From: a bacterium
GTDB lineage: Bacteria; Bacteroidota; Rhodothermia; Balneolales; M1805
Assembly: GCA_006226965.1 (NCBI GenBank)
Contig: SBGQ01000025.1
Location: 1-61,456, forward strand
DNA length: 61,456 nucleotides
Reading direction: 5' to 3'
Of the stretch, positions 1-61,456 are shown piece after piece (within the stretch, counting starts at the first letter, position 1; each line of letters opens with the position of its first letter). The notes beneath the pieces were generated by a model. It made no database searches. It worked only from the letters and a program-made list of their open reading frames with translations, and was not told where the DNA came from. A program made the position numbers and the translations under genes.

Positions 1-51
1 CATTTTATAAAATGAACCACCTTTTCTTGCCATAGGGTTATGCCTTACAAA

Positions 52-81
52 TTTGTATATTCCGTGCCTATTTATGGTTTG
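52..81 (+). promoter_or_regulatory. possible ileS promoter
   Basis: A TTTG at 52-55 and a TA-N3-TTTG at 73-81 lie 17 bases apart and end about 20 bases before the ileS start. This resembles the Bacteroidota promoter pattern found elsewhere in this window, but the spacer and the inner spacing are each slightly off, so this is a weak call. Confidence 0.25.
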
Positions 82-101
82 GGAAATCCAACAACGTATA
101 T

Positions 102-3100
102 ATGTCGAAGAAATTTCAAGAAGTTAAACAAATCAACCACCCCAAATTGGAGTTAGAAGTACTTCAATTCTGGAAGGAAAATAACATTTTCACAAAAAGT
201 ATTACAACGAGGGAAGACGGAATTCCATTTACTTTTTATGAAGGGCCACCAACTGCTAACGGCAAACCGGGTATTCACCACGTTATGGCGCGTACCGTTA
301 AAGATTTATTTTGCCGATTTAAAACTTTAAAAGGTTATAAAGTTGAACGCAAAGCCGGTTGGGATACACACGGCTTACCCGTAGAAATTGAAGTTGAAAA
401 ACAATTAGGCTTAAACGGTCGCTCTCAGGTTGAGGAATACGGCGTAGCAAAATACAATGCACTTTGCCGCGAAAGTGTTTTGAAGTACAAAGGCTTGTGG
501 GATTCTTTAACCGAACGCATGGGCTATTGGGTTGATTTATCCAAACCATACATCACTTTCGAAAATGAATACATCGAATCTTGTTGGTGGGCTTTAAGTG
601 AATTGCATAAAAAAGGCTTGCTATACAAAGGCTATAAAATTCAGTGGTATTCTCCGGGAAGTGGAACCGTATTGAGTTCTCACGAAGTAAGTTTGGGCTA
701 CAAAGAAGTACAAGATCCTTCTGTTTATGTGAAATTCAAATCTTTGGAAGGAGAGCAAACATATTTCGTAGCTTGGACAACAACTCCTTGGACTTTGATT
801 TCTAACATGGCACTAACCATAAATCCAGCACTGGATTATGTATATGCTCACGTAAAATCATCAGGAGAAATTTTAATTCTTGCTAAATCTTTAGCAGACC
901 AAGTAATTGGCGAAGACTACGAGATTATTACCGAAGTAAAGGGCTCTAAATTACTTGGGAAGAAGTACGAACCTCTATTTTCTTTTGCTAAAAACGAATT
1001 GGGTGCCGATGCAGGCTGGAAAGTTATCGCCGGCGATTTCGTTACACTTGAAGATGGCACCGGAATTGTTCACACCGCTCCAGCATTTGGTGCTGATGAC
1101 TATAATGTGTGTTTAGAAGCCGGAATTCAATTATACAATCCGGTTGATCGTGATGGGAAATTCACCAGTCAAGCCGGAGAATTTGGTGGACAATGGTTTA
1201 AAGATGCGGACAAATTAATTATCCGCAATTTAAAAGACCGCGGTTTAATGCATAAGCAACTTACCTATCTGCACAATTATCCGCATGATTGGCGCAAAGG
1301 CACTCCGCTAATGTCGTATCCGGTTGATAGCTGGTTTATTAAAACCACTGCTGTTCGTGATCGCATGATTGAACTCAATAAAAAAATCAACTGGAAACCG
1401 GAAAGTACCGGAACCGGACGTTTTGGAACATGGCTTGAAAACAATGTCGATTGGGCTATTTCTCGCCAACGTTACTGGGGAACTCCAATTCCTATTTGGG
1501 TGAACGATAACAATCCGAACGATATGATTGTCATTGGCTCAATTAAAGAGTTGGTTGATAAAGCGGGCATTAAAGACACGTCGAAACTAGATTTACACCG
1601 TCCTTATATCGACGATATTACATGGAAAGCCTCCGACGGCGGAACCTATCGCAGAATCCCGGATTTGTTAGACGTTTGGTTTGATTCAGGCGCCATGCCA
1701 TTCGCTCAACATTTTTATCCTCAGCAAAACAAAGACAAATTTAAAAATCAATTCCCTGCGGATTTCATAGCCGAAGGTGTTGACCAAACTCGTGGTTGGT
1801 TTTATACACTGCATGCATTGGGAACGATGCTTTTCAACAAACCTGCTTATTTGAATGTAGTTTCAAACGGGTTGGTTTTGGATGAAAAGGGTGAAAAAAT
1901 GAGTAAATCAAAAGGAAATACAGTAGATCCTTTTGACATTCTTTCCCGCTACGGTTCTGATATTACTCGTTGGTACATGATGAGCAATTCTGCACCATGG
2001 GAAAATCTAAAATTCAGTGAAAAAGGTTTACAAGAAACACAAAGAAAATTCTTTAATACGATTACTAATACGTATTCATTCTTTGCGATGTATGCCAATA
2101 TAGACGGATTCAATTTTTCTGGACAATACATTGCGGTGAGCAATCGTCCTGAAATGGATCGCTGGATTATTTCTCGATTATATACCACTGTAAAAAAAGT
2201 AGATACGTTTTTCGAAGAATATGAGCCAACAAAAGCCGCTCGTGAAGTTGAAAAATTCGTTGAGGAACTATCAAATTGGTATGTACGCCGTAATCGTCGT
2301 CGTTTTTGGAAAGACGGCAAATCATTAGATAAAACATCGGCGTACCAAACATTATTTGAGTGCTTATTAAACCTTTCAAAACTTATAGCACCGATTGCAC
2401 CATTTTTAAGTGAATGGTTGTATCAAAATTTGAATGATGTAGTTGAACAAGATCAGGAATCAGTTCACATTTCTTTCTACCCGACTGTTGAAGAAACGGC
2501 AATAGATAAAGCATTAGAATACAGAATGGAACGTGCGCGTTTGGTTTCATCCATCGTTTTACGGATAAGAAACCAAATCAGTGTAAATGTTCGTCAGCCA
2601 TTAGGCAAAATTATTCTTCCTATTAGTGATGAAGAAGAAATTGCAGTTATGGAATCCGTGAAAGACATTATTCTGGATGAAGTAAACGTAAAAGACATTG
2701 AATATGTAAGTGACGATTCCGGAATCGTTGAAAAAACAGCAAAACCAAACTTTGCCGTTCTTGGTAAAAAACTTGGTGCAAAAATGAAAGCCGTTTCATC
2801 TGCGACTAAAGATTTAGGCACTCAAGACATCACCAATATTGAACTTTCCGGAAAATGGACTGTTCAAATCGAAGGTGAATCAATAGAAATTTTATCTTCT
2901 GAGTTAGATATTACCAGAACCGGATTACATGGCTGGTCTGTTGAATCAGAAGAAGGTCTAACCGTTGCATTAGATACGGAATTAAGTGAAATACTTATAA
3001 ACGAAGGTATCGCTCGTGAGTTTATCAACCGGGTTCAGAATATGAGAAAAGAAGCCGGATTTGAGGTAACTGACAGAATAACAACGAATTTTGAAAGTAG

Positions 3101-3260
3101 TGATAGAATAATCAAAGCCATTCAATCGCAAAAAAAGTATATTTCGGAAGAAACATTAACACTTGAAATTAATGTTGGCGACTTAGATATTTGCGACTAT
3201 TCCAAAAAATGGGATATAGATGGCGAGGATATAACTATCGCGATTAAACGTTCTAATTAA
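102..3260 (+). CDS. ileS: isoleucyl-tRNA synthetase
   Basis: This cytoplasmic class I synthetase charges tRNA-Ile with isoleucine. The 1052 residues carry the HIGH-type motif as GIHH at residues 57-60 and KMSKS at 599-603. The editing (CP1) domain lies between them, with its TTTPWT motif near residue 226 and the HTAPAFG segment. The length and the lack of a C-terminal zinc finger fit the type 2 (eukaryote-like) IleRS rather than the shorter E. coli type. Known members of type 2 are often insensitive to mupirocin, which I infer but cannot test here. The ATG at 102 has no Shine-Dalgarno sequence, as is usual in Bacteroidota. It is first in a likely operon with the DksA-like gene and lspA. Identification is secure. 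Confidence 0.98.
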   Translation: MSKKFQEVKQINHPKLELEVLQFWKENNIFTKSITTREDGIPFTFYEGPPTANGKPGIHHVMARTVKDLFCRFKTLKGYKVERKAGWDTHGLPVEIEVEKQLGLNGRSQVEEYGVAKYNALCRESVLKYKGLWDSLTERMGYWVDLSKPYITFENEYIESCWWALSELHKKGLLYKGYKIQWYSPGSGTVLSSHEVSLGYKEVQDPSVYVKFKSLEGEQTYFVAWTTTPWTLISNMALTINPALDYVYAHVKSSGEILILAKSLADQVIGEDYEIITEVKGSKLLGKKYEPLFSFAKNELGADAGWKVIAGDFVTLEDGTGIVHTAPAFGADDYNVCLEAGIQLYNPVDRDGKFTSQAGEFGGQWFKDADKLIIRNLKDRGLMHKQLTYLHNYPHDWRKGTPLMSYPVDSWFIKTTAVRDRMIELNKKINWKPESTGTGRFGTWLENNVDWAISRQRYWGTPIPIWVNDNNPNDMIVIGSIKELVDKAGIKDTSKLDLHRPYIDDITWKASDGGTYRRIPDLLDVWFDSGAMPFAQHFYPQQNKDKFKNQFPADFIAEGVDQTRGWFYTLHALGTMLFNKPAYLNVVSNGLVLDEKGEKMSKSKGNTVDPFDILSRYGSDITRWYMMSNSAPWENLKFSEKGLQETQRKFFNTITNTYSFFAMYANIDGFNFSGQYIAVSNRPEMDRWIISRLYTTVKKVDTFFEEYEPTKAAREVEKFVEELSNWYVRRNRRRFWKDGKSLDKTSAYQTLFECLLNLSKLIAPIAPFLSEWLYQNLNDVVEQDQESVHISFYPTVEETAIDKALEYRMERARLVSSIVLRIRNQISVNVRQPLGKIILPISDEEEIAVMESVKDIILDEVNVKDIEYVSDDSGIVEKTAKPNFAVLGKKLGAKMKAVSSATKDLGTQDITNIELSGKWTVQIEGESIEILSSELDITRTGLHGWSVESEEGLTVALDTELSEILINEGIAREFINRVQNMRKEAGFEVTDRITTNFESSDRIIKAIQSQKKYISEETLTLEINVGDLDICDYSKKWDIDGEDITIAIKRSN

Positions 3261-3278
3261 AATAAATTGGAGTCAGAT

Positions 3279-3683
3279 ATGGAAGGCAACGAAAAAAACA
3301 AACCTGCAGAGAGAATTTCTCCATATAACGACGAAGAACTGGAGTATTTCCGCGAGATTATCCTCAAAAAAAGAAGCGAAGCTGAAGAAGATTTAACAAT
3401 GCTTCAACGCACTCTTCGTGAAGCAATGGATAATCCAAGTGATGATAATGCCTACTCGTTTCATATGGCCGATGCTGGAACTGATGCATCTGAACGTGAA
3501 AAAAACTACGTGTTATTAAATCGCACTAAAAAATTCCTCAAATATTTGGATGCCGCTTTAGAACGTATTGATAACAAAACGTATGGTGTGTGTAAAGTTA
3601 CCGGCAAAAAAATCTCAAAAGGTCGCTTAGAGGCAGTACCACACACACAAATCAGTATTGAAGCAAAACTGAAACGACGTTAA
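3279..3683 (+). CDS. TraR/DksA-family protein with degenerate zinc finger
   Basis: This 134-residue protein belongs to the TraR/DksA family, which binds in the RNA polymerase secondary channel and modulates transcription with ppGpp. An N-terminal helical coiled coil (about residues 10-75, with the acidic-tip-like DAGTDASERE segment) is followed by the C-terminal YGVC segment. Only one cysteine of the usual four-Cys zinc finger remains; the later segment has KISKGRLEAVPHTQ in place of the second Cys pair. The ATG at 3279 is preferred over an in-frame TTG at 3267. It begins 18 bases after ileS and ends 1 base before lspA. The same gene order is, to my knowledge, common in Bacteroidota and relatives. 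Its exact role is inferred from the family. Confidence 0.88.
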   Translation: MEGNEKNKPAERISPYNDEELEYFREIILKKRSEAEEDLTMLQRTLREAMDNPSDDNAYSFHMADAGTDASEREKNYVLLNRTKKFLKYLDAALERIDNKTYGVCKVTGKKISKGRLEAVPHTQISIEAKLKRR

Positions 3684-3684
3684 T

Positions 3685-4245
3685 TTGAATAATTTCAGAT
3701 CTAAACTTATAGCACTGCTGAGTATCTCAGCAGTGGTTATTACTATCGATCAATGGTCGAAGTATGTCGTTCGTACTGATGCGAACTGGCAGTATTTCGA
3801 TATTATTAAAGGTTGGTTAGCCTTTCACTATATCCAAAATCCGGGTATGGCTATGGGAATCGAAGTACTACCGACTTACATAATTGGCTATTTAACACTT
3901 GCTGCCATAATTGGTATTGTTTTCTATTTATTTAAGCTCTTAAAAACCGCCAACTGGGGTCAGGTTTTTTGCTACGGATTAATTATTGGCGGAGCTATTG
4001 GTAATATTTTCGACCGAATGTTTATGGGAATTATTCAAGATAAATCCGGCTTTATGGACGGTCACGTCGTCGATTTTATACACTTTACTTTAGAAATTAA
4101 TGGCTGGTCCGTTTTCCCATATATCTTCAATTTCGCTGATGTAGCCATTAGTTGTTCTGTAATAGCTATGTTTGTGTTTTATAAACATCTCATGCCAGAG
4201 GAACTTAAAAACAGCGCTAAACCAGCAACGGAATCAGCCGAATAA
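3685..4245 (+). CDS. lspA: prolipoprotein signal peptidase II
   Basis: LspA cleaves the signal peptide of lipid-modified prolipoproteins in the inner membrane. The 186 residues form four membrane spans. Family motifs are visible: D22 in the first span, N52-P53-G54, the GNIFDR motif around D110, and the two catalytic aspartates D130 (VVDF) and D152 (FADV). The start is a TTG at 3685, one base after the stop of the DksA-like gene; the next internal ATG would remove the first span, so TTG is the only sensible start. Its substrates abound in this window, which holds at least seven predicted lipoproteins. Coupling to ileS is conserved in many bacteria. Confidence 0.96.
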   Translation: MNNFRSKLIALLSISAVVITIDQWSKYVVRTDANWQYFDIIKGWLAFHYIQNPGMAMGIEVLPTYIIGYLTLAAIIGIVFYLFKLLKTANWGQVFCYGLIIGGAIGNIFDRMFMGIIQDKSGFMDGHVVDFIHFTLEINGWSVFPYIFNFADVAISCSVIAMFVFYKHLMPEELKNSAKPATESAE

Positions 4246-4358
4246 GTATTTGTCAAAACCACGACTTTGACTTACAATTTCTTTATTTCAGAATATATAT
4301 CTGATACTAAAAGACTACATTCCCTGTTATCAACTAAAAGTAACCTAAATCAACGTAC

Positions 4359-4970
4359 ATGAAACGTCTTATCTGGTTAAGCTTAATTCTGATAACATTT
4401 CCACTTCAAATCTTTAGTCAATCTAAATCAACAATGAAAACTGCAACTTTTGGTGCCGGATGTTTTTGGTGTGTAGAAGCCATTTTTCAAAGAATTGATG
4501 GTGTTAACCATGTAGAATCGGGATACTCCGGCGGCACTGTAACCAACCCGACATATGAAGAAGTTTGTACTGGAAAAACCGGACACGCAGAAGTAATTCG
4601 TATTGAATATGACGAGTCTAAGGTTAGTTTTGAAACACTGTTAGATGTTTTCTGGCACACACACAATCCGACAACCTTAAATCGCCAAGGTGCAGATACC
4701 GGAACGCAATATCGCTCTGTAATTTTTTATGATGATGATGCGCAAAGAGAAGCCGCAATTGCATCAAAGAAAAAAACTGATGAATCCGGGTTGTGGGACG
4801 ACCCAATTGTTACTGAAATTTCGCCCTTAATCAACTATTATAAAGCGGAGAACTATCATCAAAATTATTATAACAACAACCCTAACCAAGGCTATTGCTC
4901 GTTCGTAATTGCGCCGAAAGTGGCAAAATTCCTCAAGCAATATAAACATCTGCTAAAAAAAACTGATTAA
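4359..4970 (+). CDS. msrA: secreted peptide-methionine (S)-S-oxide reductase
   Basis: MsrA reduces methionine-S-sulfoxide in damaged proteins. The 203-residue product has an N-terminal signal peptide (about residues 1-20, ending near FSQS), so it should act in the periplasm. The catalytic GCFWCVE motif sits at residues 34-40 with C35 as the nucleophile, and the C-terminal QGYCSFVI segment supplies a possible resolving cysteine. There is no fused MsrB domain. The gene follows lspA after 113 bases that contain only a weak 6-bp hairpin (4252-4271), so it may have its own promoter. The reductant for the periplasmic enzyme is not visible nearby. Confidence 0.95.
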   Translation: MKRLIWLSLILITFPLQIFSQSKSTMKTATFGAGCFWCVEAIFQRIDGVNHVESGYSGGTVTNPTYEEVCTGKTGHAEVIRIEYDESKVSFETLLDVFWHTHNPTTLNRQGADTGTQYRSVIFYDDDAQREAAIASKKKTDESGLWDDPIVTEISPLINYYKAENYHQNYYNNNPNQGYCSFVIAPKVAKFLKQYKHLLKKTD

Positions 4971-5120
4971 TTCCTATTTCAGATTCTCAGGAACCTGAAG
5001 CTAAGTTCAAGGTATTTAAACAGTTGAAACAATTATTCAAGTAAAATTGAATTTCAGATAATGAAAAGTCTTTATTACATTAGGCTTATTGGAGATATTA
5101 AATCATTACAAAGGCAAACC

Positions 5121-5600
5121 ATGAAAAAATTACTTCTGTTAGGTTTAACATTTAGTTTGGGATTTCTAGTTATTCAAGGATGTGGTCCGTCTGAAGAAGA
5201 ACTACGTGCAAAAGAAAAAGCAAGACAAGATTCACTTGCCCAAGTTGAAGCAGCAAAACAAGCACAGATAGAAGCTGAACGTTTAGCACAAATTGAAGCT
5301 GACCGCTTAGCTGCAATTGAGGCTGAAAAAGAGCGTAGAAGAATCGAATTTGATCCAAACGGGAAATACACAGTACAAGTTGAAGCGAGCAGAGCTCGTG
5401 AAACTGCCGAAAAAGAAATTCCGAAATGGAAAAAACGTGGCTACCCTGATGCATTTGTTGTTGAGTTTGGCGATGAACAATCCGGTGATGTTTGGTTCAG
5501 AGTCCGCCTCGGCAGATTTGCTACGCGTAAAATGGCTGACAAAGCTGCCAATGTTATATTCGAAGATTATAAAAAGAAAACTTGGGTAACTACCCTGTAA
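5121..5600 (+). CDS. SPOR-like lipoprotein with charged coiled coil
   Basis: The 159-residue protein has a lipoprotein signal (start at 5121, MKKLLLLG, cleavage before C21 in IQGC). A highly charged alpha-helical stretch follows (about residues 25-75) with repeated IEAxRLAxIEA units. The C-terminal domain, about 75 residues starting at KYTVQVEASRA, resembles the SPOR fold that binds denuded peptidoglycan at division sites. An upstream in-frame ATG at 5061 would bury the signal peptide and is rejected. I infer an outer-membrane lipoprotein that reaches into the peptidoglycan layer, possibly in division or wall remodelling. The SPOR assignment rests on pattern only. Confidence 0.75.
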   Translation: MKKLLLLGLTFSLGFLVIQGCGPSEEELRAKEKARQDSLAQVEAAKQAQIEAERLAQIEADRLAAIEAEKERRRIEFDPNGKYTVQVEASRARETAEKEIPKWKKRGYPDAFVVEFGDEQSGDVWFRVRLGRFATRKMADKAANVIFEDYKKKTWVTTL

Positions 5601-5631
5601 TCTGTACTCACATCCAAAATTTAAAGCCTGT

Positions 5632-6183
5632 ATGAAGTATTCTAAATGTAACTTTGGGATTATTTGTACAGGCTTATTTTTTTTAGGATTAACACTTCTA
5701 TCCTGCACTCAACCTAAAGAAATCACTTATCCGACAACGAGTTCTTGGAATGGTGGTTTTTTATTCAAATTTCAGAATTTTGGTTACGGAAACGTAAATC
5801 CTCAATCTAAATCAGATCCGCTTTTCAGTAATCTACAATTGCAGGAACGAATAAAAAAAGAGATAAAATTTCAGTTTGAGAATCAAGGTTTAAAGCTGAC
5901 ATCCAATTCGCCCGACTCCTATCTATTTTATTATTTTCTTGATGATTCTTTAAAAGCCCCCGTTTTGCCTTACCAATACGGTAATTTACTTCCTGAGCAA
6001 TATTCGATAGATGTAGACACACTTACCGGCAAGCAAGCACTTTTTGTAATGGATTTAGTTGATTCTGGAACGATGCAGTTAGCATGGAGAGCTTATGCTA
6101 AAATAACCATTACCCCAACGGACACGCTCTACAAACAGCTTCCCTTAATGATTGAAGCCATCGTAAAACGTTATCCCGGATGA
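5632..6183 (+). CDS. DUF4136-like lipoprotein
   Basis: This 183-residue lipoprotein has a signal peptide ending in the lipobox LLSC. The body resembles DUF4136: an early Tyr-Trp region (TYPTTSSW), a middle block of the type NLQLQERIKKEI...FENQGL, and the late block VMDLVDSGTMQLAWRAYA followed by a C-terminal segment ending in KRYP. The family is widespread in envelope lipoproteins and has no assigned activity. Its stop overlaps the start of the next gene by four bases (ATGA at 6180-6183), so the two are translationally coupled. Confidence 0.75.
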   Translation: MKYSKCNFGIICTGLFFLGLTLLSCTQPKEITYPTTSSWNGGFLFKFQNFGYGNVNPQSKSDPLFSNLQLQERIKKEIKFQFENQGLKLTSNSPDSYLFYYFLDDSLKAPVLPYQYGNLLPEQYSIDVDTLTGKQALFVMDLVDSGTMQLAWRAYAKITITPTDTLYKQLPLMIEAIVKRYPG

Positions 6184-7115
6184 AAATTGGGTTAAAAGAG
6201 TTACTCATTCCTCCTTATCTGCCGGATAACCTTGACGAGTTAGAGCAACTGATTCTACAAAAAGAACTAAAAGCAGGACGTATAAAACCTGACAATGAAG
6301 CTCGAATCGTTTGGAATAACCCTGAAAAAAAACTTAAAACCGAGTTTTCCATAGTTTATATACATGGCTTTTCATCCAGTATAGGTGATGGGAAACCCTT
6401 ACATTTCCGCGCAGCTGAATACTGCAACGCCAATCTTTATTTATGCCGTCTTGCGGGACATGGACTTGCAGAAAATCCAATGAAAAACACTTTATATACA
6501 GATTGGATTAAAACAGCAGTTGAAGCATTTGCAATAGGTGAAAAAATTGGGCAAAAAATTATCGTGATGGGTTGCTCAACAGGGGCTGCATTAGCTGCAT
6601 TAATTGCAGCATATAAACCGACAACAAAAGCCTTATTACTCTATTCGCCTTTAGTTGAGTTTTATGATTGGAGAGTCAGGAATTTACCAAGCGCATTATT
6701 AGGTAAACTCCAACAATGGATTTTACCCAATAAACACATTAGAACCAATGCATCAAAAAGCGGCTTACATGATTTTGAAGCGCAATATTGGTATGACACT
6801 TATCCGTTGAAAGCCGTTATTGAACTTAAAAAACTAGTTGACTTAGTAAAAAAAGAAGAACCGTTTTACAAGCTACAAATGCCCTTATTACTAGCTTACT
6901 ATCATAAAAGTAAAACCGAAACAGATCATAGAGTTCACATCCCGACTCTCGAACGCATCAAAGACATTCAACTTTCAAAAGGCAGTTATCGCTTCATCAA
7001 GAATTATAAAGACGGCGGTTACCACATTTTAACCAATCCATTTCATAATAAATCATATGATGAAGTGGAGGCAGATACACTTGCCTTTTTATTTCGCATC
7101 TTAAATAAGATTTGA
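6180..7115 (+). CDS. alpha/beta hydrolase
   Basis: This 311-residue protein is a serine alpha/beta hydrolase without a signal peptide. The oxyanion-hole HG is at residues 62-63, the nucleophile elbow GCSTG gives S133, and the C-terminal GGYH gives the likely catalytic H282. The acid residue is not certain. The fold and the lid-like middle region (about 150-215) resemble monoacylglycerol lipase or carboxylesterase types, but the substrate cannot be told from sequence. Coupling to the DUF4136 lipoprotein gene suggests an envelope or lipid-related role, which is inference only. Confidence 0.85.
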   Translation: MKIGLKELLIPPYLPDNLDELEQLILQKELKAGRIKPDNEARIVWNNPEKKLKTEFSIVYIHGFSSSIGDGKPLHFRAAEYCNANLYLCRLAGHGLAENPMKNTLYTDWIKTAVEAFAIGEKIGQKIIVMGCSTGAALAALIAAYKPTTKALLLYSPLVEFYDWRVRNLPSALLGKLQQWILPNKHIRTNASKSGLHDFEAQYWYDTYPLKAVIELKKLVDLVKKEEPFYKLQMPLLLAYYHKSKTETDHRVHIPTLERIKDIQLSKGSYRFIKNYKDGGYHILTNPFHNKSYDEVEADTLAFLFRILNKI

Positions 7116-7153
7116 TTTTTGCCTTTTCTTTGCAAAATATTTTTCGGGTATTA

Positions 7154-7185
7154 TTTGCATAAAGAAATCTGTTACCCTATTTTTG
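7154..7185 (+). promoter_or_regulatory. Bacteroidota-type promoter ahead of small-RNA candidate
   Basis: TTTG at 7154-7157 and TATTTTTG at 7178-7185 are separated by 20 bases. This matches the TTTG-N19/20-TAnnTTTG consensus exactly. The implied start of transcription is about 7190, and no protein gene follows before the strong terminator at 7224-7261. Confidence 0.5.
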
Positions 7186-7189
7186 TGAG

Positions 7190-7261
7190 CGCTCAAGTAG
7201 CGTCTCTCTTGATGAATAGTTTAAGACATCGTACCTGAACCGTGCGATGTCTTTTTTTTTT
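7190..7261 (+). ncRNA. small RNA candidate, about 70 nt
   Basis: A consensus promoter (7154-7185) and a perfect intrinsic terminator (7224-7261) bracket a transcript of about 70 bases in the 352-base gap between the hydrolase and the STAS gene. The 5' part can form a 5-bp stem (7193-7197 with 7208-7212), leaving a single-stranded stretch at about 7213-7223. The remaining gap (7262-7401) is T-rich and holds nothing else I can name. I recognise no known RNA family. It could instead be only the 3' end of the upstream operon with a chance promoter match. Confidence 0.4.
7224..7261 (+). terminator. strong intrinsic terminator
   Basis: AGACATCG (7224-7231) pairs with CGATGTCT (7245-7252). The stem extends inward by three more pairs (one G-U) to a 7-base loop and is followed by ten T. 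It ends either the small-RNA candidate or read-through from the hydrolase operon. Confidence 0.85.
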
Positions 7262-7401
7262 GAAATTGTCTTTAATCTCCCGATTTACCCGATTTTATTT
7301 TTATAATCGTTGAATCTTTCTCTTTTCACCTACGTAGCGACTTAACTTTTATTTTCACAATAAATAAGCAAGTCAACAAAAAATGAATTTTTTTAATAAC
7401 G

Positions 7402-7432
7402 TTTGCTTACATCGCTCAAACTGTTAACTTTA
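7402..7432 (+). promoter_or_regulatory. promoter of the partner-switching operon
   Basis: TTTG at 7402-7405, a 19-base spacer and TAACTTTA at 7425-7432 match the local promoter consensus with one mismatch. The predicted start near 7438 leaves a leader of about 30 bases before the STAS gene. Confidence 0.5.
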
Positions 7433-7467
7433 CCCTAGTTGACAGTAAATGAATTCTAAAAATTGAA

Positions 7468-7818
7468 ATGAGTAATTTCGGTATCCAACATAATCACAAA
7501 GACGGTTTAGACATCCTGGAAATCAGTGGTGAACTCGACGCACATACAGCATCTCAACTTGAGGATGCTTTAAAGATTGTGCTCGATCAAGATCGAAATC
7601 GCATTATCGTAAATTGCCAATCTCTTGAATACATAGCTAGTGCCGGTTTAGGTGTTTTTATGGCTTATATTGAAGACGTGAGAAGTTTAGGTGGCGATAT
7701 CAAACTTACCAACATGAATCCTAGGGTGTATAATGTGTTTGATTTATTAGGATTCCCAACTCTCTATGATATTTTAGAAGATGTATCTGACGCTGTTGAA
7801 CAATTCTCAAAAGCCTAA
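7468..7818 (+). CDS. STAS-domain anti-sigma factor antagonist (RsbV/SpoIIAA-like)
   Basis: This 116-residue single STAS domain is an anti-anti-sigma factor. In this family the unphosphorylated protein binds and removes the kinase/anti-sigma partner. The conserved loop reads IASAGLGVF, which places S58 at the phosphorylation position used in RsbV (Ser before T/S/A-Gly-Leu-Gly). The GELDAHT segment and the C-terminal FDLLGF helix are also typical. It is the first gene of a three-gene set: the next gene starts on the base after its stop. The system's output cannot be seen here because no sigma factor gene is adjacent. Confidence 0.93.
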   Translation: MSNFGIQHNHKDGLDILEISGELDAHTASQLEDALKIVLDQDRNRIIVNCQSLEYIASAGLGVFMAYIEDVRSLGGDIKLTNMNPRVYNVFDLLGFPTLYDILEDVSDAVEQFSKA

Positions 7819-8247
7819 GTGAGTAAATTGGATTCAAAATCAGATAACATATTAACTGTTTCTGCTTCTACAGAAAATCTGGCTGATGTGCGCAATTTCG
7901 TTGCTGAAAGCGCTCGTACGCACGGTTTATCTGAAAAAGATATTGATGAAATTCGTTTAGCGGTTGACGAAGCTTTTACGAATATCGTAAAGCATGCTTA
8001 TAACTATGACAAAGCTCAAAATGTCAGTTTAAAAACCGGGGTTGAAAACGCTTCTTTTTGGATTTCAATTTGCGACCAAGGCAAACCTTACGACCCGACT
8101 TCTTATACTGAACCCAACATTGCTGAACGAATAAAACAAGGTAAACGCGGAGGTGTAGGCGTTTATCTAATAAAAAAATTGATGGATAAAGTTGAGTACA
8201 AATCAATCGGCTCAACCAACCAGATTCGTTTAATTAAGCATCTTTAA
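7819..8247 (+). CDS. HATPase anti-sigma kinase (RsbW/SpoIIAB-like)
   Basis: The 142-residue protein is a GHKL-type ATPase of the RsbW/SpoIIAB family, expected to phosphorylate the STAS protein and to sequester a target. The N box is present (E51, N55, H59 in EIRLAVDEAFTNIVKHA), then the G1 box around D86-Q-G88-K-P90 and the G2 box GGVGVYLIKK at 111-120. It starts with GTG at 7819, directly abutting the preceding stop, so the two proteins are likely made in fixed ratio. Target unknown: it could be a distant sigma factor or a non-sigma effector, as in some other partner switches. Confidence 0.92.
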   Translation: MSKLDSKSDNILTVSASTENLADVRNFVAESARTHGLSEKDIDEIRLAVDEAFTNIVKHAYNYDKAQNVSLKTGVENASFWISICDQGKPYDPTSYTEPNIAERIKQGKRGGVGVYLIKKLMDKVEYKSIGSTNQIRLIKHL

Positions 8248-8258
8248 GTAATCTTTCC

Positions 8259-9989
8259 ATGCAAAACATGGACGACCTGGAAAACAGGCGGAATAAATTT
8301 GAGCTAAAAGCCATTCTCGATAGCAGTCGTCTTCTTATAGAATCGCACGATACTGACTTTATTATGAGTAACCTGTTATTAAACCTTATGGGAAAACTCA
8401 TGATTACAAAATCGGCCGTTTTTATTTATGATGAAGACGCTGAATGTTTTTTTGCTACACACACCAAAGGCAGACTTAGTTTCCAAACCAATTTTAGAAT
8501 TGATTGGGAAATACCGGATTCCTATAAGGCTCATACTATTCATACCATAAAAAACGAATCCACTGACTATCCTTCAAACTTTTGGGAAAATGATTTAAAA
8601 ACGATTGTTCATATTAAAACGAGCAATCAATATTTAGGATTTATTTTACTCGGCCCGAAGCTTAACAAAGAAGTTCTAAGCCAACGTGAAATCGATTTTG
8701 TAACCAGCTTAGTAATTATCCTCTCGGTTTCTATTGCTAATTCTCAATTATTCAGCGGATTAAAACAAGCGAACCGCAATCTTGACAAAAAAGTACAAGA
8801 ACTCCACACTCTATTCGATCTAAGCAAAGAATTTTCTGCAACTGTTGAACGCGACCAAATTCTTCGCATTTTCAAATTTGCCTTATTAGGTCAGATGTTT
8901 ATTAAATCGTTCTTTTTAATATTTGATAGAAATGGAGCAAAATCGGTTTTAGCAAGAAGCGGAGTTCCCAAACAAATCGAAGATTCCGATTTAGTTCCTA
9001 TCTACGATAAGGTAAACGAACCCATCCACTTAGATTTATTCGATGAAAACCCCTATTCTGAAATTGATGGATTAAATTTTCAGTTACTGCTACCCTTACG
9101 TTTGCAAGACAAAAAACAAGCTATCTTGGGTGTAGGACCACGTGCAAATGGCGAAAAATTCACGGAATCAGACATCAACTTTTTATATTCGTTGGGCAAT
9201 TTGGTATTGATGTCCATCCAAAAAACTTATTTGCTGGAAGAACAAATTGAGAAAGAGCGCATAGAAAAAGAATTGAATATCGCCCGAGATATTCAAAAAC
9301 GCCTATTACCTAATAAGATTCCCAAACTCACATCTTATCAATTATCAGCACTAAATGAACCGTCGCAATTTGTTGGTGGCGATTATTATGATGTAATTCA
9401 AGCCGGGGATGATAAAGCGGTTATTGCCATTGCGGACGTAACGGGCAAAGGCATCCCTGCATCTTTAATTATGGCAAACTTACAAGCCATGTTACATCTT
9501 CTAAACGACTCCAGCTTAGACTTACCAGCAAAAACAGGCAAAATTAACAATATCATTTACGAAAATACTCCGCCTGATATTTTTATAACGTTTTTTTGGG
9601 GGCTACTCAATGCCAGAGAGCATCAATTTACATATGTGAATGCAGGGCACAATGCCCCGCTTCTTTACAGAGCTAAAACCGGAGAATTTGAAGAGCTAAC
9701 GAAAGGCGGATTGCTAATCGGTGCACTTCAAACCTTGATGCCGTACCAGTCCGAAACGGTTGAATTACAGCGCGGAGATATTATTGTATTTTTTACCGAT
9801 GGTGTTACCGAAGCGATGGATGAACTAGACGAAGAATATGAAGAAGCACGCCTGAAAGCTTTGATAAAAAAACGCGCCTCTTTATCAGCGGAAGAGTTAA
9901 AAACTGAAATTGTGCTGGATGTAAAGTCGTATTGTGATAATCAGTTAGGCGATGATTTAACTCTAATTGTTTTAAAAAGAGATTCCTAG
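8259..9989 (+). CDS. GAF-SpoIIE PP2C-type serine phosphatase (RsbU-like)
   Basis: This 576-residue cytoplasmic protein should dephosphorylate the STAS protein and so turn the switch on. A GAF-like region (about 25-165), a short coiled coil (175-195) and a second GAF-like region (about 195-335) precede the SpoIIE/PP2C domain (380-575). Metal-binding motifs of PP2C are visible: GGDYYD with D375 and D378, then IADVTGKGIPAS, FFTDGVTE and GDDLTL. There is no membrane span, so the GAF units probably sense a cytosolic ligand or partner. It follows the kinase gene after 11 bases. Its stop overlaps the convergent transglycosylase gene by four bases (CTAG). Confidence 0.93.
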   Translation: MQNMDDLENRRNKFELKAILDSSRLLIESHDTDFIMSNLLLNLMGKLMITKSAVFIYDEDAECFFATHTKGRLSFQTNFRIDWEIPDSYKAHTIHTIKNESTDYPSNFWENDLKTIVHIKTSNQYLGFILLGPKLNKEVLSQREIDFVTSLVIILSVSIANSQLFSGLKQANRNLDKKVQELHTLFDLSKEFSATVERDQILRIFKFALLGQMFIKSFFLIFDRNGAKSVLARSGVPKQIEDSDLVPIYDKVNEPIHLDLFDENPYSEIDGLNFQLLLPLRLQDKKQAILGVGPRANGEKFTESDINFLYSLGNLVLMSIQKTYLLEEQIEKERIEKELNIARDIQKRLLPNKIPKLTSYQLSALNEPSQFVGGDYYDVIQAGDDKAVIAIADVTGKGIPASLIMANLQAMLHLLNDSSLDLPAKTGKINNIIYENTPPDIFITFFWGLLNAREHQFTYVNAGHNAPLLYRAKTGEFEELTKGGLLIGALQTLMPYQSETVELQRGDIIVFFTDGVTEAMDELDEEYEEARLKALIKKRASLSAEELKTEIVLDVKSYCDNQLGDDLTLIVLKRDS

Positions 9990-11476
9990 TTAATCATTTT
10001 ACCCATTCCAATAATTGTTTTTGATAAGGTGTGATCCGCGCGCTCAGAAATGCTCAAAATCGTTGTGTACATCTCATGTCTATTTAACACTTCTTTCACA
10101 TATTTCACCGTTTCTATACCTCGGCAAAACCCATATCTAGCATCTTTGTAATATTGTCGCTTCATCAACTTCAATAACGCATCTTCAACATAAACCCAGC
10201 TATTGGGGTCTTTATACAAATCCATAGCTATTCTTCGTGCATCCGTAACATGGCCGACACCAGCATTATATGTAGCTAAGGCAAGCGCCCATCTGTTTTT
10301 TTCATCTAAATAACTGTAATGCTCCAGATTTTCTTTTAAAATCCTGATTCCTTCACGAATATTTGTATCTAAATCATATAATTCTTGTTCTGAATATTTG
10401 CTGAATCGTTTATTTACCTGCATCAATCCGATAGCGCCGGCCCAACTTTTTGCATACGGGTCAAACTTTGACTCTTGAGCAGCAATAGAAACGATCATCT
10501 TCCAATCAACTCCCATTGAGTCAGCGATTGGGCGAATTAAGTTGTCAAATGGAGAGAGTACGCCCGCATATTTGGCTTCGTTTGATGCTGTTTTATAGGC
10601 AAATAGTTTTTTATTGTCTTCGAAGTATCTGTTGAGCAAAATATTTAAAATGGCACTTCTTTTAGGTTGATTATCATCCCCGATTCGATAATGCTTATCA
10701 ACGAAAGCATCTAACTTTTGCTTTAACATAGGGCTATTTGCTCGAATTCCCCATGCTACTGAATCTAAATCAGCTATTTTCGGACCGAGAGCGATTCCGC
10801 TTAGATAGGTTTGTGCTGCATAAAACAAATTATCGTCAGCGACTGTAGCCTCAAATTCACCGTTGGATACACCCATAATTATAGCTTCGGTATCCCAATC
10901 TTCTGAAACTACTTCAATATCAATAGGATAACCTTGGTCTTTTAAATCCATTAAACGATAATAATAGCTGCTATTTTTTCTTACAGAAATAGGAATATCT
11001 GCCAAATCTTGAAAATTCTGAACAAATTGTGCTTTAGATTCAGGAAGGACAACGAACGGAGATACACGATTATACGGGTTTGAAAAAGCATGGTATAAAC
11101 TTCGTTGCTCGTTTATAGTGTAATTTGCTGCGATTACATCTCCTTCACCGCTATTTAGCAAATCAATCGGATTTTGATGTTCTTGAACAATTACAACTTC
11201 TAAAGCCAACTCATTTTCATCGGCAAATGTTTTTAAAAAATCGTATTCAAAACCATGTTCAACGCCGTTATGCAGAAAATAAGAAATAGAATTATATCGG
11301 GTGATTAACCTTAGACTTCCTCTGTCTTTAATTGCATCCCAATCTAACTCAACCGGATCTAACACATTGACATTCAGTGGATTATCTTTTGCAGGAAAAC
11401 ATCCGAACATTAAAGATAAACTCACGACCACTAAACTAAGTGCTACCCTGCGATATGTAGTTGCATAATTTTGCAT
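9986..11476 (-). CDS. MltF-like membrane-bound lytic murein transglycosylase
   Basis: The 496-residue lipoprotein (lipobox LMFGC, C26) combines a periplasmic solute-binding domain of the SBP_bac_3 type (about 45-275) with a C-terminal SLT lysozyme-like domain (about 315-450). The catalytic glutamate is E335 in IAAQESKFDP, followed by GAIGLMQV (348-355) and ATYNAG (411-416). This is the architecture of MltF, which cleaves peptidoglycan glycan strands to 1,6-anhydro products and whose first domain senses muropeptides. Its 3' end overlaps the stop of the phosphatase gene on the other strand by four bases. Confidence 0.92.
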   Translation of the reverse strand: MQNYATTYRRVALSLVVVSLSLMFGCFPAKDNPLNVNVLDPVELDWDAIKDRGSLRLITRYNSISYFLHNGVEHGFEYDFLKTFADENELALEVVIVQEHQNPIDLLNSGEGDVIAANYTINEQRSLYHAFSNPYNRVSPFVVLPESKAQFVQNFQDLADIPISVRKNSSYYYRLMDLKDQGYPIDIEVVSEDWDTEAIIMGVSNGEFEATVADDNLFYAAQTYLSGIALGPKIADLDSVAWGIRANSPMLKQKLDAFVDKHYRIGDDNQPKRSAILNILLNRYFEDNKKLFAYKTASNEAKYAGVLSPFDNLIRPIADSMGVDWKMIVSIAAQESKFDPYAKSWAGAIGLMQVNKRFSKYSEQELYDLDTNIREGIRILKENLEHYSYLDEKNRWALALATYNAGVGHVTDARRIAMDLYKDPNSWVYVEDALLKLMKRQYYKDARYGFCRGIETVKYVKEVLNRHEMYTTILSISERADHTLSKTIIGMGKMIN

Positions 11477-11564
11477 TGGACACCCATTTTGCGAATTAAA
11501 AATCGCTGTCTCTAGCTAAATCTGCGGTTTTTTAAGCTAAGTTCATAATTAAAAATTATTTACA

Positions 11565-12494
11565 CTAAGCTGAGGTTTTAGTCATTTTTTGATTTCCAAA
11601 CCATGTTAAACCAACCCCAGATACAATTACTAGCATGGCTAAAAGTGCAAATACAGAAGGATATTCATGAAAAAAGTACACTCCAAAAAGTGTTGCCAAT
11701 GTTGGCTCAACTAAAATAGTTGTCGATAAAATTGTGGGGGAAACAAATTTAACGGCATAATTCATAGCGCCATGCCCTAAAATTTGTGGTCCAATCGCCA
11801 TACCGACTGCAACCCAAATTGCATAGTCGGGCAACATTAATTCACCCGGAAGTAAAACACCCAGCACAATACATGTGATGGCAGAACCAACGTAGATTGG
11901 AGATACATAACCTAACCAAGTAGTATGTTGCCTCACTTTTCTGCTAATCATAAAATAAACAGCAAAAACGGCTGCCGCAGCAAAAGCTAAAAAATCACCC
12001 CACAAAGCATCAGGGAAAGTCCCTTTCATAGTTAAATTATCAGCGTAGCCGAGAAGTAACGAACCGATAAACGAAACAAAGACTCCACCCCAAATCCACT
12101 TATTAAATCGAACTTTAAAGAATAGTTGTTCACCTATTATCAGCAGAATCGGATGAATTGTAACCAACACCGAAGCCGATGCTACCGATGTATATCTTAA
12201 TGAACTAATCCATAAAATGAAGTGTAAACCTAAACAAATGCCGCTAATGGTTTTCAGCAAGAACAAATTCTTTACCGCAGTAAATTCTTTAGCCGTTTTT
12301 TCATGCTTAAGTTCATATTGGTAATAAAACGGCGTAATAAACAATACGGCAAAAAAAGTACGCCATACAGCTAATGCGATTGGATTTACATCTCCAGCCC
12401 ACCTCACTAAAATGGGCGCGAATGCAAAGGCTAATAATCCTACTGCTAAAAAGGTAATCGTACGAATGTCTAAGCCAAGCGACTTACTAGACAT
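11565..12494 (-). CDS. EamA/DMT-family transporter
   Basis: A 309-residue polytopic membrane protein with about ten spans arranged as two EamA repeats, the architecture of the drug/metabolite transporter superfamily. Hallmarks seen are the early ARxxF-like ILVRWAGDVNPIALAVWR segment and the ILGHGAMNYAVK and LVEPTLATLFG segments of the second repeat. The substrate cannot be predicted. Its start overlaps the stop of the DUF4293 gene by one base (TAATG), so the two are co-translated. Confidence 0.88.
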   Translation of the reverse strand: MSSKSLGLDIRTITFLAVGLLAFAFAPILVRWAGDVNPIALAVWRTFFAVLFITPFYYQYELKHEKTAKEFTAVKNLFLLKTISGICLGLHFILWISSLRYTSVASASVLVTIHPILLIIGEQLFFKVRFNKWIWGGVFVSFIGSLLLGYADNLTMKGTFPDALWGDFLAFAAAAVFAVYFMISRKVRQHTTWLGYVSPIYVGSAITCIVLGVLLPGELMLPDYAIWVAVGMAIGPQILGHGAMNYAVKFVSPTILSTTILVEPTLATLFGVYFFHEYPSVFALLAMLVIVSGVGLTWFGNQKMTKTSA

Positions 12495-12901
12495 TAACGA
12501 ATCCTATCCATCGATTTTACAAGTTCATGATCTTTTTTCACACTTGCTTTAGCCAAGAATTGTGTTAAAACTCCGGCAATCGGCAAACCGAGTGATGCTA
12601 ATTCATCCCAAAGATAGGTTCCAAAACCACCCAAAGAAACAACAACCCCAACAGCTGAGCCTAAAACTACCGCCTGAAACATGACGGTGTATGTAATCCA
12701 CTGCATTTGTTTTACTCTGTCTCTAAAAAGAAAAATGGTATATAGACTTAAGGCTCCGGAAAATGCCAATGCTGCATAATGAGTAGAACTTAACCATGCC
12801 GAAGGGTCATCACTAATTTTACCAAACAATGGAGTAAACAAAAAAGCTACATTTAGAACTACTGAGAGCGAGAGATATACGGTTTGAATACGCTGAATCA
12901 T
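12494..12901 (-). CDS. DUF4293 membrane protein
   Basis: This 135-residue protein has four predicted membrane spans and the opening MIQRIQTVYLSLS that characterises the Bacteroidota DUF4293 family. Function is unknown. A longer in-frame reading from 12958 exists, but a promoter (12929-12959) lies inside that extension and the family begins at MIQRIQ, so the ATG at 12901 is chosen. It is the first gene of a two-gene unit with the EamA transporter. Confidence 0.82.
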   Translation of the reverse strand: MIQRIQTVYLSLSVVLNVAFLFTPLFGKISDDPSAWLSSTHYAALAFSGALSLYTIFLFRDRVKQMQWITYTVMFQAVVLGSAVGVVVSLGGFGTYLWDELASLGLPIAGVLTQFLAKASVKKDHELVKSMDRIR

Positions 12902-12928
12902 GTGAACGATATAGGTTGTAAATTTCAC

Positions 12929-12959
12929 CAAAGATACTAAATCAAGGCTATGAGCCAAT
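12929..12959 (-). promoter_or_regulatory. promoter of the DUF4293-EamA unit
   Basis: On the minus strand an ATTG (plus 12956-12959) is followed by a 19-base spacer after its TTG core and a perfect TATCTTTG (plus 12929-12936). Transcription would start near 12925, about 25 bases before the ATG at 12901. Confidence 0.5.
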
Positions 12960-12994
12960 AAAAAAGGAGTACCAAATCGAATTGATACTCCTTT
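12957..12994 (-). terminator. terminator of the RND efflux operon
   Basis: On the minus strand AAAGGAGTA (plus 12986-12994) pairs with TACTCCTTT (plus 12963-12971) around a 14-base loop and runs into six T. It lies 20 bases after the stop of the RND pump gene. Confidence 0.8.
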
Positions 12995-13013
12995 AAATTC
13001 TCAACAAAAATGG

Positions 13014-16000
13014 TTATTTGTCCTGATACTCAGGCTTTTCAGATTCTTCGTAAGAATGACCATTTCCATTTGTGTATACATCTGTTGTATCCAAAGCTTG
13101 TTCAATCGTTACTCCTTCTATTTGCGCAACTAATTTAGCTTCAGCATATTCTTTTCCTTTGAAGAAAGCTGTTAACCACATATTAATTGAATCAAAAGTC
13201 AGATATAGAACGGGAACTAAAATTAAGGTAATCGCTGTAGCAAAGCTTAGCCCGACAATTACTGCAGTTGCCATTGCCGACCACCATGCTGCTTGTTCAC
13301 CGCCGTAGTACACATACTGACCAATGTTTGTAAAGAATTCAATTGGATTTGAGTACAATACCAAGAAGTCAAAGTTAAAACCGATAGCTAATGGAATTAA
13401 ACCAAGAACCGTAGTTACAGCCGTTAAAATTACCGGACGGAAACGTGTTGAGCCAGCTTTAACCAATGACTCTCTGAGCGATAATTTATCTCTGAAACGA
13501 AGTACATCGATATAGTCAATCAATACAATGGCGTTGTTTACAACCACACCGGCAAGCGATACGATACCAATACCGGTCATGATAACAACAAACGGCATTC
13601 TCAAAATCACCATTCCGTAAAATACACCGGCTGTAGACATCATTACTGAAGTGAGGATAATTACAGGTTTTATCAAGGAGTTAAATTGTGAAATCAAGAT
13701 AAAAGCGATCAAGAACATGGCAATTAAGAACGCATTTGCCAAGAATTCCTGAGCTTTTTGTTGTTCTTGATTCTGACCTGTCCAAGTCATTTTATACCCT
13801 TTGGGCAACTCTTTTTCGTAAGGTGATAATAAAGCCTGCACTTCCTTAAGCACATCGTTCGGCGTGAACCCACTTCTAACATCTGCGCCGATAGAAATCA
13901 CACGATTCATATCAATTCGTTTAATTCCGCCGAAGCTTTCATCAACATACCAAGTAGCAATTTCAGATAACGGAATCTGGCGACCTTTATCAGCCATTAC
14001 GTTTAATTCACCAAGGCTGCTCAAATCTTTTCTGTATTGCTCCGCTACGCGAACAGTAATGTCGTATTCATCTTTTCCATCGCGGTATTTTGAAGCTTCT
14101 ACACCGTTTACAGCTTGTCGAACAGTGGAACCAATCACATTTGTTGATAGACCATATTTTGCAGCTTTTTCACGGTCAACAATTACGCGCAGTTCAGGGC
14201 GTGCATCCGGTAAATCTGTATCTAAACCTTCCAGTTTAGAATAGACAGGATCATTCTCAATTTTCTTGATTAAGATGGCTGATATACGCTCTAACTCATC
14301 CATGTTCGTACCGGAAAGTTCAACATTTACAGGCTTACCTGTCGGAGGTCCGTTTTGTTGTTTTTCAACTACAATTGTAGCCCCGACAATTCCTTCATCT
14401 AGGTTTGATCGCATCCATTCAAGTGCTTCAAATGTATCACCAACGCGTTCAGTATAATCTTTAAAAGAAACAACTACTGTACCTAAGTGTGTTGAGGCTC
14501 CGCCGCCGCCAAATCCACCGGAAATTTTCTTTCCTGATGTGGCTACTACAGATTCAACGTCTTCGTAGTTAGGTATGTTTTTAAGGCGTTTTTCAATAAT
14601 CTGAATTACTTCATCTGTTTTCTCAACGCTCGTTCCTACGGGACCTTCTACCTGAACATATAATTGCTTTGGAGGAATTCCTTCCGGAAAAAATTCAACA
14701 GGTGTAGGGAACGCACCAAAAAGCATGAACGCTAAGACAAAAGTTCCTACTGAGATTCCTAGTGTAAAAATCGGATGTTTTAACGCCCATTTTAGTGAGT
14801 TTTCATACTTCTCAACTACATCATTTAATCCTTTTGTTTGCCACCACGTTGAAATTGGGAAAAACGCATATTTATTGATGTAATGAACAGAAACTACAGT
14901 TAAAATTCCCATTCCGGCTATCACTGGCATTGAGAATAACAGAACTAATAAAACCAAACCAATAATTGCATAGAGTGTGATTTTACCGTTGCGAGTCATT
15001 CCCGGTTTATCATCTTTAACACCTTCTAATGTCATGTATTTAGCACACAACACAGGGTTAATTACAAGACCGATAAATAAAGATGATGAAAGGGTTACAA
15101 TGAGTGTTTTAGGTAAAAATCCCATGAATTCACCCACGATACCCGGCCAGAAAGCCATCGGGAAAAATGCGGCTAAGGTTGTTAACGTTCCGGAGATAAT
15201 CGGAATAGCAACTTCACCTGTTCCTTTTTTGGCAGCTGTAATATTATCGTACCCTTCTTCTAAATAGCGATATATGTTCTCTACAACTACAATCGCATTA
15301 TCTACAAGCATCCCTAAAGCAAGAATCAATGAGAATAATACAACCATGTTCATGGTAATTCCGGTAGCCAACAAAATAATGAAGGATAAGAACATGGAAA
15401 GGGGAATGGAAATACCTACGAAAGATGCGTTTTTAACCCCTAAGAAGAAAAGAAGCACTCCAATTACAAGAATTAAACCGGATATAATACTGTTTTCGAG
15501 GTTTGCCACCATGTCTTCAATGTTTTTACTTAACTCGGAAGTAATTTTCACATTGGTTGTTGGTGGGAAGTTTTCACTTTCGTCAGCAATAATTGCCTTT
15601 ACATCGGCTGTAGTTTGTATGATGTTTTCACCTGTTCTTTTCTTAACAGATAACGTAATTACTGGGTCGCCATCTAAGCGCGCATAGGATTCACGATCTT
15701 TGAAACCGAAATCAACATTAGCAACATCACGCAAATAAATCGGATTGTCAGAATTGGCTTTAACTACAATGTTTTCCAATTTTGACGGGTCTTTGTACTC
15801 ACCTGGAATACGAACCAAGAATTTTTTGGAGCCCACTTCAATTGAACCGCCCGGAATAGTAACATTTTCAACCTGAACGGCTTTAATTACATCACCAAAA
15901 CTTAAGCCGAAGTATTTCAATCGCGGTAAATCCACATCAATTTTAACTTCGCGCTCTAGTTCACCGGCCATATCAACTTCCAATACAGACGGTAAACCTT

Positions 16001-16532
16001 CAATTCTGTCTTTTACGTTTTCAGCGATTTTTTTGAGCCTATCCAAGCTATATTGACCGGAAAGGTTCACTTGCATAATCGGGAATTCAGAAAAATTAAT
16101 TTCCTGAATGATTGGCTCTTCGGCAGCAGCCGGTAAATCAGGCTTTGCCAAGTCCACTTTTTCACGAACTTTTTGAAGTGCTTCATCAATATTTACCGAA
16201 GTTTCAAATTCGATATTGATTGAAGAATATCCTTCTGTTGAAGTAGAAGACATCTTTTTGATGTCAGCAATTTCGTTGAGCTTATCTTCAATCTTTTGTG
16301 TGATAAGGCTCTCCATATCCTCCGGAGCCACACCCGGGTACAAACTAATCACAATAATATTTGGAATCGTGATATCGGGCTGTGCTTCTTTTGGAATCGT
16401 TAAATAAGAACGAATACCAATTATGGTAATCAAAAAGAGCATTACTAATACGCTAATGGCATTATCTATCGAAAAAGACGATAGTTTATACTCTTTACGA
16501 TCATCTACGGTTTGATTGTTTTGATTCGACAT
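13014..16532 (-). CDS. RND-family efflux transporter permease
   Basis: This 1172-residue inner-membrane pump of the AcrB/hydrophobe-amphiphile efflux type is the proton-driven component of a tripartite exporter. The TM4 signature GMLVDNAIVVVENI contains the proton-relay D411, and VVNNAIVLIDYID marks TM10. It is about 130 residues longer than AcrB. One extra hydrophobic block with two more predicted spans follows the TM6 region (about residues 510-555), and about 20 residues are inserted before the last span. Similar long RND proteins occur in Bacteroidota. The adaptor gene ends 24 bases upstream. Substrate unknown; TetR control suggests drugs, bile acids or other toxic lipophiles. Confidence 0.95.
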   Translation of the reverse strand: MSNQNNQTVDDRKEYKLSSFSIDNAISVLVMLFLITIIGIRSYLTIPKEAQPDITIPNIIVISLYPGVAPEDMESLITQKIEDKLNEIADIKKMSSTSTEGYSSINIEFETSVNIDEALQKVREKVDLAKPDLPAAAEEPIIQEINFSEFPIMQVNLSGQYSLDRLKKIAENVKDRIEGLPSVLEVDMAGELEREVKIDVDLPRLKYFGLSFGDVIKAVQVENVTIPGGSIEVGSKKFLVRIPGEYKDPSKLENIVVKANSDNPIYLRDVANVDFGFKDRESYARLDGDPVITLSVKKRTGENIIQTTADVKAIIADESENFPPTTNVKITSELSKNIEDMVANLENSIISGLILVIGVLLFFLGVKNASFVGISIPLSMFLSFIILLATGITMNMVVLFSLILALGMLVDNAIVVVENIYRYLEEGYDNITAAKKGTGEVAIPIISGTLTTLAAFFPMAFWPGIVGEFMGFLPKTLIVTLSSSLFIGLVINPVLCAKYMTLEGVKDDKPGMTRNGKITLYAIIGLVLLVLLFSMPVIAGMGILTVVSVHYINKYAFFPISTWWQTKGLNDVVEKYENSLKWALKHPIFTLGISVGTFVLAFMLFGAFPTPVEFFPEGIPPKQLYVQVEGPVGTSVEKTDEVIQIIEKRLKNIPNYEDVESVVATSGKKISGGFGGGGASTHLGTVVVSFKDYTERVGDTFEALEWMRSNLDEGIVGATIVVEKQQNGPPTGKPVNVELSGTNMDELERISAILIKKIENDPVYSKLEGLDTDLPDARPELRVIVDREKAAKYGLSTNVIGSTVRQAVNGVEASKYRDGKDEYDITVRVAEQYRKDLSSLGELNVMADKGRQIPLSEIATWYVDESFGGIKRIDMNRVISIGADVRSGFTPNDVLKEVQALLSPYEKELPKGYKMTWTGQNQEQQKAQEFLANAFLIAMFLIAFILISQFNSLIKPVIILTSVMMSTAGVFYGMVILRMPFVVIMTGIGIVSLAGVVVNNAIVLIDYIDVLRFRDKLSLRESLVKAGSTRFRPVILTAVTTVLGLIPLAIGFNFDFLVLYSNPIEFFTNIGQYVYYGGEQAAWWSAMATAVIVGLSFATAITLILVPVLYLTFDSINMWLTAFFKGKEYAEAKLVAQIEGVTIEQALDTTDVYTNGNGHSYEESEKPEYQDK

Positions 16533-16556
16533 GATTTCGAAATCCTGATTTTAAAA

Positions 16557-17666
16557 TTAGTTTGCAGCTGCCATTGTTTTAGACTCCGTTGTATCCACAA
16601 CAGCAATACGAGTCATATTTTCAATATTTCCGGAACCGCCGGTAATTAATAACTCACCCGGTTTAACTCCTGAATCAATTACAACTCTGTTGTTGAAACT
16701 TGGGCCTAAGGTTACTTTTCTACTTTTCGCAACCCATTTTCCGTCTTTTTCTTTTGATGCAATGAATAACTCATAGCCATTTTCTGTTCTGAAAACATAT
16801 TCTTGACTAATTACGATGGCTTCATCAAAGCTTGCTGTTTCTAAGATTACATTTGCAACCATATCAATTTTGAGCTCGTTGTTTTTGTTAGGAAGCTCAA
16901 TTTCAACTTTAAACGTTCTGGATTGCGTTTGAATACTGCTGGCTACATAGGAAATATCTGACTTAAATGTCTTGTTAACATATGCATCAAAACTGATTTC
17001 AGCGGCGTCACCTTTATGAATTACAGCGGCATAATTTGCAGGAACACCTACTTCAATTTTCACTTTATCCGTTCCGATAATTCTTACCATCGGAGTGCCA
17101 GCACCAACAAGCTCACCAGCTTTAACTAACTGAGACTCAACAACCCCGTTAATCGGTGAGGTTACATTTGTTTTGCGTAATTGAATTTTCAATTGATCTA
17201 AAGACGCTTTGTTTTGCTCGTATAAGTACTTAGCGTTCAAATAACCGATTTCTGTACCGATAGAATCTTCTTTCCAGATTGATTCCAATCTCTTGTAGTT
17301 TTCGTAGGTTGATGCAACTACAGCTTCCATACGCTCAACATCTTTTTTGAGCATCTCGTCATCGATTTTCGCAATAACATCACCAACTGATACTTTTCCG
17401 CCTTCCGGAATGTAATACTTCACGATTTTCCCGGAAACTTCAGCAGAATACTTAATATCGTCTACAGCTTTTACTTCGCCAATTAAACGAATAAAGCTTG
17501 TGAACGGCTCGTTTTCGAGCTCTTTTGTACTTACGTTTACTACTTTTACCGCTTCTTCAGTTGTAGTTTGCGAAGTTTCAGCAGCAGTTGTTTGTTCTGG
17601 TGCTTCCTCTTTGGAGCATGCGGCTAATAAGCCTAAAACAATAATTAATGGGAGAGTTGATTTCAT
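16557..17666 (-). CDS. RND efflux periplasmic adaptor lipoprotein
   Basis: The 369-residue membrane-fusion protein links the RND pump to the TolC-type channel. It starts with MKSTLPLIIV and a lipobox LAAC, so it is lipid-anchored. Order of domains: a biotinyl-lipoyl half (about 75-105, ISGKIVKYYIPEGGKVSVGD), a helical hairpin (about 110-165), the second lipoyl half (TSPINGVVES), a beta-barrel and a membrane-proximal domain. An in-frame TTG 36 bases upstream is rejected because it would bury the signal. It lies between tolC and the pump gene in the same operon. Confidence 0.93.
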   Translation of the reverse strand: MKSTLPLIIVLGLLAACSKEEAPEQTTAAETSQTTTEEAVKVVNVSTKELENEPFTSFIRLIGEVKAVDDIKYSAEVSGKIVKYYIPEGGKVSVGDVIAKIDDEMLKKDVERMEAVVASTYENYKRLESIWKEDSIGTEIGYLNAKYLYEQNKASLDQLKIQLRKTNVTSPINGVVESQLVKAGELVGAGTPMVRIIGTDKVKIEVGVPANYAAVIHKGDAAEISFDAYVNKTFKSDISYVASSIQTQSRTFKVEIELPNKNNELKIDMVANVILETASFDEAIVISQEYVFRTENGYELFIASKEKDGKWVAKSRKVTLGPSFNNRVVIDSGVKPGELLITGGSGNIENMTRIAVVDTTESKTMAAAN

Positions 17667-17702
17667 ACGTTTATTTATTTCTGTTAAGCTCTTATTGTTC
17701 AA

Positions 17703-19154
17703 TTAGTTCACGATTTGTGCAACAAAAGGCACTTTACCAATTGCCATATCATATTGCGCTTTTGCGCTTAGATAGTTAAAAACGAGTGTTGCATAGTTTA
17801 CTTCAGCCTGACGCAATTGTAACTCTGCGTCGGTTACTTCAAGCTGAGTTCCTAATCCATTTTTTTGGCGAATTAAAGCACGGTCATAACCTACTTTCGC
17901 CAGTTGCAAACCTTCTTTTACTGAAGGAACTAATTCAAACAAATTCTGAATATTATCTTGTGCCGTAAGGGTTTCATTAACAGCGCTTTCTTTGGCAAAG
18001 CGGCGTTGTTCTTCAATGTTTTTCTTTTCAATTTTTGATTGTTGAAGTGCCGTGTATTGCTTTAATCCATTGAACAAATTCCAGTTCAGCGTTAAGCCTA
18101 ATACTTGAGAGCGAGCTCTTTGATCTGACGTTGCAAAGAATACAGGTGTACCGGCTTGCGCTGCTGTCCAACGCATACTATATGATGCATTCAAATTGGG
18201 TAAAAAGTTTGTTTTGTCTGCAAAAATGCGTTGATCTTGCAAATCACTGGCAACTTTTAAAGAACGTAAATCCCCACGAGAAGCATTCACCATAAAAGAT
18301 ATTTCATTCGGTGAATCAAATGTCAAAGGAGTCATTTTGTCAATTGATTTGAGATCAGTATTTAAACTGCTCACTGCATTTTCAGATAGAATTTCAAATT
18401 CCTTTAAATCACCGACAATCTCAAAACGGACATTCACCGGTAATCCCATAGCGAGATTTAGCCTTCTGTTTGCTTCCAAAACTGCATTTTCAGCATTTTT
18501 TAAAGCAGGTTCCTGATTTTTTAACTGCACTTTTAAACGCAGTACATCGTAATCATCAACTAAACCAGCTTTTACACGTGCTTCATTTTCAACTAAATTT
18601 TTGCGTAAACGCTCGATATTCAGTTGCTCTAATCGATAGGTTTCATTCGCGAACAAAGCCTGATAATAAGCTACACGAGTCTGCGTAACCACTTTTTGTG
18701 CAATTGCTCTGTGATTTTCTTTTTGTGCCAAACGGTATAAATCTGCCGTTGCAATACCAACGAATGCCTCACCACGAAATAATGTCTGGCTTACCGTGAA
18801 TCCGCCGGACCAGTTGTTATCTGTACCGAAACGCACAGGTATCAATGTTCCCGCCGGTCCGCCAAAAATCTCAGCGGGTAAAAAGTTTACCGGCACTTCT
18901 AAATTCCGCTGATATGAAATATCGGTGTCGATTTTTGGGAAAACTTCACCCCAAGAAACTAAAACAGATTGTTCAGCATCTTCAATTTGATAAACAGCTT
19001 GTTTTATTTCAGTAGCATTAGCCAATGCCGTTTTAATTGCCTGACTTAATTTTAGCTCCGGCTTTACACCAGTGCTGTTTTGCGCCACACTATTTTGAAT
19101 GGCTACGAATAATATCAGAACTAGCAAAGCTCTGACGCTCATATATTTACTCAT
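17703..19154 (-). CDS. TolC-family outer membrane efflux protein
   Basis: This 483-residue outer-membrane factor has a signal peptide ending at NSVAQ and the two duplicated OEP repeats (about 35-235 and 285-475) that form the trimeric barrel and helical tunnel. Segments such as AYYQALFANETYRLEQLNIE and NYATLVFNYLSAKAQYDMA are typical of the two long hairpins. It is the first structural gene of the efflux operon, behind a promoter that overlaps a TetR-type operator (19217-19238). Confidence 0.93.
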   Translation of the reverse strand: MSKYMSVRALLVLILFVAIQNSVAQNSTGVKPELKLSQAIKTALANATEIKQAVYQIEDAEQSVLVSWGEVFPKIDTDISYQRNLEVPVNFLPAEIFGGPAGTLIPVRFGTDNNWSGGFTVSQTLFRGEAFVGIATADLYRLAQKENHRAIAQKVVTQTRVAYYQALFANETYRLEQLNIERLRKNLVENEARVKAGLVDDYDVLRLKVQLKNQEPALKNAENAVLEANRRLNLAMGLPVNVRFEIVGDLKEFEILSENAVSSLNTDLKSIDKMTPLTFDSPNEISFMVNASRGDLRSLKVASDLQDQRIFADKTNFLPNLNASYSMRWTAAQAGTPVFFATSDQRARSQVLGLTLNWNLFNGLKQYTALQQSKIEKKNIEEQRRFAKESAVNETLTAQDNIQNLFELVPSVKEGLQLAKVGYDRALIRQKNGLGTQLEVTDAELQLRQAEVNYATLVFNYLSAKAQYDMAIGKVPFVAQIVN

Positions 19155-19216
19155 GTTTAGGTTGATTTTTTTATTTAAAAAACGGTTTTCGGTACGGTTC
19201 GATAAACAGGTAGTTT

Positions 19217-19238
19217 CAAAAATACTGACTCACAGTCA
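19217..19238 (-). promoter_or_regulatory. efflux-operon promoter -7 box with TetR-type operator
   Basis: The inverted repeat TGACT-N3-AGTCA (19226-19238) abuts a perfect -7 box TATTTTTG on the minus strand (plus 19217-19224). The same arrangement, nearly identical over about 30 bases, precedes tetR. A repressor bound here would cover the promoter of tolC, adaptor and pump. Transcription would start near 19212, giving a leader of about 58 bases. Confidence 0.65.
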
Positions 19239-19910
19239 TTTTTTTGTAATAGCGCTTTCTAAAAGATTTAGAAAGTTTGAAATATTGGATTTATAGCTCA
19301 AATCCATGCCCTCGAGAGAGGATAAAACAAATCCTCTTTCATACAAATAACTTATCTGGAAGATACCTTTAACTCCACCCCAATAAAGTACAGCCAATTC
19401 CTTAGCATCACCTTTATAAACAATGGAACCATCTGCCATTCCTACTTGAATTGCACGAATTAAATAGGAAAACATTCTAGCTGCAGAATCATGGCAACGA
19501 AACGCCTCAGTATTTTCATCTGCACAAATCTGAACAGCGGTTTCAACATTCGGAAACAAGAGCATTTCATTCTGTAAAAACAATTCCATAACCCTTGGAT
19601 TCTGTTCAATATAATCGATGTATTGCTCAGCCATCTTTTTTAGCAGCACATTTCCGGGAAAATCCAAAGCCAACACTCTGGCAAAACGATCAGATACAAT
19701 TTCCAGCGAACGATTATGAATGGCTAAAGAAAGTTCTTTTTTACTTGCAAAATACAAGTACAAGGTTCCTTTACTCAACTCCACTTTTTCAGCAATTTCG
19801 TCCATTGTAATAGACTCAAAACTCTTCTCTTTTAAAAGCGAGTCAACAGCATTCAGAATCTGAATTCTTCTTAGTTCTTTTTCTTTTTCTTTTTTGGTGA
19901 TTACGGTCAT
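19236..19910 (-). CDS. TetR-family transcriptional repressor
   Basis: The 224-residue protein has an N-terminal TetR helix-turn-helix (about residues 10-57, with ITMDEIAEKVELSKGTLYLYFASKKEL-like recognition region) and a larger ligand-binding C-terminal part of the type paired with RND pumps. It sits directly upstream of the tolC-adaptor-RND operon in the same direction. Matching operators lie in front of itself, in front of tolC and farther upstream at 20018, so it most likely represses both itself and the pump and is released by a pump substrate. The ligand is unknown. Its TGA stop overlaps the tolC operator. Confidence 0.92.
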   Translation of the reverse strand: MTVITKKEKEKELRRIQILNAVDSLLKEKSFESITMDEIAEKVELSKGTLYLYFASKKELSLAIHNRSLEIVSDRFARVLALDFPGNVLLKKMAEQYIDYIEQNPRVMELFLQNEMLLFPNVETAVQICADENTEAFRCHDSAARMFSYLIRAIQVGMADGSIVYKGDAKELAVLYWGGVKGIFQISYLYERGFVLSSLEGMDLSYKSNISNFLNLLESAITKK

Positions 19911-19914
19911 GTCT

Positions 19915-19936
19915 CAAAAATACTGACTCTTAGTCA
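19915..19936 (-). promoter_or_regulatory. tetR promoter -7 box with TetR-type operator
   Basis: TGACT-N3-AGTCA at 19924-19936 lies just upstream of a perfect TATTTTTG -7 box on the minus strand (plus 19915-19922). A TTG lies 22 bases farther upstream, so the operator fills the spacer. Transcription would start at about 19910-19911, at or next to the ATG, so tetR may be leaderless. Confidence 0.6.
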
Positions 19937-20017
19937 TTTTTTATCAATTAAATTTTAACTCTAGTGCATTTTTTGTTGAAAACGGTTTCAGAAAAGACAA
20001 AAACAACGATTTCCTTA

Positions 20018-20030
20018 TGACTAACAGTCA
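20018..20030. promoter_or_regulatory. third copy of the TetR-type operator
   Basis: TGACT-AAC-AGTCA repeats the operator found before tolC and tetR. It lies between tetR and the divergent gmhB-like gene. It has no -7 box beside it, but it directly precedes a weak plus-strand promoter (TTTC at 20031 and TACCTTTC at 20057-20064). Confidence 0.55.
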
Positions 20031-20094
20031 TTTCAAAAATTTCGTTTCAAAAAGTTTACCTTTCCGCTTTTAAATACTTACAGCACTATACTCA

Positions 20095-20649
20095 ATGAAT
20101 AAAGCTTTTTTCCTAGATCGTGACGGCACATTAAACGAAGACTATGATTTTGTTCACTTAAAAGAAGAGTGGACTTGGTGTAAAGGCGCAATTGATGCCA
20201 TCAAATGGATGAATCAGAATAAATACAAAGTTATAGTAGTTACGAACCAATCCGGAATTGCCAGAGGTAGATTTAGCTTAGAACAAGTACAAGAATTACA
20301 CCGTTTTGTTGATGCCGACTTAAAAAAACACGATGCTTGGATTGATGATTGGTGCATTGCTTGGTGGCATCCAAAATTTCATGGTGATTTAGATCCGGCT
20401 CTTTTAGATTATCGAAAACCCGGAACACGTTTCTTCACCGAGATGATTCATAAATATAACTTAGACCCTGCTTTTTGCTTCATGGCAGGCGACAAGCCAT
20501 CTGATTTAAAACCGGCACTGTCTTTAGGAATGAAAGCGTTTTATATCAAATCTCGATTTCATGAGACCAACGACCACGAATGGTTGGAAAAACGGGGTTT
20601 TGAACATCCATTCAATAACTTAGGTGAGATTATATCTTCATTGAAATAG
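20095..20649 (+). CDS. HAD-IIIA phosphatase, GmhB/HisB-N-like
   Basis: This 184-residue HAD phosphatase resembles D-glycero-D-manno-heptose-1,7-bisphosphate 7-phosphatase. The nucleophile motif FLDRDGTLN gives D8 and D10, motif II is VTNQSG, and motif III includes GDKPSD. Genuine GmhB has a zinc loop with three cysteines and a histidine; here that loop reads CIAWWHPKFHGD then DYRKPG, keeping only one Cys and the histidines. The substrate is therefore uncertain: heptose bisphosphate or another sugar or histidinol phosphate. It is transcribed divergently from tetR and stands alone. Confidence 0.82.
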   Translation: MNKAFFLDRDGTLNEDYDFVHLKEEWTWCKGAIDAIKWMNQNKYKVIVVTNQSGIARGRFSLEQVQELHRFVDADLKKHDAWIDDWCIAWWHPKFHGDLDPALLDYRKPGTRFFTEMIHKYNLDPAFCFMAGDKPSDLKPALSLGMKAFYIKSRFHETNDHEWLEKRGFEHPFNNLGEIISSLK

Positions 20650-20695
20650 GAAAACAGACTCATTTTTTCTTTCGAAATAAGAATAATCTTGCATT

Positions 20696-20729
20696 CAAAA
20701 AAAAGCCACCCAAATTAATGAGTGGCTTC
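20696..20729 (-). terminator. terminator of the M20 hydrolase gene
   Basis: On the minus strand AAGCCAC (plus 20722-20728) pairs with GTGGCTT (plus 20703-20709) around a 12-base loop and is followed by eight T. It begins 17 bases after the stop codon. Confidence 0.8.
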
Positions 20730-20745
20730 AATTGAAAAGGTGTTC

Positions 20746-22038
20746 TTATTTTTTCTTCGCTTTTTTCGCGTATTCAAAAACGATATTCACAAAAGCTTTT
20801 ACGCCTACATCCAACTTATCGTCTTCTACATAAAAGCTAGGAGTATGATGCGCCGGTGCTTCATCAGCCGTAATGGATGACGGGCGCCCACCCAAGAAGA
20901 AATACACTCCCGGAATATCCTGATGGAAGTAGGAAAAATCCTCAGCACCGGTAACCCATTCTCTTTCAAATAAATGGTCTTTTCCTGCTGCTTTTTCTAA
21001 TGCTGGAAGTATCCTATCTGTTAATGCGTGGTTGTTAAATGTAACCGGAGCCATTGTAACTATATCCACTTTTGCTATTGCTCCGTTTGCCTCGGCTGTT
21101 TTTGTAATCACATGACGTAAATCTGTGTGAACTTTTTTGTGCATATCGGGATCTAATGTTCTAATTGTTCCGCCCATAATCAATTTTTCTGGGATGATAT
21201 TATTACGCACACCACCTTGAATACGCCCAATGGTTACTACAACCGGAGCTTTGGTGAGTTCAGACTTTCTGGAAACCACAGTCTGAATAGCATTGATAAT
21301 TTGTGCACCCGTAACAATCGGGTCAACGCTTAGCCACGGATACGCACCATGTGCTTGTTTACCCTCGATTTCAATTTCAATCCAATCGCTTGATGCCATT
21401 GCCGCACCTTTTTTAAATGCAATTGAACCGGATTCCAAAGCTGAATTTATATGCAAACCAAAAACTGCTTCAACATCCGGATTTTTAAGAACTCCTTCTT
21501 TTACCATTAATGAAGCTCCGCCTTCTTCACCTGCAGGAGGCCCTTCTTCAGCCGGCTGAAACAAGAACTTCACTGTTCCCGGAATATCTTTTTTGATAGA
21601 TGATAATACTTCAGCAACCCCCATCATGATGGCAACATGCGTATCGTGTCCACAGGCATGCATTACCGGAACTTCATTTCCCATGTACTCCGATTTTTCA
21701 CGTGAGCGGTATTCTAAATCATTTCGTTCTTCAACCGGCAAACCATCCATATCGGCGCGTAAGGCTATTACCGGCCCCGGTTTACCGCCTTTTAAAATAG
21801 CGACAACACCAGTTTTTGCTACACCTGTTTGAACCTCTAGTCCTAATGCTTGCAAATGTTTTGCAACATATTCTGCTGTTTTCGTTTCTCTGTTTGATAA
21901 TTCCGGATATTGGTGAAGATGCCGGCGCCATTCCACAACTTTTGGGAATACATCTTTTATAATTTTATCGGCATTTTTAGGTTGAGCAAATAATACTCCG
22001 GGCACAACGAGCAACAGTGCAATAACGATTTTTTTCAT
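20746..22038 (-). CDS. periplasmic M20 amidohydrolase
   Basis: This 430-residue M20-family metallohydrolase starts with a clear signal peptide ending VLFAQ, so it works in the periplasm. Catalytic elements are visible: LRADMDGLPVEE, the metal ligand motif HACGHDTH, the acidic PAEEG motif and the late TGAEDFSYF segment. The family (amidohydrolase, IAA-amino-acid hydrolase, N-acyl amino acid deacylase) removes acyl groups from amino acids or peptides; the natural substrate here is unknown. The ATG at 22038 is chosen over one at 22110 because it leads straight into the signal peptide. A TTTG-N19-TATGTTGC pair lies upstream (plus 22067-22097) as a possible weak promoter. Confidence 0.9.
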   Translation of the reverse strand: MKKIVIALLLVVPGVLFAQPKNADKIIKDVFPKVVEWRRHLHQYPELSNRETKTAEYVAKHLQALGLEVQTGVAKTGVVAILKGGKPGPVIALRADMDGLPVEERNDLEYRSREKSEYMGNEVPVMHACGHDTHVAIMMGVAEVLSSIKKDIPGTVKFLFQPAEEGPPAGEEGGASLMVKEGVLKNPDVEAVFGLHINSALESGSIAFKKGAAMASSDWIEIEIEGKQAHGAYPWLSVDPIVTGAQIINAIQTVVSRKSELTKAPVVVTIGRIQGGVRNNIIPEKLIMGGTIRTLDPDMHKKVHTDLRHVITKTAEANGAIAKVDIVTMAPVTFNNHALTDRILPALEKAAGKDHLFEREWVTGAEDFSYFHQDIPGVYFFLGGRPSSITADEAPAHHTPSFYVEDDKLDVGVKAFVNIVFEYAKKAKKK

Positions 22039-22286
22039 AGACACAGGTTTATTTGATTTTGAAGATGCAACATAATTTTTTTTCAGTTCAATACAAATTC
22101 GTGAACTCAATTATTTGCCTCGGCTAAGAATTAACACAGATTAGAAGTCGATTAGAAATACTTTCGACACAATTTTTTGAACAAAAAGTTCAATATGTTC
22201 TCATTAATAAACCTATTCGTATGTATGTGTATGACACTTTGACTTAATTCTAAGTCTTAAGAACCTTAAATACGAACCTCATATAC

Positions 22287-22318
22287 AAATGCCGTCTCAG
22301 GAATGAGTCGGCATTTTT
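22287..22318. terminator. hairpin terminator with GNRA-like loop
   Basis: AAATGCCG (22287-22294) pairs with CGGCATTT (22309-22316). Inside, CTCA pairs with TGAG around a GGAA tetraloop. It touches the stop of the UbiA-like gene on the minus strand, yet the longer T run lies on the plus strand, where no gene was found. It probably works in both directions. The rest of the 278-base gap before the M20 gene holds nothing else I can name. Confidence 0.6.
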
Positions 22319-23138
22319 ACGTTAAGAACCAGATACAACCATAAATGAGGTAAGAATATTCACCGAAGTAACGCACTGAGACAGGCGACAACGTATTCAT
22401 CTTAAATCTCGTCATCAAACGAATTGCCACAAATTGTACAATCGGCAACCATATCCAAAGTTTTTCATTTTCATCAAAAACAATAAACGCCCAAAACATC
22501 ATCAAAATGAAAATAATCGGCAGTTTTGATGCCAACCAAAAGAACCATTTATGTGATTCTACAAAAGATTCGAGCGATTCTTGCCTATCAGCATGAGCAT
22601 CAATTTTGGCGTACAACATCATAATAAGCAATGTGTTTATCACAAACAGAGAGAACATCAACCAATCTCGAACGGGCGGAAATTCAGCTGATGAAGCCCA
22701 AATCGGCAACCAAATACCGGAAGCGTATCCCAAACTCACCCCAATGTCCTTAACTTTTTGAGTATCAAAACGGGAGACAGAATAAAAATAAACGCCCATA
22801 AAACCCGCTATTATTAATCCGACAATTTGAACATTTCTCGGTAAAAAAAGACTCAAACAGGCCGCAATAATCAATGATAGAATCATTACTACCAACATCT
22901 TAGTTTTTTGTTGGGCGTGAATTTGCCTTCTTGGACTAAGAGCGTGCTGGTGTATGCGGCTCAAATCGAATACATGGTCGAACGTATAAATTCCTATTAC
23001 TGCAAAAAATAAGGCTCCAAGATGAATCCAATTTATGGAGATGCCATGCACAATTTGTCCGGCAAAAACAGCTGAGCAAACCGCGCCTAAGGCTACATCG
23101 ACACTGAAAACAGACAGGTATGTAAAGAAGGATTTCAT
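22317..23138 (-). CDS. UbiA-like integral membrane protein
   Basis: A 273-residue protein with about eight membrane spans. Two polar loops resemble the Asp-rich motifs of UbiA prenyltransferases: YTFDHVFD at 51-58 with D54 and D58, and KIDAHADR with D180 and D184. The canonical NDxxD form is not exact, so this may be a divergent prenyltransferase or a relative with another task. The neighbours, a response regulator and a terminator, give no hint of a quinone or lipid pathway. Confidence 0.6.
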   Translation of the reverse strand: MKSFFTYLSVFSVDVALGAVCSAVFAGQIVHGISINWIHLGALFFAVIGIYTFDHVFDLSRIHQHALSPRRQIHAQQKTKMLVVMILSLIIAACLSLFLPRNVQIVGLIIAGFMGVYFYSVSRFDTQKVKDIGVSLGYASGIWLPIWASSAEFPPVRDWLMFSLFVINTLLIMMLYAKIDAHADRQESLESFVESHKWFFWLASKLPIIFILMMFWAFIVFDENEKLWIWLPIVQFVAIRLMTRFKMNTLSPVSVRYFGEYSYLIYGCIWFLT

Positions 23139-23172
23139 TCAGGTTTAATATAACCCATCAACCCAAATATTT

Positions 23173-23823
23173 TTATATCAGCTTATGCTTTAAGGCCAGT
23201 TTAGCAGCGGCAGCCCGAGAATGCACGTGTAATTTTTCATAGATGTTTTTTACATGAGTTTTTATCGTTAGCGGACTCACAAAAAGATGTTCAGCAATTT
23301 CTTTATTGGATTTCCCGTCAGTTACCAATCGCAGAATCTCTACTTCGCGTTCGGTTAAATCGAATTGTTGTTCGGGTTCCTTTTCCAGTACAACTCCGGG
23401 CTTTACCAGTTTGAGTAGTTTTCTGGCAATGGACGGAGAAATCGGTGAACCGCCTTGATGAATTTCGTAAATAGCTTCTACAATTCGGTCGAAATCGGTG
23501 TCTTTCAGCAAGTAGCCTGATGCACCGGAAACGATGGAATCGAATACTCGCTCATCATCTTCATAAACCGTAAACATGATGATATCTACTTTCGGCCAAA
23601 GAGATTTGATACGGTCGGTCGTTTCTATTCCGCTGATTCCCGGAAGTTCAATATCCATTAATACCACATTTAAGGGCGGATTTTCCTTAGCAAAACGAAC
23701 CATATCTTCGCCGTTATCAACTGCTTTAACAAGCGAAATTTCTTCCTCAAAACTCAAGTGTTCAATCATGCGTTTGCGCAGGGCATGATTATCTTCCACT
23801 ATTCCTAATCGTATTGCTTTCAT
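23173..23823 (-). CDS. NarL/LuxR-type response regulator
   Basis: The 216-residue protein has a receiver domain (about 1-125; acidic pair around E10-D11, phospho-acceptor D57 in LMDIELPG, K107) and a C-terminal LuxR helix-turn-helix (about 150-210, LTEREVEILRLV and SNKEIAEHLFVS). It is the natural partner for a HisKA_3-type kinase, and one lies about 1.8 kb upstream on the same strand (25643-28711), with two outer-membrane protein genes between. Genes of those outer-membrane proteins are plausible targets, which is inference. Confidence 0.92.
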   Translation of the reverse strand: MKAIRLGIVEDNHALRKRMIEHLSFEEEISLVKAVDNGEDMVRFAKENPPLNVVLMDIELPGISGIETTDRIKSLWPKVDIIMFTVYEDDERVFDSIVSGASGYLLKDTDFDRIVEAIYEIHQGGSPISPSIARKLLKLVKPGVVLEKEPEQQFDLTEREVEILRLVTDGKSNKEIAEHLFVSPLTIKTHVKNIYEKLHVHSRAAAAKLALKHKLI

Positions 23824-23977
23824 GGGTTTAGTGTAGGTTTATCAAAGAAGAAATCCAATACTCCGTTTGGGCTATTTTGATTCCAACGCTTCTTGGTGAA
23901 TACATTATCTGTACGCCAACATCTACTTAAAAAAGTACTTATTACAAGTTCAATCAATTGCTAAGTATGTACATTCA

Positions 23978-24011
23978 AACAAAAAAACGGATACCTTTTA
24001 GCAATCCGTTT
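23978..24011 (-). terminator. terminator of first outer-membrane paralogue
   Basis: On the minus strand AAACGGAT (plus 24004-24011) pairs with ATCCGTTT (plus 23985-23992) across an 11-base loop and runs into seven T. It lies within the repeated 3' block shared with the second paralogue. Confidence 0.75.
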
Positions 24012-24070
24012 GGGGCTTAACCGACTTGTGAACCAGCGTTATAACTTGAATTCCAATCCGATAGTGAAAT
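23988..24070. repeat. 3' repeat block, copy 1
   Basis: About 80 bases covering the terminator hairpin, the short 3' untranslated region and the last codons of the first paralogue are almost identical to 24816-24896. The conservation continues past the stop codon, which coding constraint alone does not explain. Confidence 0.75.
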
Positions 24071-24764
24071 AGCTACCAAAACCCGACTTTCTCCCCAGTT
24101 CATACCTAGTTTCATTTTTATTACGATCTATTATTTGAAAAACTGTAGTTCTATAATCAAAGAATAGGGGTATTCGGTATCCAAATCGAACCGGAATGGC
24201 ATAACTAGTTTTGTTTAACAATTTATATTGAAAACCAGCTATCACAAACGGATTAATTTTGCGCTCAAATACATCTTGATAGTTTACCTGAACCTCACTT
24301 TGACTGTCCCCCATACTAGTCATTCCACCTTCATGATCTATATATGCTAACGTATGAAGCCCTATTTCTAAAATCGGCAACATTTTGTGCTGATTATTTA
24401 ACCAGTTTACCGATGTTGATAATTCTAACATTAGAGTTCTTCCATTTGATGTACTTACAGAAGATAATCTAGACAAAAAAACATCCTCATCTAATAATAA
24501 ACCGGAATCATCAACCGGGAAATAATCATCCATTAATCCCAATTTAATGGATGTAGAATATTCTTTTTTATGCCATTGATAACCAACAGAAAGATAAATT
24601 GGATCAAAAAATGTTCCCACATTTATTGTCGGATTCGTATAGCTTCCCGGCACTAATACAAATCCCGTTTCGACTGCAACTGAGTTACTATGTTGAGCGA
24701 ATAACAAATTTGTTACCAATGTTAAGTAAGTTGACAGTATAATTATCTTGAGACAATCTTTCAT
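24039..24764 (-). CDS. outer-membrane beta-barrel protein, paralogue A
   Basis: This 241-residue secreted protein begins with a signal peptide ending NLLFAQ (start chosen at 24764; an ATG at 24782 is also possible). The rest alternates polar and hydrophobic residues with frequent aromatic turns and ends FTIGLEFKL, with a terminal hydrophobic-aromatic pattern typical of outer-membrane beta-barrels. It is clearly paralogous to the next gene upstream: shared segments include GLMDD/GLMED, IDRNKNETRYE/IDRIKNVTQYE and the whole C-terminus. Function unknown. Confidence 0.7.
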   Translation of the reverse strand: MKDCLKIIILSTYLTLVTNLLFAQHSNSVAVETGFVLVPGSYTNPTINVGTFFDPIYLSVGYQWHKKEYSTSIKLGLMDDYFPVDDSGLLLDEDVFLSRLSSVSTSNGRTLMLELSTSVNWLNNQHKMLPILEIGLHTLAYIDHEGGMTSMGDSQSEVQVNYQDVFERKINPFVIAGFQYKLLNKTSYAIPVRFGYRIPLFFDYRTTVFQIIDRNKNETRYELGRKSGFGSYFTIGLEFKL

Positions 24765-24807
24765 ACATATATCCATATTCAAAAAAAGCGTTATATATCT
24801 CTAAAAA

Positions 24808-24842
24808 CAAAAAAGCGGATACCTTTTAGCAATCCGTTTTTT
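24808..24842 (-). terminator. terminator of second outer-membrane paralogue
   Basis: On the minus strand the ATCCGTTTT complement (plus 24832-24840) pairs with plus 24812-24820 over nine pairs with one G-U, across an 11-base loop. It is the same hairpin as at 23978-24011 with one changed base in the stem. Confidence 0.7.
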
Positions 24843-24896
24843 TAACCGACTTGTGAACCGGCGTTATAACTTGAATTCCAATCCGATTGTGAAATA
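24816..24896. repeat. 3' repeat block, copy 2
   Basis: This is the partner of 23988-24070: terminator hairpin, 3' untranslated region and final codons are nearly identical, with a four-base deletion/substitution between the hairpin and the stop codon. Confidence 0.75.
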
Positions 24897-25577
24897 AGTA
24901 GCAAATCCGGTTTTCTGTCCATGTTCGTACTGTGTTACATTTTTAATTCTGTCTATTATTACCCAATTTGCTTTTGAGCTGGCACTTAATAACGGTACAC
25001 GATATCCGAAACGAATCGGTAGTGCATAACTTGGATTATCAAACAATTTATATTGAAAACCAGCAATTAGAAATGGTGTTACCGCCCTTTCATACGTATA
25101 CGTTCCTTGTATTTGATAATCTGATTGGCCGTCGCCAATCGAACTACCACCTCCAACTTTTTGTGCTCTAAACAATGTGCTGATTCCCAAGTCAATAATT
25201 GGGAAGATTTTATTTTGTTTATTTAACCAATTCACAGAGGCTTGAATTTCAAGCAACACTGTTTTACGCCCCCTTGGGGACCAACTTCTCCATCCAAAAA
25301 AAGTTGAATTCGGATCAAGAGACCCCATAAACTCATCCGCTAAATTATCTTCCATTAAACCTAATCTTACTGTGTAATTAAGCATGGGAGTCCATTTTTG
25401 ATATCCTACTACAAAATAAATCGGGTCAATATAATCTCCGATATTTATAACTGAGTTATTATATAATCCAAATGAGTAAAAACCGCCTGTTTCAACGCTG
25501 ATGGTTGTAACATCTTGAGCAAACAGATTATTAAAACTCCAGATTGTTACGAAAACAAATAAAACTTTCTTTTTCAT
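24864..25577 (-). CDS. outer-membrane beta-barrel protein, paralogue B
   Basis: The 237-residue protein has a signal peptide ending NNLFAQ and a body of amphipathic strands ending TIGLEFKL. It is the tandem paralogue of 24039-24764. The two differ most in the first half and are nearly identical in the last 15 residues and the following DNA. Lying between a propeller sensor kinase and its likely response regulator, the pair may be regulated by, or feed signals to, that system. No family name is recognised with certainty. Confidence 0.7.
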   Translation of the reverse strand: MKKKVLFVFVTIWSFNNLFAQDVTTISVETGGFYSFGLYNNSVINIGDYIDPIYFVVGYQKWTPMLNYTVRLGLMEDNLADEFMGSLDPNSTFFGWRSWSPRGRKTVLLEIQASVNWLNKQNKIFPIIDLGISTLFRAQKVGGGSSIGDGQSDYQIQGTYTYERAVTPFLIAGFQYKLFDNPSYALPIRFGYRVPLLSASSKANWVIIDRIKNVTQYEHGQKTGFATYFTIGLEFKL

Positions 25578-25642
25578 AGAAATAAACGCTCTTATTTAAC
25601 GATGTACCCTTATTTGACGATGGCTAATAAATATACAGGTAT

Positions 25643-28600
25643 TTAATAAAGTATCAATATTACTCGTGTTCCGTTTTCATCAGCCTTAATTTCGAAATTC
25701 GCTCCGATTTCTTCTGCACGCTGACGCATATTTTTGAGTCCGTAACCTTCGTATCCGTCATCACGCATTAAGAATGAACCATTATCCTGAACCGTAATCA
25801 GCACTTTATTATCAACTTGATTAAAACGAACATGTATGGAATCAGCTCCGGAATATTTTAAACTGTTTTGCACCGCTTCCTGAATAATTCGAAATACATT
25901 TAACGATTTTCCGGGAGCAAAAACGATGTCCATTTTTTTGTCTATTTCAACCGTTATCGACAAATTATCGGTTATTCTGGTTCTGAAATAGGTTTCTAAT
26001 CGCGAGACAAAATCAGACAAACTCACTTCAGATTTATTCAAGGTCCAAATTGTTTCACGCAATTGCTGCATGGTACTTCTCAAGTCATCTTTAACATTTC
26101 CGTGCAATTCATCAGAGCGTTCCTGATTTCCGTGTTTGGCATACTTTCGCATCAAATCAACGCCGGAAAGTATATTCGCTAACTGATTTCCCACATGATC
26201 GTGCAAATCTCGTGAAATTCGCTCACGTTCTTGCTGAACTTTTTGCTCGGTTTCCAAACGTTGTAATTCTTCTTTCAATTTTTGTATAGAGATGTACCGA
26301 ATCACCCAAACGAACAATCCGGTAACCGTTATAAACGCGATAATTCTAAACCACCACGTCATCCAAAATGGCGGAATAATTTCAAACGTAAATGAGTCTG
26401 TTTTAGGATTCCACATCCCGTCCGAATTGGCTCCCATCACTTCAAATTGATACGTTCCCGGAGCTAAATTCGAGAATGAAACACTCGTACGATTTCCAGC
26501 CTGAATCCAGGTTGTATCAGAGCCGATTAATCGATATTGATAAGCTTGCTTTTGGGGTTCCGTTAAATCCAAACCGGAGTATGTGAACGTGAGATAATGA
26601 TCTTCAAAATCCAGTTTTGTATTGTTTTCTATGTAATCGCGATTAAATAACTCTCTGTTGTATGCTTTTACGCTGGTTATGCGAACCTCAGCTAGCGGTT
26701 TTTTATGATTCAAATCAAGCGGATTGAAAAAATTAACTCCCTCTACACCGCCGAAATACAATCTTCCGCTCTTACCTTTATGAATTCCGCCTGTATTAAA
26801 CTCGTTGTTGTTCAAACCATCAACATCAGTAAAAACCTGAACTCTTCCGGATTGGGGATTATAGCGATTGAGCCCGTTATTGGTTGGAATCCACAAATTC
26901 CCTTCTTCGTCGTCCAAAATTCCATATGTAAAATTGTTCGAAAGCCCGGTTTTTGTATCTACAATTACGCTCTTTTTCTCTTTTCTATCCCATTTTATAA
27001 TTCCGCCGCCATAAGTGGCAATCCATAAAACGGAATCGGTAATCGTACTTTCGTAAAATCCTCTGATATCTTTGTGGGAATACCTTAATCCATCCGTAGA
27101 ATCCGGAATCCAAACCGACAATTCCCCGTTTTTTTTACTTAACCGAGCAATTCCACCGCTAAAGGTTCCTGCCCAAATTTCACCTGCTTTGCTCTCGTAA
27201 AGCACCCGAGCCGATTTATCCTGAATAAGAAATGCTTGCTCGTTTTGATTTCCGGAAAACACAGCCAAACGCTTAGGTTTCTTATCCCTTAAAAATTCTT
27301 TTTCTGATGAATAAACCTCAATCCCATGATTGTGATGTGTAATCCATAATCGTCCGGTCTTGTCTTTCAAACTCATGGTACTATTTGTTGAAAGCAAGCC
27401 TTTTGAATCGGAATCAAACTGAACAAATTGATTTTTAAATGCATTTTTTTGGTAATTCTTTGACGGCAAAAACAGCAATCCGTTTGTCTTGCTCGACATC
27501 CAAATTCCGTTTTCATCTTCTCGCAAATGCCAGCCTGATGCGTTTTTTTGAGGTTCAATAAAATCCATCACATTTGATCGGGGATTCCAGCGAATTAATC
27601 CGGGTGTACTTAACATCCAAAGCGTTTCGTAGGAATCTTCAAGTATGCCTAAATTAAAATCGGAATACATTTTCCCAAATTCAGTTGCTTTTGGAACAGA
27701 TGAAATTCCTGAAAACGGTTGAATTTGCACCAAACCGGTTCCCCAAGTTGCCGCCCAAATATTCCCGAATGTATCGTGCGAAATACTATTCACATACTGA
27801 AAATTAATACCGGAAAGTTGATTCAGGTCAATATTTTCCAACTGTTTAGTATTCAAATAATAAACTGCAAAACCGGATGTATTAAACAGCAGGTACAATA
27901 CATCATCTTGAAGATATAACCTGCGCGGCGCTTCCAACAATTCACTTTCTTTAACCAACACTTCTTCAATTTCGGATAGGTCACTTGGGAGAAATACCAA
28001 GCCTATATTCTCGATGTAAGCAATTAGTTTATTGTGAAAAGAAAATAAACTTAGAATTTTTTTGTCGCCGATTTTCTGAGTTGTATACGTTTTTTTTAGT
28101 CGGATTTGTTGTGCTTTTCGGTCTATATCGATTTCTGCTATTAGGTTATCCGTTCTGAGATACCACGTATTTTCAATGATTTCAATTGAATACGAATCCG
28201 TATAAGCGAGTTGAAAGTCCGGATTTAAAATGAGTTCCTCTTCCGTTTTTAAATTATAAATCAACCATACATCGTTGCTAAACCCAATTAACAGTTCATC
28301 GTTACTGATGTGAGCTACAAATCGAATAATGGCAAATTGATTCTGAGCAATTTCACCGGATTTGGGTTTTATAGCTTGAACCCTATTCTCTTTTACAAAT
28401 AAATAAGCGAAACCCTTATCTCGGGTAGTAATAAACAGCGTGTCTTTTCCAAGTTCAGCAACAGAGTGAATGAAATTGGTTTCTAAACCCGGGTAATTTT
28501 TACTTTGATACGTCGTAAACCCATTGGCATCATAACGAGAAATCCCATCCATGGTACTTAGCCAAACCGTCCCCTTGGAATCAACATACGTGCCCAATAC

Positions 28601-28711
28601 GGTATTATGCGCCAATCCGTCTCTGGTTGTAAACTGCCTGATAGAAAACGAAGATTGTGCCTGCACACCTGAAACCCACAAAAACAACGCGATTAAAACA
28701 AGTCGGAACAT
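25643..28711 (-). CDS. two-component sensor histidine kinase with periplasmic propellers
   Basis: This 1022-residue kinase starts with a signal peptide (MFRLVLIAL...VQAQ), then a periplasmic region of about 670 residues with many reg_prop blades (for example GLAHNTVLGTYVDSKGTVWLST, repeats of GxIWxGT/GNLWIPT type), a Y_Y_Y domain (about 700-765), one membrane span (about 770-790), a HisKA_3 domain with phospho-acceptor H837 in RDLHDHVG, and a HATPase_c domain at the end. No receiver or DNA-binding domain is fused, unlike the hybrid HTCS regulators of Bacteroides. The ATG at 28711 is preferred over 28789 because it begins the signal peptide. The likely partner is the NarL-type regulator at 23173. 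Confidence 0.92.
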   Translation of the reverse strand: MFRLVLIALFLWVSGVQAQSSFSIRQFTTRDGLAHNTVLGTYVDSKGTVWLSTMDGISRYDANGFTTYQSKNYPGLETNFIHSVAELGKDTLFITTRDKGFAYLFVKENRVQAIKPKSGEIAQNQFAIIRFVAHISNDELLIGFSNDVWLIYNLKTEEELILNPDFQLAYTDSYSIEIIENTWYLRTDNLIAEIDIDRKAQQIRLKKTYTTQKIGDKKILSLFSFHNKLIAYIENIGLVFLPSDLSEIEEVLVKESELLEAPRRLYLQDDVLYLLFNTSGFAVYYLNTKQLENIDLNQLSGINFQYVNSISHDTFGNIWAATWGTGLVQIQPFSGISSVPKATEFGKMYSDFNLGILEDSYETLWMLSTPGLIRWNPRSNVMDFIEPQKNASGWHLREDENGIWMSSKTNGLLFLPSKNYQKNAFKNQFVQFDSDSKGLLSTNSTMSLKDKTGRLWITHHNHGIEVYSSEKEFLRDKKPKRLAVFSGNQNEQAFLIQDKSARVLYESKAGEIWAGTFSGGIARLSKKNGELSVWIPDSTDGLRYSHKDIRGFYESTITDSVLWIATYGGGIIKWDRKEKKSVIVDTKTGLSNNFTYGILDDEEGNLWIPTNNGLNRYNPQSGRVQVFTDVDGLNNNEFNTGGIHKGKSGRLYFGGVEGVNFFNPLDLNHKKPLAEVRITSVKAYNRELFNRDYIENNTKLDFEDHYLTFTYSGLDLTEPQKQAYQYRLIGSDTTWIQAGNRTSVSFSNLAPGTYQFEVMGANSDGMWNPKTDSFTFEIIPPFWMTWWFRIIAFITVTGLFVWVIRYISIQKLKEELQRLETEQKVQQERERISRDLHDHVGNQLANILSGVDLMRKYAKHGNQERSDELHGNVKDDLRSTMQQLRETIWTLNKSEVSLSDFVSRLETYFRTRITDNLSITVEIDKKMDIVFAPGKSLNVFRIIQEAVQNSLKYSGADSIHVRFNQVDNKVLITVQDNGSFLMRDDGYEGYGLKNMRQRAEEIGANFEIKADENGTRVILILY

Positions 28712-28811
28712 ATTGGAAACTATTTTCACGTTTAAGATAGAAAAAAATGCGCGCCTTGAATATTTGTCATTATTTTCTCGCAAAATCAACTTATCACTTA
28801 TATAAAACTAT

Positions 28812-29204
28812 ATGTCTGAAGAAACGGTTCAAAATCCGCTTGAGTTACCAAGTAACAGAGCTATCATTAAAAAAATGATTTTCGAAATGAAGTTTTTGGG
28901 AATATTCGGAGTCATTTCAGGTGGTTTGGTATCATTATCCATAATCGGCGCGCTCTTTGGAATCCCAATGCTCATTTCAAGTTTACGCTTAATTGATAGC
29001 GCAAAAAAATTCACTTCGTTTATGGATTCGTATTCATCGGATGATTTATTGAAAGCCTTGCTGTTCCAACGTTCTTATTTCCGATTCAATTTTTGGTATA
29101 TCATAATCAGCATAGTGATTGTGATACTCTATTTTGTTGCAATATTCATGTTTTTGGACAAATTCCAAGAAATGGCTACAGGTGGAAATCCTCTCTTTTC
29201 TTGA
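28812..29204 (+). CDS. small membrane protein, DUF5362-like
   Basis: A 130-residue protein with two hydrophobic hairpin regions (about 28-55 and 95-118). The first has the glycine-rich form IFGVISGGLVSLSIIGALFG followed by IPMLISSLRLIDSAKKF, which resembles DUF5362 proteins of Bacteroidota. No function is known. It is divergent from the sensor kinase, 100 bases away, and is followed by its own terminator. Confidence 0.65.
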   Translation: MSEETVQNPLELPSNRAIIKKMIFEMKFLGIFGVISGGLVSLSIIGALFGIPMLISSLRLIDSAKKFTSFMDSYSSDDLLKALLFQRSYFRFNFWYIIISIVIVILYFVAIFMFLDKFQEMATGGNPLFS

Positions 29205-29210
29205 TTTTAT

Positions 29211-29235
29211 AGGCTGATTCATTCAGCCTTTTTTA
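29211..29235 (+). terminator. intrinsic terminator
   Basis: AGGCTGA (29211-29217) pairs with TCAGCCT (29223-29229) around a 5-base loop and is followed by six T. It ends transcription of the small membrane protein gene. Confidence 0.8.
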
Positions 29236-29264
29236 TTTGTACTCACAATTATTAAAATTTGGCT

Positions 29265-29654
29265 ATGATAGAGCTTAACAACGAAGTATCCCGCTTTTTG
29301 GATGAATTGAACCATCCTTTGCGCCATGTAATAGAACAGTTAAGAACGATTATCCTACAATCAAATCCCGATTTGACCGAAAACATTAAGTGGAACGGTC
29401 CGAATTATTGTTATCATGATGAAGACAGATTAACCATGAGAATTCAACCACCGAAACAAATTCAGCTCATCTTTCATAGAGGTGCAAAAAAACGGACACA
29501 GCCTGAACATAAATTAATACAAGATAATTCTGGGCTACTCACATGGAAAGAAAATGACAGAGCATTGCTTTCCTTTAAACAAGTTGATGACCTTAAAAAA
29601 GTGGAGTCGCATGTAAGCGCACTAATCAACGATTGGCTATCGGCATCTGCCTAA
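29265..29654 (+). CDS. DUF1801 domain protein
   Basis: This 129-residue cytoplasmic protein resembles DUF1801 (YdhG-like), with the characteristic VIEQLRTIILQSNPDL helix, the IKWNGPNYCY core and LIFHRG strand. The fold is related to frataxin/CyaY-like proteins but the role is unknown. The ATG at 29265 is chosen over a TTG six bases upstream. It converges on tsaD with two bases between the stops. Confidence 0.8.
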   Translation: MIELNNEVSRFLDELNHPLRHVIEQLRTIILQSNPDLTENIKWNGPNYCYHDEDRLTMRIQPPKQIQLIFHRGAKKRTQPEHKLIQDNSGLLTWKENDRALLSFKQVDDLKKVESHVSALINDWLSASA

Positions 29655-29656
29655 AA

Positions 29657-30652
29657 TCACAGGCTGGCAAACGGTTTTAAACTCAAATCATCGACCAAAC
29701 CTCGCTCCGCTTTTAATGCTCCGGTTACTGCAATCATTGCTGCATTATCTGTACAATAGGCCATTTTTGGAGCTATGAAATCAAAACGTTCTTTTTTTGC
29801 CAATGCTTCCATTTTTGTACGGAGCATATTATTGGCAGAAACCCCGCCTGCAAGAACAACCGTTTTCAGTTTAAATTCACGAACTGCTTTTTTTACTTTT
29901 TTGATGAGCGGTTCGGTAATCGCATGACTCACACTTGCACATAAATCATTCAGATTTTCTTTGATAAATTGCTCTCGCTCAACTTCTGAAACAGCTTGCA
30001 AACGATATAAAACGGCCGTTTTTAAACCGGAATAACTGAATTCATATCCTTCAAGTAAGGATTGAGGGAATAGAAAGGCATCAGGATCTCCATCTTTCGC
30101 CAAACGATCTATTACCGGACCTGCCGGATAAGGCAAACCCAACATTTTGCCGATTTTATCAAAGGCTTCACCGGCGGCATCGTCTCTTGTCTGCCCCAAT
30201 AATTCGTGATCAAAATAATCTTTTATTAAAACCAGTTGGGTGTGTCCACCCGAAACCGTAAGCGATAAAAATGGAAATTCGGGTTTGGGGTCATCTATAA
30301 AATTCGCGTAAATGTGAGCATCCATATGGTTAACGCCAACAATCGGTTTATTCAAACGAAGAGCTAAACCTTTTGCAAAACTAAGCCCGACCAACAAAGC
30401 GCCCATCAAACCTGGACCATTGGTAACGGCAATCGTATCAATTTCCTCTAAGGCAATTCCCGCTTCCTGCACAGCCTGATTTACCGTTCCCCATATTTTT
30501 TGTTGATGGGCACGCGAAGCCAGTTCGGGCACAACTCCGCCAAACTGCTCATGAATGGCCTGAGTTGCAATAATATTAGAGCGCATCACACCATCAGAAA
30601 AAATGGCTGCGGAGGTTTCGTCGCAGGAAGATTCAATGCCGAGTATTATCAT
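29657..30652 (-). CDS. tsaD: tRNA N6-threonylcarbamoyltransferase subunit TsaD
   Basis: TsaD transfers the threonylcarbamoyl group to A37 of ANN-decoding tRNAs (t6A). The 331-residue protein has the ASKHA fold with MIILGIESSCDET at the start, the metal-binding HMDAH motif near residue 110, SGGHTQL, and the C-terminal GGVSANNMLR and CTDNAAMIA segments. An extended in-frame start at 30697 is rejected since all family members begin at the GIESS strand. It lies 20 bases downstream of the TonB-C lipoprotein gene. Confidence 0.97.
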   Translation of the reverse strand: MIILGIESSCDETSAAIFSDGVMRSNIIATQAIHEQFGGVVPELASRAHQQKIWGTVNQAVQEAGIALEEIDTIAVTNGPGLMGALLVGLSFAKGLALRLNKPIVGVNHMDAHIYANFIDDPKPEFPFLSLTVSGGHTQLVLIKDYFDHELLGQTRDDAAGEAFDKIGKMLGLPYPAGPVIDRLAKDGDPDAFLFPQSLLEGYEFSYSGLKTAVLYRLQAVSEVEREQFIKENLNDLCASVSHAITEPLIKKVKKAVREFKLKTVVLAGGVSANNMLRTKMEALAKKERFDFIAPKMAYCTDNAAMIAVTGALKAERGLVDDLSLKPFASL

Positions 30653-30671
30653 GATAGTAGTATTATGATTT

Positions 30672-31115
30672 TCACTTATCCTTAACTCTAAATTCAAATG
30701 GCATTTGATAAAGAACGTTTACAATTTTTCCATAGTGAATACCCGGTCTAAATGTAACACCACTTAAAGCATCAACTGCTGCTTGCCCTAATTCAGGATG
30801 AGGGCTTGATACAACCGAAACAGGTCCTATTCTTCCGTCTTTATAGACAACAAATTGGACAATTACTCTGCCTTCTATGTAGTTTTTCCTTAGAGTTGCA
30901 GGGTAATATACATTCTTATAAATGCGCTCAATTCCACCAATCACTTCTGGCATTCTTTCCGAATAAGTCACCACCTCTTCACCTGCAAAAACCTTTTCAG
31001 GTGGCTCACTAGAATAAACATATTCAACCCCATCAATTATTACTGATTTAGGGGTTTGGCAACCTAAAATAGACATGGCAAACAAGCTAACACAAAAAAG
31101 TAGTTTTAAATACAT
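30672..31115 (-). CDS. TonB C-terminal domain lipoprotein
   Basis: A 147-residue protein with a lipoprotein signal (lipobox ILGC, C19) and a C-terminal TonB-like domain (about 60-145): a PEVIGGIERIYKNVYYP opening, GRVIVQFVVYKDG and AAVDALSGVTFRPG. True TonB is anchored in the inner membrane by one span and has a Pro-rich linker; both are lacking. It may be a stand-alone envelope protein rather than an energy transducer, a type frequent in Bacteroidota. Confidence 0.8.
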   Translation of the reverse strand: MYLKLLFCVSLFAMSILGCQTPKSVIIDGVEYVYSSEPPEKVFAGEEVVTYSERMPEVIGGIERIYKNVYYPATLRKNYIEGRVIVQFVVYKDGRIGPVSVVSSPHPELGQAAVDALSGVTFRPGIHYGKIVNVLYQMPFEFRVKDK

Positions 31116-31149
31116 ATTGATTAATTAGTATCTGAGTAAAATTTTAATA

Positions 31150-31183
31150 TAAAAAAAAGCCAACCCGTTTTCGGATTGGCTTT
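31150..31183 (-). terminator. terminator of the hsp20-dnaK operon
   Basis: On the minus strand AAAGCCAA pairs with TTGGCTTT (plus 31176-31183 with 31156-31163), with an inner CCG-TTTT-CGG stem on the plus strand, and is followed by eight T. It lies about 20 bases after the dnaK stop. Confidence 0.85.
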
Positions 31184-31204
31184 CGATTTTTAATCAGCTT
31201 TTGA

Positions 31205-33124
31205 TTATTTCTTGTCGTCGTCAACTACTTCGAAATCGGCATCAACTGCGCCGTTATCATCAGTTGAAGAAGCTTTTCCTTCAGCTCCGGCTCCGGCATT
31301 ACCCGCAGCTCCGGCATCTTGGGAAGCCTGACTGTACATTTCAGTTGAAGCTGCAGACCAAGCTTGATTTAATGCTTCCATAGCCGGGTCAATATCAGCG
31401 ATACGCTCTTCTTTGTGCGCTTTTTCGAGCACTTCCAACGCTTCCTGAATCTTGGTTTTGTTACCTTCAGAGATTTTGTCTTTGTACTCTTCTAATTGCT
31501 TTTTCGTTGAGAAAATGAGTGCATCAGCTTTGTTGAGTGTTTCAACTTTTTCACGAATTTCTTTGTCTTCATTTTCGTGATCTTTTGCAGCTTGCTTCAT
31601 TCTTTCGATTTCAGCATCAGATAAACCTGAAGAAGATTCGATGCGGATTTTTTGCTCTTTTCCGGTTGCTTTGTCTTTTGCTTTTACATTAAGCACACCG
31701 TTCGCATCAATATCAAATGTAACTTCAACTTGTGGAACACCACGTGGAGCTGGTGGAATACCATCTAAGTGGAAACGTCCTAAAGTCTTGTTATCAACCG
31801 CACGAGCGCGTTCACCTTGTAAAATGTGAATTTCTACAGAGGTTTGGCTGTCAGCAGCAGTAGAATACACTTCTGATTTGCTAGTTGGAATCGTTGTGTT
31901 TGCGTCGATGAGTTTGTTCATCACTCCGCCTAATACTTCAATACCTAAAGAAAGTGGGGTTACATCGAGTAATACCACGTCTTTTACATCACCGGCAAGT
32001 ACACCACCTTGGATTGCAGCACCAACGGCAACTACTTCATCCGGGTTTACGCCTTTTGACGGCTCTTTACCGAAGTATGCTTTTACAACTTCCTGAATCT
32101 TTGGAATACGTGTTGAACCACCAACCAAGATAATTTGGTCGATTTCAGAAACCGCCATTTTGGCATCAGCTACGGCTTTTTTACAGGGTTCCAACGAACG
32201 TTGTACTAAATCGTCGATTAATTGTTCGAATTTCGCACGAGTAATATCTACGTTTAAGTGTTTGGGGCCAGAAGCATCAGCTGTGATAAACGGTAAGTTC
32301 ACGTTTGTTTTCATGCTGCTTGAAAGCTCGATTTTTGCTTTTTCAGCGGCATCTTTTAAACGCTGCATAGCCATTGCATCTTTGCGAAGGTCAACCCCGT
32401 CGGTCTTTTTGAATTCTTCAGCTAAGAAGTCGATGATTTTTGCATCAAAGTCATCACCACCAAGGTGAGTATCACCATTGGTTGATTTTACTTCGAAAAC
32501 GCCATCACCTAGTTCAAGAATAGAAATATCGAATGTACCGCCACCAAGGTCGTACACGGCGATTGTTTGCAATTTGTCTTTTTTGTCGAGGCCGTAAGCT
32601 AAGGCAGCGGCTGTCGGTTCGTTGATGATACGCTTCACTTCAAGACCGGCAATTGCTCCGGCTTCCTGTGTTGCTTTACGTTGTGCATCATTGAAATAAG
32701 CAGGAACGGTAATTACCGCAGCAGTAACTTTTTCGCCTAAATATTCTTCAGCTGTTTGCTTCATTTTTTGAAGAACCATTGCTGAAATTTCTTGTGGAGC
32801 GTAATTACGATCATCAATTTTTACACGAGCTGTGCTGTCCGAATCGCGAACTACATCGTAAGAAACGTGTTTAATTTCTGATTCTACTTCATTGTACATA
32901 CGACCCATGAAGCGTTTTACAGATGCTACTGTGTTTTTAGGATTTGTAATTGCCTGACGTTTTGCAGGTGCACCAACAAGACGCTCACCATCTTTTGTGA
33001 AAGCTACAACGGAAGGAGTTGTTCTTCCGCCTTCAGAGTTTTGAATTACAACCGGCTCGTTACCTTCCATTACGGCAACGCAAGAGTTGGTTGTACCTAA
33101 GTCTATACCAATGATTTTTCCCAT
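31205..33124 (-). CDS. dnaK: molecular chaperone DnaK (Hsp70)
   Basis: This 639-residue Hsp70 folds and protects cytosolic proteins in an ATP-driven cycle. The N-terminal ATPase carries [36 protein letters not shown] and VGGSTRIPK; the substrate-binding domain with [12 protein letters not shown] follows, then the helical lid and a Gly/Ala-rich tail ending in an acidic VVDDDKK. Length and motifs are canonical. It is downstream of hsp20 in one operon; GrpE and DnaJ are not in the window. Confidence 0.99.
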
Positions 33125-33147
33125 TGTATTAGTTCAGTTTAGAGTTA

Positions 33148-33573
33148 TTAGTCAATTTTTATATTCGTTGAATCTTTTAACACGGTTGATTTTGGCAGTG
33201 TTACGGTTAGTACACCGTTTTTAAAATTTGCTTTTATTTCAGCTGAGTTTACATCATCAGGCAGAGCAAAACTTCTGCTAAATGCGCCGAAAACACGCTC
33301 ACGTTTTTTGTAAGTACCGTTTTCAGCTTCTTCTACGGCACGCTCGCCGCTGATGGTTAAAACGCCATTTTTCAGGCTGAGAGAAATCTCTTCTTTACTT
33401 AGACCGGGAATATCCATTACTAAACGAAAGGTTTCTTCCGACTCAATTACATCTACAGCCGGGCTAAACACATTTTCTTGTTGGAACTCATCGGAAATGC
33501 GCTCCACAAAAGACTGAACGTCTTTGCCAAGTTTAGTAATCGTTTTTTCAAATTCTTCGCTGAAATCGGCCAT
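33148..33573 (-). CDS. Hsp20 small heat-shock protein
   Basis: The 141-residue protein has an alpha-crystallin domain (about 40-135) with the signature segments FRLVMDIPGLSKEEI, SLKNGVLTISGER and FKNGVLTVTLPK. Small heat-shock proteins hold unfolding proteins for later refolding by DnaK, and here the gene directly precedes dnaK (23 bases), so holder and refolder are co-expressed. No CIRCE element is seen upstream; an imperfect inverted repeat at 33635-33666 is a candidate control site. Confidence 0.95.
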   Translation of the reverse strand: MADFSEEFEKTITKLGKDVQSFVERISDEFQQENVFSPAVDVIESEETFRLVMDIPGLSKEEISLSLKNGVLTISGERAVEEAENGTYKKRERVFGAFSRSFALPDDVNSAEIKANFKNGVLTVTLPKSTVLKDSTNIKID

Positions 33574-33634
33574 AATCTTATTGGGTTAGTTGCGATTCAG
33601 CGATACTAATGACAATTGCAGTGCCATCGCCAAA

Positions 33635-33666
33635 TTGACTGACGAATTGACAGGCGAGTCAGACAA
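33635..33666. promoter_or_regulatory. inverted repeat upstream of hsp20-dnaK
   Basis: TTGACTGAC (33635-33643) and GTCAGACAA (33658-33666) form an inverted repeat TTGnCTGAC-N14-GTCAGnCAA that differs at one position per arm. AATTGAC also recurs directly at a 12-base interval (33633 and 33645). It lies about 60-90 bases before the hsp20 start, just after the terminator of the neighbouring gene. Confidence 0.35.
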
Positions 33667-33699
33667 AAAAAAGGCGCATATATATGTATATGCGCCTTT
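33663..33699 (-). terminator. terminator of hypothetical lipoprotein gene
   Basis: A perfect 13-bp stem (plus 33670-33682 with 33687-33699) closes on a TATG loop and runs into eight T on the minus strand, 23 bases after the stop of the lipoprotein gene. Confidence 0.9.
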
Positions 33700-33722
33700 G
33701 AAGCTTTAAAAGGATAACCTTC

Positions 33723-34592
33723 TTATTTACAAGAATAGGTTAAACTTGAAATCACTGCATCATTAGTATAACTAAGTGGATATCCAGCCTCATTCAATTT
33801 AAAATCTGAATATTCAGATACAATTGATGAATTCCCTTCTCTATCAATTAACTCAACTTTATTGATTGTGTTTTTACTTAAGAAACTTACTGATTCGAAG
33901 TAAAAAAATCCTCCAGTACCTTTGAATGCATTTTTTGAATCGTGATACGAGTAATTGACTTTTGCTAATAATACTGGTTCAGAAGTTGTGTTCTTATTTT
34001 GTTTAAAATTAGATTTTTGAGCAAGAATGAAATTATTTGGCATTAAACCCAAACTTAACCAGTCTTGATTCATGGTTGTTTTTTCAACAGTTTCTGGATT
34101 TACAGAATAATGCTCAGTAGATACAACATTGTTACCTTCCCAAATGAAATAAATCTGGAATTCTAACTCTTCATTAAAATATTCATCTAAACGAATAATC
34201 TTGCCATTTTCAAGTATATACTCTCTTCTTTGAGGACTTACTTCATCGCTATTTTTTGTGATAACTTTATTCTCTGAATAGGTAATCCCCCAATCTGAAG
34301 TAGTAATTTTTGATGTTTCCAAATTCGTTTGTAACACGGTAAAACCTTTTAGTTCACCACTTGTTATATCATTCGTAAACAGTACTTCAGTTGAAAATTC
34401 TGAGTTGCTAAAGGTATAACGCGAAAGCTGATTATTTGCATTATATGTATAGGTTTTTATTACTTCGGAATTAGCTACACTAATCTTCATTTCTGTAACC
34501 AAGCATGTTGTTTCACTAACATCATTGTTACAAGCGCAAATAGAACCAACGGCTACCAATCCCGTTGCTAAAAATTTTAAATACTGTTTCAT
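33723..34592 (-). CDS. hypothetical lipoprotein with YD-like strands
   Basis: I do not recognise this 289-residue protein with certainty. It has a signal peptide and lipobox (SICAC, C21). The body consists of beta-strand-rich segments such as KTYTYNANNQLSRYTFSN and the closing NEAGYPLSYTND, which recall the degenerate RHS/YD-type repeats of Bacteroidota lipoproteins (DUF4595-like). It has its own terminator. A surface or periplasmic location follows from the signal; the role is unknown. Confidence 0.6.
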   Translation of the reverse strand: MKQYLKFLATGLVAVGSICACNNDVSETTCLVTEMKISVANSEVIKTYTYNANNQLSRYTFSNSEFSTEVLFTNDITSGELKGFTVLQTNLETSKITTSDWGITYSENKVITKNSDEVSPQRREYILENGKIIRLDEYFNEELEFQIYFIWEGNNVVSTEHYSVNPETVEKTTMNQDWLSLGLMPNNFILAQKSNFKQNKNTTSEPVLLAKVNYSYHDSKNAFKGTGGFFYFESVSFLSKNTINKVELIDREGNSSIVSEYSDFKLNEAGYPLSYTNDAVISSLTYSCK

Positions 34593-34742
34593 GATTTATG
34601 TCTTTCTTTTCAATTTTGAATTAAATCTAGTAGCGCGACTTATAGAAAAAACGCACCAGACCAGATTTGCCTAGACTAAAGAAAAGACCAATCCCAAAAG
34701 CAACTGAAACCTTATATAAAAAGATTGTAGACCTGTTGTATA

Positions 34743-36029
34743 CTAGTTATTCAAAGCTTCCAGATCCTTATAAAACCCCGGATAACTCACACTAGCGGCA
34801 TCTGCATGAATAATTTCTGATTGTGACTCTGCTTTCAGGGACATAATCGCTGCTGACATTGCTATTCTGTGATCATGCCAAGTCTCGTAAGTAGCTGATT
34901 TTGCGACAAAACTTGGGTTTCCTGTAATAGTTAGTCCATCCTGTTGTTCTGTGAAAGAAACGCCGGCTTTTTTCAGTAATTGAGAAACAGCCATAATTCG
35001 ATCACATTCTTTAAAACGCAACTCTTCTGCCCCGGCAAACGACGAAACTCCTTCAGCAAAACTCATCGCCACCGATAAAATCGGCAATTCGTCGATACAG
35101 TTCGGTACTTCATGTAATTCAATTTTTGTTGCTTTTAATCCTGAAAAACGAACTTCTAAATCTGCGACAGGCTCACCACCGCCAACAATACGTTCTTTAG
35201 TAATTTGAATATCAGCGCCCATACGCTTTAGAATATATAATGCAGCCGTTCTGGAATGATTCATTCCTACGTTTGGAATAACTATATGAGAATCAGGAAC
35301 AATACTTCCCGCGACCATCCAAAAAGTCGCCGCTGAAAAATCTCCCGGAACGGAATAATTCTGTGCCGGAATTTCTACATCACGATTAGATGATAAAACA
35401 ACAACGCCATCATCTTTAGTCGTTTTGGGCAAATTTAGCAACCGTTCTGTATGGTCTCTTGTAGAAATACGTTCAATAACTTCGGTAACGCCATCGGCAA
35501 ACAAACCGGCTAGTAGTACACATGATTTCACTTGCGCACTTGCTACCGGTAAATCGTAAGCAATTGCTTTTAAACCAGTATTAGCATGTATTGTAAACGG
35601 CGGATAGTTTTCCTCTCTTGCCGTAAATGTAGCTCCCATCTCTTTTAAGGGATTCATTATGCGTTTCATCGGTCTACCAGATAAAGAATCATCGCCAAAT
35701 AATGTCGCTTCAATTCCTGCACCGGCAATTATACCCGACAACAAACGCATAGTTGTACCGGAATTTCCGCAATCAATTGGAGCCGTCGGCTTTTTAAACC
35801 CGTTTCTACCAACACCTTTTACTTTAACAGTTGTACCTGATTGTTCAATCTCTACACCTAATTGTTTTAAACAAGACAATGTTGATTGAGGATCTGCAGC
35901 ATTCGAATAATTCTCAATGGTTGAAGTTTCGGAGCTTAAGGCTGCAAACATGGCAGAACGATGAGCGATGGATTTATCCGGCGGCAAATTTACACTGCCA
36001 TTTAATGAACGTACAGGGCTGATTTTCAT
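34743..36029 (-). CDS. aroA: 3-phosphoshikimate 1-carboxyvinyltransferase (EPSP synthase)
   Basis: AroA joins phosphoenolpyruvate to shikimate-3-phosphate in aromatic amino acid synthesis. The 428-residue protein shows LPPDKSIAHR near the start, DCGNSGTTMRLLSG, GDDSLSGRPMKR, and the catalytic region PNCIDELPILSVA, plus the late WHDHRIAMS. The RPMxR-type loop and GNSGTTMRL resemble the class II enzymes of Bacillus and Staphylococcus, many of which tolerate glyphosate; tolerance here is only inferred. It stands alone, flanked by the lipoprotein gene and a divergent WG-repeat gene. Confidence 0.97.
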   Translation of the reverse strand: MKISPVRSLNGSVNLPPDKSIAHRSAMFAALSSETSTIENYSNAADPQSTLSCLKQLGVEIEQSGTTVKVKGVGRNGFKKPTAPIDCGNSGTTMRLLSGIIAGAGIEATLFGDDSLSGRPMKRIMNPLKEMGATFTAREENYPPFTIHANTGLKAIAYDLPVASAQVKSCVLLAGLFADGVTEVIERISTRDHTERLLNLPKTTKDDGVVVLSSNRDVEIPAQNYSVPGDFSAATFWMVAGSIVPDSHIVIPNVGMNHSRTAALYILKRMGADIQITKERIVGGGEPVADLEVRFSGLKATKIELHEVPNCIDELPILSVAMSFAEGVSSFAGAEELRFKECDRIMAVSQLLKKAGVSFTEQQDGLTITGNPSFVAKSATYETWHDHRIAMSAAIMSLKAESQSEIIHADAASVSYPGFYKDLEALNN

Positions 36030-36149
36030 GGATTGATTTATTTATAAGCAAAACGAGTTCAAGAATACAAAATCAGAACATAAAAGAGTTAGTGAATAGA
36101 ACTTAATATCAAATTCTTATATTGTAACGGAAATTCAATTCAGTATATC

Positions 36150-37262
36150 ATGAATAAAATCATTTTTTTTACACTTATTTGTGTAGCTCTGTTTGCTAAT
36201 AAAGCTTATTCACAAGAACAACTGTACCCTGTTTTTCAGGATGGAAAAGTTCAGTACATCAATAAAGAGGGAGTGCTTTCCGCAGTCAGTAATAACAGTG
36301 CTCTTTACACGCTTTCCATGAGTATGATTGACAACAAGACCTATTTTATGATTAAAGATTATGAGAACTATCTCTTTCACGATGGTGTTTTAATGATTGA
36401 TTTAGGTACGTCAAATATGCCGCTTACATATGGAAATGTATTTGAGTACTATGATTTACTGAACAATAAATTATTCTCAAATCGATGTGTAGATTTTGGA
36501 TTTCCAGCGGAACGTTTAATTCCGGTTAGTATCTCTTTCATGAAGATAATTCCGACACATAACATGCCTTGGACGTATATTGATTATTCCGGGAAGCCTG
36601 CATTCAATAAAAAATTTGACTATGCCGATAGCTTTAACAATGGTTTAGCAAGAGTAAAATCCGGCGATTACTGGGGCATAATAGATAATTCAGGAGAATA
36701 TAAAATTAATCCGGAGTTCTCCTCACTGCTATCATTTTCTGAGGGTTTAGCAGCGGCAAAAAAAGATGCTTTTTACGGTTTTATTAACGAGTCGGGAAAT
36801 TGGGCAATTCAACCGACGTTTGAAAATGCTTGGACATTCTCAAACGGTTTAGCACGTGTACTCGTTAATTCAAAGTATCGATTTGTTTTACCAAACGGCG
36901 ACTATTTAGATTCAAATGAATGGGATTATGCAACTGACTTTTCAAATGGATATGCTATCGTTGGTACACATTCAGAATATCATTTCATTAATACAAACGG
37001 TGAAATTGTGAAATCTGATTTTCAGCGAGGAAGTTCGTTTTCAAGTGGCTATGCTGCAATTTGTGTAGATGGAAAATGGGGATACGTAAACAAAAAATTC
37101 GAATGGGTTATCGAACCGATTTTTGCTTATGCACACCCGTTTCAAGGAGATTTAGCCATTGTTTGGCTCGATGAGCAACCGTTTTACATCAACGCAAATA
37201 ACGAAAAAATTTACGATGTTCTTAGTCCTGAGGATATAAAACACTTCAAACAAATGAACTAA
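36150..37262 (+). CDS. secreted WG-repeat protein
   Basis: The 370-residue protein has a signal peptide ending KAYSQ and four to six WG-type repeats (about 145-340) of the form DYWGIIDNSGEYKINPEFSS and SFSEGLAAAKKD. WG repeats form beta-rich solenoids and are common in Bacteroidota; the function of this family is not defined. Its stop lies next to that of the TPR gene on the other strand with no spacer. Confidence 0.82.
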   Translation: MNKIIFFTLICVALFANKAYSQEQLYPVFQDGKVQYINKEGVLSAVSNNSALYTLSMSMIDNKTYFMIKDYENYLFHDGVLMIDLGTSNMPLTYGNVFEYYDLLNNKLFSNRCVDFGFPAERLIPVSISFMKIIPTHNMPWTYIDYSGKPAFNKKFDYADSFNNGLARVKSGDYWGIIDNSGEYKINPEFSSLLSFSEGLAAAKKDAFYGFINESGNWAIQPTFENAWTFSNGLARVLVNSKYRFVLPNGDYLDSNEWDYATDFSNGYAIVGTHSEYHFINTNGEIVKSDFQRGSSFSSGYAAICVDGKWGYVNKKFEWVIEPIFAYAHPFQGDLAIVWLDEQPFYINANNEKIYDVLSPEDIKHFKQMN

Positions 37263-40235
37263 TTACTGAATCATTTCTTCTGCATCTTTTGCAGCTGGAG
37301 TATTTGGATATTTTTCAATCAGCAACTTGAGTGTTTTCTTAGACTCAACCGGATTCCCCAGTTTTTGGTAACAAACAGCTGATTCTAAAAGAGCATTCGA
37401 AACCCAAGATTCATATGCTTCATACAAAATTTTAACCTTAGAAAACGCATCAAGCGCATCATTAAACATCGCCTTATCCTGATATATGCGACCAATCATG
37501 AATTGAGCTTCTGCTCCTTCAGCAGCTGTGTTTTTCTTTGCGATTTCCTGCAATTGTGGCAAAGCTACATCATCCTTTAATTCTTCATAATTCACTTTTG
37601 CAATTCCCAATTTCATGGCATCATTATTTGGAAATAAACCGGCGCCTTTTTCGAAATAGGTTCTTGCATTTTCAAACTTCTGACGACCAATTTCGGTAGT
37701 TCCCAGTCCGATTAAAGCTTCAGCCTTGTAAGCGATAAAATCTTTATCTAGCTGAGAGAACACCTCAAAAGCAGCATCAAACTCTTCTCTTTCCAATCGA
37801 ATTCTACCGAGTAAACTCATCGCAATCGGTGTTTTCTCCAAGTTAGGATAATCTTGTATAAACGATTCCAATTCGGAAATTGCCTTATCAACATCACCAT
37901 GTAAACGATATGATTCAGCTAAACTATATCGAGCTTCTGGAACTAATTTTTTGTTATTACTGATGCGGATATATTCAGTAAACGATTTTACAGCACCATC
38001 ATAATCGCCCGATTGCAAAATAGTCTCAGCCTGACGATAACGTAATCTATCTGCTGTTTTTGAGCTTGGGTTTGCATATATAAACTCTTCGAAGATTTGC
38101 TCGGAAGAATCTGATTCACCCGATGCCAATTGAGCATATTGAATTCCGTTTATGGCCTCTAAGATGTAATCGCTTTTAGGATGATTTTGTAAAACTAATT
38201 TATACGCATTTATTGCATCATTGTATTTACCGGCATTATAAAACGCATCGCCAATATTATACTGCGCTCTTGCAGCCCAAGGTGTTCCCGGATATTTATT
38301 GATTACAGTATTAAATTCTACTATTGCCTGATCGTAATTCCCCATTAGAAAATATACGTAGCCGATGTTATACTGCGCCTGCTCTCTCAATCGTGAAAAC
38401 GGGTAAATGCGCAACATCTTCCTGAAATTTGTTACCGCTTCATAGGTACGGTCAGAGCGATAATAGGAGTTTGCAATCTGGAAAATAGCATAATCGCCGC
38501 CCGGATCGGCTCCAATTGTTTTTTGGTAGTAATCAATTGCAGTATCGTATTCACGCAATGCATAATGTGCATCACCAAGTCGTAATTTTGTATCAATATC
38601 GTACGGAAAAAGTGCAATTGGCGGTGGCTGGTAGTTTTGTAAGAAATTTTCAAACGGTTCAACTGATTCACGATATTCACCCATTTTGAAACGGCACCAA
38701 CCTAACGAATACTTTGCTGCGCCAACTAATTTATGTGTCGGGTATAGTTCAACAAACTGTGCAAACTGTGCACCGGCAGGCCCGTAATCTTCGTAACTAT
38801 AATAAGAATCAGCCGACCAAAACAAAGCCTCAGCAGCAACTTTTGAATTCGGGTGCGATTTCACAATTTGCTCAAACAAAGGTTGAGCTTGTTTATATGC
38901 CTGATTTCGATAAAGTAACCATGCTTTTTGAAAACTAGCCTGCACTTTTACATCCGGATCTACATCTACACTTTTTTCAGCTTCTTCAAAAGCCTGCATG
39001 GCACGAGTGTATTCATTGTTTGCAAAATAGGCTTCACCTAATAAACTAAATAATTTTCCTTCCTGCTTCAGCTCCATATCGCTTCGAATAACCGAGAGCA
39101 AAATCTCTATTGTTTCGGTAAACTCGTTGAATTCAAATGCAGAAATTGCCCATTCATAATACGCTTCTTCAACCCAAAAACCGGTTTTAAAATGCTGACC
39201 AAATGTTTGAAACGTCTGCATCGCTTTGGGGTACAAACCAGCCATTTTTTCATTTACCGCTTTGTAGTACAAGGCTTTTCGCGATAAATCATCATCACCT
39301 TTTACAGCATTTGCAAATGACTCAGCCGACCAGTGATAAATCTGCTGTTTATGATACACCCAACCGAGTCCGTACTGCGCATAGCGAGCCTCATCCTTGC
39401 CTTCATTCAAATTGTTATATCGAAGGTAAAATGCAGAAGCATTTTCAAAATCGTTGAGATAATTATAGGATTCTGCAATTAAGAAAACAGCTTTACTTTC
39501 TTCTTCGCCTTGTAATAACGGAAGTTCATTTTTTAAAGCCGTAATACATTCTTCAAATCGTCTTTGTTGATAATACGCTTCACCCAAAGCCGTCCCAATG
39601 CGTCGGGTTACTTTATCATTGGGGTAACGTTTTTTTAATAATTCGAATGCTTCAGTTGCCTTGTCGTACTCTTTTTCTGATAAATACATAGCACCACGAG
39701 CATATAGAGCAGAAGGAGCCAAATCAGATTTGGGAAAATCATCAGCCAATTGCAAATAATAGGCGCGAGATTGATCTGTATTTTTATCTAATCGGGCAGA
39801 TTCAGCCATCCAGTAAACTACTTTATCGCTTACTTTCTTTTCGTTATCCAGAACCAAAACTTCCTGATAGTCCTGAATAGCTTTTTTATAATTCTTTTGA
39901 TTAAAGGCGTCATTTGCTAAACGTAACTTAGCCAGTACTGCATATTCCGATTTTGGCCAGTTATTGATAAAAACATCCGTAAAAATATCTGCGGCAGTGG
40001 AATCGAAAGCAACTTGATTCTCCAAAACGGTATAATCAGCGGTTTCTTTCTCCGGCTCATAAAAATCACTTACTAAATAGGCATTAGCATCTGCGAAAGA
40101 AAATTCAAAGAAACCTAATTCATTCCAAACTAAGGATTTATAATAGGAGTCAAGCTTACCGAAACGAGGTTGTTGTGCTTGTGCAACCGAGGTAAAGAGT
40201 ACTAAAACAAGGCAGAAAAAAAGCCGCTTTTTCAA
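37263..40235 (-). CDS. large periplasmic TPR protein
   Basis: This protein of about 990 residues consists of a signal peptide (KKRLFFCLVLVLF...AQAQ) and more than twenty tetratricopeptide-type repeats through to the C-terminus, for example FNQKNYKKAIQDYQEVLVL and AQYNIGDAFYNAGKYNDAI. No catalytic domain is visible, so it probably scaffolds an envelope complex. The start is not an ATG: a TTG at 40235 gives the signal peptide directly, while a GTG at 40298 would add 21 polar residues; I prefer 40235. A promoter matching the local consensus lies at 40332-40363. Confidence 0.85.
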   Translation of the reverse strand: MKKRLFFCLVLVLFTSVAQAQQPRFGKLDSYYKSLVWNELGFFEFSFADANAYLVSDFYEPEKETADYTVLENQVAFDSTAADIFTDVFINNWPKSEYAVLAKLRLANDAFNQKNYKKAIQDYQEVLVLDNEKKVSDKVVYWMAESARLDKNTDQSRAYYLQLADDFPKSDLAPSALYARGAMYLSEKEYDKATEAFELLKKRYPNDKVTRRIGTALGEAYYQQRRFEECITALKNELPLLQGEEESKAVFLIAESYNYLNDFENASAFYLRYNNLNEGKDEARYAQYGLGWVYHKQQIYHWSAESFANAVKGDDDLSRKALYYKAVNEKMAGLYPKAMQTFQTFGQHFKTGFWVEEAYYEWAISAFEFNEFTETIEILLSVIRSDMELKQEGKLFSLLGEAYFANNEYTRAMQAFEEAEKSVDVDPDVKVQASFQKAWLLYRNQAYKQAQPLFEQIVKSHPNSKVAAEALFWSADSYYSYEDYGPAGAQFAQFVELYPTHKLVGAAKYSLGWCRFKMGEYRESVEPFENFLQNYQPPPIALFPYDIDTKLRLGDAHYALREYDTAIDYYQKTIGADPGGDYAIFQIANSYYRSDRTYEAVTNFRKMLRIYPFSRLREQAQYNIGYVYFLMGNYDQAIVEFNTVINKYPGTPWAARAQYNIGDAFYNAGKYNDAINAYKLVLQNHPKSDYILEAINGIQYAQLASGESDSSEQIFEEFIYANPSSKTADRLRYRQAETILQSGDYDGAVKSFTEYIRISNNKKLVPEARYSLAESYRLHGDVDKAISELESFIQDYPNLEKTPIAMSLLGRIRLEREEFDAAFEVFSQLDKDFIAYKAEALIGLGTTEIGRQKFENARTYFEKGAGLFPNNDAMKLGIAKVNYEELKDDVALPQLQEIAKKNTAAEGAEAQFMIGRIYQDKAMFNDALDAFSKVKILYEAYESWVSNALLESAVCYQKLGNPVESKKTLKLLIEKYPNTPAAKDAEEMIQ

Positions 40236-40331
40236 AGTAGAATCAAGATTTAGGTTAACTTCAATATGCTGATTTACTTTAGAATGATTTCTAACCACAA
40301 ATTATTGTATAAAATCTACTAAAACTGGGCT

Positions 40332-40363
40332 TAAAGATAGGTGTTTGAGATTCTTACTTCAAA
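40332..40363 (-). promoter_or_regulatory. promoter of the TPR gene
   Basis: On the minus strand TTTG (plus 40360-40363), a 20-base spacer and TATCTTTA (plus 40332-40339) match the local consensus with one mismatch. Transcription would begin near 40328. Confidence 0.45.
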
Positions 40364-40385
40364 GAAAATCAATGGATTGAATGAA

Positions 40386-41048
40386 TTATAAATTCAAGAA
40401 ATGCAGGAATTCGTCAGCTTTGTCGATTATGTCTTGTTCGAACACTCTATCGGACACAGACTCAATCAAATAGCTGTGGCGGCGTAAGGCGGATTGTACT
40501 TTTCCGGTATCGTATTGGTTAAGCTTGATGGAAATTCTAACCAAACTTGGTTCATCTTCAACCATTGAAGTTCCGCACGAAAGTACTTGTACATGCTCTT
40601 GTTCGATGATGCGAATAAGATTGTGCAAAATAAAATCACGTTGTTCAATTAATAAAACTAAAACGGTTCCCGGTATTTCATAATTCATTGATTTTGCTAA
40701 TTCTTCCAGCATCATTTGCCTTGGTGCAACTCCAATATATCTACCGGTTGAATCGATTACCGGCAGAACATCAAATCCGGAATGGGATACTAACTTCAAA
40801 CCCTCCAAGCAAGATGAATCCTGATGAATGGTTAAGGGATTACGATATTCAAACAGTTCTTTGAGTTCTTTAACGCCCAAATCACTAAATAACTCTTGTT
40901 CAGAAATCAAACCAATACAGACCTGATTTTCATCGAGCACCGGCAACACGCTTACACCTTCGGACTTCATAAATTCGTATCCATCAACAGCTGAACTGCT
41001 TTCCTGAAGGGTTGGGTAGGTTGTATTTAAACAAGATCTGATTAGCAT
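40386..41048 (-). CDS. CBS-domain protein with ACT-like tail
   Basis: The 220-residue protein has two CBS motifs (about 1-55 and 65-125; segments VSVLPVLDENQVCIGLISEQELF and FDVLPVIDSTGRYIGVAPRQMML) that usually bind adenosyl nucleotides, and a C-terminal region (about 130-215, TVLVLLIEQRDFILHNLIRIIEQE) resembling an ACT-type regulatory domain. No enzyme domain is attached, so it may act as a stand-alone energy or ligand sensor. It follows hflX after 11 bases, in the same operon. Confidence 0.82.
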   Translation of the reverse strand: MLIRSCLNTTYPTLQESSSAVDGYEFMKSEGVSVLPVLDENQVCIGLISEQELFSDLGVKELKELFEYRNPLTIHQDSSCLEGLKLVSHSGFDVLPVIDSTGRYIGVAPRQMMLEELAKSMNYEIPGTVLVLLIEQRDFILHNLIRIIEQEHVQVLSCGTSMVEDEPSLVRISIKLNQYDTGKVQSALRRHSYLIESVSDRVFEQDIIDKADEFLHFLNL

Positions 41049-41059
41049 AGGGACATGTA

Positions 41060-42355
41060 CTACGAAACGGGAAAACTTGTTTCAGTATCGGCTGCCAAGA
41101 GGTATTTCTCAAGTTTTATTCGATCATTTTTATGCAAATCTACCTGCATAATCACTTTATCGTTTTGGTACTTCACCTTTTTAACAGTTCCGGCATCATG
41201 AACGAATGAAACCAATTTATAATTGTTTACCGGAATTTTTACCGTTACTGACTCATATTCGTTGGCAATATAACGCAAAATTTCTGATTCAAGTTCATGC
41301 AAACCAATTTGCTGTGCCGCTGATATGAAAATCGCTTTCGGAAATGCCAATTTAATTTCAGCCAATTTTACCGGGTCTTTTATCAAGTCCACTTTATTGA
41401 ACACCAAAATAACAGGTTTATCATCTGCTTTTATTTCCTCCAATGTTTTTCGAACTACTTTTATGTAGTCGTCTAAACCGGTTGAAGAGATATCTACCAC
41501 ATGCAGCAGAATATCAGACTCTCTTATTTCATCCAAGGTTGATTTAAAACTTTCAATCAGACTATGCGGTAATTTGCGAATAAAACCTACTGTATCAGAA
41601 ACTAATATTTGTTTTTTCCCGATTTGATGGCGGCGAACCGTAGCATCGAGCGTGGCAAATAATAAATCTTCCGCAAATACATTGTCGGTTGTTAATGCAT
41701 TCAATAAACTCGATTTACCCGCATTCGTGTATCCAACTAAAGCTACTCGTGTAAGTTCTTCTCTCCCTTTTCGTTGAATAAATCGTTGTTGATCTAATTT
41801 TTTTAATTTCTCCTTTAAAACAGCAATACGCTTTCCAATTAATCGGCGGTCTGTTTCAATTTGAGTCTCTCCGGGACCTTTAGTCCCGATCCCCCCTTTT
41901 TGGCGAGATAAGTGAGTCCAAGCACGAGTTAATCTTGGCAAGATGTAATTGAGCTGAGCTAATTCAACCTGTGTTTTTGCTGCTGATGTTTTTGCACGAG
42001 AAGCAAAAATATCTAAAATCAATCCGCTTCGGTCAATTACTTTAGCTTTAGTTACTCTTTGAATATTTCGAACCTGAGACGGCGATAAATCGTCGTCAAA
42101 TATCAGGGTATCAGCACCGTACATCGTAATCATCAGGCTTATTTCATCTACCTTACCTTTACCGATGTAATATTCACGGTCTGGTGTAGTACGGTTTTGA
42201 AGAATTTTTTTTACAGGATTCCCACCGGCGGTGTGAGTTAATCGTTCTAATTCAGCTAAGTGCTCTTCGGCTTCTTCACGGCTCAAATCAGGGCCATATA
42301 CCCCGACTAATAGTACTTTTTCTTCCTGTTTAAGAGATAGGGTTTGTTCGTCCAA
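41060..42355 (-). CDS. hflX: GTPase HflX
   Basis: HflX is a translational GTPase that splits stalled or stress-hibernating 70S ribosomes. The 431-residue protein has the N-terminal HflX domain (1-150), the glycine-rich linker GGIGTKGPGETQIETDRR (154-171), and the G domain with P-loop GYTNAGKS (208-215), DTVGF and NKVD. The C-terminal domain (about 365-425) is the usual small one. It is in an operon with a membrane protein gene upstream (6 bases) and the CBS gene downstream. Confidence 0.97.
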   Translation of the reverse strand: MDEQTLSLKQEEKVLLVGVYGPDLSREEAEEHLAELERLTHTAGGNPVKKILQNRTTPDREYYIGKGKVDEISLMITMYGADTLIFDDDLSPSQVRNIQRVTKAKVIDRSGLILDIFASRAKTSAAKTQVELAQLNYILPRLTRAWTHLSRQKGGIGTKGPGETQIETDRRLIGKRIAVLKEKLKKLDQQRFIQRKGREELTRVALVGYTNAGKSSLLNALTTDNVFAEDLLFATLDATVRRHQIGKKQILVSDTVGFIRKLPHSLIESFKSTLDEIRESDILLHVVDISSTGLDDYIKVVRKTLEEIKADDKPVILVFNKVDLIKDPVKLAEIKLAFPKAIFISAAQQIGLHELESEILRYIANEYESVTVKIPVNNYKLVSFVHDAGTVKKVKYQNDKVIMQVDLHKNDRIKLEKYLLAADTETSFPVS

Positions 42356-42361
42356 GTATGT

Positions 42362-42928
42362 TTATGAAATAGATTTGTGATCGGTAAATTGATGAACGCT
42401 TAAATCGAAACGACGTCCAAGTTTCAAAGAAATCATTTGTTTAAATCCATCAACAAATTCATTGGGCACTTGTAATTCAATTCTTCTGAATTCTTTTCTG
42501 CTTCCAATCATGGTCTGATACACAAAGATATAAGTTATGTGTTTATCATGCTTGGTTTCAAAATAATCAGAAACCTGATTCCAACTGATTGTTTGCGAGG
42601 GATCGTTCACATTTTTAACGATTCCGTGTTCCGTAATGTATCGTTTTGACATTAAAAAAGATGAGATAAACCAGTTTAACCCAATCCAGTTATAACTGAG
42701 AAAAATAGCGTAGTCCGGTTCCTGATATTTTACGATTGAAGCAATAAAAAACAATGCAGTAAATGCTAAAAAAACACTACTAAACAGCGGATAACCTAAT
42801 AAATGCCCTGATTTCCAACTCATTTTTACGCGTCTGAGTCGTACAGCATTCCCCAATGTTACAATCGTTAATAACGTTGAAACAATGGTGAGAAGAACTA
42901 AGGTGGCAACTAATAAAATTTCAATCAT
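42362..42928 (-). CDS. hypothetical membrane protein with PH-like tail
   Basis: I do not recognise a named family. The 188 residues contain three predicted membrane spans (about 2-26, 45-68, 74-96) and then a soluble tail of about 90 residues whose strands (ERHGIVKN-type turn, ISWNQVSDYFETK, ITYIFVYQ, RRIELQVP) look like a bacterial PH domain. It is between the BatA-like gene and hflX with 6-base gaps on both sides, so it is co-transcribed with them. Confidence 0.65.
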   Translation of the reverse strand: MIEILLVATLVLLTIVSTLLTIVTLGNAVRLRRVKMSWKSGHLLGYPLFSSVFLAFTALFFIASIVKYQEPDYAIFLSYNWIGLNWFISSFLMSKRYITEHGIVKNVNDPSQTISWNQVSDYFETKHDKHITYIFVYQTMIGSRKEFRRIELQVPNEFVDGFKQMISLKLGRRFDLSVHQFTDHKSIS

Positions 42929-42934
42929 CTACAC

Positions 42935-45025
42935 TTAACCGCTGGTTTCAGCTTTAAACCAAATACTTACCGCTGACTCTGCAATTAACAACAAAAATGC
43001 CAATACTGCAACTATTGGCCATAATTTGGTGCCATGTTCGGTCAAATCAACCAAAGCGTTTTGATTTTCATCTGAATTAACGTCATAAACGCTTACATGT
43101 TTAAATTGTTTGGAAAAAATTAACTCAATTTCATCATTTTTTGCATCTCTAAATGCTGACAAATCCGGACTTAAGTACAATGCCATCTTTTGTGAAATCA
43201 TATTATCCTCTTTTATTGTGATAATTCCAGATTCCATACCATGTGTCAGCGTGCTTACGAAAAATGCAGACCCTCTTCTTTGCGTAACAGGTTGCTCATT
43301 AAATCCCATCTGCTCGTGTGTAATAACGATTTGCTTAGATTCTTTGTTCACTTTTTGCGTAAACACCTTACCCAATTCAGTTTGATGCAGACCTCCTGTT
43401 TCAGACATTGAAACGTACCAAGCCAAGCGATACCAAAGAGGCGCAAACAAGGCATTACTCGGAAAATTCGACCAGGCAGAACCCGTCCCTATTGCTGAAA
43501 CGATAACTTTTGCCTGCTGAACTTTGGTTTCAACCAATAAGGGTTCATTCAAAACCGAATTAATTACAGGCATTTGCAAGCCCATGTTTGTTTTTTCTAT
43601 TTGATAATATGCAAATACGTTCGGTTTCTCATATTCAATAGACTTGTTTGTTTTTCCATCAAAAACCTGCTGAAAAATCTGATGTTTTGCGTCGGCAATT
43701 TTTGCTGTCGTTACCACTTCAGGAGATGAAAACGAGCCTTTAATTCCAGAATACTTCGCAGAAATACCTGTTGATGCAAAAAATTGATTATAGTTTTGAA
43801 GATTGGATTGCACCGAAGGGATAATCATCAAACCTTTTGATTCATTTATCCATTGCTGAGTTAAACTTTTTAAGAAATCAGGGAATTCTTTCAAGCCTAA
43901 AAACAAGAACGAAGCATACGATTCGGCATTAATACCCGATAAGGCATTTAATTCTACAATATCGAATTTTAGTTCTGAATCATTTGCGTTTGCGGCATCA
44001 AATAGAGCACGCATATAAATCAACTCTTCATCGGAATGGGTTCGGTCTGTTATTACCGCTATTTGTTTGTAATCAGGAATGGCTAACACGAAAAAGCGTT
44101 CGTTATCAGCGAGATACGCATCACCGACTAACTTTATTTTTGCTTCTAGAAACCCGGTCTCTTTTGGTGTGAAGTTAAACACAAATTGTTGCTTCTCACC
44201 CGCCGCTAATCCGAGTTGATATTCTCCGGCAACTTCATCATTTAACCACAAACTCGCACTTCCGTTTATGGCACCTTCTATACCGCTGGCGGCAATTACA
44301 ACACGTATTTGTACAGGTTTGTTTTTTACTAAAACCTGATTTTCGAGATCTACCGATTCAACATATAAATTTAACTGGTTCGGTTTTCCCACGGGAATCC
44401 AGCTTAGAGTGAGTGAAGTACCTAAAGTATCCGCTAAAGAATGGTTGAGCTTACTTGGGTGAACATCGCTGAGATAAATTATTTTTCCGATAGGGTCTTC
44501 ATGAAGTGATGCGAATAGGTTTTGCCAACTTGAGTTACTATACGATTGCGAAATTTTTTCAACGGCTGCAATCGCATCCGCCTTACCGACCACTCGATTT
44601 GAGATAACGGTAGAACTAAGCGTATTCACGATAAACATTTGAGTTTCAGGCGCTTTGGCAATTAGTGAAATAGCCCATTGTTTTGCCTGTTCCAGTAAAG
44701 GGCCGTTTTCATCAACCCTATCCATACCAATTCCGTTTTCAATTACAAGATGTATGGTTTCTTGACCAGAGGCGCCTACACCATTTTCTGAAATGAACGG
44801 TTGAGCCAAGGCTAACAATAAAAAAGCCGCAAGTAAAGTTCTTATTGCCAACAAAACCCACTCTTTCAGTTTTAGATTTCTGACAACCGTTTTCTGGAGT
44901 TCTTCCAAAAAGGCAATTGAAGAAAAAGCGAGTTGTTCCGGTCTTCTAAAATTCAATAAATGAATCACCAACGGGATGAAAACAAGTGGGATAAACCAAA
45001 TAAAAACCGGATTTAAAAACGACAT
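42935..45025 (-). CDS. BatA-type membrane-anchored protein
   Basis: The 696-residue protein opens with the BatA N-terminal module: a first span (about 6-24), the LLNFRRPEQLAFSSIAFLEEL linker and a second span (about 56-76). A large periplasmic region follows, partly VWA-like (a short IHLVIENGIGMDR strand near 110 where VWA has DxSxS; the MIDAS motif is not intact), and it ends with a third span near 670-690. The ATG at 45025 fits the family start; a longer reading from 45091 is rejected. Genes of this type in Bacteroidota are linked to aerotolerance loci and to uncharacterised envelope functions. Confidence 0.82.
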   Translation of the reverse strand: MSFLNPVFIWFIPLVFIPLVIHLLNFRRPEQLAFSSIAFLEELQKTVVRNLKLKEWVLLAIRTLLAAFLLLALAQPFISENGVGASGQETIHLVIENGIGMDRVDENGPLLEQAKQWAISLIAKAPETQMFIVNTLSSTVISNRVVGKADAIAAVEKISQSYSNSSWQNLFASLHEDPIGKIIYLSDVHPSKLNHSLADTLGTSLTLSWIPVGKPNQLNLYVESVDLENQVLVKNKPVQIRVVIAASGIEGAINGSASLWLNDEVAGEYQLGLAAGEKQQFVFNFTPKETGFLEAKIKLVGDAYLADNERFFVLAIPDYKQIAVITDRTHSDEELIYMRALFDAANANDSELKFDIVELNALSGINAESYASFLFLGLKEFPDFLKSLTQQWINESKGLMIIPSVQSNLQNYNQFFASTGISAKYSGIKGSFSSPEVVTTAKIADAKHQIFQQVFDGKTNKSIEYEKPNVFAYYQIEKTNMGLQMPVINSVLNEPLLVETKVQQAKVIVSAIGTGSAWSNFPSNALFAPLWYRLAWYVSMSETGGLHQTELGKVFTQKVNKESKQIVITHEQMGFNEQPVTQRRGSAFFVSTLTHGMESGIITIKEDNMISQKMALYLSPDLSAFRDAKNDEIELIFSKQFKHVSVYDVNSDENQNALVDLTEHGTKLWPIVAVLAFLLLIAESAVSIWFKAETSG

Positions 45026-45173
45026 AAGATTGTATAAACGAAATTCAGGGCAAAATAGTGAGATTTCCGACGCAAATTGCCAGAATTTCAATCCTTAGTT
45101 GATACATAAAACCCATTTAACCATAAAAAACCTTAATTTCGGGCAGATAAATTTTCCGAACCAAGACCTGATT

Positions 45174-47828
45174 ATGTTTCGCATTTCGCTAATTCTTGCA
45201 TCTGTTATTTTCCTGAGCGCCTGTTCTACATTATCTGACAAACCTTGGAATGAAACCGTTCCGGAAAATACCATTGCTATTTTTGTCCCCGAGCAACAAA
45301 CCACCCTAAAGACCTTACTTGAATCAACTACAGGTTCTTTTTTTGATGACATTACCGCATCTGCTTTACCGGTTTTATCGGATTTAGAAGTCGCCGCAAG
45401 AAAATTATTAACCGTTGAATCCGTGTTTTTTTATCCGGCTGAATCTGACCAATTGCAAACAATATGGGTTCTGCAAAACGAATCCGATTTAATGGATACG
45501 TTTAGATCGTATTTTGCCCGTCCGCTTTTTGTAGATGAATACCGTTTTAAAGGCAAAGTTATTTACAAACTTTCCATCGAAAACAGAATCTTGTTTGCTT
45601 TAGAAACTAGCTCCTTGATGTACGCTTCCGAAAGTAGCCAAGCGCTGGAAGCAATCGTTTCTACATCAATTGAAGACTCTCCGGCTTTGACCGTTTCTTC
45701 TATAAAACGAAATTCACTTGTGCTCAACCTAAAACAGTTAGATAATCTATTAACCGGGTATGCTGCTATAAAATACTTTCCGCTTATTCACGACGGATTT
45801 AATGGATTTGGTTCCGGGACTATCACTTTTGAAGAAAAAAATCTGGAATCCTTATCCTTTTCACTAAGCGGTGCAATAACATTAGATGGTGAAGCAGCGC
45901 CATTAGCCAATGCTTTAAGCACAGGAAATGAGATTATCACACTTGACCAATACGTTCCTACCGATGCTGCAACTTTCACCGTATTGTTTTCTAAACCAGA
46001 GCCTCAACCTGTTTTGAATCCTGTTTCACCTTTGGATTCTGCATTACGATTAAGCCCATCACTTGGAAAAGAATTAGCTAATGCACTTGACAACGAATTA
46101 GCTTTTGTTGGATTTGCTCCTGCGGGTTTAACAGGCGTCGGTGAAAATCTGTACATCAGAAAAATTAAAGATACCCGAGCAGTTTATGATTGGCTTAGAG
46201 AACTATCACGTCTGGATATTATCAGCTCTTCTGATAATGCCTACTACATTCGCTCAAGCTATTTAGCCCAATTGATTTCATCCGGCTTAAGCACATACGA
46301 AACCTTTTACTTGGGTGTAACTTCAGAAGGCTTGGTTATTTCGCCTCGTTTAGGCTTAACCAATCGCGTTCGTTCCGACCGTAGCCGCCGTAGAGTAATT
46401 GCTTACAACCAAACATTTCTGGATATCAAAAATGAGCTTGGCGATACACAAAGTGGATTATTTTATGTGGATTCGCGCCTATTTACATCATATATCCAAA
46501 GCTACTTGAACCCAAGTGCTTCATTAGCAGCATTTACTTCAAAATTTGAAATTCTGGCAGGTGCCTTGCAATTGAGTCCTGATAGAGAACAGCTACAGTT
46601 AACGGTAAACGGTTACACAAAAAAACGCAGCACTCAACCTTTCGAAGAACAATGGATTGCACCGATGGATGGCGCAACCATTACCGGAAAACCAATTTTA
46701 GCTGACATCGGCGGAAGTTCACGTGAAGAAATTGTGGTTGCCAATTCCATGAACAGAGTACTTGGTATTGCAAACGACGGAACCATTTATTTCAGCGCTG
46801 AAACCGGAAGCGATACACCAATCGGTAGTCCCGTTGTGTATGATTGGTATGGAAACGGGCAAAAAGCAATTATGGTTGCCGCCGGAAATAAAGTATATGC
46901 GTGGAATACAACCGGTAGTCCATTGCCAAAATTCCCGTTTGTTATGAACGAAAATATTACCGCGCCGCTCTTGGTTAATGACATTAATCGCGATGGTATT
47001 CCCGAAGTAATTGTTACAACCGCCGACCGACAAATACATGCACTCGACGGACGTGGCGAACCGTTAAAAGGCTGGCCGGTTACTACTTCTGCCGAAGTTC
47101 AATTCAAACCTTATTTTGAACGAATTGCCGGTAACTGGACTTTATTTGCGCAAGCTGATAACGGTTTGTACGGTTTTGACGCCCTAGGTCGATTACGTGA
47201 CGGATATCCGGTATTTATTTCTGCCGCATTTTCTTCGGACCCGTCAACCATAAACGATGGCTTAATGATGGGTGCAAGCGATGGACATATTTATCGCCTT
47301 GGTTCGAGCAGAATGTTTCAAGACAGTTTAAATGTAATGAGAAATACGGCTTACGATTCTTTAGCACCTAGCCTAAGACTCTCGTCGATGTATTTGAGTA
47401 ATGCTCCGATAAACGCTGCCCCGTTATTTGCGAACAAACTTCAAATTAAAACAGATTCGATTACCGTTTATACGGAATCAATGTTGATTTATCAAAGTGC
47501 AAACGGTGCCATTTTTGTAACCAATCAACAAGGTGATTTACGATTTACGACGAACATGGGTCAACCGGCTTCGAATACGTCCGACCTCATCTTAGCTGAT
47601 TTACAAAAAGACGGAAAACCGGAATTACTAGCGGTTGCGGGTTTTGGACGTTTATACGCGTGGGAATTGTATAAAGGGTATCGTTATTATGATCTGCCGA
47701 CTTCTGCGATTGAATATCCAATGCTTACTGATTTAGAAGGTGACGGCTATCCAGAATTAATTGGACAAACGCGTGGTGGTTTACGTTGCTGGACTTTATA
47801 CGGGAAAGCTGAAACTCCTGAGGAATAG
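45174..47828 (+). CDS. large lipoprotein with C-terminal FG-GAP-like propeller
   Basis: This 884-residue lipoprotein has a short signal with lipobox LSAC (start 45174; a longer frame from 45099 is rejected). The first 480 residues are not recognised beyond alternating strand/helix segments. The C-terminal 380 residues form a beta-propeller, with blades such as DINRDGIPEVIV, DLQKDGKPELLA and DLEGDGYPELIG that carry the calcium-binding FG-GAP pattern and PQQ-like strands (IHALDGRGEPLKGWP). It is divergent from the BatA-like gene. An outer-membrane or surface anchor for a protein partner or polysaccharide is plausible. Confidence 0.75.
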   Translation: MFRISLILASVIFLSACSTLSDKPWNETVPENTIAIFVPEQQTTLKTLLESTTGSFFDDITASALPVLSDLEVAARKLLTVESVFFYPAESDQLQTIWVLQNESDLMDTFRSYFARPLFVDEYRFKGKVIYKLSIENRILFALETSSLMYASESSQALEAIVSTSIEDSPALTVSSIKRNSLVLNLKQLDNLLTGYAAIKYFPLIHDGFNGFGSGTITFEEKNLESLSFSLSGAITLDGEAAPLANALSTGNEIITLDQYVPTDAATFTVLFSKPEPQPVLNPVSPLDSALRLSPSLGKELANALDNELAFVGFAPAGLTGVGENLYIRKIKDTRAVYDWLRELSRLDIISSSDNAYYIRSSYLAQLISSGLSTYETFYLGVTSEGLVISPRLGLTNRVRSDRSRRRVIAYNQTFLDIKNELGDTQSGLFYVDSRLFTSYIQSYLNPSASLAAFTSKFEILAGALQLSPDREQLQLTVNGYTKKRSTQPFEEQWIAPMDGATITGKPILADIGGSSREEIVVANSMNRVLGIANDGTIYFSAETGSDTPIGSPVVYDWYGNGQKAIMVAAGNKVYAWNTTGSPLPKFPFVMNENITAPLLVNDINRDGIPEVIVTTADRQIHALDGRGEPLKGWPVTTSAEVQFKPYFERIAGNWTLFAQADNGLYGFDALGRLRDGYPVFISAAFSSDPSTINDGLMMGASDGHIYRLGSSRMFQDSLNVMRNTAYDSLAPSLRLSSMYLSNAPINAAPLFANKLQIKTDSITVYTESMLIYQSANGAIFVTNQQGDLRFTTNMGQPASNTSDLILADLQKDGKPELLAVAGFGRLYAWELYKGYRYYDLPTSAIEYPMLTDLEGDGYPELIGQTRGGLRCWTLYGKAETPEE

Positions 47829-47889
47829 GATTTTTATAAACACACGGTTTATGTAATTCTGAAATTTCAACCGAGTATTAAAATCCGAT

Positions 47890-48777
47890 TTAGTTCAGAA
47901 TATCTTCCAATGCCGTTTTTACATCGCTAAAACGGAACGAATAGCCCCATTCTATCAATTGTTTTGGGAGAACTCGTTGTGAGGCTACCAAAGCTTCTGA
48001 TGCTTCTCCCAACAATATTCCTAAAGCAAACTCGGGTACTTTAAATAGCGATGGTCTGTTTAATACGGTTCCCAAAGCAGATGAAAACTGATTCATGGTT
48101 ATCTGTTGTGGCGCAACACAGTTATAAACACCTTTATATGATTCGTTTTTTATGGATTCGATGATGGAATCCACCACATCTTGCATATGAATCCACGGAA
48201 AAAATTGTTCCCCATTACCTAAAGGCCCGCCAACAAAAAATTGAAAAGGCGTAAGCATTTTACCTAAAGCTCCGCCATTTTTTTCCAAAATGATTCCAAT
48301 TCGAGGAATTACAACTCGAACGTCTTCCGCTTTTAATGCTTCATTTTCCCAAGCTTGACAAACATCAGCTAAAAAATCGTTTCCAACAGATGAGTTCTCG
48401 GTAAGTTCGTCATTTCCACGATTTCCGTAATACCCGACAGCTGATGCCGAAATAAACACATCCGGCTTATTTTCTGCTTGATGAATAGCTCGTACAACTG
48501 ATTGTGTAGTATTAATTCTTGATTCTACAATTTCTTTTTTCACACGTTCAGTCCAACGAGAATCGAACAAATTATAACCTGCAAGATTAATTACAGCTCG
48601 TGAACCATTAATTACATCCGACAAATCGGCGTAATTCGAGTAGGTGATTTTGGGGTTAGAAGAAATTTTTCTTCTGCGAGATACGATTACAACATCGTAT
48701 CCTAGTTTGGTTAATCTAGAGGTAAGATAGGTTCCGAGAAAACCGGAACCTCCAGTAATTACAATTTTTTCAGACAT
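47890..48777 (-). CDS. TIGR01777-type SDR epimerase
   Basis: The 295-residue protein is an atypical short-chain dehydrogenase/reductase of the YfcH/TIGR01777 group. The NAD(P) motif GGSGFLGTYL lies at residues 8-17, followed by INLAGYNLFDSRW, SASAVGYYGNRG with the YxxxN/K-like active region, and the conserved PFQFFVGGPLGNGEQFFPWIHMQD block. Cell role is not settled for the group; a link to cell division or sugar nucleotide work has been proposed. It is the last gene of a long minus-strand operon. Confidence 0.88.
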   Translation of the reverse strand: MSEKIVITGGSGFLGTYLTSRLTKLGYDVVIVSRRRKISSNPKITYSNYADLSDVINGSRAVINLAGYNLFDSRWTERVKKEIVESRINTTQSVVRAIHQAENKPDVFISASAVGYYGNRGNDELTENSSVGNDFLADVCQAWENEALKAEDVRVVIPRIGIILEKNGGALGKMLTPFQFFVGGPLGNGEQFFPWIHMQDVVDSIIESIKNESYKGVYNCVAPQQITMNQFSSALGTVLNRPSLFKVPEFALGILLGEASEALVASQRVLPKQLIEWGYSFRFSDVKTALEDILN

Positions 48778-48788
48778 AAGGAATGATT

Positions 48789-49808
48789 TTAGACAGGTAT
48801 AACACCTAAGCCCGGCAAATCATTCAACACAACTCTATTTTGTGAATCAAAAGTAAACCCTAAGAACGGACGATCTTTCAATAATAAGAATCCGTCGATA
48901 TCGGCATAATCTGCCCACATGCTTAAAACCCCGGCTGCGGTATTTGCCAAAGCTGTTTCAATCATACAACCAATCATTACTTCCATACCTAAAGTACGTG
49001 CATGCTCAATTGTTTTGAGTGATTTATACATACTTCCCATCTTCATCAATTTGATGTTGATACCTGTATAAGACTCAGCAAGTTCTTCCAATGGTTCTTT
49101 TCCTGTAAACCCTTCATCAGCGATAACAGGGATTGGAGTCATTTTTTTTACTTCGCGCATGGCAATTAATTCGGAAGAAGGCATGGGTTGTTCAATCAGT
49201 TGAACATTTTTATCAGATAAAAACTCAATGCGTTGTTTTGCAATATCAGCTGTTTTCCAACCTTCGTTTGCATCAACCCAAATAGGCTTGGCTGTTCTTT
49301 CGCGAATAAATTCAATAATCTCTTCGTCTTGGTCTGTACCAAGCTTTACTTTTAAAACAGGATAAGGCTCAGCTTCTTTTAATTTTGTATCAATTACTTC
49401 TTTTGAATCAATCCCGATGGTAAAAGAACTAACCGGCCCGATGGTTCTTGGTGCATTCCAATACTCATGGAGTGCTTGATTATTTTTTTTCCCAATCCAA
49501 TCCCAAAAAGCCATTTCCAATGCCGCTTTTGCCGCAAATTCACCTTTATCGATTGTGCTTAAATAACTGCACAATTCCTCTGAATTTGAAATAGACGACA
49601 ATGTGGATTGATTGATTCTTCCCATAAAACTTATGGCTGTTTCATGAGATTCATTGTATCTGGCATTAGGAGAGGCTTCGCCATAACCGACTAAACCGTC
49701 TTTATGCCACTCTACGAATACATTTTTTACGTGAGTGCGAGTCCATCTGGAAATTCCAAATGGGTGCAACAATGCCAATTCTTTCGAATAAAATATTAAC
49801 TGAACCAT
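48789..49808 (-). CDS. dipeptide epimerase, enolase superfamily
   Basis: The 339-residue protein belongs to the muconate-lactonizing subgroup of the enolase superfamily, most similar in layout to L-Ala-D/L-Glu epimerases that recycle murein peptides. Catalytic residues can be placed: K153 and K155 (VLKVKLG), metal ligands D178 (VDANEGW), E206 (IEQPM) and D231 (IADEG), and the second base K253 (INIKLMK). The ATG at 49808 is preferred over 49826. Substrate may be Ala-Glu or another dipeptide. The neighbours cdsA and SDR give envelope context. Confidence 0.9.
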   Translation of the reverse strand: MVQLIFYSKELALLHPFGISRWTRTHVKNVFVEWHKDGLVGYGEASPNARYNESHETAISFMGRINQSTLSSISNSEELCSYLSTIDKGEFAAKAALEMAFWDWIGKKNNQALHEYWNAPRTIGPVSSFTIGIDSKEVIDTKLKEAEPYPVLKVKLGTDQDEEIIEFIRERTAKPIWVDANEGWKTADIAKQRIEFLSDKNVQLIEQPMPSSELIAMREVKKMTPIPVIADEGFTGKEPLEELAESYTGINIKLMKMGSMYKSLKTIEHARTLGMEVMIGCMIETALANTAAGVLSMWADYADIDGFLLLKDRPFLGFTFDSQNRVVLNDLPGLGVIPV

Positions 49809-49852
49809 ATTTAACCCTTCTAACATTTGTATTTAAAAACTAAACATCCAAT

Positions 49853-50665
49853 TTAAAACCCGATTTTTTGCACTAATTGTAAGTACAAAATTACAGCGGG
49901 CGACACCAATATCACACTATCAAAACGATCAAAAAAACCTCCATGGCCGGGCAACATATTCGATGAATCTTTCTTACCTGCATATCTCTTTATTTTGCTC
50001 TCAGACAAATCGCCAATTGGCCCAAAAATCGACACAATTAATACTAAAGGAAGTAATTGAACTAATGTAAGCGAGATTTTGTCTTGCGCGAAATACACAA
50101 ATCCGCTTAGTACAATTAATGCCCCAATAAAGCCGCCGAAAAACCCTTCCCAGGTTTTTGCGGGGCTAATCTCCGGCGCCATTTTATGTTTTCCAAAATT
50201 TTTACCGGTGAAATAGGCAAGTGAATCATTTCCCCAAATCATCAACAGAACAAGAATCAATAACAGGAATCCTGTAGAATCTGATTCCCATGTTCTGATT
50301 TCATAAAAACTGTAAAAACCCCAAGCCGGGTACATGGACGCAAAACTTGTGGTCATAATAGATACGTAGCGATTATGCGGCGGAGTTAAGGTTTCTTTTA
50401 TAATGATTACCAAAACTGCCATTGCCATAAACATCAATTCAAAATTGTGAAATGGAATACTCATCCAACTAAGTGTTAGTAATACACTAGGCCAGAAGTC
50501 TGTTTTATGTCCTGCAGCATTAAATAACTGCACCATTTCCCAAGTTGTTAACAGACTTATTACAACAATTAATCCCCAAAAATAATATCCGCCAATGTAA
50601 ACAATTCCTAAAAATGCCGGCGCTGCTACAAGAGCAAATAACACACGTTTAGCTAATTCACTCAC
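49853..50665 (-). CDS. cdsA: phosphatidate cytidylyltransferase
   Basis: CdsA makes CDP-diacylglycerol from phosphatidic acid and CTP, the branch point of phospholipid synthesis. The 270-residue protein has about eight membrane spans and the complete C-terminal signature: SKIKRYAGKKDSSN followed by LPGHGGFFDRFDS (about 215-245). ISPAKTWEGFFGG is also typical. It starts 5 bases after the DUF2007 stop and is part of the long operon. Confidence 0.96.
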   Translation of the reverse strand: MSELAKRVLFALVAAPAFLGIVYIGGYYFWGLIVVISLLTTWEMVQLFNAAGHKTDFWPSVLLTLSWMSIPFHNFELMFMAMAVLVIIIKETLTPPHNRYVSIMTTSFASMYPAWGFYSFYEIRTWESDSTGFLLLILVLLMIWGNDSLAYFTGKNFGKHKMAPEISPAKTWEGFFGGFIGALIVLSGFVYFAQDKISLTLVQLLPLVLIVSIFGPIGDLSESKIKRYAGKKDSSNMLPGHGGFFDRFDSVILVSPAVILYLQLVQKIGF

Positions 50666-50670
50666 AAGTA

Positions 50671-50958
50671 CTAATTATTATCTTCTTGTTCTATTTGTGC
50701 TTCGCCAGATTGCCATTGCTCTAAAACCTCGCGAGCTTCTTTTTCATTTTCAGCCGGAACATATAAAAAAATTTGAGCCATATCGCCCACATTTAAACTA
50801 TAAGCCGAGTCTCTTTTCGATAAAATTTGCACATCTAAATCACAACTTTCGAGATAGTTTTTAACCATCGCTGCGTCAACATCTGAGCCGGTACTATACA
50901 CACAACTCCAACCGCTTATTTGATTAGGATTCGGATCTGAAAACATGTGTTCCTCCAT
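50671..50958 (-). CDS. DUF2007 (putative signal-transducing) protein
   Basis: The 95-residue soluble protein matches DUF2007: a GWSCVYSTGSDVDAAMVKNYLESCDLDVQI helix-strand core, a middle loop and the acidic end EREVLEQW-like. No activity is known for the family. Its 5' end overlaps the 3' end of the CPBP protease gene by 35 bases (23 if the second ATG is used), which suggests translational coupling. Confidence 0.82.
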   Translation of the reverse strand: MEEHMFSDPNPNQISGWSCVYSTGSDVDAAMVKNYLESCDLDVQILSKRDSAYSLNVGDMAQIFLYVPAENEKEAREVLEQWQSGEAQIEQEDNN

Positions 50959-51877
50959 TGTTTGCTGTTCTTTTAAAAAGGATAAGCCAGAATGCGCTTA
51001 AAACCAAACTTAAGCCGATTAACCAAAATGGCGGTAAATATTCGTCGCCAATTGCAAAAGCGTACTCAGGATAATAATATGCAGCTACTACACTTCCGCC
51101 ATTATTTATAAAGTGAGCTAACATTGCAGGATAAATACTTTTTGAAGTATATGTCATCCATGCTAGAATTATTCCAATCGCTGAAAGCGGGATTACTTGA
51201 GTTAATTTGATGTGATAAATTCCAAACAAAATTCCAGAAATAACAATCGCCCAAATTGCTCCCGATTGACGACTTAAGGTTCTGTAAAAGAAACCTCTAA
51301 ACAAAATTTCTTCACAAATTGCCGGAACTACGGCTACATTAAATACGATGAAAAGCAAAGACGGTTCGTTGGTAAGAAAATCAACTAATAATTGGGTTTG
51401 TTGATTCTCAAAATCCATATAGGATTCGCTAAAGGGAAATAAGGTGTTTAAATAGCCGAGCCACCACAAAGCAGGTTGAATCGAAAATATAACTAGTGTA
51501 CTTAATGCTAAATTTACTTTTAGATTATTCCCTTTTTGAAACTGAAAAAAAGCAGGAATCTCAGGTTTTAAAACAACCAATCGAGCAACATACAAGGTAA
51601 CAATGGCTAATATCGAGACCTGACCAATAGAATTCCCAACAAATACCCATCTAAGATTTTCCGTGATGAGTGTCAAGATTTTATTAGGGTCGTCCGGCAT
51701 TCCTGTTTCAAATAAAATGAAAACGAGCGCCAGAATATTTGCGATAAGCTGAAATGCAATAAATGCAACTATCAACCAAAGTGAAGCCATTAACCAGTCA
51801 GGGAACCCATTTCGGGGTCCCCATGCCTGCGTTTTAATTTCTTCTTGTACGATGTTTTCCTGCCCTTTTAATTCCAT
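50924..51877 (-). CDS. CPBP-family intramembrane protease
   Basis: This 317-residue membrane protein of the CPBP/Abi family has about eight spans. Catalytic motif 1 is EEILFR with E189, E190 and R194, motif 2 is FGIYH with H222, and motif 3 is HFINN with H255. These residues resemble those of Rce1-type prenyl-protein proteases. Bacterial members act in protein maturation, bacteriocin self-immunity or unknown tasks. It overlaps the DUF2007 gene and follows DUF4199 by 2 bases. Confidence 0.9.
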   Translation of the reverse strand: MELKGQENIVQEEIKTQAWGPRNGFPDWLMASLWLIVAFIAFQLIANILALVFILFETGMPDDPNKILTLITENLRWVFVGNSIGQVSILAIVTLYVARLVVLKPEIPAFFQFQKGNNLKVNLALSTLVIFSIQPALWWLGYLNTLFPFSESYMDFENQQTQLLVDFLTNEPSLLFIVFNVAVVPAICEEILFRGFFYRTLSRQSGAIWAIVISGILFGIYHIKLTQVIPLSAIGIILAWMTYTSKSIYPAMLAHFINNGGSVVAAYYYPEYAFAIGDEYLPPFWLIGLSLVLSAFWLILFKRTANNGGTHVFRSES

Positions 51878-51879
51878 GC

Positions 51880-52440
51880 TTAATCTTTTGATGAAATTTT
51901 AGCTGTGATTAATCCAGATAAAAGGTTGATGATTCCTAAGCCAATTAATGACATTCCAAAACCCTTAATAATACCAATCAAGGTTTTTTGCTCAGCAAAA
52001 CTTTCTTCTATTTTAGCTAATGTTTCATCAACTTGGGCGCCGCTCATACCAGAATTTGAAAATGCCATTTCCATGTTTTTCATCATATGGTTTGCCATAT
52101 TATCCATTAATGAAGGATCGATTACGAAATTCCATATTGCACCCATTAATGACATAACAGCGGCCATAACCACAGCAGATAATAAACCTATTACAGCACC
52201 TTGCCCGAGTGTGATTGATTCAGCTCCGGTTTTTAAATACGCCTTAACCGATAATACACCTCCGATTGCACTTATTAGGCAAATTCCCATCTGCATTAAT
52301 TGCACTGGTTGAAAAAATGACCCGCTCGGTTCACCGGAAATAGAGATATAAACAAAAATTGTTGATACAATCGATAAAACTAATGCCACAATCGTTGACT
52401 GAATTACAGTCGGCATTACATAACTTGGTTTTTCTTCCAT
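51880..52440 (-). CDS. DUF4199 membrane protein
   Basis: The 186-residue protein has four membrane spans with a long amphipathic, methionine-rich loop between the third and fourth (about 108-155), the layout of DUF4199. Function unknown. It sits between the DUF2085 gene (10 bases) and the CPBP protease gene (2 bases) in the same operon. Confidence 0.78.
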   Translation of the reverse strand: MEEKPSYVMPTVIQSTIVALVLSIVSTIFVYISISGEPSGSFFQPVQLMQMGICLISAIGGVLSVKAYLKTGAESITLGQGAVIGLLSAVVMAAVMSLMGAIWNFVIDPSLMDNMANHMMKNMEMAFSNSGMSGAQVDETLAKIEESFAEQKTLIGIIKGFGMSLIGLGIINLLSGLITAKISSKD

Positions 52441-52450
52441 AAATAACTCC

Positions 52451-52915
52451 TTAAGTTTTAATTTTTTTAGCGATAAAAAACAAGCTTAGACTTGCTCCAA
52501 ACAAGATTCCTGTAAGAAACCTAGTTAAATTGGTATTCTCCCAAAAAAGAAAAAAGTTGCCCGATACATCAACCAAAATTATCACAAAAGTTATCCCCAG
52601 AATAATCTTTAGCATTCTGTAAGAAGCAATCTTCAAGGATATGAAAAATGAACTTATTATGCCCGTTGCGAATGCTAAATAAATTCCAGTACAACGAGTA
52701 CAAATAATCATTGGCTCATTGTTAATTTGAAAGGCTCTGTCTGCTTGTGTATGGCAAATTTGCTGCAACCATAACTTGTTAAACGGTACGATAAATTGAA
52801 GCTCCGGAATAGCTGAACTTATTGCCGCTAGTAAAATAATAATGGGTAATACCGCCAATAACACCACCCATTTAACCTCTTCTTTTTTATGATGGCTCAA
52901 TGGTGGCACAATCAC
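52451..52915 (-). CDS. DUF2085 membrane protein
   Basis: This 154-residue protein has four membrane spans and the DUF2085 core: WLQQICHTQADRAF followed by CTRCTGIYLAF. The Cys and His in these segments look like a metal- or redox-active site, but the family has no assigned function. Its start overlaps the nadC stop by four bases. Confidence 0.85.
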   Translation of the reverse strand: MIVPPLSHHKKEEVKWVVLLAVLPIIILLAAISSAIPELQFIVPFNKLWLQQICHTQADRAFQINNEPMIICTRCTGIYLAFATGIISSFFISLKIASYRMLKIILGITFVIILVDVSGNFFLFWENTNLTRFLTGILFGASLSLFFIAKKIKT

Positions 52916-53778
52916 ATTTCGAAAATGAGCGAAATATCTAAGGCTTTTACCGAGTGTGTTAAACTGCCTGATGAAATGTAATCCACACCTGTTTCTGCAA
53001 TAGCCTGAACCGTTTCTAAGGTCACATTCCCCGATGCTTCAATTTTACACAGCCCATTATTGATTTCTACTGCCTTTTTCATGTCTTTCAGGCTCATGTT
53101 GTCCAGCATAATGTAATCGACATCCGAAGCATGTTTATCTAAGACCAATCGAAATTCATCCAGATTTTTAATTTCGATTTCAATCGGCGCAGTAAGCATT
53201 TTTTGGTCTTTGAATTGCACGCAACTAGAAATAGCTTCAGAAATTCCGCCGGCTACTGTAATATGATTTTCTTTGATAAGGAAACGATCGTCTAAACGAA
53301 TTCTGTGATTTTCTCCGCCTCCCAATTGAACAGCCCATTTATCCGTAATCCTGTGTCCAGGAACGGTTTTGCGAGTATCTAAAATCTTGGCTTTTGTGTG
53401 TGCAATTTTATCTGCAAACATTCGAGTTAGGCTTGCAATACCACCCATCCGCTGCATGAAGTTTAAGACCGTTCTTTCACCAATAAGTAATGAATCTGCC
53501 GGTCCTGATACTCTTGCAATAATATCTTTTGGCTTTGTCGTTTCACCATCGTTTTTCAGAATTTCAAACTGCACATCTTCTGAAATAATTTTAAAGATAT
53601 GTTTGGCTAATTCCATTCCGGCTAAAACACCATCAGCTTTTGCATAAAACGTACCTTTTGCCTGACGTTGGTTTTTAAAAATGGCTTGTGTGGTAATATC
53701 ACCATTTCCTAAATCTTCTTTTAAAGCCAACTGAATTAAATCGGACAAATCATCTTGTCTATCGTAAGGCAATAACAT
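52912..53778 (-). CDS. nadC: nicotinate-nucleotide pyrophosphorylase
   Basis: NadC converts quinolinate and PRPP to nicotinate mononucleotide in de novo NAD synthesis. The 288-residue protein has the family motifs DLGNGDITTQAIF, the LNFMQRMGGIASLTR block, DTRKTVPGHRITDKWAV and KENHITVAGGI, and the closing ASGNVTLE and DYISSGSLTHSV. A TTG six bases upstream is possible; the ATG at 53778 is preferred. It overlaps the thioesterase gene by 20 bases and the DUF2085 gene by four, so translation of the group is coupled. Confidence 0.96.
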   Translation of the reverse strand: MLLPYDRQDDLSDLIQLALKEDLGNGDITTQAIFKNQRQAKGTFYAKADGVLAGMELAKHIFKIISEDVQFEILKNDGETTKPKDIIARVSGPADSLLIGERTVLNFMQRMGGIASLTRMFADKIAHTKAKILDTRKTVPGHRITDKWAVQLGGGENHRIRLDDRFLIKENHITVAGGISEAISSCVQFKDQKMLTAPIEIEIKNLDEFRLVLDKHASDVDYIMLDNMSLKDMKKAVEINNGLCKIEASGNVTLETVQAIAETGVDYISSGSLTHSVKALDISLIFEM

Positions 53779-54199
53779 CTTCAAGCGCTTTTATAAATTG
53801 TACTGGACCTCTCATCGGTTTTCTGGTTTTTTCATCCATAAAAACCAATACCACTTTACCCAAAGTTTTTAATTGTCCGGTTTCGGTTGATACTACACGA
53901 TAAAATGTATTTAACCGAATGGTTGGAACATCAAACACATCAACAAAAATGCTGATTTCTTCGTCGTAAAATACCGGCGATTTATATTCCAACTCAGCCG
54001 ATACAACAGGAAGCATTACTCCTTGATTTTCTAATTCAGCATATGAAACTCCCAAACTTCGAATCATTTCTGTGCGTGCAACTTCAAAAAATTGCAGAAA
54101 ATGTCCGTAATACACATATCCCATTTTATCCGTTTCACTGTATCTACTGCGCAAACGGTATTCAAAAGTGTATTTGGGAGTTTCTTTAGGATAATCCAT
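53759..54199 (-). CDS. YbgC-type acyl-CoA thioesterase
   Basis: The 146-residue hot-dog-fold protein has the 4-hydroxybenzoyl-CoA thioesterase signature RYSETDKMGYVYYGHFLQFFEVARTE, with the catalytic Asp in ETDKMG. Members hydrolyse acyl-CoA or acyl-ACP thioesters and often sit near phospholipid or Tol-Pal genes. Its ATG shares one base with the accA stop (TGATG), so it is co-translated with accA; fatty acid context fits. Confidence 0.9.
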   Translation of the reverse strand: MDYPKETPKYTFEYRLRSRYSETDKMGYVYYGHFLQFFEVARTEMIRSLGVSYAELENQGVMLPVVSAELEYKSPVFYDEEISIFVDVFDVPTIRLNTFYRVVSTETGQLKTLGKVVLVFMDEKTRKPMRGPVQFIKALEDVIALR

Positions 54200-55155
54200 C
54201 AAGCTTTATCTAACACTTCAAAAACACCCATATTCGAGTATTTGTCAATTCGTTGTTCAATCAACTTATCAACTTTAAGCTTTTTGAGACGCTTTAAACT
54301 CGCAACAATTTGTGCTTTTAAGTTTTCTGCTGCTAAATCATGGTCGCGGTGCGCACCACCAATAGGTTCTTTTACTATTCCGTCAATTACTTTTAACTCC
54401 AATAAATCTTGAGGAGCTAATTTTAATGCAGATGCGGCCTGTTCTTTCTGATCCCAAGATTTCCATAAAATGGATGAACAAGATTCCGGCGAAATAACAG
54501 AATACCATGTGTATTCTTGCATATATACTTCATTCCCCATTCCGATACCGATAGCTCCACCACTTGCACCTTCGCCGATTACTACAGAAACGATAGGCAC
54601 TTTCAAAGTTGCCATTTCTCTGAGGTTACGTGCAATAGCTTCAGCCTGACCTCTTTCTTCGGCTTCTAACCCGGGGAATGCACCTGGAGTATCTAACAAT
54701 GTTACTACCGGCATATTGAATTTCTCTGCCATTTTCATCAACCGCAAGGCTTTGCGATATCCGTCAGGATTTGACATTCCAAAATTTCTGTATTGACGGG
54801 TTTTGGTATCTCTTCCTTTTTGATGACCAATTATAACCACCGAAATACCATCTATTGTTCCTACACCGCCAACCATAGCTTTGTCATCTGCATAATATCT
54901 ATCCCCGTGAATTTCCATGAAACGATCGCACATTTTATAGATGTAATCGAGAGTATAGGGACGATCCGGGTGGCGCGCCATTTGAACACGCTGCCAACGA
55001 GTAAGATTCGAGAAAATTTGTTCTTGTAAATCGTTCCGACTTTGTTCTAGTTTTTTAATGGCTTCATTAAAAATGCCATTCTTGTTATTTAACCGGAGCT
55101 CCTCAATTTTTTGCTCAACATCAAATACCGGTTTTTCGAAATCTAGAATATGCAT
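54199..55155 (-). CDS. accA: acetyl-CoA carboxylase carboxyltransferase subunit alpha
   Basis: AccA, with AccD, transfers the carboxyl group from biotin to acetyl-CoA in the first committed step of fatty acid synthesis. The 318-residue protein opens with the helical segment typical of the subunit, then the crotonase-like core: [35 protein letters not shown] and [12 protein letters not shown]. The length fits standalone AccA. accD is not in the window. A TATATTTG -7 box lies 31 bases upstream of the start. Confidence 0.97.
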
Positions 55156-55185
55156 GTATAAATTCCTTTTAGCTGTGTATTAGGG

Positions 55186-55193
55186 CAAATATA
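55186..55193 (-). promoter_or_regulatory. possible accA promoter -7 box
   Basis: A perfect TATATTTG stands on the minus strand about 31 bases ahead of accA, in the 58-base gap after the glycosyltransferase gene. I see no TTTG at the right distance upstream, so only half of the promoter pattern is supported. Confidence 0.35.
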
Positions 55194-55213
55194 AGAAATG
55201 AAGACAATTTGCC

Positions 55214-55942
55214 TTATAGTGCGTTAAATATGCTTTGCATCTTTAGTGACCAAACTCGCCAAATTGCTTCTCTAACAATGGCTTTCGACATTTTTGATAC
55301 ACCTTCTTCTCGTTCTCTAAATATGATTGATTCTTCTGCAATAGTAAATCCGGCTTTAAATGCTCTGAAGTGTACTTCAATTTGGAAAGAGTATCCGTTT
55401 GAGCGAATTCTGCTCAAATCAATTTTTTCTAAAACACGTCTATGAATACACTTAAAACCCGCAGTCATGTCCATAATATTGGCTCCGGTTACAAATCGAG
55501 CATATAAATTTGCAGAGTATGATAAAATGAGTCGTGATAATGGCCAGTTAATAATGCTTATCCCCTTACAATATCTGGAGCCGATTACTATATCACCTTT
55601 ACCCGTTCTAACCCCTTCAACTAATCGAACTAAATCGTGTGGATCGTGCGAAAAATCCGCATCCATCTCGCAAATGTATTGGAAACTGTGTTCTAAAGCG
55701 TATCTAAATCCCGCAACATAAGCTGTACCAAGACCTTGTTTTCCTTCTCTTTTTAATAGGTGAATTCGATTCTCATATTTCTGTTGAAAGTTTTCAATTA
55801 AATCTGCCGTTTTATCCGGGCTGCCATCATCCACTACTAACAATGCAAAACGCTTGTCTAGTTCCATCACAATCGGAACCATGCGCTGCATGTTTTTGTA
55901 TTCGTTGTATGTAGGTATAATAATTAGGGTATCGTGCTGCAT
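55214..55942 (-). CDS. polyprenol-phosphate glycosyltransferase (GT2)
   Basis: The 242-residue GT2 enzyme resembles dolichol/polyprenol-phosphate mannosyl- or glucosyltransferases. Catalytic features: IIPTYNEYKNM, VVDDGSPDKTA (first Asp pair), EMDADFSHDP (DxD) and the GFRYALEHS segment. No C-terminal membrane spans are present. It overlaps the sugar phosphotransferase gene by one base (TAATG) and so probably works in the same lipid-linked glycan pathway. Confidence 0.9.
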   Translation of the reverse strand: MQHDTLIIIPTYNEYKNMQRMVPIVMELDKRFALLVVDDGSPDKTADLIENFQQKYENRIHLLKREGKQGLGTAYVAGFRYALEHSFQYICEMDADFSHDPHDLVRLVEGVRTGKGDIVIGSRYCKGISIINWPLSRLILSYSANLYARFVTGANIMDMTAGFKCIHRRVLEKIDLSRIRSNGYSFQIEVHFRAFKAGFTIAEESIIFREREEGVSKMSKAIVREAIWRVWSLKMQSIFNAL

Positions 55943-57357
55943 TATTGACCTTTTCCTAAAATCACGGTCGCAATTGTATTTATTAAAATTTTTAAGTCCA
56001 TTCTCAACGACATATTCTCTACATAAAATAAGTCGTATTTGGTTTTTTCCACAACGTCATCAAACGATTCATCGTATTTCCATTTTACCTGAGCCCAGCC
56101 AGTAATACCCGGACGTACACGTAATCTTCTGGAATACAACGGAATTTGTTTTTTAAACTGATCTACAAAAAACGGTCTTTCCGGCCTTGGACCAACTAAA
56201 CTCATATCTCCTTTTAACACATTCCAAAGTTGTGGAAGTTCGTCAAGGCGTGTTTTCCTCATAAAATTCCCCAACGGAGTAATGCGAGGATCATTTTGTG
56301 ATGCTAACTGTGGCCCCGATACTTTTTCAGCATCGGCAACCATTGTTCTGAATTTGTATATCGTAAAATTTTTCCCAAATAAACCCACTCGAATTTGAGA
56401 ATAAATTGCGCCGCCTTTCGAAGTAAGCGGAATTAAAACGAGTAAAAATAACATTACAGGCGAAGCGATAATCAATAAAATTAAAGAAGCCAGTATATCA
56501 ACTAAACGCTTGGCTACTTTTTCCCACATTGGCATAGGGTCGGGCAACACATCAATTAATGGTAAGCCAAAAATCTGATTGGTTTGATTTAAACCGATAA
56601 TCATTTGATAGAAATCCGGTAGAATTTTCACCGAAACATTCGGCATATCAATTTGATCCATAATCTGAATCAATTTTCTTGACTCCTCTTGTTCCAATGC
56701 CACGATTACGTCATCAACCTGATTTTCCAGAACAATGTTTTTTATCTCTTTGATGTCACCCAATATTGGTTTTTCAATTTCTGAGCATTCTTTCTCAGGC
56801 TCTAAGCCTGTTTTTACATATCCGATTACGTCAAGACCTAAAATACGATTCCGATTTAAGTTGGCTTCAACTTCAATTGCATTTTTTCCGGTTCCAATAA
56901 TTATTGCCCGATGCAATCCAATTCCTTTTTTTGCTTGTCTTTTTTGAACAGAACGAATGAAAATCCTAAAAAAAGACGTACTTATTAATACTAAAACCCA
57001 ATACGTGATAGCGAAATATTTAGCATTCCCAATATTCCCCGCATTCCAATTCAACTGATCAATGAATAGAAAGAAAAATAAAATCAAGGTTCCGATTATG
57101 GTGATTTTACTCACTCTTAATATTTCATCTAGACGAGAAATCAGGTATAAATTTTTGTATAGACCAAAAATGGCAAAAAGAACAACCCAATAGACGCCAA
57201 GAATTAATGCAGGAATAAAAACCATGGCCGGAGCAACAGTTGTGCTTGTATCAAGCCATTGCCACTCAAACTTTACCATGTAAAAGGCATACCAAGCTAC
57301 AATTTGTGCTAGTAAATCAAATAGAACTGTAAGCGAGATATAGCGTACTCGAGTCAA
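55942..57357 (-). CDS. undecaprenyl-phosphate sugar phosphotransferase
   Basis: This 471-residue polytopic protein starts glycan chains by moving a sugar phosphate from UDP-sugar to undecaprenyl phosphate. Four N-terminal spans (about 1-130) precede a CoA_binding_3-type Rossmann domain (about 145-250), a hydrophobic hairpin (about 285-312) and the bac_transf catalytic domain with KFRTM at 335-339, the D372-E373 dyad in LDELPQ, GPRP at 389-392 and PGITGWAQV. It is intact, in contrast to the domain in 59205-61304. Its consensus promoter is at 57389-57420. Confidence 0.93.
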   Translation of the reverse strand: MTRVRYISLTVLFDLLAQIVAWYAFYMVKFEWQWLDTSTTVAPAMVFIPALILGVYWVVLFAIFGLYKNLYLISRLDEILRVSKITIIGTLILFFFLFIDQLNWNAGNIGNAKYFAITYWVLVLISTSFFRIFIRSVQKRQAKKGIGLHRAIIIGTGKNAIEVEANLNRNRILGLDVIGYVKTGLEPEKECSEIEKPILGDIKEIKNIVLENQVDDVIVALEQEESRKLIQIMDQIDMPNVSVKILPDFYQMIIGLNQTNQIFGLPLIDVLPDPMPMWEKVAKRLVDILASLILLIIASPVMLFLLVLIPLTSKGGAIYSQIRVGLFGKNFTIYKFRTMVADAEKVSGPQLASQNDPRITPLGNFMRKTRLDELPQLWNVLKGDMSLVGPRPERPFFVDQFKKQIPLYSRRLRVRPGITGWAQVKWKYDESFDDVVEKTKYDLFYVENMSLRMDLKILINTIATVILGKGQ

Positions 57358-57388
57358 TTAAAATGCCCTTTTTTTATTATTATTCGGC

Positions 57389-57420
57389 CAAAAATAACAC
57401 TCTGCGGAAGATATCACAAA
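57389..57420 (-). promoter_or_regulatory. promoter of the sugar phosphotransferase operon
   Basis: On the minus strand TTTG (plus 57417-57420), a 20-base spacer and TATTTTTG (plus 57389-57396) match the Bacteroidota consensus exactly and use the same -7 box as the small-RNA candidate. Transcription would start near 57385, about 28 bases before the gene. Confidence 0.65.
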
Positions 57421-57434
57421 ACAGGAATTGAATA

Positions 57435-58562
57435 GTGTTTACTTTACTGAAAAAAGATAGCGGCACAAAAGCACGATTAGGCAAATTAACAACAGATCAC
57501 GGCGAAATTCAAACACCGATTTTTATGCCGGTTGGAACACAAGCAACGGTAAAAGCTGTGCCTCAGCACATTCTAAAAGAGAACGTTAAAGCTCAGATTA
57601 TTTTAGGAAATACATATCATTTGTATTTACGTCCGGGAAAAGAAACTATTCATAAAGCCGGCGGATTACACCAATTCATGAATTGGGATAAACCCATTTT
57701 AACTGATTCCGGTGGATTTCAGGTATTCTCGTTATCAGACATCAGAAAACTAGATGAACGCGGGGCGCATTTTAAATCTCATATTGATGGGTCTAAGCAT
57801 TTATTTACTCCGGAGAACGTAGTAGATATTCAGCGCAAGTTAGGCTCCGATATTATGATGGTTTTAGATGAATGTCCGGATGCCAATTCAAGTTTTGAAT
57901 ATGCGAAAAACTCCATGGAACTCACTCATCGTTGGGCACTTCGTGGTAGAAAAGCATTTCAGGAAACCGAACCGCTTTATGGACATCGTCAATTTCAATT
58001 CGGCATTGTACAAGGAACGATATTCCCCGAATTACGAAAAATATCAGCTGAAAAAATCGCTGTGATGGACTTTGAGGGAAATGCCATAGGTGGATTAAGC
58101 GTTGGAGAACCGACCGAAGACATGTATGCCATGACCGATGTGTGTACAGACGTGCTACCGCAACACAAACCACGTTATCTCATGGGTGTTGGAACTCCCG
58201 CAAACTTAATTGAATCTGTAGCTCGCGGCATCGATATGTTCGATTGTGTTATGCCTACTCGAAATGCTCGAAACGGTATGATTTTCACTCGAAACGGTAG
58301 CATCAATGTAAAAAACTCTAAGTGGAAAGATTTTTTCGAGAGCCCGGACCCGGGATTTCCATCGTTATTGTGCCAAAATCATTCAATGGGATATTTACAT
58401 CACCTCATCCGTTGTAATGAAATCTATGGAATGTACTTGGCATCAGAACACAACCTCATTTTCTATCTTTGGTTGATGCAAGAAGTTAGAAATCAGCTAG
58501 AAAACGGCACTTTTGCAGAATGGTATCCAAAAATGGTAGAGCAGGTTTCAAGAAAACTATAA
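57435..58562 (+). CDS. tgt: queuine tRNA-ribosyltransferase
   Basis: Tgt exchanges guanine 34 of GUN tRNAs for preQ1. The 375-residue TIM-barrel protein has the general acid D91 (TDSGGFQVFS) and nucleophile D270 (DCVMPTRNARNG). The family's zinc site is CxCxxC plus His; here only C313 and H339 are left, with Phe and Ser in place of the first two cysteines. Other Bacteroidota Tgt proteins also seem to have lost it. The start is a GTG at 57435. It converges on the CpcT-like gene with a six-base stop overlap. Confidence 0.95.
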   Translation: MFTLLKKDSGTKARLGKLTTDHGEIQTPIFMPVGTQATVKAVPQHILKENVKAQIILGNTYHLYLRPGKETIHKAGGLHQFMNWDKPILTDSGGFQVFSLSDIRKLDERGAHFKSHIDGSKHLFTPENVVDIQRKLGSDIMMVLDECPDANSSFEYAKNSMELTHRWALRGRKAFQETEPLYGHRQFQFGIVQGTIFPELRKISAEKIAVMDFEGNAIGGLSVGEPTEDMYAMTDVCTDVLPQHKPRYLMGVGTPANLIESVARGIDMFDCVMPTRNARNGMIFTRNGSINVKNSKWKDFFESPDPGFPSLLCQNHSMGYLHHLIRCNEIYGMYLASEHNLIFYLWLMQEVRNQLENGTFAEWYPKMVEQVSRKL

Positions 58563-59138
58563 ATCCTTATTGCGCTTTAAGGTGTATCCTTTTTCTTTCG
58601 GACCGTAAATTTGTTTGCCGTCTTTATCCATAATTTTTAAATGGTAAGATATTTCATTTGAACGGATGCTTAAAGAAACATAAGCACTTGTACCTTGTTG
58701 TACGAATCGGCTCAAATATTCAGGATTTGTAAATTCGACATGACCTGACCATGTATCACCATTTTGTTTAAGCATCATATCCATGTCTTTTAATGGAATT
58801 AAATCCTCTTTGGTAATACTCTTTTTTTCAGATTTGCTTTTGATGCTTTTTAAATCATAATGCTGTAATAAAATGCCATCATCTTTTTTACTCAACGCCC
58901 AAACTTGTTGATTGTAGGGCTTATCCAGTGTTCGTACAGTTGCTCGTTCGTGAAACAGTAACACACCCGAAATCCCGTCTATTTTGACATCTGTTTGAGT
59001 CCACACTAAAACCGTTTTAAAATCATCAGGTCGCTCAGAGATCACAAAAGAACCTTTCAATTCATTTTTAACCGTCTCTACAGAATCTGATGTTGCAAAT
59101 ACACCTAGAATTAGCCAAATGATGACACCTAATTTCAT
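58557..59138 (-). CDS. CpcT/CpeT-like secreted protein
   Basis: The 193-residue protein begins with a hydrophobic signal-like segment (about 1-15). The rest resembles the CpcT/CpeT chromophore lyase fold: an early ELKGSFVIS, then a ERATVRTLDKPYNQQVWAL block and LLQHYDLKS. In cyanobacteria these attach bilins to phycobiliproteins; there are no phycobiliproteins here, so the fold must serve another ligand or be structural. The similarity is by eye only. Its 3' end overlaps tgt by six bases. Confidence 0.5.
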   Translation of the reverse strand: MKLGVIIWLILGVFATSDSVETVKNELKGSFVISERPDDFKTVLVWTQTDVKIDGISGVLLFHERATVRTLDKPYNQQVWALSKKDDGILLQHYDLKSIKSKSEKKSITKEDLIPLKDMDMMLKQNGDTWSGHVEFTNPEYLSRFVQQGTSAYVSLSIRSNEISYHLKIMDKDGKQIYGPKEKGYTLKRNKDL

Positions 59139-59169
59139 AATTAACTCTCGAATAAATTGTTTTTGAATG

Positions 59170-59210
59170 ATTTAAAATAACCTATTTCCAATGACTTGTA
59201 TGGGTTATTT
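59170..59210 (-). terminator. weak terminator of the glycosyltransferase fusion
   Basis: AAATAACCTA (plus 59175-59184) pairs with TGGGTTATTT (plus 59201-59210), with one G-U pair and a 16-base loop. It includes the stop codon of the fusion gene and is followed on the minus strand by TTTTAAATC only, so the T run is short. Confidence 0.4.
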
Positions 59211-61304
59211 ATTTTTTACGCTGTTCAGAATATACGTTTTAAAGAGTATTTCAAAATCTAGCCAAATAGAATAATTCTGAAGATAATATTGCTCGTATTT
59301 AATTTTGTCTTCTTCTATTGATATTCGGTTTAAGTTCAATTGACGCAAACCTGTCAAACCTGGTTTATAGAATAGTTTTCTTTCTGATGATTGTACTAAT
59401 GGAGCACCTACAAAAGTCATTTTACCGGTGAATATATAAGCAACCTTTTTAATTCCATTCAACACTTTGTATATCCATTTTTCTTTCTCAAAGAAACTAA
59501 GAGTTATTTTTTCTTTTGAATCTCGTTGAAACTCTATTTTTTTTGTTTGATTTGATGATTGCAGAGAAAAAAACAGATTTAATACAGACAACGGAAAGGT
59601 TATTATCAATATTAATCCAGATAAAACAATATCTGACAGACGTTTAATAAATTGGTTCCAACCTTTAAAATAGGCAAGGCTCATCTCAACAAACGGAACA
59701 TCTTCGATATACTCTACATTTGATTTTCCAATTATAAACTCCGCCGATTCCGGAATGATTTTAAAGTGAATTGATTTATCAGAAACCTGAGTAAGAATAT
59801 TTAAAATCTGGCTGTTTGATATCGCATTCCCATAAAATATTACATGTTCGATATGATGTAATCGCGTTAATTCAGCTACGTGTTTTACCTTCCCTAAAAT
59901 TGAAATTCCCTCAATCTGCTCGTCCCATTCATCATTATCAGCGATAGCCAAACCTGCTATATCATAATTCCAGCTAACTTTTGATTTAACCAAATTAACT
60001 AGAAAATTTGCGTTATTTACATCAGTGACTAATATTACTCTGATAGGCTTCAGACCCGATAACTGAGCAGTTAATCGATTTTTTTTGAATATTGACAATC
60101 TTATGAGCACAAGTAATAAAGCTACACTTGGCAAACCTATTAATAAAATCCATCTAGAAAATGCAAATTGCCTCAGGAAAAACGTAATTATTGTAACGGC
60201 GGTAAATGCTATAAACGTTGATTTTACTACTTTTATAAGCGTTTGTTTATAACTATTGTATAACTCGTAATAAACAGCTGCAGACAAATAAAACAAGGAT
60301 AGTAACCCATTTACAACCAAATATTTAATTTCGTATTGTTCTTCAAGGTGATCAAATGAATAAGAATATCTGACAATAAATAGGAGAATCACAACGGCGT
60401 TAATTAAGACTAAATCAGCCATAGGCAACATTACTCTTTTAAAAAGCGATATTAGATAACTTAATGAAGCACGTATTACTATCCCCGTATTTACTAAAAT
60501 GTTAAAAATTATAGAGTAGCCTTTATTAAAATGCTTCTCATAAAACTGAAACATGGCTTTATAAAATAATATGACATAATCAATATTATCCTTCTTTGTA
60601 CTCTCTCCTTTGTAATGAATAATACTCGTTTCAGCAACATAATCAACTCTATAACCCGCTTGCATTACGCGATAGGAAAGATCAATATCTTCACCATACA
60701 TAAAAAAACGTTCATCAAATCCTCTCAATTCTTTTAATACGAATGCTCTAAAGAACATAAACGCCCCGGAAAGTACCGGTACTGGAGCATTTGTATCTTC
60801 ATCCATCCAGCCTAAATAGTAATCTGCGAACTTTTTATTCTTAGGGAATAAAAATGTTAACCCTAATATTTTCCATAACGCTGATAATGGAGTTGGAATA
60901 GCACGTTTTGATTCAGGAGCAAATGAACCATCAGCATTTAATAATTTACAACCAGATACACCTGTAGATTTATTCTCTTCCATGTAGGTGTACATGGTGA
61001 TTAATGTATCTTCCTGAATCAATGTATCAGGATTTATCAGTAGGATATATTTCCCTGTTGCTAAATTGATAGCTTGATTATTTGCTTTACCAAACCCGAC
61101 ATTGCTATCATTTTCTATATAGTGCACATCTTTAAATCGTTGCTTTAAAAACTCAATTGAACCATCGGTTGAGTTATTATCGACTATAAATATTTCAAGT
61201 TCTAACTTCTTTTTTGCTCTTTCAATTGAATGTAATAGCTGAGCAATGTATTCCTTTACATTGTAATTAACGATTACTATTGATATATCTATCGTATTAG
61301 TCAA
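59205..61304 (-). CDS. GT2 glycosyltransferase fused to a degenerate sugar phosphotransferase
   Basis: The 699-residue protein joins two parts. Residues 1-260 are a GT2 enzyme like rhamnosyltransferases: VDNNSTDGS (41-49), NPD as DxD (91-93) and GEDIDLS (204-210). After membrane spans (about 270-405) comes a CoA_binding_3-like Rossmann domain (about 420-545) and a C-terminal region like bac_transf (550-699), recognisable by KRLSDIVLSGL, FVGAP and KPGLTGLRQLN. There the KFRTM motif is missing and the catalytic Asp-Glu dyad aligns with N616-G617, so this half is probably inactive and may anchor or position the transferase. It lies immediately after an rRNA operon. Confidence 0.85.
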   Translation of the reverse strand: MTNTIDISIVIVNYNVKEYIAQLLHSIERAKKKLELEIFIVDNNSTDGSIEFLKQRFKDVHYIENDSNVGFGKANNQAINLATGKYILLINPDTLIQEDTLITMYTYMEENKSTGVSGCKLLNADGSFAPESKRAIPTPLSALWKILGLTFLFPKNKKFADYYLGWMDEDTNAPVPVLSGAFMFFRAFVLKELRGFDERFFMYGEDIDLSYRVMQAGYRVDYVAETSIIHYKGESTKKDNIDYVILFYKAMFQFYEKHFNKGYSIIFNILVNTGIVIRASLSYLISLFKRVMLPMADLVLINAVVILLFIVRYSYSFDHLEEQYEIKYLVVNGLLSLFYLSAAVYYELYNSYKQTLIKVVKSTFIAFTAVTIITFFLRQFAFSRWILLIGLPSVALLLVLIRLSIFKKNRLTAQLSGLKPIRVILVTDVNNANFLVNLVKSKVSWNYDIAGLAIADNDEWDEQIEGISILGKVKHVAELTRLHHIEHVIFYGNAISNSQILNILTQVSDKSIHFKIIPESAEFIIGKSNVEYIEDVPFVEMSLAYFKGWNQFIKRLSDIVLSGLILIITFPLSVLNLFFSLQSSNQTKKIEFQRDSKEKITLSFFEKEKWIYKVLNGIKKVAYIFTGKMTFVGAPLVQSSERKLFYKPGLTGLRQLNLNRISIEEDKIKYEQYYLQNYSIWLDFEILFKTYILNSVKNK

Positions 61305-61360
61305 CTATTCTGGTACTATTATAAAGAGCTCAAAATTAATCTAATTCATTAAGATAGGCA

Positions 61361-61391
61361 CAAAAAAAAAGCCTTGTTATGAACAAGGCTT
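61361..61391 (-). terminator. terminator of the rRNA operon
   Basis: On the minus strand AAGCCTTGTT (plus 61382-61391) pairs with AACAAGGCTT (plus 61369-61378) over ten pairs around a 3-base loop and runs into nine T. It lies 20 bases after the 5S rRNA end. Confidence 0.9.
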
Positions 61392-61410
61392 AGGGGTGTA
61401 AAAAAACTGA

Positions 61411-61456
61411 TGAGGCGACGACCTACTCTTCCGCTTGAAGGCAGTACCATCGGCGC
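61411..61456 (-). rRNA. rrf: 5S ribosomal RNA, 3' part
   Basis: The minus strand reads the conserved 5S segments CGATGGTACTGC and AGAGTAGGTCGTCGCC, then ends before the terminator. Only the last 46 bases or so are inside the window; the rest of the rRNA operon lies beyond the right edge. The exact 3' end is estimated. Confidence 0.85.

Follow-up and report, generated by a model that had tools for sequence, protein, structure and literature searches.

The window, a stretch of 61,456 nucleotides from a bacterium of the order Balneolales, contains a tetR gene and a tripartite RND efflux operon on the same strand and facing the same way (Table 1). The operon consists of adjacent genes for a TolC-type channel, a periplasmic adaptor and a permease, which match the OEP, HlyD/RND_mfp and ACR_tran families, respectively. 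The true start of the adaptor gene may lie further in than that of the frame listed. The permease matches the NCBIfam multidrug models under their cut-offs, the best being NF033617 (581 bits, cut-off 1250). The product of tetR carries a TetR_N helix-turn-helix domain at its N-terminus (PF00440, 44.9 bits, cut-off 24), as expected for the TetR family. The divergent neighbour on the other side of tetR is GmhB-like, and its score of 105.7 bits with the GmhB model TIGR00213 is under the cut-off of 149.6.

Table 1. Genes and predicted regulatory elements at the tetR–efflux locus (positions in the window)
Feature	Position	Strand	Remarks
RND permease (ACR_tran), final gene of the efflux operon	13014..16532	-	Pfam PF00873, E 2.1e-204
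Periplasmic adaptor (RND_mfp)	16557..17702	-	TIGR01730, 176.4 bits (cut-off 94.9); HlyD_D23
TolC-type outer membrane channel, first gene of the efflux operon	17703..19154	-	Pfam OEP, E 6.9e-48; TIGR01844 under cut-off
Predicted ECF (sigma-W-like) efflux promoter, TGAAAC-N16-CGTA	19193..19218	-	-35 at 19213-19218, -10 at 19193-19196
TATTTTTG, -7 box of the earlier note	19217..19224	-	Last two bases begin the ECF -35
Predicted operator 1, TGACTCACAGTCA	19226..19238	.	Overlaps the tetR stop codon; 7 bp ahead of the ECF -35 hexamer
tetR, TetR-family regulator of 224 aa	19236..19910	-	PF00440, E 9.9e-12
TATTTTTG, candidate -7 box of tetR	19915..19922	-	Identified by sequence
Predicted operator 2, TGACTCTTAGTCA	19924..19936	.	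In front of tetR
Predicted operator 3, TGACTAACAGTCA	20018..20030	.	Separated by 94 bp from operator 2 and by 64 bp from the divergent GmhB-like gene
GmhB-like HAD-IIIA phosphatase, divergent neighbour	20095..20649	+	TIGR01662, 91.3 bits (cut-off 44.6)

Three exact copies of the palindrome TGACT-N3-AGTCA were found by scanning the window, at exactly the positions that the earlier note had given for them. When mismatches were allowed the scan returned 17 matches, and the 14 besides the exact three all carry two mismatches. The tetR stop codon (19236-19238) forms the start of operator 1, a point missed in that note. Operators 1 and 2 together with their flanks match at 32 of 40 bases, and on the minus strand G-TATTTTTG follows each of them, which confirms the near-identity and the equidistant common box described for them before.

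The exact palindrome occurs six times in the genome of 3.78 Mb and the reversed control pattern four times; thus, it is not clearly enriched genome-wide. Enrichment is also absent at one mismatch (65 matches versus 122 for the reversed control) and for the degenerate form TGACYnnnRGTCA (7 versus 11), the seventh site of which lies on C143 (L208). Since the palindrome is not clearly commoner than its control, clustering and placement carry the weight. Three of the six exact copies fall within 805 bp at this locus, and the expected number of triplets that tight among six random sites is ~3e-6. A genome scan had been set as a refuting check on the operators: the counts give no excess, but the placement is far from random. 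As there is no genome-wide enrichment, a wide operator regulon is not claimed. The remaining exact copies lie near a second tetR (C22), after an efflux operon (C71) and inside a long frame (C123). The C22 copy (9729-9741) is 218 bp upstream of the second tetR, which belongs to a paralogous tetR-tolC-mfp-rnd operon of the same genome (L037, C22:1-11500, 2906-9510), and the C71 copy (L038, 256-268) is 23 bp past the last gene of what appears by eye to be a tetR-TolC-HlyD-ABC operon. A literature search for TGACTNNNAGTCA found no paper.

To place these sites, we compared the surroundings of tetR across genomes. Matches to tetR are present in 36 of 59 genomes, namely its own and 35 of 58 relatives from the same order, which NCBI places in the phylum Balneolota. 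At E 1e-10, tetR was found in 0/20 genomes of family f2, 23/23 of f3 and 10/11 of f4. The best 30 of the 42 tetR matches in same-order genomes were analysed as loci (L007-L036), and a tolC gene follows tetR in 29 of these 30. A second scan, across named records, kept the best 80 tetR loci, the top ones being from Balneolaceae. L007-L036, own locus included, and 30 named loci gave 54 non-redundant Balneolales loci after merging of identical tetR starts, a set that retains close relatives. TGACYnnnRGTCA lies directly upstream of tetR in 49 of these 54 loci (shuffle mean 0.0, reversed control 2), the conserved palindrome beside its own gene that is expected of a TetR-family regulator. It also lies at the tetR-tolC junction in 45 (shuffle mean 0.04, reversed control 1), where it often sits on the tetR stop codon itself. 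A further 50 loci, titled mostly Calditrichota, Bacteroidales, KSB1, Aminicenantes and others but including L153, which looks Balneolales-like, and L114, an apparent copy of L026, carry the upstream site in 40 cases (reversed control 3); 11 have one at the junction (reversed control 1).

Because the sites recur upstream of tetR and at the junction in this way, we read the motif as the operator of TetR and TetR as controlling its own gene. All three sites in the window very probably serve the adjacent TetR as operators, and the conservation gives good support to autoregulation combined with repression of the TolC-MFP-RND operon. The proposal of a TetR operator governing both tetR and the efflux operon is thereby strengthened, and the precise binding motif put forward with it generalises to TGACYnnnRGTCA across relatives. 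The arrangement in front of tetR has a local peculiarity. Two operators 18 bp apart precede tetR in 38 of the 54 Balneolales loci; in the window, no second operator was found at 18 bp from operator 2, up to one mismatch, and operator 3 stands 94 bp away instead. This spacing would be close to nine helical turns, and operator 3 perhaps helps operator 2 to limit tetR, or it may act on the divergent gmhB-like gene, as the earlier note suggested. The relatives in the operator comparison come from the same order and from families other than that of the window, and hence none of them bears on operator 3.

The palindromes could instead act in RNA, as terminator or attenuator hairpins. Such folding is found for the copy at C22:9729, a perfect hairpin (-15.7 kcal/mol, z -6.7) located 30 nt past the stop codon of a MarR-like gene, and site 3 folds somewhat better than its shuffles (z -2.2). 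For sites 1 and 2, however, folding does not exceed that of shuffles (z -0.3 and -0.2), so that a hairpin was rejected for both, and the sites upstream of tetR recur in 49 of 54 loci with spacer bases that vary freely among relatives. We consider the RNA explanation of the palindromes barely credible. The C22 copy is both upstream of a tetR and a perfect hairpin after the MarR-like gene, and thus could function in termination, as an operator or in both ways.

It is also very unlikely that the operators serve a regulator other than the adjacent TetR. The copy near the paralogous tetR-tolC-mfp-rnd operon would suit such a regulator, but within Balneolales the site tracks tetR, it lies upstream of tetR in most of the other loci as well, and SbtR, which is also of the TetR family, binds the same half-site. 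SbtR (TTHA0167) of Thermus thermophilus is a TetR protein experimentally proven on TGACT half-sites, with a KD of ~0.2 nM for its N4 consensus (PMC4948773). Its selected consensus, TGACTGGCCAGTCA, has the TGACT and AGTCA half-sites of the window's sites (PMC4948773), but they are separated by four bases in SbtR and by three here. The excerpts of that paper mention no link to an RND operon (PMC4948773), whereas tetR in the window adjoins one. Profile matching of this TetR set also returned, among others, the SbtR structure 3VUQ (E 1.5e-16 over residues 13-86).

A major departure from the earlier note concerns the promoter of the pump, for which two identical promoters with a common -7 box had been proposed. 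The element TGAAAC-TACCTGTTTATCGAAC-CGTA runs from 19218 down to 19193 and ends 38 bp before the ATG of tolC. It is the only strict match to TGAAAC-N16-CGTA in the window and agrees exactly with the sigma-W-like form TGAAAC-N16/17-CGTA at the start of the operon. The strict pattern TGHAAC-N16-CGTA occurs at the tetR-tolC junction in 35 of the 54 Balneolales loci (shuffle mean 0.03), and in all 35 the operator is positioned 5-10 bp upstream of the promoter. The usual layout in families f1, f3 and f4 is the operator, 5-10 bp, TGAAAC or TGTAAC, 16 bp and CGTA. The strict promoter is missing from the other 19 junctions, some of which show relaxed forms (CGTAAC, TATAAC or a 17-bp spacer); at L009, L031 and L036 it was not found even in relaxed form. 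Among the 50 other loci the single strict match is L114, the apparent copy of L026. Regarding the proposed -7 box, none of 34 relatives has TAnnTTTG at the position of the operator 1 box and one has it anywhere in the vicinity, in an alignment chosen for CGTA and the hexamer, so that those two columns are conserved by construction. The string TATTTTTG alone is not rare, nine copies being present in the window when both strands are counted. The idea of two identical promoters with a common -7 box is therefore not upheld at the pump, within these rows of ECF form. The efflux promoter looks like the type driven by an envelope-stress ECF sigma factor and not like an ordinary promoter.

The situation in front of tetR is different. 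The strict pattern TGAAAC-N16-CGTA is absent there, the single match in the window being the pump promoter. The tetR-side TATTTTTG ends 4 nt ahead of the ATG, and a transcript from there would therefore be nearly leaderless. By eye, a promoter of the form TTG/TAG-GAAY-N16-TAnnTTTG stands before tetR in many relatives, and the operator pair with the 18-bp interval comes after it; the window has a single operator near the ATG, then TATTTTTG, plus the distant operator 3. As the pump promoter is of the ECF type and the tetR-side one is not, the two promoters are unlike in kind, despite the similar flanks in this genome. A simpler model has ordinary housekeeping promoters with TATTTTTG as the -7 box at both operators, so that release of TetR alone would induce tetR and the pump together. 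TAnnTTTG is the known -7 consensus of Bacteroidota, and the equidistant G-TATTTTTG within flanks of such high identity also fits. The boxes conserved at the pump promoter are nevertheless TGAAAC and CGTA, TAnnTTTG is lacking there in the relatives (which were selected for the ECF form), and a TTG lies 22 nt upstream of TATTTTTG at operator 2 with none at the corresponding spot of operator 1. We regard the housekeeping model as unlikely and prefer an ECF-type promoter for the pump.

To assess the promoter class as a whole, we counted the strict ECF pattern across genomes. By raw count it is rarer than its reversed control, with 9 versus 21 matches in the window's own genome, 27 versus 51 in three genomes and 8 versus 13 in a separate count. 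Placement gives a different picture. Of the 27 matches in the three genomes, 19 are outside long frames and have a start codon 5-120 nt downstream, whilst the script puts 3 inside long frames; for the control, 2 of the 30 examined (of 51 found) are placed like promoters and 27 of 30 are inside long frames. Downstream frames of at least 60 aa were accepted, so that a few of the 19 (L053, L221) are weak. Two loci escaped the script, namely L219, whose pspC was observed but is under the length limit, and L220, whose MacB-like gene was counted as inside a frame. The non-random placement makes the class look real despite the low raw counts.

The genes that recur behind this class in the three genomes are tolC of the efflux operon, pspC, a MacB-like permease and a methyltransferase, the last two named from Pfam in the own genome and by eye in the relatives; the promoter type is thus shared with other envelope-stress genes. 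A longer pattern searched in eight relatives gave 19 matches versus 12 for the control, consisting of five before tolC in tetR-tolC operons, four before pspC, two before MacB-like permeases and eight before single genes or in frame. Of 30 pspC loci fetched, 27 could be parsed; 19 of these 27 have the strict promoter ahead of pspC (shuffle mean 0.02), and a looser pattern gave 22 of 27. Eight of the 30 loci come from one genus (g3), and redundancy was left in. The sequences compared show directly the sites with their conservation as well as an ECF-type promoter, which pspC and further envelope genes also carry. By contrast, nfeD was rejected as a conserved member, since of the 29 loci parsed from 30 fetched a single one, in the own genome, has the strict promoter, and some others have relaxed forms. 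In this one case (L261, C183, 11-2495), an nfeD-floA pair lies behind TGTAAC-N16-CGTA, like the sigma-W-controlled yqeZ-yqfA of Bacillus, and the gene after nfeD is floA (PF12127, E 6e-156). Similar proteins of ~420 aa are located behind the class in two genomes (L209, L210); one of them, scanned with its coordinates off by nine codons, had no match in Pfam.

Regarding the sigma factor, nine proteins were scanned against NCBIfam, with L057, L058 and L063 left out. A SigW-like ECF gene (L059, C45, 1474-2142, minus strand) has SigW as its best NCBIfam match, at 164.7 bits against a curated cut-off of 209. Inspection of its surroundings by eye revealed no anti-sigma gene; the neighbours are an apparent Ppx/GppA phosphatase and an alpha/beta-hydrolase. 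No link between this gene and the pump promoter was found beyond the consensus. A search for an autoregulated ECF gene was negative: 0 of the 9 strict matches share a contig with any of the 12 sigma-70 genes over cut-off, and therefore an ECF gene is not assigned to the promoter.

With both elements in place, the pump appears to receive two inputs, one from TetR and one from an envelope-stress sigma factor. We consider it probable that the locus is a self-limiting TetR circuit set on an envelope-stress ECF promoter of the pump. TetR dimers would bind TGACYnnnRGTCA. On operator 2, perhaps aided by operator 3, TetR would limit tetR expression; on operator 1, it would cover the upstream edge and the -35 of the ECF promoter and so exclude the sigma factor. 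The pump would then be made when an ECF factor of the sigma-W/RpoE type is active and TetR is released, presumably by binding of a pump substrate. From this arrangement we infer the binding itself, the direction of regulation, the AND logic, the inducer, the substrate and the acting ECF factor.

Known systems share parts of this design. TetR repressors of the AcrR/TtgR/MtrR type are also encoded beside tripartite RND operons; however, we know of no such pump that is driven by an ECF promoter, and here tetR and the pump are co-directional, unlike in those systems. In Bacillus subtilis, yvlC encodes PspC, YqfA is FloA and YknZ is MacB-like. The sigma-W consensus of this species is TGAAACN16,17CGTA, which the pump promoter fits (PMC2375139), and excerpts of a further source place yqeZ-yqfA-yqfB, yvlABCD and yknWXYZ in the sigma-W regulon (PMC3498285). 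The class described here resembles that regulon in preceding pspC, a MacB-like permease and an nfeD-floA pair, but it belongs to another phylum, lacks strict conservation of the nfeD promoter and includes an RND pump as well. The motif of SigP, as given in part of its source, differs from the pump promoter (PMC4800418). The nearest functional parallel is MexCD-OprJ of Pseudomonas aeruginosa, whose induction by membrane-damaging agents is AlgU-dependent according to a cited title (PMC10333786). Excerpts of the same source give the features in common: an RND operon, a local negative regulator (NfxB) and induction by envelope stress (PMC10333786). The regulator differs, and at the present locus the operator and the ECF promoter adjoin and are conserved order-wide. 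Nothing closer than the papers cited was among the literature matches listed. A literature search of narrow scope found no description of such a regulon in Balneolota and no link between an ECF sigma factor and a pspC promoter in Bacteroidetes.

In summary, the comparison supplies an operator, together with its conservation test, for a TetR group that spans many phyla, and it cautions that a shared string such as TATTTTTG can mislead where conservation favours a different promoter. Sequence data by themselves also delineate here a class of ECF promoters and, for Balneolota, a candidate stress regulon. At about even chances, this may be a Balneolales-wide, sigma-W-like envelope-stress regulon, with pspC, a MacB-like exporter and, in this genome, nfeD-floA, into which an RND pump was recruited; the TetR operator, at a fixed distance of 5-10 bp from the ECF -35, would make its promoter a two-input gate for stress and ligand release.
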